Below the pieces are notes generated by a model. It was not told the origin of the DNA. It saw only the letters and a program-made list of their open reading frames with translations, and ran no database searches. Position numbers and translations under genes: made by a program. Source: Accumulibacter sp. (GTDB taxonomy: Bacteria > Pseudomonadota > Gammaproteobacteria > Burkholderiales > Rhodocyclaceae). From it: 38,815 nt of DNA. The stretch is taken from positions 1 to 38,815 of the forward strand of contig NZ_JAMTDQ010000008.1 of the NCBI RefSeq assembly GCF_023806635.1, given 5' to 3'. Positions within the stretch are counted from its first letter, which is position 1. Every line of letters starts with the position of its first letter. Shown here piece after piece: positions 1-38,815 of this stretch.

Positions 1-1
1 T

Positions 2-355
2 GAGCATCGCATGTTCTGCCACATCACCGCGAACTGGCGCGGACGACCGCTAGTCGGTCGGCAGGTGGTGGTGAACCTGATCGGTAACACGGCAACCGCG
101 ACAGGCTTGCGAATCCAGGCAGCGATTGATGACGATGGCGGGAGTGATGGAATCATCAGGGAAGACCGTCTCGGTCTCGACACCATCTACACGATGGACT
201 ACGCATCCCGAATTGCCACCACGGCCGCGCTCATCGACGGACAAGTCCTCGCCAACCTGATGATCGACTTCGACGTCGGCGTTTCGGTTTCTCCGTCATA
301 CCACGTCAAACGCATCGACTCCGACTACTTCGAGGAAGGCGAGCCTGGTCCCTGA
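2..355 (+). mobile_element. ISAzo13-type transposase, C-terminal remnant
   Basis: The reading frame is already open at the window edge, so the 5' part lies outside. Its first ~40 residues (EHRMFCHITANWRGRPLV followed by VVNLIGNTATATGL) resemble the C-terminal part of ISAzo13-family DDE transposases, in which a conserved IEH...WRGRPL segment carries the last catalytic glutamate. After about residue 40 the similarity stops. The last ~75 residues do not look like the usual short ending of that family, so the element is probably broken or has run into foreign sequence. No terminal inverted repeat could be defined from this end. It marks the edge of the accessory block that follows. The family call rests on remembered motif similarity only. 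Confidence 0.6.
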
Positions 356-399
356 CCCTGCGGGCCGGCCGACGCGCCGGCGGCAGTGCAGCCCCCGGA

Positions 400-1962
400 T
401 CAGGCGGGAGAGCCGTCCGCGCTGACCACCACTGCGTCGACGATCGCGTCGCCCGGAATCGGCCCGCTGCTGAAGACTTCCTGGTCGCGGCAGGTCTTGG
501 CCATGTAGCCGAAGGCCGTGAGGTCCCAGCCCGGCTGCCGGTGGTCGGCGTGCTGGCCGTCGAGCGCGGCCCGCAGCGCCGGCAGCGCCAGCCCGAAGGC
601 GACCCGGTAGCCGTGGCGCAGGGCAACGTCGCGCGTCCTGCCGTTCGGCAGGACCTGGATGGCCCGCGCCATCGCAAAGGGTGTGGCGCTTCGCATGGCG
701 TGGCTCTCGAGTGCGCGCAGCAGGCGCTCCACAGCGGCCTCCTCGACGCCTGCGGCACGCAGCCGGCCGGCGAGCGCCGGGCCGAGGTAGTCGTCGCTGC
801 TGAAGTCGCTGCCTTCGCGCTGCATGCCACCGCGCCGGCAGGCCAGCGTCTGGGCGACGGCGTCCCAATGCGCCAGGCAGCGGCCGGAGTCGAGCGGCCC
901 GAGCGCGCGCACGATCGTCGCGAAGGTCTGCACCTCGACAGGTCCCATCATCGCCTCGCTGTGCGCCAGCAGTGTCAGCCAGGCATCGAAGACCGGACCG
1001 CGTGCCCGCATCGCGGCCGCGTCGATGCGAAAGACCACCCCGCGCTGCTTGCCGCCGTTGCTGGCGTAGTGGGCCGCGACGTCGAAAGAGCGGGACATCG
1101 ACGCCGTCCCCTGATTCACGTAGCCTTGCTGCAGCAGCTGCGCCTGCACGCCGCCGTCGAAGGCGCCCGCTGCGCGCGTCGGGAAGCCGCGCGCCCGGAT
1201 GTGCGCCGCCAGTTCGTGCAGGTCACCGCATTGCCACCAGGGCGGCACCGCCAGGCGGCCCTCGCCGCGGTAGAAGGCGTCGGCCTCCTCGTTCGGTACG
1301 CCGGCGAGGGCGCCGAGCCGGTTGCGGTTGCACAGGTAGGTGCAGCGCGGCGTCACCAGCGCGGTCGTCGTGGGTGCTGCGCCGAATGCCGTGAACAGCC
1401 CGGGCACCGCGTAGCGCAAGGGCACCGGCTCGTCCAACAGCGGGTGGCCGGCCAGCGAACCGGCATCCCGCAACGCCGCCGTGCCGGGCGCGTCGAACGG
1501 CCAGACGACGCCCTCGACATCCATCGCGGCGGCCTTGGCCATCACGGCGGCTGCCCAGGCGCACGCCGCCTGAGGCCGTTCATCGTCGACCCACCACGCT
1601 TCCACCAGCAGCAGCGCCGACTCGGCGAAGGGCTGCTCGCCGACGGTCACCAGGCCCAGGGCCTGGAGCTGCCCGCGGTCGGTCTGCAGGGTCACCACCT
1701 GGTAGGCCTCGCTGCTGATGAACTCGCGCAGGCTGTCGAGCCAGCGCGCGTCGCTCATCAGTGCCGGCAAGCGCGTCGACAACTCGGCCAGCGCGCAGGC
1801 CTTCTCCGCCGGCGCCAGCAGCCATTGTGCCCGGGCGGTATCGAGGCCGTTCACGCTGGCTGCTCGCTCGGTCGAACCGACGCGCACGGCACGTCGTACG
1901 CCCTGATGCCGCACGGGCACGCTGCTGCCGGCGCCACGGGTAGCCTCGACGACGGTCGCCAC
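400..1962 (-). CDS. Unrecognised protein with ADP-ribosyltransferase-like motifs
   Basis: I do not recognise the family. The protein is up to 520 aa with no signal peptide or membrane segment, so it is likely cytosolic. Residues ~228-345 carry a pattern like arginine-type (R-S-E) ADP-ribosyltransferases: an AFYRGEGR strand with R232, then TASMSRSFDVAAHYA with S288/S290, then a VVFRID strand, then GPVEVQTF with E343 as candidate catalytic glutamate. The N-terminal ~200 residues are rich in Ala and Trp and were not assigned. The start is uncertain: the longest frame begins with GTG at 1962, but GTG at 1854 (VNGLDTARAQ) or ATG at 1758 are possible, and none has a strong ribosome site. It lies ~146 bp downstream of the Zorya-like operon on the same strand, so it may be an accessory effector of that system or an independent gene. 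Confidence 0.5.
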   Translation of the reverse strand: MATVVEATRGAGSSVPVRHQGVRRAVRVGSTERAASVNGLDTARAQWLLAPAEKACALAELSTRLPALMSDARWLDSLREFISSEAYQVVTLQTDRGQLQALGLVTVGEQPFAESALLLVEAWWVDDERPQAACAWAAAVMAKAAAMDVEGVVWPFDAPGTAALRDAGSLAGHPLLDEPVPLRYAVPGLFTAFGAAPTTTALVTPRCTYLCNRNRLGALAGVPNEEADAFYRGEGRLAVPPWWQCGDLHELAAHIRARGFPTRAAGAFDGGVQAQLLQQGYVNQGTASMSRSFDVAAHYASNGGKQRGVVFRIDAAAMRARGPVFDAWLTLLAHSEAMMGPVEVQTFATIVRALGPLDSGRCLAHWDAVAQTLACRRGGMQREGSDFSSDDYLGPALAGRLRAAGVEEAAVERLLRALESHAMRSATPFAMARAIQVLPNGRTRDVALRHGYRVAFGLALPALRAALDGQHADHRQPGWDLTAFGYMAKTCRDQEVFSSGPIPGDAIVDAVVVSADGSPA

Positions 1963-2108
1963 GACGGGCCGCCCGCCAGCACGGCTGGTGGCTGCCGCCT
2001 CTGCTGGTGGCCGACCGGGATGACTCCGGATGAGCGACGCCGCTGCCGTGGATCAACCGTCCGTGACGCCTGCACTGCAGCGCGCACGCGCACGCTCATC
2101 GGCATCGC

Positions 2109-2843
2109 TCAGCTCCTCCCGCCGCGCGCCGTCGGCGGCCCCCCTCTTGCCCCGCGCCTGCCCTTGCGGCCGGCCTGATCGAGCCGCAGCAGCGTGTCGG
2201 CATAGGACACGAAGCGGTTGAGGTAGTCGGGCGACAGGTCGCGCATCGCGGCAAGCGAGCGCAGCACCAGCATGTGCGAGTTGAGCGGCCCGGCGTTCGC
2301 GGGTGCCCGTTCGATGGCCTGCGACGCCAGCCTCTCGGCGGCGCGCTGCGCCCAGATGTTGCGGAAGATGCGCAGGCTTCTCAGCTCATCGCGCGCTCCG
2401 TCGTCGCCAGTCGGCGAGACGGCATCGTCTGGCACCGCCGACCGCGCGCCGGACTCAGCCAGCCCGGCCAGACCGGCCAGCGGCGAACGGCGGTCGCGGG
2501 CTGCGAGGCGAGCGACGAAACGGTCGATGCCGGCGAAATCCCCCGCCGCAAGAAGCCGCTGCAGTTCCCCGGCCGCGTCGGGATGGCACCGGACGGTCCG
2601 CTCGATCGTCTGCCCGGCCTCGTCGCGCTTCCGTTCGATGCGCCGGCGGCAAGCCGCCAGCTCGGCGCCCAACCGGCCTTCGAGAACGCGTCCGGGCGCT
2701 CCGCCGTCCTCGTGCACGCGCCGCGCCAGCACCTCGATGAAACGAAAGCGCAGCGCATCGAGCTGCCCGGCACCGCTGCTGCGCAAAGCGGCGATCTCGG
2801 CGGCGTGCTCGCCTGCCCACGCGAGCGGCGCCGACTGCGGCAT
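2109..2843 (-). CDS. DUF2894 protein (ZorG-like, type III Zorya)
   Basis: This 244-aa soluble protein looks like the DUF2894 family. That family, as I remember it, travels with DUF3348, DUF802/MotA-like and OmpA proteins in betaproteobacteria, a set named type III Zorya with this member as ZorG. No enzymatic motif is visible. The middle is helical and charged (RRRIERKRDEAGQTIERTV). The conserved C-terminal part, about residues 170-235, includes LRSLRIFRNIWAQRAAERL and SPDYLNRFVSYADTLLRL. The last ~15 residues are low-complexity Arg/Gly. The ATG at 2843 is preferred over an upstream frame reaching 2990, because the preceding gene ends at 2860 and an AGGG lies just upstream. It is the last gene of the overlapped operon. 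Its molecular role is unknown. Confidence 0.72.
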   Translation of the reverse strand: MPQSAPLAWAGEHAAEIAALRSSGAGQLDALRFRFIEVLARRVHEDGGAPGRVLEGRLGAELAACRRRIERKRDEAGQTIERTVRCHPDAAGELQRLLAAGDFAGIDRFVARLAARDRRSPLAGLAGLAESGARSAVPDDAVSPTGDDGARDELRSLRIFRNIWAQRAAERLASQAIERAPANAGPLNSHMLVLRSLAAMRDLSPDYLNRFVSYADTLLRLDQAGRKGRRGARGGPPTARGGRS

Positions 2844-2859
2844 CGCGCCCTGGCCGCGC

Positions 2860-3504
2860 TCAACCACCGGCGGGCATCCCTGGATTCGCCGAGCGTGGCA
2901 CCGGCGCGATCTCGACCCGCCGGTTGCGCGCCCGCCCGCGGTCGTCGGCGTTGGAAGCCGCCGGCTGCTCGGCGCCGAACGCCGCCGCAAACAGCATGGA
3001 CGACGGCATCCCTTCGTCGATCAGAGCACGCGTGACGGTCAGCGCCCGCTGCGCCGACAGCTCCCAGTTGTCGGCGAAGCGGGTGCTGCCCTGATGGATC
3101 GGCACATCGTCGGTGAAACCGCTGACCATCAGCAACTCGTTGCGCTCACCGAGGTAGACGCGCAGCGGCGCGACCAGGCTCTTCAGCAGCAGGCGGCCTT
3201 CGGGCTGCAGCTGCGCCGAGTTGAAAAGGAAGAGGACGCTGCCACTGATGCCGATGCGGCCGTCGTGCAGGCTCACCCGCCCGGCCGTGATCGGGATCGC
3301 CAACGCCCTTTCCAGCGCCATGCGCCGCTGTTCCTCCTGCTTGCGCTTGTGCACCTCGCTCTCGAGGTGGGTCGCAAGTTCGAGCTGGACGCCGAGGACG
3401 CCGACCAGGATCAGCACGAAAGCGCCCAGCAGCCCGGACATCAGGTCGCCGAAAACGGCCCAGACGGGGGCGATCCGCTCGATGCCGGCGTCCGTGTCGT
3501 CCAT
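2860..3504 (-). CDS. zorB: MotB/OmpA-like stator protein (ZorB-like)
   Basis: This 214-aa inner-membrane protein has a short cytosolic start, one transmembrane helix (~residues 15-40, VFGDLMSGLLGAFVLILVGV) and a periplasmic OmpA-like peptidoglycan-binding domain (~85-205). Asp20 in the helix matches the proton-carrying aspartate of MotB. The OmpA domain keeps GFTDDVPI, an NWELSAQRA segment and a terminal NRRVEI, the usual peptidoglycan-contact pattern. In MotAB/ZorAB machines this subunit anchors to the cell wall and gates proton flow. The start codon overlaps the zorA stop by one base (TGATG), implying translational coupling and fixed stoichiometry. It is the size of ZorB proteins and lacks the longer linker of flagellar MotB. 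No flagellar genes are nearby, which favours a Zorya-type role over motility. Confidence 0.82.
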   Translation of the reverse strand: MDDTDAGIERIAPVWAVFGDLMSGLLGAFVLILVGVLGVQLELATHLESEVHKRKQEEQRRMALERALAIPITAGRVSLHDGRIGISGSVLFLFNSAQLQPEGRLLLKSLVAPLRVYLGERNELLMVSGFTDDVPIHQGSTRFADNWELSAQRALTVTRALIDEGMPSSMLFAAAFGAEQPAASNADDRGRARNRRVEIAPVPRSANPGMPAGG

Positions 3505-5675
3505 CAGTCCGGCTCTTCGCTGCCGGCCGGGTGCCTGTCGCCGAGCTGGCGCAACTCGGCGACGACCTTCTCCTGCGCCATGATCGAGAGATCGATGAGC
3601 TCGCGCGCCTGCGCGACGTAATAGGCGAGCTGCTCGTCGCTCCTCGCCGTCGACTGCTCGAGCGCCATCTCGATCCGCTGCAGGCTGGCGACCAGCTTTT
3701 CGTTGCCGGTGGCGAAGGAGTCGACGGCGAGGGCGAAGGCTTCGCCCAGGCTCGCCACCTCGACGGCACTGCCGCTGAGCCGCGTGGCGACTTCGGCCAG
3801 CCGCGCCGAACCGGCATCGACTTCACCGGCGAAGCGGCTGCCGGCGGTGTCGAGCAGCGTCGCCGATGAAGAGACCAGCGTGTCGATCGTCGCCCGCTGT
3901 TCGCTCGACGCCTGGTCGATCGCAGCCAGGAGGGCAGCGAGCGTCTGCATGATGCGGGCGCGCTCCTCGAGCAGCCGGTTGTCCCGCTCCAGGCTGCCGC
4001 TCATCTCCTGGCGCAATTTCACGATCAGCTCGGCAGCGGCCTGCGGCGCTTCCGACGCGGTGGCGATCAGGCGCGCCAGCGGTTCCTCGAGCGCCGCGCC
4101 GAGCCTTTGCAGGTGTGTCGCCAGCGCCGCCTGTAGTTCGCCGAGCCGTTCGACCGCGGCCGCGCCGCGCCGCTCTTCGGCATCGCGGAGAGCGCCGAGC
4201 TCGGCGCGCCAGAGGCCGGCCATCTGGTCCATGCGCTCGCCGTGGCCGGCGATCCAGTCCGCTTCGCCGGCAATGCGCGAGCGGACGAGCTCTTCGCAGG
4301 CGGCGAGCAGCGGCGCCGTCGCGTCGAGCGTCCGGGCGACATGCGCTTGCGCCTGCTCGCTGACCGCCTGCGCGGTCTTCTCGAGCGTCGAGCACAGTTC
4401 CTCTTGCCGGGCCAGCGTCTGCGCTTCCGCCGCCTGCCATTCACCGCGCAGCGCCGCCGCCAGATCTGCCAGCGATCCGGTCCACGCTGCGAAGCGTTGT
4501 CGCTCGGCGGCGGCCTGGTTCGCCAGAGAAGTGGACAAGGTCTCGCCGACCGCTGCCAGCAGCGCCTGCGACCGCTGCTCGAGGCGCGCGTCGAATGCCG
4601 CCAGCGAGTGCTCGATGCCGGACAGCAGGCGATCACTGGTGCCCCGTTGCGTTGCCAGCACCTCGGTCCACGTCTGCGCGACACTCTGCGCGGTCTCGCC
4701 AAAGCGCGCAGCCAGCCCTTCAAGCTGTATCCCTGTCGACTCGATCACCCTTTCGTGCGCCAGCTTCGTTTCACGGGCAATCGCCGCCATCGCACCTTCG
4801 ACCGCCGGCCGGATGTTCTCGCCGGCAACCCGGGCGCTTTCGCGCAGGCTGCCCGCGAGCGATTCGGCGACCGAGCGGGCAAGCCCGCCATAGGCGGCCT
4901 GGATCTCGCCGTGGAAGCGTTCCTGGCCGGCGACGAGGCGTTCGTTGCACTCCTTTTCACGCTGCTCCATCTGCCCGATCAGTGCGTGCAGCCTGTCGAC
5001 CACGGCGGGCATCGCCCGTGCCTGCAACTGCAGCGCCTGCCAGGCTTCCTGGCGTTGCTGCCCGAGCGAGAAGCCGCGCAGGGCGCTGGTCGCGATCCGC
5101 GCGTCGAGCAGTTGCGCCACCAACGCCCTGTCGCGGCGGCTCAGCGCCGAGATCAGCCCGAGCATCGCCGACGCCGCGACCCCCGCCACCGAGGTGCCGA
5201 ACGCCAGCCCGAGACCGCGGATCGGGGCCACCAATCCCGCGCGCATGGCCTGCAGGTCGGTGGTACCGTGCAGCGCCGCGACGGCACCGTCGAGCGTGAC
5301 GACCATGCCGAGAAAGGTGCCGAGCATCCCGAGCATCACCAGCAGACCGACCAGATACGGGGTCAGCGCCGGACCCGGCAAGCCGCCGCGCTCGCCCTCG
5401 ATGCGCAGGCGAACCGCATTCTGCAAGGATGGATGCAGGCCGCCAAGCCAATCGCCGAGGTGCGCCAGCCGCTCGGGAATCTCTGCCAGCGCTTGCGCCA
5501 GCGACTCGGTCGCGCGACGGAAGCCGAGGATTTCGAGCGCACCGAGGAGATACACGGCGGCAATGACCAGCGTCATCAGCAACGCCAGATGATTCGAGCC
5601 GACAAAGCCGGCGCCGACCCAGACGACGACGCCGGCACCGGACAGGAAAGCGAGCGCGCAAAGGCTCCGGTTCAT
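3504..5675 (-). CDS. zorA: MotA-like protein with long coiled-coil tail (ZorA-like)
   Basis: This 723-aa protein has four predicted membrane helices (~5-25, 28-50, 103-127, 153-178). The third and fourth form a MotA/TolQ/ExbB proton-channel core (LVGLLVMLGMLGTFLGM and GLGLAFGTSVAGVAASAMLG). Residues ~200-723 are a long cytosolic tail rich in Ala, Glu, Gln and Arg with repeated heptad-like stretches; parts resemble DUF802. Such a long tail is characteristic of ZorA, where it is thought to carry a signal from the membrane motor to cytosolic effectors, and is unlike flagellar MotA. The ATG at 5675 overlaps the DUF3348 stop as ATGA and begins with a plausible first helix; an upstream frame reaching 5810 only runs inside the previous gene. 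Predicted to form a 5:2-type complex with the MotB-like protein. Confidence 0.8.
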   Translation of the reverse strand: MNRSLCALAFLSGAGVVVWVGAGFVGSNHLALLMTLVIAAVYLLGALEILGFRRATESLAQALAEIPERLAHLGDWLGGLHPSLQNAVRLRIEGERGGLPGPALTPYLVGLLVMLGMLGTFLGMVVTLDGAVAALHGTTDLQAMRAGLVAPIRGLGLAFGTSVAGVAASAMLGLISALSRRDRALVAQLLDARIATSALRGFSLGQQRQEAWQALQLQARAMPAVVDRLHALIGQMEQREKECNERLVAGQERFHGEIQAAYGGLARSVAESLAGSLRESARVAGENIRPAVEGAMAAIARETKLAHERVIESTGIQLEGLAARFGETAQSVAQTWTEVLATQRGTSDRLLSGIEHSLAAFDARLEQRSQALLAAVGETLSTSLANQAAAERQRFAAWTGSLADLAAALRGEWQAAEAQTLARQEELCSTLEKTAQAVSEQAQAHVARTLDATAPLLAACEELVRSRIAGEADWIAGHGERMDQMAGLWRAELGALRDAEERRGAAAVERLGELQAALATHLQRLGAALEEPLARLIATASEAPQAAAELIVKLRQEMSGSLERDNRLLEERARIMQTLAALLAAIDQASSEQRATIDTLVSSSATLLDTAGSRFAGEVDAGSARLAEVATRLSGSAVEVASLGEAFALAVDSFATGNEKLVASLQRIEMALEQSTARSDEQLAYYVAQARELIDLSIMAQEKVVAELRQLGDRHPAGSEEPD

Positions 5676-6448
5676 CGCTGGCTGCCCGCCTCGTTCCGCA
5701 ATGCCTCGACAAGCCCGAGCACCGGCTGCAGGCGCAGATCGAGTTCGGCGATCAGCAGCGCCCGCAACTCGTCGCGAAAGGCCGCCAGCCAGCCACCCGG
5801 CTGCATCCACAGGGCCGGGTCATCGCCCTGCCCGCTGTCGTCCAGTGTCTGTCGATGTGCCGCCAGCAAGTTCTGGAATCGCTTCTCGAGCAGCGCCGGC
5901 AAGGTCGTCGCCAGCAACTGCCGCTCACGAACCGCGAGCACTCGCTCGCAAGCCTCGTCCAGCGCCGCGAGCCGCCCGAGGCCTGCCGAGGCTGCTGCAA
6001 GTGCCTGTCGGATGCCGCCGCGCAACGCCCGGATGCCCGTTTCCATCTCGCTCTGCAGGGCCAGATGGAAGCGGCGAAACGGTCCGTAGGCGGCGGCGTT
6101 CTCGGGCACGACGCCGGCTCCCGGCAATGGCAGCCGGATGCGGCTGCCATTGCCGTCTGGCGAGCAACTCGCGACGATCAGGTCGAGCAGCGTGGCGCGG
6201 ACGCGCGCGAACTCACCTGCAACGGCGGCCCCCGAAACAGGCGGCGGCCCCTGCCGGGCGGCGGGCACGACCGCCGCGCCGGCGCCCTGCGCCGCATGCA
6301 GCGTGATGGCGTCGGCGACGTCCAGCCAGCGACCCAGTTCTTCGGCAGGAAACTGTCTCGACCCGGCGGACTCGACGAGGGACAGCCCGGCGAGAAGACG
6401 GATGAGTCCCGAACCGGTGAAATCTGTCCGTGGCAGGGCCTGCGACAT
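5672..6448 (-). CDS. DUF3348 protein (ZorF-like, type III Zorya)
   Basis: This 258-aa soluble protein looks like the DUF3348 family. It starts MSQALPRTDFTGSGLIRLLA, has a helical middle (RFHLALQSEMETGIRALRGG) and ends in a charged segment. No catalytic motif is visible. It is the first gene of the minus-strand operon DUF3348-zorA-zorB-DUF2894, and its stop overlaps the zorA start (ATGA). My recollection is that type III Zorya replaces the ZorC/ZorD or ZorE effectors of types I and II with this protein (ZorF) and the DUF2894 protein (ZorG). The ATG at 6448 has only a weak purine-rich site (GGAGCAG, rather far upstream). The promoter should lie in 6449-6560, but I found no convincing minus-strand -35/-10 pair. 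Confidence 0.72.
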   Translation of the reverse strand: MSQALPRTDFTGSGLIRLLAGLSLVESAGSRQFPAEELGRWLDVADAITLHAAQGAGAAVVPAARQGPPPVSGAAVAGEFARVRATLLDLIVASCSPDGNGSRIRLPLPGAGVVPENAAAYGPFRRFHLALQSEMETGIRALRGGIRQALAAASAGLGRLAALDEACERVLAVRERQLLATTLPALLEKRFQNLLAAHRQTLDDSGQGDDPALWMQPGGWLAAFRDELRALLIAELDLRLQPVLGLVEALRNEAGSQR

Positions 6449-6560
6449 GGCGACGTAGCTGCTCCCGATGGGCCGGAATGGGCCGAAAGGGGCCGTAGGG
6501 TACTACATCTTCAATGCCCGACCAACCGATCTGGAAGATCTTGAAGCCCTGAACAAGGAA

Positions 6561-6590
6561 TTGACATGGCTCCGGCAGTTGCAATAAGAT
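6561..6590 (+). promoter_or_regulatory. Promoter of rplM-rpsI
   Basis: A perfect TTGACA at 6561-6566 is followed after 18 bases by TAAGAT at 6585-6590 (four of six consensus bases). The predicted transcript starts near 6597, giving a leader of about 34 bases before rplM. The site lies between the divergent DUF3348 and rplM genes. Confidence 0.6.
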
Positions 6591-6630
6591 GCCGGGCTTT
6601 CCGTTATCAGGCAAAAGGACGGCGTTTTTG

Positions 6631-7059
6631 ATGAAGACTTTCTCCGCCAAGCCGCATGAAGTCACGCGCGAATGGCTCCTGGTTGACGCCACCGACAAGG
6701 TGCTCGGTCGCCTGGCCACCGAAATCGCGCGCCGCCTGCGCGGCAAGCACAAGCCCGAATTCACGCCGCACGTCGACACCGGCGACTACATCGTCGTCAC
6801 CAACGTCGAGAAGTTGCGCGTCACCGGCAACAAGGCCGAAGACAAGATGTACTACCGGCACTCGGGCTACCCGGGAGGCCTCCACGAAAGCAACTTCAGG
6901 AAGATGCAGCAACGCTTCCCGGAGCGAATCCTGCAGCAGGCCGTGAAGGGCATGCTGCCGAAAGGTCCGCTCGGTTATGCAATGCTCAAGAAGATGAAGT
7001 GCTACGCAGGCGCAACTCACCCGCACGCTGCTCAGCAGCCAAAGGTCGTCGAACTCTAA
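6631..7059 (+). CDS. rplM: 50S ribosomal protein L13
   Basis: This 142-aa protein is the large-subunit protein L13, an early-assembly protein that binds 23S rRNA. It is recognised by [52 protein letters not shown] and the [13 protein letters not shown] signature, and has the usual family length. The ATG at 6631 is chosen over an upstream in-frame start at 6589 because it gives the canonical MKTFSAK beginning and has AAAGGA at 6614-6619. It is followed six bases later by rpsI, the conserved bacterial arrangement, so the two are co-transcribed. Confidence 0.97.
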
Positions 7060-7065
7060 GGGCTC

Positions 7066-7461
7066 ATGATGGCAGACAACTATTTTTATGGCACCGGGCG
7101 GCGGAAGAGCGCGGTCGCGCGCGTCTTCATGAAGCGCGGCAACGGCAAGTTCGTGGTCAACGGCAAGCCGGTGGACGATTTCTTCTCGCGCGTCACCGGG
7201 CGCATGATCGTCCGCCAGCCGCTGCACCTGATCGAGCAGGCCAACGATTTCGACATTCTGGTCAACGTCTCGGGAGGCGGTGAATCGGGTCAGGCGGGAG
7301 CCGTGCGGCACGGCATCACGCGTGCGCTGATCGCCTATGATGTCGCGCTGAAGCCCGCGCTGTCCAAGGCTGGCTTCGTCGCCCGCGACGCGCGTGAAGT
7401 CGAGCGCAAGAAAGTCGGCTTCCACAAGGCGCGTCGCCGCAAGCAGTTCTCGAAGCGCTGA
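7066..7461 (+). CDS. rpsI: 30S ribosomal protein S9
   Basis: This small-subunit protein S9 is 131 aa from ATG 7066, or 130 aa from the adjacent ATG at 7069 ([20 protein letters not shown]). It has the family signatures [28 protein letters not shown] and the basic C-terminal tail [11 protein letters not shown], which in ribosomes reaches into the P-site tRNA. It lies directly downstream of rplM and is followed by a strong hairpin at 7481-7506. No unusual features. Confidence 0.97.
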
Positions 7462-7480
7462 GCCTCCTTCGGCCCTGCAG

Positions 7481-7506
7481 CGAAAGCCGCCCGCGGGCGG
7501 CTTTCG
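7481..7506 (+). terminator. Hairpin terminator after rpsI
   Basis: A perfect inverted repeat, CGAAAGCCGCCC then GC then GGGCGGCTTTCG. The stem is up to 12 bp, though the tightest pairs at the tip cannot all form. Only a weak T-rich run (CTTTCGTGTGTTG) overlaps and follows the right arm. It lies 20 bases after the rpsI stop and before argC, so it probably terminates the ribosomal transcript. Confidence 0.7.
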
Positions 7507-7556
7507 TGTGTTGAGACCTGCCAAAGCAACCATCCACAGCGATCACGGAGGCCAGC

Positions 7557-8585
7557 ATGATCAGAGTCGGCATCGTCGGCGGAACCGGTTACACCGGCGT
7601 CGAACTCCTGCGCCTGCTGGCGCGGCACCCGGAAGTCCAGATAGCCAGCATCACCTCGCGCGGTGATGCCGGTACCGATGTCGCCCAGATGTTTCCCAAC
7701 CTCCGCGGGCGATTGCGGCTTCGTTTCGAGGACCCGGCGAAGGCCAACCTCAAGAGCTGCGACGTGGTCTTCTTCGCAACCCCGAACGGTGTGGCGATGG
7801 AGCAGGCTCCCGCGCTGCTCGATGCCGGTGTGCGGATCATCGACCTCGCGGCCGACTATCGCATCCGCGACGTCGCCGACTGGAGCCGCTGGTACGGGAT
7901 GCAACATGCGAGCCCGGACTGGGTCCACAACGCCGTCTACGGACTGCCGGAAATGAACCGATCGGCCATCCGCAATGCCCGCCTGGTGGCCAACCCCGGC
8001 TGCTATCCGACCGCCGTCCAGATCGGCTTCATGCCGCTCCTCGAACGAGGGCTGGTGGACGTCGACCACCTCGTCGCGGATGCCAAGTCCGGAGTCTCCG
8101 GCGCTGGCCGCAAGGCCGAGGTGGCAACCCTTTTCGCCGAAGCATCGGACAATTTCAAGGCCTACGCCGTACCCGGACACCGGCACCTGCCAGAGATCCG
8201 ACAGGGCCTGTCGGCAATGGCGGGCACGCCGGTCGGCCTGACTTTCGTCCCGCACCTGACGCCGATGATCCGCGGCATCCATGCGACGCTCTACGCCCGC
8301 ATCCGGTCCGAAGCCGACTTCCAGGCATTGTTCGCCGAGCGCTACCGCGGCGAGCCTTTTGTCGATGTCCTGCCGGCGGGATCACACCCCGACACCCGCT
8401 CGGTGCGTGCCGCCAACACCTGCCGGCTCGCCGTGCACCGGCCGCAGGACGGCGACGTCCTCGTCGTCCTTGCCGTCATCGACAACCTCGTCAAGGGTGC
8501 CGCGGGACAGGCGGTGCAGAACCTGAACATCATGTTCGGCCTTGCGGAGACCGTCGGCCTGCAGCAGATCGCCGTGCTCCCCTGA
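7557..8585 (+). CDS. argC: N-acetyl-gamma-glutamyl-phosphate reductase
   Basis: This 342-aa cytosolic enzyme makes N-acetylglutamate semialdehyde from N-acetylglutamyl phosphate with NADPH, the third step of arginine synthesis. Residues 4-16 hold the Rossmann glycine motif ([13 protein letters not shown]). Catalytic Cys149 sits in NPGCYPTA, and PGHRHLPEI is the later conserved active-site histidine segment. Length and ends are normal for the long (type 1) family. The ATG at 7557 has an ACGGAGGCC site just upstream. The rpsI-argC-erpA order is common in betaproteobacteria; the hairpin after rpsI suggests that argC has its own transcript. Confidence 0.96.
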
Positions 8586-8987
8586 TCGCCTTTGCGGTTG
8601 GCGGGGGCGGCGTAGGTCGCGCGCCGACCTGCCGACAGCGACGATGGCGTTCTGTCGTGGCCAAACGGGACGCGACAATGGTGCTATGATTCGCCGCCAG
8701 CGCGCTGACCGCAGGCCACGCGACGGGTGACGCAGCAGCACATGCAGGCCAGGGGCCAGTGGCAATCGCGTCCGGTCGATGGACTCGTCGGCGGCCGGCC
8801 GGGTCACCGGTGGCGCTTCGTGCCGCTGGAACCGGACGCAGCCGCATCAGTTGACCACCGGTGCCAGCCTCCGCCCGGCGCCAATGGCGACGCCGTCCGG
8901 GCGACATGCGGCGACGCTGAACTCGCCAAGGCCACTGTGGTCCATTGGCAGGCAGGCAATCAGTGAACGTATTTCGGAGAAAGATTG
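8586..8987. other. 402-base gap between argC and erpA
   Basis: No convincing gene was found. A short open frame at 8727-8966 reads as Gln/Arg/Pro-rich low-complexity sequence with no recognisable motif. Just after argC, an AGGTCG/CGACCT hairpin (8614-8630) could be a weak terminator. The erpA promoter candidate at 8682-8690 is listed separately. Confidence 0.6.
8682..8690 (+). promoter_or_regulatory. Extended -10 promoter candidate upstream of erpA
   Basis: TGCTATGAT fits an extended -10 element (TG, one base, then TATGAT with five of six consensus bases). No good -35 is seen 17 bases upstream, which extended -10 promoters tolerate. It would give a leader of nearly 300 bases before erpA. No IscR-type box was identified. 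Confidence 0.4.
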
Positions 8988-9338
8988 ATGAATGTAGCGA
9001 CAGAAATGCCCATGCCCTTCGTGTTTACCGACAGCGCAGCCGGCAAGGTCAGGGAACTGATCGAGGAAGAGGGCAACCCGGATCTCAAGTTGCGCGTCTT
9101 CGTCACCGGCGGCGGCTGCTCCGGCTTCCAGTATGGCTTCACTTTCGACGAAGTGGCGAACGACGATGACACCGCACTGCAGAAGAACGGCGTCACCCTG
9201 CTGGTCGACCCGATGAGCTACCAGTACCTGGTCGGCGCCGAGATCGACTACACCGAAGGCCTCGAGGGCTCGCAGTTCGTGATCAAGAACCCGAACGCTT
9301 CCTCGACCTGCGGCTGCGGCTCGTCGTTCTCCGTCTAG
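8988..9338 (+). CDS. erpA: Iron-sulfur cluster insertion protein ErpA
   Basis: This 116-aa A-type carrier delivers Fe-S clusters to apoproteins, including respiratory and isoprenoid-pathway enzymes. The three conserved cysteines are present: C44 in [10 protein letters not shown], and C108 and C110 in the C-terminal TCGCGSSF. The ATG at 8988 ([13 protein letters not shown]) is preferred over a TTG three bases earlier and has GGAGAAAG at 8976-8983. It is a single gene. The next gene is convergent and starts its 3' end at 9456; the gap between them holds nothing obvious. Confidence 0.95.
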
Positions 9339-9455
9339 AATGGGATGGTCGGCGGCGGGCCGGCGAACAGCCTCTCCGTCGCCCGGCCAGGGTCGAGACT
9401 TCCCGCAGCACACCGGCAATGCCCGGCCGCGGCGGCGGCTGCTGCAGATCCCTCG

Positions 9456-10388
9456 TCAGCGCGGGCGCAGCAGCGTCGCGAGTGTCGCCAGCAGTGCCGC
9501 CGCGCACACGCCGTGCGCGACCGCGAGCCAGAGGCTGAAGCCGGCGAGTACCGTCAGGATACCGAGCGCGCCCGTCGTCGCAAGCAGGAGCAGGAGCAGT
9601 CCCGCAGCGCGCCGCCGCTCGGCGTTGGCCAGCGCCTGCAGTCCCGCCGCACCCAGCAGCAGCAGGGACGCCACCGCCGCATACCGGTGCAGCAGGTGCA
9701 GGTTGACGCCGGCCGGATCACCAGGCTGGGGCGCCGCCTGCAGCACGGCAAGCGTCGGCAGTTCGGGCCAGCCAGCCGCCATGGGCCACCACCTGCCCTG
9801 ACAGTCAGGAAAGGTGGTACACGCTGAGGCCATGTAGGTGGCGCCGAGCAGCGCCCCGAGGATGACCGTCAGCGTCAGGCAGGCTGCCCCCAGCCGCAGC
9901 AGGAGCGAGGGCGCAGCGTGCCGCTGCAACATCATCGCCTGCGGCTCGCTGGCCAGGGCCACCCGCCAGGAGAAGCTGACCAGGCCAAGACCACCGAGAA
10001 TGTTCAGCAGGTTCACCAGCGACAACCGCGGGTCCGAACTCCAGATGCCGAGTGCCGACAGCGCCAGCATCAGCAGGAGCAGCAGGGTTGCCGGCAAGGC
10101 CACCGCGCGCAGAGCCGGTCGTCGCCAGCACTGCCAGGCGAGAGCACAGGCGAGCAGCAGTGAAAGTGAAGCAACCGCGCGGTGCAGCAGTCGTGCGCTT
10201 CCGTAGTCGGGTGCCGCCGGTGGCAGGGCCAGCAGCCGCGCGTAACAGGCAGGCCAGTCGGCGCAACCGAGACCGGCACCTTCCAGACGCAGGTAGGCGC
10301 TGACGAGAACGATCAGCAGGGACAAAGCGGTCAACAGGCGCGCAAGCGAACGGATTCGCCGCAGACGCAGGCCCTGGCTGAGGTTCAC
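9456..10388 (-). CDS. Second CtaA/COX15-family protein, cysteine-pair type
   Basis: This 310-aa integral membrane protein has about eight helices in two repeated halves. Each half has a cysteine pair in the first loop: C42/C48 in GLGCADWPACY and C190/C196 in CTTFPDCQG, as in Bacillus-type CtaA heme A synthases. Of the four heme-ligand histidines expected (two per half), H69, H234 and H292 are present. The helix that should carry the second N-terminal ligand reads SLVNLLNILGGLGL and has none. It starts with GTG at 10388, overlapping the stop of the upstream COX15 gene (GTGA). The open frame continues upstream to 11531, but that part only shadows COX15. It may be a partner or a diverged, possibly non-catalytic paralogue. 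Confidence 0.78.
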   Translation of the reverse strand: MNLSQGLRLRRIRSLARLLTALSLLIVLVSAYLRLEGAGLGCADWPACYARLLALPPAAPDYGSARLLHRAVASLSLLLACALAWQCWRRPALRAVALPATLLLLLMLALSALGIWSSDPRLSLVNLLNILGGLGLVSFSWRVALASEPQAMMLQRHAAPSLLLRLGAACLTLTVILGALLGATYMASACTTFPDCQGRWWPMAAGWPELPTLAVLQAAPQPGDPAGVNLHLLHRYAAVASLLLLGAAGLQALANAERRRAAGLLLLLLATTGALGILTVLAGFSLWLAVAHGVCAAALLATLATLLRPR

Positions 10389-11431
10389 CGGGCAGCAGCG
10401 TACTGCGGCACGCGCAGTTCGTGGTTGAGCCAGAGCAGCAGGCCGAGGACGACCATCGCACCGCCCTGATGCGCCGCCCCCAGCGCCACCGGCACCATCA
10501 GCAACAGGGTCGCGATGCCGAGGATGATCTGCGCGAACACCGCCAGCAGCAACAGTGTCCCCGCCAGACGGGCGGTGTTCGACACCGCCGCCAGGCGAAT
10601 CTTCCACCAGAACCAGGGGACGAGAAACGCCAGCAGCCAGGCGCCCAGGCGATGGTCGAACTGCACCAGCGCCATGTTGTTGAAGAAGTTCAGATACCAG
10701 GGCTCGATGATGAAGCTCTCCGGCGGCAACACGTGCCCGTTCATCAGCGGAAAGGTGTTGTACGCCCTGCCAGCGCGAATGCCGGCGACGAAGCCGCCGC
10801 TGACCACCATGTAACCGACCAGGAGAGTCAGCCAGAAGCCGACCCGCTGCAGACTCCGCAAGGCTGCGTCGTGCGTCGTCCCACGACGCGTGGAAAGGAG
10901 ATCCAGCGCCACCCAGAACATGGCGATGAAGATCAGGAAGGCGAGCGACAGATGGGCGGTCAGTCGGTAGTGGCTCACCCGCGGATCGTCGACCAGGCCG
11001 CTCTTCACCATGTACCAGCCCATCGCCCCCTGCAATCCGCCCAGCACGAAGATACCGAGCAGCTTCGGCACCAGCGCCGGCTCGAGCTTGCCGCGCAGCC
11101 AGAAGTAGAGGAAAGGCACGAAGAAGACGACGCCGACCAGCCGTCCCAGAACCCGGTGCACGTACTCCCAGAAGAAGATGCCCTTGAACTCGTCGAGCGT
11201 CATCCGATGGTTCACCTGCCGGTACTCCGGTGTCTGCCTGTACTTCTCGAAAGTCGCTTCCCACTCCACTTGGTCGAGGGGCGGAATGACGCCGACGATC
11301 GGCTGCCACTCGACGATCGACAGGCCGGAATGGGTCAGGCGGGTAACGCCACCGACGACCAGGATGGCAAAGACCGTGGCGCTGCAGACCAGCAGCCAGA
11401 CCGCGACGTGTCGACGAGCGACTGTATTCAT
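10385..11431 (-). CDS. ctaA: Heme A synthase, COX15 type
   Basis: This 348-aa membrane protein oxidises the heme O methyl group to the formyl of heme A. It has eight predicted helices. Four histidines sit where heme ligands are expected: H92 (EYVHRVLGR), H160 (HYRLTAHLSLAF), H260 (FDHRLGAW) and H321 (AAHQGG). The first loop is the long cysteine-free COX15 version (THSGLSIVEWQPIVGVIPPL), as in mitochondria and alphaproteobacteria. It is translationally coupled to the cysteine-type paralogue downstream and divergent from the terminal-reductase genes starting at 11737. This implies that heme A is made for a reductase encoded here or nearby. Confidence 0.92.
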   Translation of the reverse strand: MNTVARRHVAVWLLVCSATVFAILVVGGVTRLTHSGLSIVEWQPIVGVIPPLDQVEWEATFEKYRQTPEYRQVNHRMTLDEFKGIFFWEYVHRVLGRLVGVVFFVPFLYFWLRGKLEPALVPKLLGIFVLGGLQGAMGWYMVKSGLVDDPRVSHYRLTAHLSLAFLIFIAMFWVALDLLSTRRGTTHDAALRSLQRVGFWLTLLVGYMVVSGGFVAGIRAGRAYNTFPLMNGHVLPPESFIIEPWYLNFFNNMALVQFDHRLGAWLLAFLVPWFWWKIRLAAVSNTARLAGTLLLLAVFAQIILGIATLLLMVPVALGAAHQGGAMVVLGLLLWLNHELRVPQYAAAR

Positions 11432-11601
11432 GACGGGGGGCGAGCAGCGGAATGGGGAAGAAGGCGCGAATTATATGCCCATCGGCATGCCTCGTGCGCA
11501 GCCGGCCGAAGGCCCGCCGGGGTGCGACCATCGGCCGCGGTCAGGAGGGCGAAATGCCGATGGTTGCTGGCTTGCAGGGCCATCGCAAGCCGCTGCGGTT
11601 C

Positions 11602-11615
11602 TTGACATGCATCAA
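11602..11615 (+). promoter_or_regulatory. FNR/DNR-type box in the COX15-oxidase divergent gap
   Basis: TTGACATGCATCAA matches the FNR-family consensus TTGAT-N4-ATCAA with one mismatch per 10 fixed bases. A -10-like TATTCT at 11639-11644 puts the box centre at about -42 from the predicted start (~11651), the usual activating position. The transcript would lead into the 49-aa peptide at 11737 with a leader of about 85 bases. The rest of the 305-base gap holds no other gene. Confidence 0.6.
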
Positions 11616-11736
11616 ATCAATCGACCGCCGCCTACGGGTATTCTTCGCGCAATTGTGCCCGGCAGGGCCAAGATTCTTGACGTGATCTGCAATCTGGCCG
11701 CGCCGCGAGCGCAAATCAGCGATGGAGGGTAAGACT

Positions 11737-11886
11737 ATGGCCGACAACAACGATGGCGACATTCCGTTCATGCAGAGGCTGCTGGACAACCATTTCCTGC
11801 TTCTCTTCCTCGGCGTGGCGTCACCGGGACTGCTCTACATCCTGTGGGGCATCATCGACATCATGAACACGCCGCTCGCCAAATAA
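11737..11886 (+). CDS. 49-aa single-helix membrane peptide, oxidase subunit IIa-like
   Basis: A small open frame encodes 49 residues, MADNNDGDIPFMQRLLDNHF and onward, with one hydrophobic helix (about residues 19-42, containing LLLFLGVASPGLLYILWGI) and an NTPLAK tail. A strong ribosome site (GGAGGG, 11724-11729) and ~30 bases to subunit II support translation. Position and shape match the tiny extra subunit (IIa) of ba3-type oxidases, which supplies a helix that subunit II lacks. No sequence-level homology is claimed. It is first in the operon peptide-subunit II-subunit I. Confidence 0.72.
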   Translation: MADNNDGDIPFMQRLLDNHFLLLFLGVASPGLLYILWGIIDIMNTPLAK

Positions 11887-11916
11887 ATCATCCAGCCGCA
11901 TCAGGGAGAAACCAAT

Positions 11917-12465
11917 ATGAGTGCAATTCTGCCGCCATCCGAGCGGCTCTGGTGGAAGCAGCCCATCGACAAGGTCGAATGGGCATGGATCGCGATCGCC
12001 TTCGTCTGGGGCATGGTCATGTTCGCGATGATGATTTACTGGCACATCTACGGCAAGCAGAACCTGTCCAACGAGGCCTACCGGACCACGCCCGAGATGT
12101 TCGCCGCGAAGGCCGAGAAGTTCGTCGCCGAAAACACGATCCGCACCGAAAAAGGCCTGAATGGGGAAGACATCCCGGTCGTCAAGGTACCCGCCGGTGG
12201 CGCGGGCTACCTGATTGCCCGGCTGTGGGCGTGGTATCCGATCCTCGAGCTCGAGGAGGGCCAGACCTACCGCATCCATCTGTCTTCCCTCGACTACAAC
12301 CATGGCTTCTCGCTGCAGCCGGTCAACATCAACATCCAGGTGATCCCTGGCTATGAGCATGTCGTCAAGATGACCCCGACCAAGAAAGGCACCTACGCCA
12401 TCGTCTGCAACGAATACTGCGGCATCGGCCACCACTCGATGCTGGGCCGTATCTACGTCAAATAA
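11917..12465 (+). CDS. Heme-copper reductase subunit II with CuA site
   Basis: This 182-aa protein has one N-terminal membrane helix (~22-42) and a periplasmic cupredoxin domain. The CuA ligands are complete: C164-x3-C168-x3-H172-x2-M175 in CNEYCGIGHHSM, with the earlier histidine in DYNHGFSLQP. It takes electrons from a soluble cytochrome c or copper protein and passes them to subunit I. One helix and short length are typical of B-family (ba3-like) subunit II rather than the two-helix A-family form. An AGGGAG site precedes ATG 11917. It lies between the 49-aa peptide and subunit I in an evident operon. Confidence 0.9.
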   Translation: MSAILPPSERLWWKQPIDKVEWAWIAIAFVWGMVMFAMMIYWHIYGKQNLSNEAYRTTPEMFAAKAEKFVAENTIRTEKGLNGEDIPVVKVPAGGAGYLIARLWAWYPILELEEGQTYRIHLSSLDYNHGFSLQPVNINIQVIPGYEHVVKMTPTKKGTYAIVCNEYCGIGHHSMLGRIYVK

Positions 12466-12481
12466 GGGGGGAAAACAACCG

Positions 12482-14176
12482 ATGGCAACGACTTACCGTA
12501 CCTGCCCCGTCTCCGGGCTGCAGTTCGAGGACCAGGCCGAGAAGCTGATGCGCTGGAACGCCGTCGCCGGCGTCCTCGCACTGCTCGCCGGCGGCATCAC
12601 CGCGCTGCTGGTGATCCTCACCCGCTGGCCAGCGATCAAGCTGCTGCCGGCCGACCAGTTCTACCTGATCCTCACCGCGCACGGCATCGACATGCTGATC
12701 CTGTGGATCATCTTCTTCGAAATGGCCGTGCTCTATTTCGCCTCGTCGACACTCCTGCGCTGCCGGCTGGCGGCACCGAAGGTCGCCTGGGCGGCGTTCT
12801 GGCTGATGGTCGTCGGCAGCATCATGACCAACGTCGCCATCTTCCAGGGCGAGTCGAGCGTGATGTTCACCTCCTACGTGCCGATGCAGGCAGCGCCGCA
12901 TTTCTACCTCGGCATCATCCTGTTCGCGGTCGGCGCGCTGATCGGCTGCGGCATCTTCTTCGCCACGCTGGTGATCGCCAAGCGTGAGAAGACCTACAGC
13001 GGATCGATCCCGCTCGTCACCTTCGGCGCGCTGACGGCAGCGATCATCGCCACCTTCACGATCCTGGCCGGTGCCGGCATCCTGCTGCCGACCTTCCTCT
13101 GGTCGGTCGGCATCATCAAGGAGATCGACGCCCAGTTGTACCGCATGGTGTGGTGGGGACTCGGACACTCGTCGCAGCAGATCAACGTCTCGGCGCACGT
13201 CGCCATCTGGTACCTGATCGCCGCCGTCGTCTTCGGCGCCAAGCCGCTGTCCGAGAAAGTCTCGCGCTTCGCCTTCCTGCTCTACATCCTGTTCCTGCAA
13301 CTCGCCAGTGCGCACCACCTGCTCTCCGACCCCGGCATGAGCGCCGAGTGGAAGGTGCTCAACACGTCGTACTTCATGTACTTCGCGGTGATGGCATCGA
13401 TGATCCACGGCTTCACGGTTCCCGGCGCGATTGAGGCGGCACAGCGACGCAAGGGCTACACCAACGGGCTCTTCGAATGGCTGCGCAAGGCACCGTGGGG
13501 CAACCCGGTGTTCTCAGGCATGTTCATCTCGCTCGTCAGCTTCGGCTTCCTCGGCGGCATCTCCGGCGTCGTCCTCGGGACCGAGCAGATCAACATGCTG
13601 ATGCACAACACCTTCTACGTTCCGGGCCACTTCCACACGACAGTCGTCACCGGCACGACGCTGGCCTTCATGGCCGTCACCTACCTGCTGGTGCCGGTGC
13701 TCTTCAAGCGCGAGATGATCCTGCCGAAGCTGTGCCAGATCCAGCCCTACCTGTTCGGCATCAGCATGTCGATCCTCGGCCTGGTGATGATGGGCGCCGG
13801 CACGCTCGGCGTCTCGCGCCGGCACTGGGACATGGCCTTCTCCGGGGCCCCGTTCCAGTATGAGTGGCCGGGTGCCGCCTACCTGATGATGGGCCTGACC
13901 GGAATCTTCGGCCTCATCGCCGTCATCGGCGGCGGTCTCTGGATCCTGCTGGTGGTCGGTTCGCTGCTCTTCGGCAAGAAACTCGACGGTGGCAAGGTCT
14001 CCGACAAGCCGACGCCGCTGCCGGCCAACACGCAGGCGGCTTCGGCCGTGTCGCACGGTCACGATCACGTCCCGGTTCCGGGCACCGTCGTCCTCGCACT
14101 CCTGCTCTTCGTCTGCTTCGTGCTGTACTATTTCGTGAACTGGAAGTACCTGTCGGAAGTCTGGCTGTTGAGCTGA
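12482..14176 (+). CDS. Heme-copper reductase subunit I, B-family, NOR-like active site
   Basis: This 564-aa protein has about 13 to 14 membrane helices. The helix II histidine (LTAHGIDML) is a low-spin heme ligand. CuB/FeB ligands are H229 (WWGLGHSSQQ) and H278/H279 (ASAHHLLSDPG). Helix X supplies heme ligands H383 and H385 (VPGHFHTTV). The tyrosine that O2 reductases of the A and B families carry four residues after the first active-site histidine is replaced by Gln233, with another Gln at 232. Loss of this tyrosine is a mark of the NO-reducing lineages derived from B-family oxidases (such as eNOR and sNOR). Together with CuA subunit II and an FNR-type box, an NO reductase is a real possibility; a microaerobic oxidase cannot be excluded. 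The C-terminus has a His-rich linker (SHGHDH) and one extra helix. Confidence 0.85.
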   Translation: MATTYRTCPVSGLQFEDQAEKLMRWNAVAGVLALLAGGITALLVILTRWPAIKLLPADQFYLILTAHGIDMLILWIIFFEMAVLYFASSTLLRCRLAAPKVAWAAFWLMVVGSIMTNVAIFQGESSVMFTSYVPMQAAPHFYLGIILFAVGALIGCGIFFATLVIAKREKTYSGSIPLVTFGALTAAIIATFTILAGAGILLPTFLWSVGIIKEIDAQLYRMVWWGLGHSSQQINVSAHVAIWYLIAAVVFGAKPLSEKVSRFAFLLYILFLQLASAHHLLSDPGMSAEWKVLNTSYFMYFAVMASMIHGFTVPGAIEAAQRRKGYTNGLFEWLRKAPWGNPVFSGMFISLVSFGFLGGISGVVLGTEQINMLMHNTFYVPGHFHTTVVTGTTLAFMAVTYLLVPVLFKREMILPKLCQIQPYLFGISMSILGLVMMGAGTLGVSRRHWDMAFSGAPFQYEWPGAAYLMMGLTGIFGLIAVIGGGLWILLVVGSLLFGKKLDGGKVSDKPTPLPANTQAASAVSHGHDHVPVPGTVVLALLLFVCFVLYYFVNWKYLSEVWLLS

Positions 14177-14188
14177 CCCGGCACTCGT

Positions 14189-14254
14189 CCCCGCGCCGCC
14201 GGCGCGGGGGCCTGCTTCAATCGGGCCTGGCCGACAGGCCGGATTGAAGCAGGC
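14189..14254 (+). terminator. Two adjacent hairpins between subunit I and ctaB
   Basis: First, CCCCGCGCC-GCC-GGCGCGGGG (14189-14209), a perfect 9-bp stem. Directly next to it, a larger one at 14210-14254: outer arms GCCTGCTTCAATC and GATTGAAGCAGGC pair perfectly, and inner GGCCTG/CAGGCC extends the stem past one mismatch to nearly 20 bp. There is no T-run. It starts 13 bases after the subunit I stop and may terminate or protect the reductase transcript. Confidence 0.65.
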
Positions 14255-14306
14255 ACGCATCCTTCGCCACCGCTTCATTCACCTGATCGCCACGCTATCG
14301 ACGCCA

Positions 14307-15203
14307 ATGCAATCGACACTCCCATCGAACAGCACTCCCGGCCTCCCCATCCGTGCCATTCTGGGCGTCTTCAAGCTGCGCATCGGCGTCGTCATCACCT
14401 TCACCGCACTGGCCGGCCTGGCCGTCAGCGCCGGTCCCTCGCTGACTCCACTGCAGTTGCTCGTCCTGGCCCTCTCGGTGCTGGTCTCGTCAGCCAGCGC
14501 CGGTGCCTTCAACCAGTATTACGAGCACGACAGCGATCACCTGATGGCGCGCACCAGCAAGCGCCCCTTCGTCACCGGCCAGCTCCGCCACGGTCCCGTC
14601 TGGCTGCTGCTGATCGCCGCGCTGATGACGCTCTCGGTCGGCGCCGCATGGATCGCGCTCAATGCCTGGTCGGCCCTGTTCGTCTTCCTCGGCGCCTTCT
14701 TCTACGCCATCGTCTATACCGTCTGGCTGAAGCGCCGCACCTGGCTGAACATCGTCTTCGGCGGACTAGCCGGCAGCTGGGCAGTCCTCGCTGGCGCCAC
14801 GGCCGCCGATCCGCAGCTCGGCGCCGTGCCGCTGGCACTGGCTCTGGTCCTCTTCCTGTGGACGCCGCCGCACTTCTGGAGCCTGGCGATCGCTTTCCGT
14901 GACGACTACGCCGCCGCCGGCGTACCGATGCTGCCGGTGGTCGTCGGCGACCAGCGCGCCGCCAACACGATCTTCGCCAGCACCCTGGCGCTGGTCGCCG
15001 CCAGCCTGCTGCCGCTCGCCTTCGGCCTCGGCCCGATCTACTTCGCCGGCGCGGCGATCGGTGGCTTCCTGTTCATCCAGAAAGCCTGGCTGCTGACCCG
15101 GCAGCCCAATCGCAAGACGGCGATGGTCTGCTTCCACGCCTCACTGATGCAGTTGACCCTGGTCCTTTGCGCCGCCATCGTCGACACGCAGTTGCACTTC
15201 TGA
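14307..15203 (+). CDS. ctaB: Protoheme IX farnesyltransferase (heme O synthase)
   Basis: This 298-aa UbiA-type prenyltransferase has about eight to nine helices and attaches farnesyl to heme B, giving heme O, the substrate of COX15. The substrate-binding motif is NQYYEHDSDHLMARTSKRP near residue 67; the first acidic position is Glu instead of the usual Asp. The second conserved loop is LFLWTPPHFWSLAI with an RDDYAAAGVPMLPVV segment. The ATG at 14307 is chosen because an upstream in-frame TTG lies inside the hairpin; the ribosome site is poor. The SCO gene follows closely. With the two CtaA-type proteins, this completes heme A synthesis in the window. Confidence 0.94.
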   Translation: MQSTLPSNSTPGLPIRAILGVFKLRIGVVITFTALAGLAVSAGPSLTPLQLLVLALSVLVSSASAGAFNQYYEHDSDHLMARTSKRPFVTGQLRHGPVWLLLIAALMTLSVGAAWIALNAWSALFVFLGAFFYAIVYTVWLKRRTWLNIVFGGLAGSWAVLAGATAADPQLGAVPLALALVLFLWTPPHFWSLAIAFRDDYAAAGVPMLPVVVGDQRAANTIFASTLALVAASLLPLAFGLGPIYFAGAAIGGFLFIQKAWLLTRQPNRKTAMVCFHASLMQLTLVLCAAIVDTQLHF

Positions 15204-15223
15204 CCCGTGACGGACCACGTGCC

Positions 15224-16156
15224 GTGATTCGACAAAAGGTCCGGCCTCGCCCCCCGCCGACCGCCCGACTGCTGCGGCTCCGCGCAGCGCTGCTCGGCTT
15301 CCTCGCCACCTTGCTGGTGCTGGCTGCAAGCCCGCTGCGCGCCGATGAGGCGGCCAGCGACAAGCCCAGACTCACCGCCCGACCGCAGGGCGCCAGCGGC
15401 GGCCTGACGCTGACCACGCTCGACGAGAAGGCGGCGTTCGCGCTGTCGCAGGCCGCCGTCGGCAAGCAGGTCGTCGATTTCGTCCTCCTCGACCGCCAGG
15501 GACGACCGGTCGAACTGTCGCGTTATCGCGGCAAGCCGCTCGTCGTCACCTTCATCTACACCGCCTGCTTCCAGGTCTGCCCAACGATCACGCGCAACCT
15601 GCAGAAAGCCGTCGACACGACGGTCAGCGTCATGGGTGCCGATCGCTTCAACGTCATCAGCATCGGGTTCAACCAGCCCTTCGATTCGCCGGCTGCACTG
15701 GCGGACTTTGCCCGGCAGTATGGCATCCGCCTTCCGAACTGGGAGTTCCTCAGCCCGGCTGCGGCGATCGTCGGCGAACTGACGAGCAACTTCGGCTTCA
15801 GCTACGTCGCCACACCGGCCGGCTTCGACCACATCAACCAGGTGACGCTGGTGGATGCCGAAGGGCGGATCGTCCGCCAGGTCTACGGCGAGAAGTTCAC
15901 CGCCGAAGACCTCGCCGAACCGCTCAAGCTGCTGATCACCGGCTCGGCGATCCCGCCCGAGGTCGGCACGCTGCGGGAGATCATGGAGCGTGTGCGCATC
16001 CTCTGCTCGATCTACGATCCCGTCACCGGCCGCTACCGCACCAACTACTCGCTCTACTTCCAGTTTGCCGGCTTCATCACCTTTGTCGGCTTCCTGATCT
16101 ACCTGTCGATCAACTTCTGGAAGAACCGGCGCCGCGGTGAAGGTGAGGCGCACTGA
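15224..16156 (+). CDS. SCO1/SenC copper chaperone, membrane-anchored at both ends
   Basis: This 310-aa protein (from GTG 15224) has the thioredoxin-fold SCO domain with the copper ligands C115 and C119 (TACFQVCP) and H203 (FDHINQVTL). These deliver or reduce copper for the CuA centre of subunit II. An N-terminal hydrophobic segment (~20-40) is a signal or anchor. Unusually, a second helix at the C-terminus (about residues 280-300, ending NFWKNRRR) should anchor it again. The GTG start is inferred, since an upstream TTG at 15167 would overlap ctaB by 37 bases. The location after ctaB fits assembly of the adjacent reductase. Confidence 0.88.
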   Translation: MIRQKVRPRPPPTARLLRLRAALLGFLATLLVLAASPLRADEAASDKPRLTARPQGASGGLTLTTLDEKAAFALSQAAVGKQVVDFVLLDRQGRPVELSRYRGKPLVVTFIYTACFQVCPTITRNLQKAVDTTVSVMGADRFNVISIGFNQPFDSPAALADFARQYGIRLPNWEFLSPAAAIVGELTSNFGFSYVATPAGFDHINQVTLVDAEGRIVRQVYGEKFTAEDLAEPLKLLITGSAIPPEVGTLREIMERVRILCSIYDPVTGRYRTNYSLYFQFAGFITFVGFLIYLSINFWKNRRRGEGEAH

Positions 16157-16160
16157 CGAG

Positions 16161-16643
16161 ATGCAGCGCTTCACCATCTCGCTCGAGGCACCACTGGCGG
16201 AAGCGTTCGACGGACTGATCCGCAGCAAGGGCTACCGCTCGCGTTCGGAGGCGATCCGTGACCTGCTGCGGCAGCAACTCGGTACGCATCAGTTGCAGCA
16301 TGACGAAGCACCATACTGCATCGCCACCCTTTCCTACATCTACAACCACCATCAGCGCGAACTGTCCGAGCGCCTGACTGCGTTGCAGCACCGCCACCAC
16401 GACCTGACGCTGTCGACGATGCATGCCCACCTGGATCACGACAACTGCGTCGAAACGGTGTTCCTGCGGGGACCGACGAAGGCCGTGCGCGAGTTCGCCG
16501 ACGCGCTGCTTGCCGAACGTGGTGTTCGCCACGGCCAGCTCAACCTGGTACCGGCAGAACTCGTCCAGGAGCCGCATCAGCACCAGTCAGCGACCGGCAG
16601 CGGCGCCATCCTGACGCACGTCCATAGCACGCCGAAGACCTGA
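16161..16643 (+). CDS. nikR: NikR-type nickel-responsive regulator
   Basis: This 160-aa protein has an N-terminal ribbon-helix-helix DNA-binding domain (MQRFTISLEAPLAEAF, then SRSEAIRDLLR) and a C-terminal ACT-like metal domain. The high-affinity nickel ligands appear conserved: H77, H88, H90 and C96 in QHRHH and STMHAHLDHDNC. NikR represses nickel uptake genes in other bacteria. No nickel transporter or hydrogenase is seen here; the gene follows the SCO stop by four bases, so it is transcribed with copper and heme assembly genes. The C-terminal ~20 residues are extended and His-rich. The ATG at 16161 gives the canonical start. Confidence 0.9.
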   Translation: MQRFTISLEAPLAEAFDGLIRSKGYRSRSEAIRDLLRQQLGTHQLQHDEAPYCIATLSYIYNHHQRELSERLTALQHRHHDLTLSTMHAHLDHDNCVETVFLRGPTKAVREFADALLAERGVRHGQLNLVPAELVQEPHQHQSATGSGAILTHVHSTPKT

Positions 16644-16698
16644 ACGGGGTCGCTGCCGCCAGGCGGCGGGCGATGGCGCCAGCGGGATGGCATGACGG

Positions 16699-16723
16699 CC
16701 GGCGGCTCACGGCCAGCCGCCGG
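16699..16723 (+). terminator. GC-rich hairpin after nikR
   Basis: CCGGCGGCT, a seven-base loop, and AGCCGCCGG form a perfect 9-bp stem about 55 bases after the nikR stop. There is no T-run. It separates the ctaB-SCO-nikR unit from the FNR-type promoter at 16738. Confidence 0.5.
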
Positions 16724-16737
16724 TGATGCCGGCGGAT

Positions 16738-16779
16738 TTGACCCGTGTCAATTCGCCGCACGAGGGCAATCAATATAAT
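16738..16779 (+). promoter_or_regulatory. FNR/DNR-type class II promoter of the cytochrome b module
   Basis: TTGACCCGTGTCAA (16738-16751) is a perfect dyad of the FNR/DNR half-site TTGAC. A perfect TATAAT lies at 16774-16779, so the predicted start is about 16786 and the box is centred at -41.5, the classical position for activation by FNR-family proteins. No -35 hexamer is needed or seen. The leader is ~36 bases to the GTG at 16822. Confidence 0.75.
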
Positions 16780-16821
16780 CAACGGCTAATAGTTACCGGC
16801 GGTACTCGTCCTGGTCCTCCC

Positions 16822-18393
16822 GTGAGTTTCCACAGCATTCTGCGCAAGGGCGCGAGCAGCGTCTTCCTGCGCATCGAAGAGGCTCTCGACGGTCCTTTCG
16901 GCGGCGCCGACAATCCGCTGCGCCATCTCGGCGCCCTCGGCCTCTACCTGCTTTGGATCATCGTCGGCAGCGGTCTCTATCTGTACACCGTGCTCGATAC
17001 CGGCATCGACGCCGTCTATCGATCCATCGGCGATCTGTCACGCGAGCAGTGGTATTTTGGCGGCGTCCTGCGCAGCCTGCACCGCTATGCCTCAGACGGC
17101 TTCATGCTGGTGATGACGCTGCACCTGATGCGCGAATGGTGCTACGGGCGCTACCACGGCTTCCGCCTCTACTCGTGGATGACCGGTGTGCCGCTGCTCT
17201 GGCTGGCGTACGTCAGCGGCATCGGCGGTTACTGGATCGTCTGGGATCAGCTCGCGCAGGTCTCGGCCACCGCGACGGCCGAACTGCTCGACTGGCTGCC
17301 GATCTTCAGTGAGCCTTCGGCACGCAACTTCCTGACACCCGACTCGATCAGCGACCGTTTCTTCACCATGCTGGTATTCATCCATATCGGCGTGCCACTG
17401 CTGCTGATCCTCGGCCTCTGGGCGCACGTGCATCGCATCAGCCACGTCGACCACCTGCCAAGCAAGCGGGTGATGCTGGCGACGCTGCTGGCGCTGCTTC
17501 TCCTCTCGCTGGTGCAGCCGGCGCTCAGCAACCCGCCAGCCAACCTGGCGATGATTCCCGGCGCACTGGACTTCGACTGGTTCATCCTCTTCATCCATCC
17601 ACTCACCGACCTCACGTCGCCAGCGCTCGTCTGGCTGCTCCTCCTCGCCGTCACGGCGCTGCTCTTCGCCCTCCCCTTGTTGCCCCACCCCGCACCGGAG
17701 CCGGTAGCACTCGTCGATCCGGCCAACTGCACCGGCTGCGATCGCTGCCTCGCCGACTGCCCCTACGCTGCGATCGCCATGCAACCGCACCCGTTGCGCC
17801 CGGGTTTCAAGCTCGCCGTCGTCGATGGCGACCTCTGCGCAGGCTGTGGCATCTGCGCCGGCTCGTGCCCGTCGTCTACCCCCTTCCGCCGCCGCGACAA
17901 ACTGGTCACCGGCATCGACATGCCACAGCAACCGATCCATCTGCTGCGCGAGCAACTCGAGCAGGAGTTGGCGAGGCTCAGCGGCCCGCAGCGCGTCGTC
18001 GTCTTCGCCTGCGCCCGTGGCGCCGACGCCAGTGGGCTGGCGGCTACCGACACGGCGGTGATGCCGCTCCTGTGCACCGGCATGCTGCCACCATCCTTTG
18101 TCGAGTACGCGCTGCGCGGTGGCGCCGACGGCGTGCTGGTGAACACCTGCCGCCCGGGAGGCTGTGACTTCAGGCTCGGCGATCGCTGGACGCGCGAGCG
18201 CCTCGCTGGCGAGCGCGAACCGCACCTGCGGCAAACGGTCCCCGCCGCCCGACTGCAGCTTTGTGCCGCTGCCGCCGGCGATGAACCCGCGCTCAGCGCT
18301 GCCCTGAACGACCTCAGGGCACGCCTCGGGAACGAGGCGCTGGCCAGCGACAGACTTCCACCCTATCTGCGGAGAGTGTCCAACCATGCCTAA
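16822..18393 (+). CDS. Cytochrome b - 2[4Fe-4S] ferredoxin - FlpD/MvhD fusion
   Basis: This 523-aa protein has three parts. Residues ~1-290 are a cytochrome b/b6 N-terminal unit with two His pairs 14 residues apart (LHRYASDGFMLVMTLH and IHIGVPLLLILGLWAHVH), holding two b hemes and a quinone site. Residues ~300-355 are a bacterial ferredoxin with C303/306/309/313 and C339/342/345/349. Residues ~385-475 resemble the FlpD/MvhD delta subunit (VVFACARGADASG, LLCTGMLPPSF, GGADGVLVNTCRPGGCDF), which in methanogens links hydrogenase or formate dehydrogenase to electron-bifurcating heterodisulfide reductase. The GTG at 16822 is the likely start, though its ribosome site is weak. Predicted to move electrons between the quinone pool and a low-potential cytosolic carrier; the direction is unknown. 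It overlaps the next gene by 8 bases. Confidence 0.82.
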   Translation: MSFHSILRKGASSVFLRIEEALDGPFGGADNPLRHLGALGLYLLWIIVGSGLYLYTVLDTGIDAVYRSIGDLSREQWYFGGVLRSLHRYASDGFMLVMTLHLMREWCYGRYHGFRLYSWMTGVPLLWLAYVSGIGGYWIVWDQLAQVSATATAELLDWLPIFSEPSARNFLTPDSISDRFFTMLVFIHIGVPLLLILGLWAHVHRISHVDHLPSKRVMLATLLALLLLSLVQPALSNPPANLAMIPGALDFDWFILFIHPLTDLTSPALVWLLLLAVTALLFALPLLPHPAPEPVALVDPANCTGCDRCLADCPYAAIAMQPHPLRPGFKLAVVDGDLCAGCGICAGSCPSSTPFRRRDKLVTGIDMPQQPIHLLREQLEQELARLSGPQRVVVFACARGADASGLAATDTAVMPLLCTGMLPPSFVEYALRGGADGVLVNTCRPGGCDFRLGDRWTRERLAGEREPHLRQTVPAARLQLCAAAAGDEPALSAALNDLRARLGNEALASDRLPPYLRRVSNHA

Positions 18394-18883
18394 ACCCACC
18401 GCCATCATCGGCCAGGTGATCCTCTACGGTGCATTTGCCGCCTTCATTGGCTACTTCGCCACCTCGCCGAAGTACCGACAGATTGCCGACGATGTCGCGC
18501 TGATCAAGCTGTCGATCAGCCACCTCGGCGACCGTGAATGCCGCAAGCGAACGCCCGAGGAACTGGCGAAGATGCCGCCCAACATGCGCGCGCCGATGGA
18601 CTGCCCGCGTGAGCGCTCGGACATCCGGCTGGAAATGGACCTCGACGGGCAACCGGTCCTGCGGACGGTGATGCATCCGACCGGCCTCTACAAGGACGGC
18701 GTGTCGACGATCTACCGGCGCTTCGAGGTCAAGGCCGGCAGCCACCAGATCGCCGTGCGGATGAACGACAACCTCGTCAAGCCCGGCTTCAACTTCGTCA
18801 AGGAAGGGGAGATCAACCTTAGACCGGGCCAGGTGATGGTGATCGACTTCAACCCCGACAAGGGTGGCCTGTTCTTCCAGTGA
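18386..18883 (+). CDS. Membrane-anchored protein of unknown function between two cytochrome b genes
   Basis: I do not recognise this 165-aa protein. One N-terminal helix (~6-25, IIGQVILYGAFAAFIGYFA) is followed by a soluble domain, probably periplasmic. The domain has two cysteines (DRECRKRTPEE and APMDCPRER) that could form a disulfide, a beta-rich centre and a GGLFFQ end. GGAGAG at 18371-18376 and the overlap with the preceding stop support the ATG at 18386. Its fixed place between two cytochrome b fusion genes suggests an assembly factor or an extra subunit of a complex they form. It has no heme-binding CxxCH or other cofactor motif. Confidence 0.8.
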   Translation: MPKPTAIIGQVILYGAFAAFIGYFATSPKYRQIADDVALIKLSISHLGDRECRKRTPEELAKMPPNMRAPMDCPRERSDIRLEMDLDGQPVLRTVMHPTGLYKDGVSTIYRRFEVKAGSHQIAVRMNDNLVKPGFNFVKEGEINLRPGQVMVIDFNPDKGGLFFQ

Positions 18884-18946
18884 TCGCCGCGCGCGACGAA
18901 CGGCCGTCTCCCGACGCCTCCCCAACCTCCTGAGCCGACATCGATC

Positions 18947-20860
18947 ATGGTCAAGTTCCTGCAAGAAATCCTGCGCTGGCTGTTCATGCGCATCGAGAAC
19001 GTCTTCAACGTCGCCTTCGGCGAAAAGCTGAACCCCTTCTACCACCTCGGAACGATCAGCTTCTGGCAGTTCTGGTTGCTGGTCATCTCGGGCCTGTACC
19101 TCTACATCTTCGCCGACACCGGCGTACACGACGCCTTCGAGTCGGTCGAGAGCATCACCCACGACCAGTGGTGGGCCGGCGGCATCCTGCGCAGCATCCA
19201 CCGCTACGCCACCGACGGCATGATCCTGACGATGCTGCTGCACATGCTGCGGCACTTCGCCTACGACCGCTATCGCGGCTTCCGCTCGTTCTCGTGGCTC
19301 ACCGGGGTCGCCCTGCTGTGGCTGATCTACATCGCCGGCGTCAATGGTTTCATGCTCGTCTGGGACAAGCTGGCGCAATTCGTCGTCATCGCCACGGCCG
19401 AGTGGTTCGACGTCCTGCCGATGTTCAACGGCACGCTGATCCGCAACTTCCTCTACGTCGAGAGCGTCAACAGCCGGCTGTTCACGCTGCTCGCCTTCAT
19501 CCACATCGGCGCGCCGCTGATCGTCGCCTTCATCATGTGGGTGCATGTGCAGCGCGTGCCGCGCGCCCACATCAATCCGCCGCGGCCGATCGCCATCGCC
19601 GTGACGCTGATGTTCCTGGTGCTGTCACTGGTCAAGCCGATCCTCAGCCAGGGCGGCGAAGCCGACATGTCGGTGGTGCCGACCAACATCGACTTCGACT
19701 GGTTCGAGCTGCCGGTTCTGGCGCTGGTCTACGTGACCAACCCGCTGCATCTCTGGTACTGGGTCCTCGGCCTCACGGCCCTCCTCTTCCTGGTGCCCTG
19801 GTTGCCGCCGAAGAAGCGCGGGTCGGCGCAGGCGCTGACCTCGATCACCTTCCATCCCGACCGGCGTGCGGTCAGCGCGCGCTTCGACGAGACGCTGCTC
19901 GACGCCGGCCTGCGCCAGGACATCGACCTGCCCTACGAGTGCCGCAACGGCGGTTGCGGCGTCTGCAAGTGTACCGTCCTGAACGGCCGGGTCGATCCCG
20001 GCCTCTACCAGCCGAGCGCGCTATCGACGGCGGAGCTGGCACAGGGCAAGGTCCTGATGTGCTGCGCCACGGCGCTCGAGGACGCCGAGATCGAGTACCA
20101 GGCGAGCGCGGCGCCGAAAGCCTTCCGCGAATACACCGCGAAGGTCGTGCACATGCACCGGCTGACCGACGACGTCATGCAGGTGCTGCTGCGCTTGCCC
20201 GACGGCGAGCGGATCAGTTTCAAGGCCGGCCAGTACGTGAACATCATTCTCGACGATGGCCAGCGGCGCGCCTTCTCCTTCGCCAACCCGCCGCACCAGC
20301 CCGACTTCGTCGAACTGCAGATCCGCCTGATGCCCGGCGGCCGTTTCACGACGCACGTCTTCGAAGCGATGAAGGAAGGCGACGAGCTCCGCTTCGAGGG
20401 ACCGATCGGCGATTTCACGCTGCGCGAGTCGGAGCGGCCGATCGTCTTCGTCGCCGGCGCCACGGGTTTCGCGCCGGTCAAGAGCATGGTCGAGGATGCC
20501 TTCAAACGCGGCCTGAAACGCGAGATCCATCTCTACTGGGGGGTGAAGACCCTCAAGGACCTCTACCTGCCCGAGCTGCCGGCCCGCTGGGCACGCGAGC
20601 ACAGCAACTTCCACTTCATCCCGGTGCTTTCCGAGCCGGCTCCGGAAGACCAGTGGAGTGGCCGCACCGGCCTGGTCCACGAGGCGATCCTCGCCGACTT
20701 CCCCGAACTAAAGCAGCACGAAATCTATGCCTGCGGCTCGGTGCGCATGGTCGAGGCGATCTTCCCCTTCCTGAAGCAGCATGGCGCCGAGGACGGCGCC
20801 TGTTTCTCGGATGCCTTCAGCGTCTCGGCACGATCGATGGCCTTCCAGCCGCGGCAGTAG
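18947..20860 (+). CDS. Cytochrome b - 2Fe-2S ferredoxin - FAD/NAD(P) reductase fusion
   Basis: This 637-aa protein has a cytochrome b/b6 N-terminal unit (~1-285) with His pairs 14 apart (IHRYATDGMILTMLLH and IHIGAPLIVAFIMWVH), paralogous to 16822-18393. A plant-type 2Fe-2S domain follows (C332, C337, C340 in CRNGGCGVC, last ligand C372). Then comes a ferredoxin-NADP reductase module with the flavin motif RAFSFANPP and the nucleotide motif FVAGATGFAPVKSM, ending in YACGSVRMVEAIF. The order of cofactors implies electron flow quinone-b hemes-FeS-FAD-NAD(P). As I recall, a protein of this design was proposed in Accumulibacter to pass electrons from quinol to NAD(P)+ and so permit an anaerobic TCA cycle. 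Thermodynamically this needs a low quinol potential or membrane energy. The ribosome site is weak. Confidence 0.88.
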   Translation: MVKFLQEILRWLFMRIENVFNVAFGEKLNPFYHLGTISFWQFWLLVISGLYLYIFADTGVHDAFESVESITHDQWWAGGILRSIHRYATDGMILTMLLHMLRHFAYDRYRGFRSFSWLTGVALLWLIYIAGVNGFMLVWDKLAQFVVIATAEWFDVLPMFNGTLIRNFLYVESVNSRLFTLLAFIHIGAPLIVAFIMWVHVQRVPRAHINPPRPIAIAVTLMFLVLSLVKPILSQGGEADMSVVPTNIDFDWFELPVLALVYVTNPLHLWYWVLGLTALLFLVPWLPPKKRGSAQALTSITFHPDRRAVSARFDETLLDAGLRQDIDLPYECRNGGCGVCKCTVLNGRVDPGLYQPSALSTAELAQGKVLMCCATALEDAEIEYQASAAPKAFREYTAKVVHMHRLTDDVMQVLLRLPDGERISFKAGQYVNIILDDGQRRAFSFANPPHQPDFVELQIRLMPGGRFTTHVFEAMKEGDELRFEGPIGDFTLRESERPIVFVAGATGFAPVKSMVEDAFKRGLKREIHLYWGVKTLKDLYLPELPARWAREHSNFHFIPVLSEPAPEDQWSGRTGLVHEAILADFPELKQHEIYACGSVRMVEAIFPFLKQHGAEDGACFSDAFSVSARSMAFQPRQ

Positions 20861-21215
20861 CGAGAAGCCGCCACCTCGCCGGCTGGGCTGGTGCCCTGCT
20901 GGCGGCGGTGAGCGGAGCATCGGCGAACCGTCACCAGGACGACCTGGACAACTGAAACAGGAACCCGGGCCGATCCTGGCACAAGGACGCAGCCAGCGCG
21001 GGCCGCCTCGTCCGCCCGTCACTCGCCCGCTTGCGGCTCATGGCGCGGCAAGCCTCCTGGCGCGATTCCCGCCGTCGCATCGAGGCCGGCGTTTCGGTCT
21101 CCTCCACCTGCCGGCGCGACGCGTCGAAAAGCGGTACCAAGCACCATTTCGTGCAGGATGCCGTCACCGCGCCGTACAATGGCGGGAAAGATTCCAACGA
21201 CAGGGAGGCCTATCC
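20861..21215. other. 355-base gap before the diheme cytochrome c, with a possible promoter
   Basis: No gene is seen. A TACAAT (21175-21180, five of six consensus bases) would start a transcript about 30 bases before the cytochrome c ATG, but no clear -35 lies 17 bases upstream. No FNR-type box was found here, in contrast to the module upstream. Confidence 0.45.
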
Positions 21216-21845
21216 ATGAAAACAGCGAATCTCGTCCGGCAAGGCAGCCGCCTACCGCTTGCCGCACTGCTCGTCGTCCTTTTTCCGTTGGCAGGCCACG
21301 CTGCCGACCGCAGTGGCAAGGAGGTGGTCGATACGGTCTGCATCGCCTGCCATGGAACCGGCAAGGATGGCGCCCCGCGAATCGACGACCGGGCGGAATG
21401 GGCCAAACGGGCTGCCAAGGGGTTGGACAAGCTCAATGAGAACGCCATTACCGGGGTGCGCAAAATGCCCGCCCATGGCGGCCAGGCGGCTCTTACCGAC
21501 CTCGAGATGACGCGCGGCGTCGCCTACCTGGTCAGCGGCGGCGCGGCGGCCGATCCCCAGAAGCCTTATACGCCTGCCCGAATCCGCAGCGGCGAGCAGG
21601 TGGTCAGGGAACGCTGTCAGGAATGCCACGCCGACGGCAGGAACGGCGCGCCGAGGATCGGTGATATCGACGCCTGGAAGCCCCGCCTGCAGAAAGGTGT
21701 CGCCCCTCTGGTCAACTCAGCCATCGGTGGCCACAAGGGCATGCCGGCCCGGGGCGGCATGGCGAGCCTGAGCGACGCCGAAATCCGTGCTGCCGTGAAC
21801 TACATGGTCGGCCAGACCGCAGGCGCCGCTGTCAAACACCACTGA
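21216..21845 (+). CDS. Diheme cytochrome c5-type protein, periplasmic
   Basis: This 209-aa protein has a clear Sec signal (~1-29, ending LAGHAA). Two tandem c5-like domains follow: CIACH at C42-H46 with Met84 as likely sixth ligand (RKMPAHGG), and CQECH at C134-H138 with Met176 (KGMPARGG). The halves are clearly duplicated. It could feed electrons to the CuA subunit at 11917 or to the reductase subunit at 22523. An AGGGAGG site (21202-21208) gives a firm start. The downstream TlpA gene is convergent, its 3' end about 100 bases away. Confidence 0.9.
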   Translation: MKTANLVRQGSRLPLAALLVVLFPLAGHAADRSGKEVVDTVCIACHGTGKDGAPRIDDRAEWAKRAAKGLDKLNENAITGVRKMPAHGGQAALTDLEMTRGVAYLVSGGAAADPQKPYTPARIRSGEQVVRERCQECHADGRNGAPRIGDIDAWKPRLQKGVAPLVNSAIGGHKGMPARGGMASLSDAEIRAAVNYMVGQTAGAAVKHH

Positions 21846-21944
21846 GAGCAGGAAACGACGGGCCAGGCGGCGAGGCACCTTCGAGCAACGGCATCCTCTG
21901 CCCATCGCCGCACGGTCGGCCGCAACCGCCACCTTGCGGCGGGC

Positions 21945-22526
21945 TCATTCCCGCGTCAGCCGCAACAGGATCGGCTCCAGCGTCGCCTCGTCGAGCCGCC
22001 CGAGGCGGCTGCCCGCGAGCCGCCCGGCGCGGTCGATGACCACCGTGGTGGGCAGTCCGCGCACCTGCAGGGCGGGCGTCTGGCTGCCGGCCGCGTCGCC
22101 GACCAGCAGCGGGTAGGCCACCGGCGTCCGGCGGACGAAGGCCTGCATCTTCTCCGCGTCGTCGATGCCGATGCCGACGAACTGCACGCCGCGCGCTGCG
22201 TACTTCTCCTGCAGCCGCGAGAAGGCCGGCATTTCCTCGATGCACGGCGCGCACCAGCTGGCCCAGTAATTGACCACCAGCACCTTGCCGCGCCACTGTG
22301 CCATCGCCTGCGGCTTGCCGACGAGATCGGGCAGCGTCAACGCCATGATCGCGTCGGCCATCGCCTGCCCCTGCTCCGGCGGCATCGTCGCCGCCGCGAT
22401 CAGTCCCGGCGGCAGCGCGCCCGGCACCTCTGCCGGCCGCAGCAGACGATGACCGAGCCAGCCGATCGTCGCCAGCGTCGCCACGCCGGCGGCAAGCGCG
22501 AGCGCGAGTGCAATCTGCCGTCTCAT
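21945..22526 (-). CDS. TlpA/ResA-type membrane-anchored thioredoxin
   Basis: This 193-aa protein has an N-terminal helix (~5-25) and a thioredoxin-like domain with the redox pair C92/C95 in NYWASWCAPCIEEMP. It later has GLPTTVVIDRAG with the cis-proline. Proteins of this kind reduce disulfides in the periplasm, often in cytochrome c or CuA maturation. Its ATG overlaps the stop of the reductase gene upstream (ATGA), so the pair is translated together and this protein probably serves maturation of that enzyme. The open frame extends upstream to 23795, but that part is an antisense-free shadow of the reductase gene. Confidence 0.9.
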   Translation of the reverse strand: MRRQIALALALAAGVATLATIGWLGHRLLRPAEVPGALPPGLIAAATMPPEQGQAMADAIMALTLPDLVGKPQAMAQWRGKVLVVNYWASWCAPCIEEMPAFSRLQEKYAARGVQFVGIGIDDAEKMQAFVRRTPVAYPLLVGDAAGSQTPALQVRGLPTTVVIDRAGRLAGSRLGRLDEATLEPILLRLTRE

Positions 22527-23887
22527 CGCCGCTTGCCGCCAGACATCGCCTTCAGGCAGACGAGGACGAACATCAGCCCGCCGATGACGGCAATCAATCC
22601 GCCGAGCCCCATCATCCCCATGCCGATCTTCTGCGGCAGCGTCGTCAGGAACTGGTCGGCGCCGGCAACCTTGCGCTGCACGCCATAGCCGCCCGACCAC
22701 GCGAGCCCGAGGACGTGGATCAACTGCCCGGCGCCATAAACATAGGGCTGCCAGACGGCCATCGCTCCCTCGGCACGCGCGAAGCCGAGCAGCGGCAGCA
22801 GGACATAGGCAAGCCCCATGAAAGCCAGCGTCACACCGACCGTCGATCCGTGATAATGCGCCGGGATGACGACATTGACGCCGTGGATCGCGTAGCCAAG
22901 CGCGCCACCAAGAGCGAACAGGACGAAAGAGGAAACCAAGGCCGACTTCGCCGGGTCGGCTGCCGCGCCGCGCACGCGCCAAAGCGCCAGCACGCCGACG
23001 AGCAGCAGCGGCAGCATGTACGGATGGCCCCAGATCATCAGCTTGGCGAACAACTCGACATGCGGCAGTGAGCCGACCGGCACCAGCAGGTAGATGGCGA
23101 CCACGGCGAGCAGCGGCAGCGCCGCGACGACGAACATCAGCGACTGCGCACGCGGCGCGACCGGCGCCGGCGTGCCGAGCGCAGCGGCGATCCACAACCA
23201 GGCAACGATCATCAATAGCGAATGCTGGAACTGCAGCGTATGTCCGCCACCCCAGAAGATCACCTCGTAGTAGATCTGCCCCTCGACCCACGGCACCAGC
23301 CACCACGAGACGAAGAACGCCGCCAGCGAGAGCAGCGCCGCCAGCGCGCCCAGGAAGGAGCCGAGACGCAGCGGGTCGACGAGGAACGGCCGCGGCCAGG
23401 ATGTGAGCAGCGCACGCACGACGGCCAGCGTCGTCCCGGCGCCGAAAATCCACAGCGAGGCAAAGAACAGCGGCTGCTCGAGCACCGGGATGTAGTTGTT
23501 GAGAACCGGTTGCGCGCCGGGAAAGAAGGGCGACACCGTCATCAGCGCGGTGCCCAGCGCCGCCAGCGCGAAACCGCTCCAGCCGAGCCACGCCAGCCCC
23601 GGCCGACCGAGCGCCGACCAGATGACGACGGCGAAAGCCATGAACCAGACGGCCACCGACAGATCGACGTGCACCACCAGCGCGGCGCGAAAGAGGTCCT
23701 TGAGCGGGAAGACATCCTGGATCCCCGGCGTCCGCGAGAGCACCAGCAGCACCGCCAGCAGGCCGGATCCGATCAGCGCCATCACCCCGAGCCACAGCCA
23801 GGCACGCGCCAGTGCCACCGGTGTGCCGGCGACGGGCAGCGGCACGGCAACCGTCGCTGCGGGAACTGCCACCCCATGTTGATCCAT
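22523..23887 (-). CDS. Heme-copper subunit I-like protein with incomplete copper site
   Basis: This 454-aa protein has about 12 helices and the heme-copper oxidase fold. The low-spin heme pair is present: a helix II His in LVVHVDLSVAVW, and helix X PAHYHGST with H344 and H346. The active-site metal histidine H216 is in FWGGGHTLQFQH. Where oxidases have HH in helix VII it reads KLMIWGHPYML, with only H288. The position four after H216 is Phe, not Tyr. So the binuclear centre lacks a ligand and the catalytic tyrosine, which argues against ordinary O2 reduction. No subunit II lies next to it; a TlpA gene follows. It could be a divergent NO reductase or a non-catalytic sensor-like relative. ATG 23887 gives a plausible N-terminus before helix I. 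Confidence 0.75.
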   Translation of the reverse strand: MDQHGVAVPAATVAVPLPVAGTPVALARAWLWLGVMALIGSGLLAVLLVLSRTPGIQDVFPLKDLFRAALVVHVDLSVAVWFMAFAVVIWSALGRPGLAWLGWSGFALAALGTALMTVSPFFPGAQPVLNNYIPVLEQPLFFASLWIFGAGTTLAVVRALLTSWPRPFLVDPLRLGSFLGALAALLSLAAFFVSWWLVPWVEGQIYYEVIFWGGGHTLQFQHSLLMIVAWLWIAAALGTPAPVAPRAQSLMFVVAALPLLAVVAIYLLVPVGSLPHVELFAKLMIWGHPYMLPLLLVGVLALWRVRGAAADPAKSALVSSFVLFALGGALGYAIHGVNVVIPAHYHGSTVGVTLAFMGLAYVLLPLLGFARAEGAMAVWQPYVYGAGQLIHVLGLAWSGGYGVQRKVAGADQFLTTLPQKIGMGMMGLGGLIAVIGGLMFVLVCLKAMSGGKRR

Positions 23888-24131
23888 CACTGTCTCGGCC
23901 GGGAAAAGGCGCAGAGTATACGGTGCGCAGGCCACCATCGCCAAGCCACGGCCGGCAGGTCCGGCAGGTCCGCGGTCACCCGAAAGGCCACGGCAGCGCC
24001 GGCGCTGCCCTCTCGTCCGTGAACGCTCTCGCACCCGGCGGCAACCGCTGCCGCCGAGGCATGCCCGGACGTGCACCGGTTTGCCGTCGCGCCCGCTTCG
24101 AGAATTATGTCCTTTCGGCTGGCAACGCGAT

Positions 24132-24152
24132 CGCGACAATCGCATTGTCGCG
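24132..24152. promoter_or_regulatory. Perfect 21-base dyad in a divergent gap
   Basis: CGCGACAAT-CGC-ATTGTCGCG is a perfect 9-bp inverted repeat. It lies between the divergent reductase gene (start 23887) and the small membrane gene (start 24240), 88 bases before the latter. It looks like an operator for a dimeric regulator. It is not an FNR, NsrR or NorR consensus that I recognise. Confidence 0.5.
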
Positions 24153-24239
24153 GTGGGGTCGCGCCGGCAGCCGCGAACGCCGCACTGCCCGTGTTCCGAC
24201 GTTCCCCGACGCGTTCCTCCTGCAAGCGAAAGTCCGATC

Positions 24240-24434
24240 ATGAAAAGCCTGAGCCTCCTCTTCATCGCCGCCTTCGTCGCGGTCTTCACCACCGTCGCCG
24301 GTCGCCTGCCGGCACTCGACGAGGCCTACTTCCCGCTGGTTGTCGTCAAGTCGGCGATCGTTGCCGGCGTACCGGCGCTCCTCGTCTGGAGCCTCATCAA
24401 CCTGCTCGCCACCTTCCGCTCGCGCACCTTCTGA
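24240..24434 (+). CDS. Small two-helix membrane protein
   Basis: A 64-aa open frame begins MKSLSLLFIAAFVAVF and has two hydrophobic helices (~3-19 and ~35-58) separated by a short loop with GRLPALDEAYFPLVV, ending LATFRSRTF. I do not recognise the family. Codon choice and hydrophobic pattern suggest a real protein. The ribosome site is only GCGAAAG. Downstream is a decayed gene on the other strand. It could be an accessory to the divergent heme-copper protein, but that is a guess from position and the shared dyad. Confidence 0.55.
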   Translation: MKSLSLLFIAAFVAVFTTVAGRLPALDEAYFPLVVVKSAIVAGVPALLVWSLINLLATFRSRTF

Positions 24435-24436
24435 CC

Positions 24437-25005
24437 CTCGGCAGGCAGCGCCCGGCGCACGCGCTTTGCCCTGCCTTCGTCGGCCTGTGGTGCGGCGGTC
24501 AGCTCGATCCAGAGTGGCGCGCGCCAGCCGCTGAAGCGCTTGTCTGCGCCTTGCGGAAAAGCGGCATGCAGGACGTCGTCGACCGCAATCGCCGGCCTGG
24601 TCGGGCGAACCCCATTGCATCAGCCGGGTCCGCACACGCGTGGCGTCCGCGACGCGCTGGCGCAGACGCTTCGCGACGCGATCGTCGTCGCTGAAGACAA
24701 GGTAGAAGCCGAAGCCCTCCTGCCATTCGATGTGCAGCTTGACAACCAGAGGCGATCCGGGCGGTGAGCCATTGCAGCGGGCGGGCGGCTTCGTCGAGCG
24801 CCTGGCTGACCGACTGGGCGTCGGGATCGTCGATCGGGAGGGTGCTCCTGCTGAGCACCGCCTTGCGGGCGCCGATGCGCAGCAGGTTCAAGAAGCGACG
24901 CACGTTGCCGCCGGAGAGCCAAGCCAACTGCTCCATGACCTTGTCCGTCAGGATCTGCCGCCAGTCCGCATGGCGGTGGTCGACGGACAGGATGCGATCA
25001 AGACC
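24437..25005 (-). pseudogene. Frameshifted C-terminal remnant of an AAA-type ATPase
   Basis: Three stretches of good protein sequence on the minus strand lie in successive frames. The first (~25000-24755) reads DGLDRILSVDHRHADW then MEQLAWLSGGNVRRFLNLLR, like the helical lid domain of a P-loop ATPase. The second (~24750-24610) reads LVVKLHIEWQEGFGFYLVF. The third (~24600-24440) reads PAIAVDDVLHAAFPQ and FSGWRAPLWIELTA. Two frameshifts join them. The Walker A/B part that should precede is absent, cut off near a tandem repeat at 25006. I could not name the ATPase family. Confidence 0.6.
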
Positions 25006-25037
25006 GTCCGGGCTCGTCCGGGCTCGGCCCGGGCTTG
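25006..25037. repeat. Short tandem repeat at the truncated pseudogene end
   Basis: GTCCGGGCTC occurs twice in tandem, followed by a degenerate third copy (GGCCCGGGCTT). It sits where the ATPase remnant loses its upstream part and may mark a deletion junction. Confidence 0.5.
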
Positions 25038-25203
25038 ACCCGCGGCGCGGGACGCTTACAATCCCAGTGAGTACCGGCGTCCAGGCGCTTCAGTCCAACG
25101 CGGTGTGTCTGCCGCGGATGCGCGAGCGGCAGGGCCGGACGCCCGTGGCACGGCAGAGGAACGCTGTTCGTCAAGCGGTACGATCGCCAACCGAGGAGAA
25201 CCC

Positions 25204-25632
25204 ATGCTCATCGACGGTAGTTGTCATTGCGGGAACATCGCCTTCAGGCTGGACTGGGGTGGCAACCCGGGCGAGATTCCTGCTCGCGCCTGCGACTGCA
25301 GCTTCTGCGTCAAGCACGGTGGTGTCTGGACATCCAGTCCGGGCGGGAGCCTGGAGGTGACCGTTCGCGACGCCAGGTATCACCAGCAGTACGAGTTCGG
25401 AACGAAGACAGCCAGGTTTCATGTCTGCGCGCGCTGCGGTGTCGTACCGCTCGCGACATCGGAGATCGACGGTGCAACTCATGCGGTGGTGAGTGTCAAT
25501 GCGATGAACGGAGTGGATCCAGCCCTGTTCCGGCGCGTCGGTACCAGCTTCGGCAGCGAGAACGTTGCCGGACGCCTGGCACGACGGTCGCGCAGCTGGA
25601 CGCCACGTGTGCGCTTCACGAATGCCGCCTGA
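25204..25632 (+). CDS. GFA-family zinc protein
   Basis: This 142-aa protein belongs to the GFA/CENP-V fold (family named after glutathione-dependent formaldehyde-activating enzyme). It has two zinc sites: C7 and C9 (GSCHCGN) with C75 and C78 (HVCARCG), and C30, C32, C35 (RACDCSFC). The biochemical role of most members is unknown, and the formaldehyde activity of the founding enzyme has been questioned. ATG 25204 has GAGGAGA at 25193-25199. It is the only intact gene in a decayed stretch, between an ATPase remnant and a broken rhodanese. The last ~20 residues are Arg-rich. Confidence 0.85.
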   Translation: MLIDGSCHCGNIAFRLDWGGNPGEIPARACDCSFCVKHGGVWTSSPGGSLEVTVRDARYHQQYEFGTKTARFHVCARCGVVPLATSEIDGATHAVVSVNAMNGVDPALFRRVGTSFGSENVAGRLARRSRSWTPRVRFTNAA

Positions 25633-25682
25633 CCGGCGCCTCGCGCGCAACGCTGGAGGTCTCGGGCGGATCCCGGTGAGGA

Positions 25683-26387
25683 GGGATTGATGCGGACCGA
25701 TGCGGATCCATCATCCCCACTCGTATCCACTGCGACGATACCCTGGTCGTCGCTTACGACAACATGGGCTTTCCGCTCGGATCGGCGCGCCTGTGGTGGG
25801 CCCTGTCCTACTACGGCCATGATCGAGCGTGTGTCCTCGATGGGGGTTTGCGTCAGTGGCAGGCCGAGCAACGCGCCATGTCCACCGACATTCCGCTCGT
25901 CGAACCCGCAACCTTCACGCCACACGTTCGCCCGGAATGGCTGGCATCGAAGGAAGACGTGGTCGCTGCGATCGGGCAATCCGGAACCGTCATCGTCGAC
26001 TGCCTGACTCCCGAACTGTACCGCGGCAGTGGCGAGCGCCACTTGTGGGGACAACGAGCGGGCCACATCCCCGGCGCGCGAAACGTTCCGTACCTGGCCA
26101 ACATCGACCCCACGCTCGCCAGAGTCACTGCCGCGGAGCGCGAGCGTTTGCTCGCCAGCGGCCGCTCCCTGACTTTCGCCGCACGAGATACCCTGGCTGA
26201 CCTGTATCGCGATGCCGGCGTGACGCCGGACCGCGAGGTCATCACCTATTGCGGTCGCGGTCATGCCGGAGCCTGCGGGCTCCTCGCGCTGAAGCTGCTC
26301 GGCTACGAACGTGCGCGTCTCTACGACGGTTGCTGGTCGGAGTGGAGCGCCGATCCGCAGCTGCCGGTCGAGGTCGGCCCCCTGTAG
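25683..26387 (+). pseudogene. Thiosulfate sulfurtransferase (rhodanese), start missing
   Basis: Tandem-rhodanese enzymes of the SseA type are ~280 aa. Here the homologous frame begins mid-domain 1 (DDTLVVAYDNMGFPLGSARLWW, about 25734 on) and the first ATG (25764) would give 207 aa. Residues that should form the first ~75 aa are absent. The in-frame bases back to a stop at 25677-25679 are not rhodanese-like. Domain 2 is intact with catalytic C163 in TYCGRGHAGACG and upstream GHIPGARNVPY. A ribosome-site-like GAGGAGGG with ATG at 25690 in another frame may be the original start before a deletion. It may still be made as a short protein from ATG 25764, but without a full N-terminal domain. Confidence 0.75.
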
Positions 26388-26781
26388 GGTGACGCGGCCA
26401 AAGCTTCCCGGGTCGCTGACGACCTCTTGCCGCCAGGTCGGGCCGGCCGCTTCCGCCGGGCTTCGCCCGGGGCCGCCATGGGCATCACCGGGCGGGTCAG
26501 AGCCCTGCCGCCGTGGACCGCCGCCCTGGCGATCAGGACCAGCGTCCGCGCAACGGAGCGATTCCCGCCCGCCGTGTCGATCGCGCGCTCGCCGTCGATG
26601 ACGACGCGCGGCGCGGCCTTGCGCGCGGCGTCGCGGTGCGTGCCATCGGCAGCGCACGGGCCTTCCGGGCGAGCAGGCGGAAGGCCGCGTGCAGCAGTGC
26701 GCCGGCAATGGGTGTACACTCGACGTGTCCGGCAGCCGGGGCCGCGGCACCCGCCCGCGGTCCGATGCCAAGGAGGACAGC
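26388..26781. other. 394-base gap between the rhodanese and the CoA-transferase
   Basis: No gene could be supported. A minus-strand frame contains RVVIDGERAIDTAGG and nearby protein-like text, which might be a relic, but no family was recognised. Near the CoA-transferase start, TGTACACT (26713-26720) resembles an extended -10 but has no -35. Confidence 0.45.
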
Positions 26782-28734
26782 ATGCGCAGCAAGATCGTCA
26801 CCGCCGACGAAGCGATCGCCCTGATCCGCGACGGCGACACCCTGGCCAGTACCGGCTTCGTCCAGACCGGCTTCGCCGAAGCCCTGCTGTCGGCGCTCGA
26901 ACGCCGTTTCCTCGCCAGCGGCAGCCCGAAGAACCTGACGCTTTTCGCCGCCGCCGGCCAGGGTGATGGCCAGACGCTCGGGCTCAACCACCTCGGCCAC
27001 GAGGGACTGCTGCGGCGCGTCGTTGCCGGCCACTGGGGGCGCATGCCGAAAGTCGCTCGGCTCGCGCTCGACAACCGCATCCAGGCCTACAACCTGCCGC
27101 AGGGAATCATCTGCCAGCTCTTCCGCGATCTCGCCGCCGGCAAGCCCGGATCGTTCTCCAAGGTCGGCCTGCACACCTTCGTCGATCCGCGTTACGGCGG
27201 CGGCCGGATCAATGACGCCACGACGCGCGACATCGTCAAGCTGGTCGAGGTCGACGACGAGGAATGGCTGTTCTACAAGGTGGGCAGGGTCAACGTCGCC
27301 TTCGTCCGTGGCACCACTGCCGACACCTTCGGCAACATCACCATGGAGCGAGAGGCGCTCACGCTCAACAACCTGGCGATGGCGATGGCGGCCAAGAACA
27401 GCAACGGCATCGTCATCGCGCAGGTCGAACGGATCGCCGAACGCAACGGCCTGCCGCCGCGCCAGGTCAAGATCCCCGGCATCCTCGTCGACTGCGTCGT
27501 CATCGCCGAACCGGCGCAGCACATGCAGACCCTGGCGACGCCGTACAGCGCCGCCTACGCCGGCGAGTTCCGCGTGCCGGCGGCGAGCATCGTCTCCACC
27601 CCGCTGACCGAGCGCAAGATCATTGCCCGCCGCGCCGCCTTCGAGCTGCCGCCGAACGGCATCATCAACCTCGGCGTCGGCATGCCGGAGGGCGTCGCCG
27701 CGATCGCCAACGAGGAGCGCATCGCCCACCTGCTGACGCTGACCGTCGAATCCGGACTGATCGGCGGCATCCCGTCGAGCGGCGGCAACTTCGGTACCGG
27801 CGTGAACATGGATGCGGTGATCGACGAGAACCAGCAGTTCGACTTCTACGACGGCGGCGGCCTCGACATGGCCTGCCTCGGCATGGCCGAGTGCGACGCC
27901 GCCGGCAACGTCGACGTCAGCCGCTACGGCGGCCGCCTGACCGGCGCCGGCGGCTTCATCAACATCAGCCAGAACGCCCGCCTCGTCGTCTTCGTCGGCA
28001 CCTTCACCGGCAAGGGCCTCAAGGTCGATGTCGTCGACGGCAGGCTGCGCATCCTGCAGGAGGGCCAACAGCGCAAGTTCGTGCGGCAGGTCGAGCAGAT
28101 CACCTTCAACGGCCAGTACGCCTACGATCGCGGCAAACCCGTCTACTACGTCACCGAACGCTGCGTCTTCCGGCGCGTGCGGCGCGGACTGGCGCTGATC
28201 GAGGTCGCTCCCGGCATCGACGTCGGGCGCGACATCCTGCCGCACATGGACTTCGAACCGATCATCGGCGACTACGCCGAGATGGACGCGCGCATCTTCA
28301 ACAACAACCCGATGGGCCTCGAGGCCGAACTGCTCAACCTGTCGATGCCCGAGCGCGTCACCTACGACGCCGAGCGCAACATCCTCTTCCTCAACTTCGA
28401 GGGCATGTACGTGCGCGTCCTCGAGGACGTGCAGGCAATCTGGGACATCTGCGAACTGCGCTGCCGGGCCGCCGGCAAGCGCGTCGGCGTCATCATCAAC
28501 TACGACCGCTTCCGCATCAACCAGGACATGTACGACGCCTACGCCGAAATGGACCGCTACTTCCTCGCCAACTACTTCAGCCAGATCACCCGCTACGCCA
28601 CCAGCGCCTTCCTGCGCGCCAAGCTCGGCGAGGCCTTCTCGGCGCGCAGCATCGCCCCGCACGTCTTCGAGCGCCGCGAGGAAGCACAGGCCTACCTCGC
28701 CGGGCGCGGCGGCGAGAACGGGCGCGGCGGCTGA
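26782..28734 (+). CDS. Acetate/3-ketoacid-type CoA-transferase with C-terminal extra domain
   Basis: This 650-aa enzyme has fused alpha and beta halves of family I CoA-transferases (propionate/acetate CoA-transferase or YdiF type). The catalytic glutamate is E323 in TVESGLIGG, which forms a glutamyl-CoA thioester; GGNFGTG follows. It would exchange CoA among acetate, propionate or 3-ketoacids, useful in a bacterium storing polyhydroxyalkanoate. Most relatives are ~520-540 aa. Residues ~530-640 here are extra (VTYDAERNILFLNFEG, RVGVIINYDRFRINQDM) and resemble a SpoIIAA/STAS-like fold. AGGAGG at 26771-26776 fixes the start. It is a single gene followed by a hairpin. Confidence 0.9.
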   Translation: MRSKIVTADEAIALIRDGDTLASTGFVQTGFAEALLSALERRFLASGSPKNLTLFAAAGQGDGQTLGLNHLGHEGLLRRVVAGHWGRMPKVARLALDNRIQAYNLPQGIICQLFRDLAAGKPGSFSKVGLHTFVDPRYGGGRINDATTRDIVKLVEVDDEEWLFYKVGRVNVAFVRGTTADTFGNITMEREALTLNNLAMAMAAKNSNGIVIAQVERIAERNGLPPRQVKIPGILVDCVVIAEPAQHMQTLATPYSAAYAGEFRVPAASIVSTPLTERKIIARRAAFELPPNGIINLGVGMPEGVAAIANEERIAHLLTLTVESGLIGGIPSSGGNFGTGVNMDAVIDENQQFDFYDGGGLDMACLGMAECDAAGNVDVSRYGGRLTGAGGFINISQNARLVVFVGTFTGKGLKVDVVDGRLRILQEGQQRKFVRQVEQITFNGQYAYDRGKPVYYVTERCVFRRVRRGLALIEVAPGIDVGRDILPHMDFEPIIGDYAEMDARIFNNNPMGLEAELLNLSMPERVTYDAERNILFLNFEGMYVRVLEDVQAIWDICELRCRAAGKRVGVIINYDRFRINQDMYDAYAEMDRYFLANYFSQITRYATSAFLRAKLGEAFSARSIAPHVFERREEAQAYLAGRGGENGRGG

Positions 28735-28739
28735 GGCCA

Positions 28740-28770
28740 CTGGCCGTCGGCCGCGCCAGCCAACGGCCAG
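28740..28770 (+). terminator. Hairpin after the CoA-transferase
   Basis: CTGGCCGT (28740-28747) pairs with ACGGCCAG (28763-28770), with a GC-rich loop; no T-run follows. It lies six bases after the stop and before the CRISPR operon. The rest of the gap to 28938 shows no clear promoter. Confidence 0.45.
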
Positions 28771-28938
28771 CGTTGCCACCGCGAACAGCCGCGGCAGCGA
28801 TCACTGATCGGCACGACCGGCACGGCGCTCGTCAGTACCGCATCTGAGCCACCCGGCGGGCACCGCAAGCTTGCCGTTACCCGGCTCGTCGGCAACAATG
28901 ACGACAATTCGCGGCATACCAACGCGGAGCCCACAAGA

Positions 28939-31313
<2,375 letters not shown>

Positions 31314-31327
31314 GCAGAGAAGACAGG

Positions 31328-33967
31328 ATGACGCTCCTCGAACAATCCGCCCGCATCGCGCTGGCTGCCCTCCTGCACGACGTCGGCAAGCTCGCCGAAC
31401 GCGCCGGCATCGAGCACCATGGCCGCCTCGATGCCCACCGCACGCTGTACTGCCCCTGGCAGCAGGAGACGGGAAATCCTCGCCATGGCTACCACAGCCA
31501 TGTCCATGCCGCCTTCACCGCACTCGCCTGGGACGAACTCGAAGCGACCGGCCATTTCCCGGATCTGCGACGCGACGCGCCACCGTTTGCCACCGCCGCC
31601 GACGGGCACGCGACCGACTCCGCCGTCAACGCCGCCAGTGCGCACCACCGCCCGGAAAGCTTCCTGCAATGGATCGTCGCCACCGCCGACCGCGTCGCGT
31701 CCGGCTTCGAGCGCGACGAGTTCGAGCGCCAGTACAACCGCAACAGGGAGCGCGACAACCATTACCGCGCGCGCCTGCTGACCCTGTTCGAGCAGATCGG
31801 CCGCGGCCGGGTCGCCGAAGGCGAACTCGACTCGCGCTACCCGCTGCAACCGCTCGCGCCGGCGAGCATCTTTCCGCAACCCGCCAGCGCGTGCACGCCG
31901 CGCGACGACGCCAGCGCGCGCAGCGAATACCTGGCCCTGTGGCAGGCACTGCTTGCCGGCCTGCGGCTGATTCCGCGCGCGCACCTCGCGTCGCTGCCGC
32001 TCTGGCTCGACCACTTCGACAGCCTGTGGCTGACGACGACGCACGCCATCCCGTCGGCAACGGCCTTTGGTGTCAAGCCCGAGGTCTCCCTCTACGATCA
32101 CAGCAAGGCGACCGCCGCCCTCGCGACGGCACTGTGGCGCTGGCACCGCGACGAAGACCGGTGCGATCCGCGCACCCTGCGTGAAGGCTGGTCCGACGAG
32201 AAGTTCCTGCTCGTTCAGGGCGACGTCTTCGGCATCCAGGACTTCATCTTCGCCGCCGGCGGCGCCACCCAGAAACACGCGCACAAGCTGCTGCGCGGTC
32301 GCTCCTTCCAGGTCTCGCTGTTCGCCGAATGCGCCGCGCTGAAGATCCTCGACGCCCTCGAACTGCCGCCGACCTCGCAGATCATCAACGCCGCCGGCAA
32401 GTTCCTGATCGTCGCAGCCAACACTCCCGGCACGCACGCCGCCCTCGCCCGCTGCCGGCAGCAGCTCGACGACTGGTGCCTGCGGCACACCTGCGCCGAG
32501 ATCGGCGTCGGCCTGGTGAGCACGCCGGCGTCGTGCAACGATTTTGCCGCCGGCCGTTTCGGCGCGCTGACACGGCGACTGTTCGCAGCCCTCGATACCG
32601 CCAAGCACCAGCGCTTCGACCTTTGCGCCGAGAACACCAGTTGCGCCTTCGACGGCTTTCTCGACCGCTTCGACAACACCCTCGGTGTCTGCGCCATCAA
32701 CGGCCGCCACCCTGCCGATCGCGAAGCATCGGCGCGACGGGGCTATTCGCTGTCGCGGCTGGCCGACGACCAGATCCGCATCGGCGAGGAACTCACCCGG
32801 CACGCCCGCCTGCTCGTCGCGCGCGACGCCGGCACGCTGCCGGTCCTCGGTCTCGACTACTTCGGCTACCACCTGGCGATCGTCCCCGGCGCCGAGGAAT
32901 CGGGCAGTTATGGCGAACTGGCACGCAACGGCAGCGTTCTGCGCATCTGGGATTTCGATGCGCCGGAGGCAGACGGCACGATCTGGCGCGGTCATGCCCG
33001 CCGATTCCTCAACAGCTACGTCCCGCGCTTCGATGCCGGCGACCTGCGCACACCGGACCGCTACGGCCGCTGGCAGGGCGAAGCGGAAGCGCCTGCCATC
33101 GCGGCAGTCAAGACGCTCAACCTGATCGCCTGCGAGGATCGCCAGCAAGATGGCGGCGGGGGCTGGCAGGGAGAGATTGCCCTGATGGTCCTCAAGGGCG
33201 ACATCGACAACCTCGGCAGCCTGTTCCAGCAGGGTCTGGAGCGACCGACCTTCGCCAAGATGGCTTCGCTGTCGCGTCAGGTCAACGGCTTCTTTTCGCT
33301 CTGGCTACCCTGGTTCTGCGAGCACGGGCTCGACGGGCGGCAGGTCGCCCGCTACCGCAACACCTACACGGTCTTCGCCGGCGGCGACGACTTCTTCCTG
33401 ATCGGGCCCTGGGAATCGACACTCGCGCTGGCGACGGAACTGCGCGGAAAATTCTCGGCCTACGTCGGCAATCCCGCCATCAGCTTCTCGGCCGGGCTCT
33501 GCATGGCGCACCCGAAGACGCCGGTACGGCAGCTCGCGCGCAGCGCCGAAGCAGCGCTCGCAGCAGCCAAGGAGCATCCCGGCAAGAACGCCGCAACCCT
33601 CTGGCAACACACGGTCGGCTGGGCCGACTGGCAGAGCCTGATGGGGCCGCGCCGGCGCGCGCTCGAAGCGCTGATGGAGCGTACCGGAAACCACGGCGCC
33701 GCCTTTTCCGGCGGCCTCACCTACACCCTGCTGCAGCTCTCGGACCGCGCCGGCAGCCGGCATCCCGAGGATGCCATCTGGCGCTCGCAACTGCACTACC
33801 AGCTGGCACGCTTCTTCCGTGATCGCGTCCGGGGCGACGAAGCCGCCCGCGCATGCCGGGAGCGCCTGCTGCTCGACGCCATAGGGGAAATCGGCAGCGC
33901 ACTCGGCAGCCACGGCGGCGCCTACCGCCTGCCGCTCTCGGTCCTGCTCTACCGCCAGCGCCAATAG
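31328..33967 (+). CDS. cas10: Cas10/Csm1, type III-A large subunit
   Basis: This 879-aa protein is the signature subunit. H17-D18 in LLHDVGKLAERAG starts an HD nuclease domain, which cuts single-stranded DNA in active complexes. The first palm (QGDVFGIQDFIFAAG) is followed by the second, catalytic palm with intact GGDD at residues 685-688 (VFAGGDDFFLIG), needed to make cyclic oligoadenylate from ATP. A C-terminal helical domain follows. HD and GGDD are both present, so both DNA cutting and signalling are predicted, matching the two CARF genes upstream. ATG 31328 gives MTLLEQSARIALAALLHD. A 79-base gap separates it from csm2. Confidence 0.96.
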   Translation: MTLLEQSARIALAALLHDVGKLAERAGIEHHGRLDAHRTLYCPWQQETGNPRHGYHSHVHAAFTALAWDELEATGHFPDLRRDAPPFATAADGHATDSAVNAASAHHRPESFLQWIVATADRVASGFERDEFERQYNRNRERDNHYRARLLTLFEQIGRGRVAEGELDSRYPLQPLAPASIFPQPASACTPRDDASARSEYLALWQALLAGLRLIPRAHLASLPLWLDHFDSLWLTTTHAIPSATAFGVKPEVSLYDHSKATAALATALWRWHRDEDRCDPRTLREGWSDEKFLLVQGDVFGIQDFIFAAGGATQKHAHKLLRGRSFQVSLFAECAALKILDALELPPTSQIINAAGKFLIVAANTPGTHAALARCRQQLDDWCLRHTCAEIGVGLVSTPASCNDFAAGRFGALTRRLFAALDTAKHQRFDLCAENTSCAFDGFLDRFDNTLGVCAINGRHPADREASARRGYSLSRLADDQIRIGEELTRHARLLVARDAGTLPVLGLDYFGYHLAIVPGAEESGSYGELARNGSVLRIWDFDAPEADGTIWRGHARRFLNSYVPRFDAGDLRTPDRYGRWQGEAEAPAIAAVKTLNLIACEDRQQDGGGGWQGEIALMVLKGDIDNLGSLFQQGLERPTFAKMASLSRQVNGFFSLWLPWFCEHGLDGRQVARYRNTYTVFAGGDDFFLIGPWESTLALATELRGKFSAYVGNPAISFSAGLCMAHPKTPVRQLARSAEAALAAAKEHPGKNAATLWQHTVGWADWQSLMGPRRRALEALMERTGNHGAAFSGGLTYTLLQLSDRAGSRHPEDAIWRSQLHYQLARFFRDRVRGDEAARACRERLLLDAIGEIGSALGSHGGAYRLPLSVLLYRQRQ

Positions 33968-34046
33968 GCGCCACGCCAACCGCGCAAGCTTGCCGAAGCA
34001 GACAACGCAGCCCTTTTCGCGCACCATACGCCCAGGAGATCCATTG

Positions 34047-34430
34047 ATGATGAACTTGAACGAAATCGACCTCGCCACCTGCCCGCCGGACGCCGAACTG
34101 TTCAACATGCGGGCGGAAGCGGTCGCCAACCGTCTCAACCAGGCCGCCGGCCAAGCCAACAGACCGACCCAGATCCGGCGTTTCTACGACGAACTGGTCG
34201 GCTGGCAGGAGCGGATCGACGGCGACGAGGAGAAATTCGCGCAGCACCTCGCCTTCATCAGGATGCTCAACGCCAAGGTCGCTTACGCCCAAGGCCGCCA
34301 ACTCGTCGATGAGGAGTTCGTCGGCTGGTTCCGCCGCTGCGTCGCGACCACCACCAACGCCCGGGCGCTGCACCACTTCCGGTTGCACTTCGAAGCCGTT
34401 CTCGGCTTCCTCAAGGCGCTGCGCCCCTGA
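34047..34430 (+). CDS. csm2: Csm2, type III-A small subunit
   Basis: This 127-aa all-helical protein fits the small subunit of the Csm complex, which forms the inner filament beside Csm3 along the crRNA-target duplex. RPTQIRRFYDEL and FIRMLNAKVAYAQGR are the typical segments; Csm2 families show an IRRFYdel-like stretch followed by a K-hydrophobic helix. ATG 34047 has AGGAGA at 34034-34039; the next codon pair also offers ATG 34050. It lies between cas10 and csm3, the usual place. Confidence 0.9.
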   Translation: MMNLNEIDLATCPPDAELFNMRAEAVANRLNQAAGQANRPTQIRRFYDELVGWQERIDGDEEKFAQHLAFIRMLNAKVAYAQGRQLVDEEFVGWFRRCVATTTNARALHHFRLHFEAVLGFLKALRP

Positions 34431-34450
34431 CCGACAAAGGAGACCCCACG

Positions 34451-35161
34451 ATGCAGCTCACGCAGATCAGGCAGTTGACAGCCACACTCGTGCTCCGCAC
34501 GGGTCTGCACATTGGCGCCGGTGATGGCGAAATGCGGATCGGCGGCACCGACAACCCGGTGGTCAGGAACGCCCTCGACGGCCAGCCCTACATCCCCGGT
34601 TCGTCGATCAAGGGCAAGATCCGCTCGCTGCTCGAGTGGCAGCTCGGTCTCGTCAGCCCGGCCAATGGGCACCCCTTCTCGTTCCAGCATCTGGCCAGGG
34701 CCGACCGTCCGGAGGCGCGCGATCTGCTGCGCCTGTTCGGCGGCGCGCCGGGCGGCCACGTCGACAACCTGGTCAGCGAGATCGGGCCGACGCGTGCCGC
34801 GTTCTGGGACTGCGCCCTGAACGCCGCATGGCTCGACCGGGCGCGAGCGCGCAACCTGCTGAGCACCGAGGCGAAAAGCGAGAACTCGATCAACCGCATC
34901 GCCGGCGTTGCGGAAAACCCCCGCTTCACCGAGCGCGTGATCGCCGGCGCCGAGTTCGATTTCCGCCTGTCACTGAAAGTGATCGACGGCGAGAATCTGC
35001 TGCCGCTCCTTCTGCGTGGCCTCAGGCTGCTCGTGCTGGACAGCCTCGGCGGCTCCGGCTCACGCGGCTACGGCAAGGTGGCGCTGGCGGGTCTGGCTGT
35101 GGACGGTCATTCGATGCAGGCCGAGTTCGACGCCATCCAGCCCTTCCCGCAGGGCGCCTGA
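34451..35161 (+). CDS. csm3: Csm3, target-RNA-cleaving backbone subunit
   Basis: This 236-aa RAMP protein polymerises along crRNA and cuts target RNA at 6-base intervals. D34 in GGTDNPVVRN matches the catalytic aspartate. The GxG-rich motifs are YIPGSSIKGKIRSLLEW near residues 47-63 and the C-terminal LGGSGSRGYGKV. The length is normal. AAAGGAGA precedes ATG 34451, and csm4 starts three bases after the stop. RNase activity should therefore be intact. Confidence 0.95.
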   Translation: MQLTQIRQLTATLVLRTGLHIGAGDGEMRIGGTDNPVVRNALDGQPYIPGSSIKGKIRSLLEWQLGLVSPANGHPFSFQHLARADRPEARDLLRLFGGAPGGHVDNLVSEIGPTRAAFWDCALNAAWLDRARARNLLSTEAKSENSINRIAGVAENPRFTERVIAGAEFDFRLSLKVIDGENLLPLLLRGLRLLVLDSLGGSGSRGYGKVALAGLAVDGHSMQAEFDAIQPFPQGA

Positions 35162-35164
35162 GCG

Positions 35165-36118
35165 ATGCCGCACTCGCTCCACCGCGCCACCCTGGCGCTG
35201 CACACCCCGCTGGGTACGCCGCTCGCCGGTGACACGCTGTTCGGCCAGATGTGCTGGACGCTGCGCGAGGCGGCCGGCGAAGCCGAACTCCGCCGGCGGC
35301 TCGACGGCTACACCCGGGGCTTCCCCTGGCTGGTCGTCTCCGACGGGTTTCCGTGCGGCTTCCTGCCCCGGCCGACGCTGCCCCAGCACTTCGCGCCGCA
35401 GATCGACGACCCGCGGCAACGCAAGGCGGCGAAGCGGCAACGCTGGCTGCGCGCCGATGACACCGGCAGGCCGCTGGCGAAGCAGCTCGCTGCCGCGGTC
35501 GACGACGAACAGGCCTACGGGCGGTCGCCAAGAGACGAGAACCGCAGCCACAACACCATCGATCGCCGCACCGGCAGCACGGGCGAAGGCGCCTTCGCCC
35601 CCTACACGATGGCGCAGTCGCGGCACGCGGCCGGACAGCGCATCGACCTCTACCTCGTCCTCGATGACGACCGCCTGCCCGCAGCCGAAGCCGGCCGCCT
35701 ACTGGCAGCGCTCGGCAGTATGGGCTTCGGCCGTGACGCCAGCGTCGGCCTCGGCAAGTTCACCGTCGAGAGCATCGCCCGCGCCGCCTTCGCCGAGCCG
35801 ACCCGGGCCGGCGCCTACTGGACCCTCGCTCCCTGCGCGCCACAAGGACAGGGCTTTCGGGGCAGCGACAGCTACTGGCGCGTCCTCACCCGCTTTGGCC
35901 GTCACGGCAACACCCTCGCACTGGCCCGCAACCCGTTCAAGACCCCCCTGCTGCTGGCCGCGTCCGGTGCGGTACTGACACCGGCTGGCCCGTTCGAGCG
36001 GCGGCCCTTCGTCGGGCAGGGCCTCGGCGGCGACGGCAGCCTGTCGAAGGCAGAGCCCGCCACGGTCCATCAAGGCTACGCCCCGGTCGCAGCCATCGAC
36101 CTGGAGACCGCAACATGA
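35165..36118 (+). CDS. csm4: Csm4, crRNA 5'-handle binding subunit
   Basis: This 317-aa RAMP protein normally binds the repeat-derived 5' handle and contacts Cas10. Evidence: TPLGTPLAGDTLFGQMCW near the N-terminus, a lysine/arginine-rich middle, the disordered basic loop GRSPRDENRSHNTIDR, and a C-terminal glycine-rich segment (GFGRDASVGLGKF). The end overlaps the csm5 start as ATGA. It is of normal length for the family and follows csm3. Confidence 0.92.
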   Translation: MPHSLHRATLALHTPLGTPLAGDTLFGQMCWTLREAAGEAELRRRLDGYTRGFPWLVVSDGFPCGFLPRPTLPQHFAPQIDDPRQRKAAKRQRWLRADDTGRPLAKQLAAAVDDEQAYGRSPRDENRSHNTIDRRTGSTGEGAFAPYTMAQSRHAAGQRIDLYLVLDDDRLPAAEAGRLLAALGSMGFGRDASVGLGKFTVESIARAAFAEPTRAGAYWTLAPCAPQGQGFRGSDSYWRVLTRFGRHGNTLALARNPFKTPLLLAASGAVLTPAGPFERRPFVGQGLGGDGSLSKAEPATVHQGYAPVAAIDLETAT

Positions 36119-37752
36119 GCCCGCAGCGCAGCACCATCCGGCCGCTCGCCATCTCGACGCTGTCGCCGATCCACGTCGGCTGTGGCGAGGTCTATGAGCC
36201 GAGCAGCTTCGTCATCCATGAGGGGCTGCTGCACACCCTCGACCCAACCGACCTGGTGGCGGCACTGACCGACAGCGAGCGCCAGCGTCTGGCCGCACTG
36301 GCCGGGCAGCGCGAGCCGATCGGCGCCATGCAGCGCTTCTTCCGCGATGCGGCGGCGCGCCTTGCGGGACTCGCACGGCATCAGGTGGCCATCGTCCCGG
36401 CCCTCGAACAGGAGTACCGCGACAAGGCGGGGCGTCCGACACAGCGGGGACGCGACGGGGAAGCCACCTACAACCTCTTCCCGATCGCGCGAACCGCTTT
36501 CCGGCCGCTCGACAACAGTCCCTACCTGCCGGCCACCTCGCTCAAGGGCAGCATCCGCACCGCCTGCCTCAACCGAATCAATGGCGGGCGCGATGCGAGC
36601 GCCGCCGAGAAGGCCGGAAAGCCGCCGAACGCGCGCGGCATGGAGCAACGCCTCCTGGGCTATCGGAGAAACCAGTTCCAGAACGATCCCTTCCGCCTGC
36701 TGGCGCTCGCCGACGCCCACCCCGAGGACGATTGCACACCGCCGCCGACACGCGTCCTGTACGCCATCAGCAAGAAGAAGCGCGAGCCACGGGCGGGAGA
36801 GCGTTCCCCACCCGAGTTGCAGGTCTTCCTCGAGACGATTCCCGATGCGCTGCCGGCCGCCTTCTGCGGCGAAGTCCGCTTCGGCCCGGGCAGCACGATC
36901 CTGTGGAACGATCTGTGCGACGCCTGCAACGACTTCTATCGACCGCAGCTCGAAGCCGAACTCGGCCATCCCGTTCTTGGCCGGCAGCTCGACAGCGGCT
37001 GGCTCAAGCTGATGCGGCAGCTTCTCGACGAAGAGCTGGCCGGGCTGATCGAAGCACGCCAGGGCTTCCTGCTGCGCGTCGGCCGCCACTCCGGAGCCGA
37101 ATCGGTCACCCTCGACGGCATGCGCTCGATCAAGATCCTCGGTCCGCGCATCAGCGGCAAGCAGACTTCCGATTTCCGGCCGCTGCCGACGGAAAAGCGT
37201 TATGCCCGCCCCGGCGGGGCTGCCGACAGAGAACTCCTGCCTTTCGGCTGGCTCTGGATCGATGGCAGCGACGATCGCCACCGCCACCTGGCCGATGCCC
37301 TGCGCCAGAAACTCGCGCAACGCAGCCGCCCGTTGTGCGAAGCACACCGGGATCGTCTGTCGCGCCTGGAAGCCATGCTTGCGGAGCGGGCCCGGGCCGA
37401 AGCCGCCGCCAGCGAAAGAAGACATGCCGACGATGCCGCCGCGCGTGCCGCAGCCGAAGCAAGGCAGAGGCGCGAGCGCGAACTCGCCGCCATGGGCCCG
37501 AACTGCCGCCGCGTCCAGCAGTTCCGCGATGACTTCGCCGCCCGTGCCGGGCAACTGAGGGGCAACAAGGAAAACCCGAACGGCAGGTTCCACGGCGAGG
37601 CCAGGGCGCTGGCACGCGACGCCGCCGAGTGGCCTTCCGACGAGCGCCTTGCCGCTGCCGACGCCATCGAGGAATGGCTGCCGAAGGTGGTCCGGATTGA
37701 CCTCAGGGAAGAGCGGAAGAAGCTGCGGCTAGCCGCGCTGCGCAACGGATGA
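36115..37752 (+). CDS. csm5: Csm5, crRNA 3'-end subunit, with long C-terminal extension
   Basis: This 545-aa RAMP protein has a core at ~1-400 with LSPIHVGCGEVYEPSSFV at the start, the glycine-rich YLPATSLKGSIRTACLNR, and SVTLDGMRSIKILG. Csm5 caps the crRNA 3' end and recruits maturation nucleases. Typical Csm5 is about 350-400 aa. Residues ~405-545 are extra: a highly charged helical stretch (EARQRRERELA and neighbours), predicted to be coiled-coil or tail-like, ending KLRLAALRNG. This tail is absent from Csm5 proteins I remember. The stop overlaps cas6 (ATGA). Confidence 0.9.
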   Translation: MSPQRSTIRPLAISTLSPIHVGCGEVYEPSSFVIHEGLLHTLDPTDLVAALTDSERQRLAALAGQREPIGAMQRFFRDAAARLAGLARHQVAIVPALEQEYRDKAGRPTQRGRDGEATYNLFPIARTAFRPLDNSPYLPATSLKGSIRTACLNRINGGRDASAAEKAGKPPNARGMEQRLLGYRRNQFQNDPFRLLALADAHPEDDCTPPPTRVLYAISKKKREPRAGERSPPELQVFLETIPDALPAAFCGEVRFGPGSTILWNDLCDACNDFYRPQLEAELGHPVLGRQLDSGWLKLMRQLLDEELAGLIEARQGFLLRVGRHSGAESVTLDGMRSIKILGPRISGKQTSDFRPLPTEKRYARPGGAADRELLPFGWLWIDGSDDRHRHLADALRQKLAQRSRPLCEAHRDRLSRLEAMLAERARAEAAASERRHADDAAARAAAEARQRRERELAAMGPNCRRVQQFRDDFAARAGQLRGNKENPNGRFHGEARALARDAAEWPSDERLAAADAIEEWLPKVVRIDLREERKKLRLAALRNG

Positions 37753-38771
37753 ATGCCATGGACCGCTTTCCCGTCGCCCGTTACCGTTTCGAGTTCCACA
37801 CCGTGCGGCCGATCCGCCTGCCGGACTATGCCGGCTCGATGTTGCGCGGCGCCTTCGGCCATGCCCTGCGACAGGTCGCCTGCATGACGCGCGCGAAGGA
37901 GTGCAGCGGCTGCCCACTGACCGGAGGATGCCCTTATCCGGCGATCTTTGCGCCCGTGCCGCCAGCGACCCACGCCCTGCAGGCGTTCAGCCAGATCCCC
38001 GTGCCGCAGGTGATCGAGCCCCCCGCCCGGGGCGCACGGCTGCTGCCGCCCGGCGAAACGTTCAGCTTCCACCAGGTGCTGATCGGCCGGGCGCTGCGGG
38101 AACTGCCGCTGATCATCCTGGCCTGGCAACGTGCGCTCGCTCGCGGTGTCGGCGGCGGCGACGGAACCGCCGAACTGATGCGTGTCGTTCACTGCGATGA
38201 AGGCGGTGACAGCGAAGTCTACCGCCCCGAGGTCGGCGCGGTAGCCGTACACGCAGCGGCGGTTCCCCTGCGCGCCGCTGGAGACTCCGAACTCAGCGAC
38301 GTCACACTCCATCTGCTGACGCCCCTGCGGCTGCAACACAACGGCCGTGCCCTGCCCCCAGACCGTCTGCAGCCGCGAACCTTGCTGCTGGCACTCGCCC
38401 GACGGGCAAACCTGCTCGCCGAGTTTCACGCCGACGGCCCCTTGATCGACGACTTTGCCGCACTGTCCGACGCCGCAGAGCGAGTCCGCGACGAGCGCGA
38501 TCTCTCCTGGCTGGACTGGAAGCGATACTCCTCGCGCCAGCAGTGCGAAATGCGCCTCGGTGGAGTGGTCGGATCCTGGCGGCTGCGGGGACCCCTCGCC
38601 TCCTTCGCACCCCTGCTTCGCCTGGGACAATGGCTACACGTCGGCAAGGAGACCACTTTCGGCCTGGGTCGATACACACTACTGCCCTCCCTGGGCCGAG
38701 ACATCTCCACCGCCGTCGGCGACTCCTGCGAACGGACGCTCCAACTCCTTGAAAGGAATGATGTAAACTGA
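37749..38771 (+). CDS. cas6: Cas6, pre-crRNA processing endoribonuclease
   Basis: This 340-aa protein has the RAMP fold of the larger Cas6 family (C-terminal domain type, often annotated 'CRISPR system precrRNA processing endoribonuclease RAMP protein'). The N-terminus has YRFEFHTVRPIRLPDYAGS, then four cysteines C45, C52, C55, C61 (ACMTRAKECSGCPLTGGC), probably a structural metal site. The C-terminal glycine-rich motif is KETTFGLGRYTLL. It cuts the repeats to give handle-bearing crRNA. It is the last gene; its stop at 38769-38771 is eight bases from the first repeat. Confidence 0.9.
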   Translation: MNAMDRFPVARYRFEFHTVRPIRLPDYAGSMLRGAFGHALRQVACMTRAKECSGCPLTGGCPYPAIFAPVPPATHALQAFSQIPVPQVIEPPARGARLLPPGETFSFHQVLIGRALRELPLIILAWQRALARGVGGGDGTAELMRVVHCDEGGDSEVYRPEVGAVAVHAAAVPLRAAGDSELSDVTLHLLTPLRLQHNGRALPPDRLQPRTLLLALARRANLLAEFHADGPLIDDFAALSDAAERVRDERDLSWLDWKRYSSRQQCEMRLGGVVGSWRLRGPLASFAPLLRLGQWLHVGKETTFGLGRYTLLPSLGRDISTAVGDSCERTLQLLERNDVN

Positions 38772-38785
38772 CCACCGGGGTCAGT
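38767..38785 (+). other. Hairpin at the cas6 stop/CRISPR junction
   Basis: ACTGACC (38767-38773), a five-base loop and GGTCAGT (38779-38785) form a perfect 7-bp stem. It spans the cas6 stop codon and the first bases of the repeat. It may be chance, or may shape processing of the first repeat if cas6 and the array share a transcript. Confidence 0.45.
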
Positions 38786-38815
38786 AGCCAGCCCTGAAAT
38801 CAAAGGGATTAAGAC
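38780..38815 (+). CRISPR. First repeat of a CRISPR array, cut by the window end
   Basis: A 36-base unit beginning GTCAGTAGCCAGCC and ending AAAGGGATTAAGAC lies directly after cas6. It has an internal CCCT...AGGG stem (38793-38804) and ends in ATTAAGAC, the form of an eight-base 5' handle of type III crRNA (compare ATTGAAAC, ATTGCGAC). Transcription on the plus strand is implied. Only one copy is visible, so the array itself is inferred. The eight bases between the cas6 stop and this repeat leave no room for a leader. Confidence 0.72.

Follow-up and report, generated by a model that had tools for sequence, protein, structure and literature searches.

In the window, by which we mean the whole stretch of 38,815 nucleotides of Accumulibacter DNA that was analysed, the upstream "ba3 oxidase" genes are, judging from alignment, those of an eNOR-type nitric oxide (NO) reductase. 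eNOR subunit II (11917..12465, plus strand) carries a CuA motif with the conserved CNExCGIGHH, matching PF00116 just over the cut-off and CoxB below the cut-off, and lies immediately upstream of eNOR subunit I (12482..14176, plus strand), a haem-copper protein in which Gln233, four residues past a His, aligns with the active-site Tyr of ba3-type oxidases. Gln in place of this Tyr is given as diagnostic of eNOR in the accessible text of PMC8756737, and Gln occupies the position in every locus in which the site was covered. Three further plus-strand genes follow, encoding the haem O synthase CtaB/CyoE (14244..15203; TIGR01473 over cut-off), an SCO1/SenC copper-insertion protein (15167..16156; PF02630 over cut-off), and a NikR-type nickel regulator (16137..16643; assigned by Pfam and NCBIfam), the last of which was present, among the loci compared, only in the window and the nearest Accumulibacter loci (L034-L036). 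On the minus strand lies NORb (22523..23881), a divergent haem-copper-like membrane protein recognized by alignment, with PF00115 below cut-off; in other loci it often stands directly 3' of the gene termed B below, and the common gene order is eNOR-II, eNOR-I, (CtaB), SCO, A, B. The possibility that eNOR is the sole NO reductase of this genome was rejected, a cNOR NorB being encoded on contig C85.

Between NikR and NORb lie three plus-strand genes, A, B, and C, which the earlier note had described as two paired cytochromes b with distinct soluble tails flanking a small anchored protein at 16822-20860; the coordinates proved exact, the Pfam domains were as claimed, and A and C share 44% identity over their aligned cytochrome b domains. 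A (16822..18393) starts with GTG at 16822 and encodes a b6-type cytochrome b with six predicted helices (PF00033, PF13631) and a C-terminal extension containing two 4Fe-4S motifs (residues 303-349; 17728..17868) and an FlpD domain (18046..18327; PF02662 over cut-off), which is the sole FlpD match in this genome, no second FlpD protein having been found there. All eight Cys of the 4Fe-4S motifs and the four Cys of FlpD are kept in 87/87 A sequences, and the two pairs of haem-ligand His in 87/87 A and 64/64 C sequences, with the window's own copies included. The Asp-Trp of a quinone-site motif is likewise retained in all 87 A sequences and aligns with PVWY, the sequence that the bc1 of this genome has in the PEWY position; A carries Asp where PEWY has Glu. 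A relative shows a bc1-like fold in its predicted model. The A tail resembles the 4Fe-4S and FlpD end of HdrA2 (NF040770, 6.1e-21, below cut-off; positions 571-768 only).

B (18386..18883) overlaps the end of A and combines one hydrophobic N-terminal segment, read as a membrane helix in agreement with the anchoring previously proposed, with a domain that is all-beta in the predicted model and probably periplasmic. Its Cys52 and Cys73 are invariant (99/99) and a Met between them is nearly so (98/99). Profile searches of Pfam and NCBIfam reached no family for B and gave no match to a copper-chaperone family (a single member of 21 hit Cupredoxin_1, with an E-value of 0.14), and no significant sequence relative was found, the best PDB match being an immunoglobulin at E 0.19. 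The fold of B was barely probed by searches with the A-B model, which were filled by cytochrome b matches; in the alignment behind this model, the B rows were without the membrane helix and about 10% of B residues fell outside the B columns. A and B form a single gene in four loci (L086, L091, L169, and L170), and across the loci they are the conserved pair. The presence of SCO and CtaB in the same operon means that A may serve eNOR maturation instead of electron supply, with A-B passing reducing equivalents across the membrane to copper or thiols in the CuA/CuB assembly of eNOR. Such a role, which appears quite unlikely, would agree with the position of A-B after SCO and CtaB and with an anchored all-beta domain bearing an invariant Cys pair and an intervening Met, but it leaves the elaborate cofactor chain and conserved quinone-site motif hard to place, B lacks the expected copper-chaperone match, and paralogs with an NAD(P)H port would be an odd addition.

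C (18947..20860) consists of a b6-type cytochrome b (18947-19819) fused to a BenC-like reductase, with Pfam matches to cytochrome b, Fer2, FAD_binding_6, and NAD_binding_1 and conserved ligands; its predicted structure (mean pLDDT 68, pTM 0.44) is weak across the membrane region. Loop charges place the NAD(P) oxidoreductase tail on the cytosolic side, a tentative assignment. The tail is of the BenC/GcoB/NqrF kind, and modules of this type take electrons from NAD(P)H. C is a lineage-specific paralog, added in some lineages, mainly Rhodocyclales. Co-occurrence of A and C is common in the window's family, where 29/33 carriers possess both A and C, but breaks down in the wider samples. A was found in 34/369 class genomes (G354 and G417 each show two fragments, taken to be parts of a single gene interrupted by a contig break), among which a second cytochrome b of the A/C family was detected only in the window's own genome, G491, G231, and G305, and in 34/398 phylum genomes, among which C was shown only by the own genome and G863, with four further genomes having two A copies. 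Since at most four candidates per genome were scored in the class search and at most three in the phylum search, a second cytochrome b copy could be missed. C was thus undetected, among these best candidates, in most A carriers of both samples, and the obligate three-gene complex was rejected: the genes frequently occur without the full trio, as A-B without detected C, which is the outcome that the earlier note itself had named as refuting.

The heterodimer, its two working quinone sites, and bifurcation were inferences of the earlier note that go beyond the sequence itself. An obligate A/C heterodimer working as a single complex that bifurcates or confurcates between quinol and ferredoxin/NAD(P) is very unlikely, although some association is visible. 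A from C-bearing loci falls into one subtype and C into one clade, which holds even in G863 of another family, and the occurrence of A as its own subtype where C sits in the locus makes a working A/C pair plausible there. In G231, on the other hand, C lies at a separate place and A belongs to the other, C-less subtype, while G017 encodes a tail-less C-type cytochrome b together with B in the absence of A; the dimer would also want for a high-potential partner. Evolutionary rates relative to eNOR were compared as medians for single-single, paired-paired, and paired-single comparisons, respectively, giving 1.77, 2.10, and 2.01 for the cytochrome b of A, 2.22, 1.86, and 2.06 for the A tail, and 2.83, 2.21, and 2.36 for B, with 2.08 for C versus single A and 1.48 for C-C. 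These differences are modest, so that specialisation is not shown by rates alone, and an evolutionary jump of A upon the arrival of C was discarded. In G305, the second cytochrome b bears a CysJ-type NADPH flavoprotein tail in place of that of C and follows NORb within the operon of eNOR, like C in several loci. An apparent NORb-C gene fusion in L031 was dismissed, as the long open frame crosses NORb in another frame.

The distribution of A follows that of eNOR closely. Among the 369 class genomes, both A and eNOR-I were found in 32, A only in 2, eNOR only in 1, and neither in 334; the corresponding numbers among the 398 phylum genomes were 29, 5, 1, and 363. Co-occurrence persists where the genes are far apart, and all nine named loci that extend over 6.5 kb upstream of A without showing eNOR there belong to genomes in which it was located elsewhere. 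eNOR was undetected in ten A or C carriers (2 class, 5 phylum, and 3 family genomes), of which seven are under 90% complete; in G408 a fragment of eNOR is found at the edge of a contig. Of the genomes with both, 26/32 in the class sample and 14/29 in the phylum sample have A and eNOR on one strand and within 10 kb of each other, as read from the place tables; the physical linkage is often broken, which counts against the link to NO reduction favoured below. FNR/DNR-type boxes lie ahead of both: one (TTGACCCGTGTCAA; 16738..16751, plus strand) begins 84 bp upstream of A, and another (11602..11615, plus strand) precedes eNOR subunit II by 315 bp. Such boxes precede 52/86 A genes (~0.1 expected) and were detected in 32/69 upstream regions of eNOR-II (0.25 expected), as against 2/71 for C and 2/100 for B.

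The association with eNOR also bears on a role without NO. In Accumulibacter, a quinol reductase has been proposed, reportedly with NAD(P) as acceptor. The accessible text of PMC4930944, which names locus tags, has this enzyme re-oxidising quinones reduced by succinate dehydrogenase and cites Garcia-Martin 2006 and Skennerton 2015 for the proposal, while a novel cytochrome is mentioned in the portion of PMC2289847 available. C, alone or with A, might thus act as a quinol:NAD(P)+ reductase that keeps the TCA cycle running anaerobically. This reading has a precedent in print, yet the tight A-eNOR link across the phylum and the energetics both speak against it, and it must be considered highly improbable. 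A cytosolic acceptor would have to receive electrons from a quinol site on the p-side, against the membrane potential, and by standard chemiosmotic reasoning the proton motive force cannot drive them in that direction. The related suggestion that uphill quinol-to-NAD(P) transfer is driven by the paired complex is not favoured either: no Rieske protein turned up among the window proteins scanned, no other high-potential p-side partner is evident, and the context is one of NO reduction, which the earlier note had not noticed.

The gene order, co-occurrence, promoter boxes, A-B gene fusion, and conserved ligands apparent in these genomes point to A-B as a conserved accessory unit of eNOR systems, a Rieske-less cytochrome b that would feed cytosolic electrons to quinone and NO reduction; we regard this as the favoured reading, with a likelihood approaching but not reaching an even chance. 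The membrane core would be a cytochrome b of the bc1/b6f kind, holding two haems b and a periplasmic-side quinone-site motif but lacking a Rieske partner, B would be its anchored periplasmic subunit, and the cytoplasmic tails would serve as interchangeable redox ports, FlpD/4Fe-4S in A and an NAD(P)H flavin module in C. Electrons would most likely pass from the inward to the outward side: NAD(P)H via C, or a soluble low-potential partner at FlpD via A, would reduce the haems b, and these in turn a quinone or an eNOR-side acceptor, during NO respiration or detoxification at low oxygen. The sequence features listed above are observed, whereas complex formation, electron direction, the acceptor, and the physiological role are inferred. 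The donor direction is supported by the C tail, which is of an NAD(P)H-donor kind, and the CysJ-type tail in G305 likewise favours flow from NAD(P)H to haem b. The p-side quinone-site motif, however, would fit quinol oxidation equally well, and moving electrons from NAD(P)H to quinone by this route would forgo the energy conservation possible through complex I.

Quinol oxidation at that site is the starting point of Rieske-less bifurcation, in which a p-side quinol would send one electron to the eNOR side, with NO as the sink, and the other via the haems b to NAD(P)H or reduced ferredoxin. The conservation of both haem-ligand pairs and of the PEWY-like Asp-Trp in A speaks for this scheme. The overall span to NO/N2O (+1.17 V in the accessible text of PMC10390337) is ample, a precedent has been proposed in print for Kuenenia, whose Rieske/cytochrome b complexes include an NAD(P) oxidoreductase (PMC12954380, accessible text), and the available Table A3 of PMC8756737 lists an ORF combining cytochrome b6 and FlpD with a homolog of C1-type cytochrome c. 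Against it, no Rieske protein or other recognised high-potential one-electron centre was found in A, B, or C by profile searches. With ubiquinone at about +0.10 V, an even division of the electrons that reaches -0.32 V would call for an acceptor on the p-side at about +0.52 V, higher than a typical CuA. The CysJ-type tail of G305, as a donor module, also weighs on the other side, and bifurcation is judged unlikely. The version in which the place of Rieske is taken by B, with its Cys/Met/Cys set, or by the CuA domain, while the FlpD/4Fe-4S and NAD(P)H flavin heads form the low-potential branch of bifurcation or confurcation with eNOR is similarly doubtful. If true, such a Rieske-free NO-coupled complex would amount to a naturally occurring analogue of b6f that incorporates ferredoxin and FNR.

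Under the favoured reading, electron supply by A-B to NO reduction, the unit would be a conserved companion of eNOR for which no interpretation was met in the literature covered, and it would provide a testable answer to how eNOR is linked with the electron carriers of the cell. In that literature, A-B with eNOR was met only as a domain list in the available Table A3 of PMC8756737; the link may already have been described elsewhere. In addition, a single cytochrome b core with exchangeable cytosolic heads would offer a clean system for Rieske-less bc1-like function. The accessible text of PMC6446978 reports the "ba3 oxidase" in all Accumulibacter clades and the NO reductase gene norZ in only a few genomes; the suggestion that this oxidase is an NO reductase bears on N2O from wastewater plants.

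Several known systems share parts of this design. A and C have the two haem-ligand His pairs of cytochrome bc1/b6f in common, but their cytochrome b part stops after the sixth helix and continues into cytosolic redox tails, A has Asp at the Glu place of PEWY, and neither Rieske nor c1/f was found among the window's operon proteins. A scan of this genome for Rieske gave none on C8, the contig of the window; the four hits comprise two on C6 and one each on C41 and C91, and one of the C6 hits adjoins the ordinary bc1 cytochrome b. The Kuenenia complexes Kuste4569-4574 and Kustd1480-1485, as far as the accessible text of PMC12954380 describes them, join a b6-like cytochrome b to a cytosolic NAD(P) oxidoreductase in nitrogen-oxide metabolism, like C, yet they contain Rieske proteins, multihaem cytochromes, and a separate subunit IV, in contrast to the single-chain fusions with an eNOR partner described here. 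The active-site Gln and CuA subunit II are common to eNOR-type NO reductases and the window's genes. The 4Fe-4S and FlpD end of HdrA2 and Mvh-Hdr modules recurs in the A tail, which lacks the HdrA flavin domain and is joined to cytochrome b. Finally, the C tail resembles BenC/GcoB-type reductases and the G305 tail the CysJ type, both here fused to a dihaem membrane cytochrome b.

The assembly that includes the window (contig C8) totals 4.47 Mb. Gene calls, with Pfam/NCBIfam profile matches for A and C, confirmed the three genes described by the earlier note, all on the + strand: A (16822-18393), a b6-type cytochrome b with two 4Fe-4S clusters and an FlpD tail; B (18386-18883), a small anchored all-beta protein; and C (18947-20860), a paralogous cytochrome b with a BenC-like 2Fe-2S/FAD/NAD tail. 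Loop charges predict a cytoplasmic side bearing the N-terminus and tails and a periplasmic side bearing the Asp-Trp loop. Profile matches 5' of A identified CuA subunit II, haem-copper subunit I, CtaB, SCO, and NikR. Subunit I is similar to ba3 oxidase, yet carries Gln at the place of the oxidases' active-site Tyr, in all loci where the site is covered and in agreement with a 70-row alignment. Since Gln at this site is given in a section of PMC8756737 as the defining feature of eNOR, A, B, and C come after an eNOR gene pair that resembles ba3 oxidase genes (11917-14176). Among the loci compared, the NikR-type regulator between SCO and A (16137-16643) occurs only in the window and L034-L036. 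Near C lie a dihaem cytochrome c (21252-21845), recurring only in L035 among the loci compared, and a TlpA-like protein (21945-22523); in L034, some 2 kb 3' of the intact C, fragments at 13892-14018 repeat its end. Type III CRISPR-Cas genes (NE0113-type protein, Cas10 (Csm1), RAMP protein, and Cas6) occupy 28939-38771.

Genome surveys indicate that A is very probably linked to eNOR. In the class sample (369 genomes; subunit I, eNOR-I, at E<=1e-100), A was detected in 34 genomes and eNOR-I in 33, with both in 32 and neither in 334; A stood without eNOR-I in G364 (77% complete) and G408 (eNOR piece at a contig end), and eNOR-I without A in G413, whose contig stops 24 bp past eNOR-I. The phylum sample (398 genomes; E<=1e-60) gave 34 and 30, with both in 29 and neither in 363; five genomes had A only (G622, G638, G646, G726, and G776) and one eNOR-I only (G575, whose contig stops 49 bp past SCO). 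The window's own genome is counted in both samples. According to the place tables, eNOR shares the strand of A and is no more than 10 kb away in 26/32 class and 14/29 phylum genomes with both, the remainder having them on other contigs, on other strands, or further apart; this frequent separation despite co-occurrence indicates that closeness on the contig does not by itself account for the link. In the window's family, eNOR was found in 29 of 32 other carriers (misses: G004, G077, and G114). Among loci of named genomes with >6.5 kb 5' of A, same-strand eNOR was present there in 28/37 (window counted), and the other nine, from Accumulibacter or close relatives, have eNOR elsewhere in 9/9 of their genomes (G899 and G079, with identical places, are seemingly one assembly). 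In a second set, picked by the author from search matches, eNOR was upstream of A in 15/15 loci with >6.5 kb and 26/37 with less.

B forms a conserved pair with A, lying within 3.5 kb 3' of it in 46/46 loci of named genomes and 50/52 picked from matches (exceptions: L215, at a contig end, and L217, with the order C-B-A), and the two are fused into one continuous reading frame in L086 and L091 and, within a single genus, in L169 and L170. FNR/DNR-type boxes precede A in 52/86 genes versus about 0.1 expected and subunit II, eNOR-II, in 32/69 versus about 0.25, with expectations from mononucleotide shuffles; one also precedes the stand-alone C of G231 (L132).

In the window's family, A and C co-occur in 29 (G014 as fragments) of the 33 genomes with a cytochrome b of the A/C family among 150. 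Outside the family, the class and phylum samples yielded C in just three genomes, G491, G863, and G231 (in the last away from the A locus), among the best 4 (class) or best 3 (phylum) candidates scored per genome, such that some C may be missed. Of the other family carriers, two (G037 and G095) carry A without C, G004 shows C where a contig begins, and G017 (L155:9015-9941) has a tail-less cytochrome b of the C clade adjoining B, with A missing. In both trees (quick method, midpoint root), C forms one clade and A of C-bearing loci one group (support 100 and 97-100), with A of C-less loci placed between them (support 80 in one tree; not set apart by any single branch in the other). A of G037 groups with C-less A, that of G863, from another family, with paired A on a long branch, and that of G231 is of C-less type, indicating that the two genes go together as a matched pair wherever they share the locus. 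From these sequence comparisons, A-B alone appears to be the ancestral state. A rate test of A relative to eNOR gave modest differences. Tandem A copies, two each in four genomes of one family (L212-L215; G701, G726, G637, and G776), are an independent duplication, with FlpD tails on both copies in L212. In G305 (L129:2675-5224, minus strand), a second cytochrome b of the A/C family has a CysJ-type NADPH diflavin reductase as its tail (TIGR01931, 3.7e-164, under the model's cut-off), 3' of NORb.

NORb, a second divergent haem-copper-like protein (window 22523-23881, - strand, opposite to B), often follows B on the same strand within 4 kb: in 22/36 loci picked from search matches and 5/38 of named genomes, restricted to loci with >6 kb downstream. 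As read from the alignment across loci, His is conserved at the positions of helices 2, 6, and 10, but the helix-7 position lacks a conserved pair; an NCBIfam search with NORb gave no match.

The earlier note proposed one quinol:ferredoxin/NAD(P) complex, possibly bifurcating or confurcating. The proton motive force cannot push electrons from a p-side quinone site through two haems and a cytosolic tail to NAD(P)+, because that route leads to the negative side. Bifurcation at the p-side site is kept alive as a rival by the Kuenenia proposal, as outlined in part of PMC12954380, but would require a high-potential p-side acceptor, and none is recognisable. The reading tentatively favoured, as possible rather than probable, is that the cytochrome b unit would supply electrons to quinone/eNOR. 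Reduction of haem b by NAD(P)H is preferred because it would be downhill, because the tails' known relatives accept electrons from NAD(P)H, and because it would account for the joining of this cytochrome b, in eNOR loci, to NAD(P)H flavoprotein modules of two unrelated kinds.

C has 98% identity to its counterpart on the nearest named contig, from Candidatus Accumulibacter adjunctus. It is presumably the published novel quinol reductase of Accumulibacter. The relevant passage of PMC4930944 places that reductase in most Accumulibacter genomes and suggests re-oxidation of quinones reduced by succinate dehydrogenase. A cNOR NorB on another contig of the window's genome (C85:319-1605, L225; near solved structure 3o0r, E 1.1e-217) is possibly a binning error; a portion of PMC6446978 gives norBC as absent from all its Accumulibacter genomes. 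One ORF, RME88945.1 (cytochrome b6, DMSO-reductase-beta-like, and FlpD domains), is listed, uncommented, beside a C1 cytochrome homolog in Table A3 of PMC8756737. According to PMC6446978, every Accumulibacter clade has the ba3 oxidase genes cbaAB, and norZ is restricted to a few genomes; these cbaAB genes are probably the eNOR of this locus, an NO reductase.
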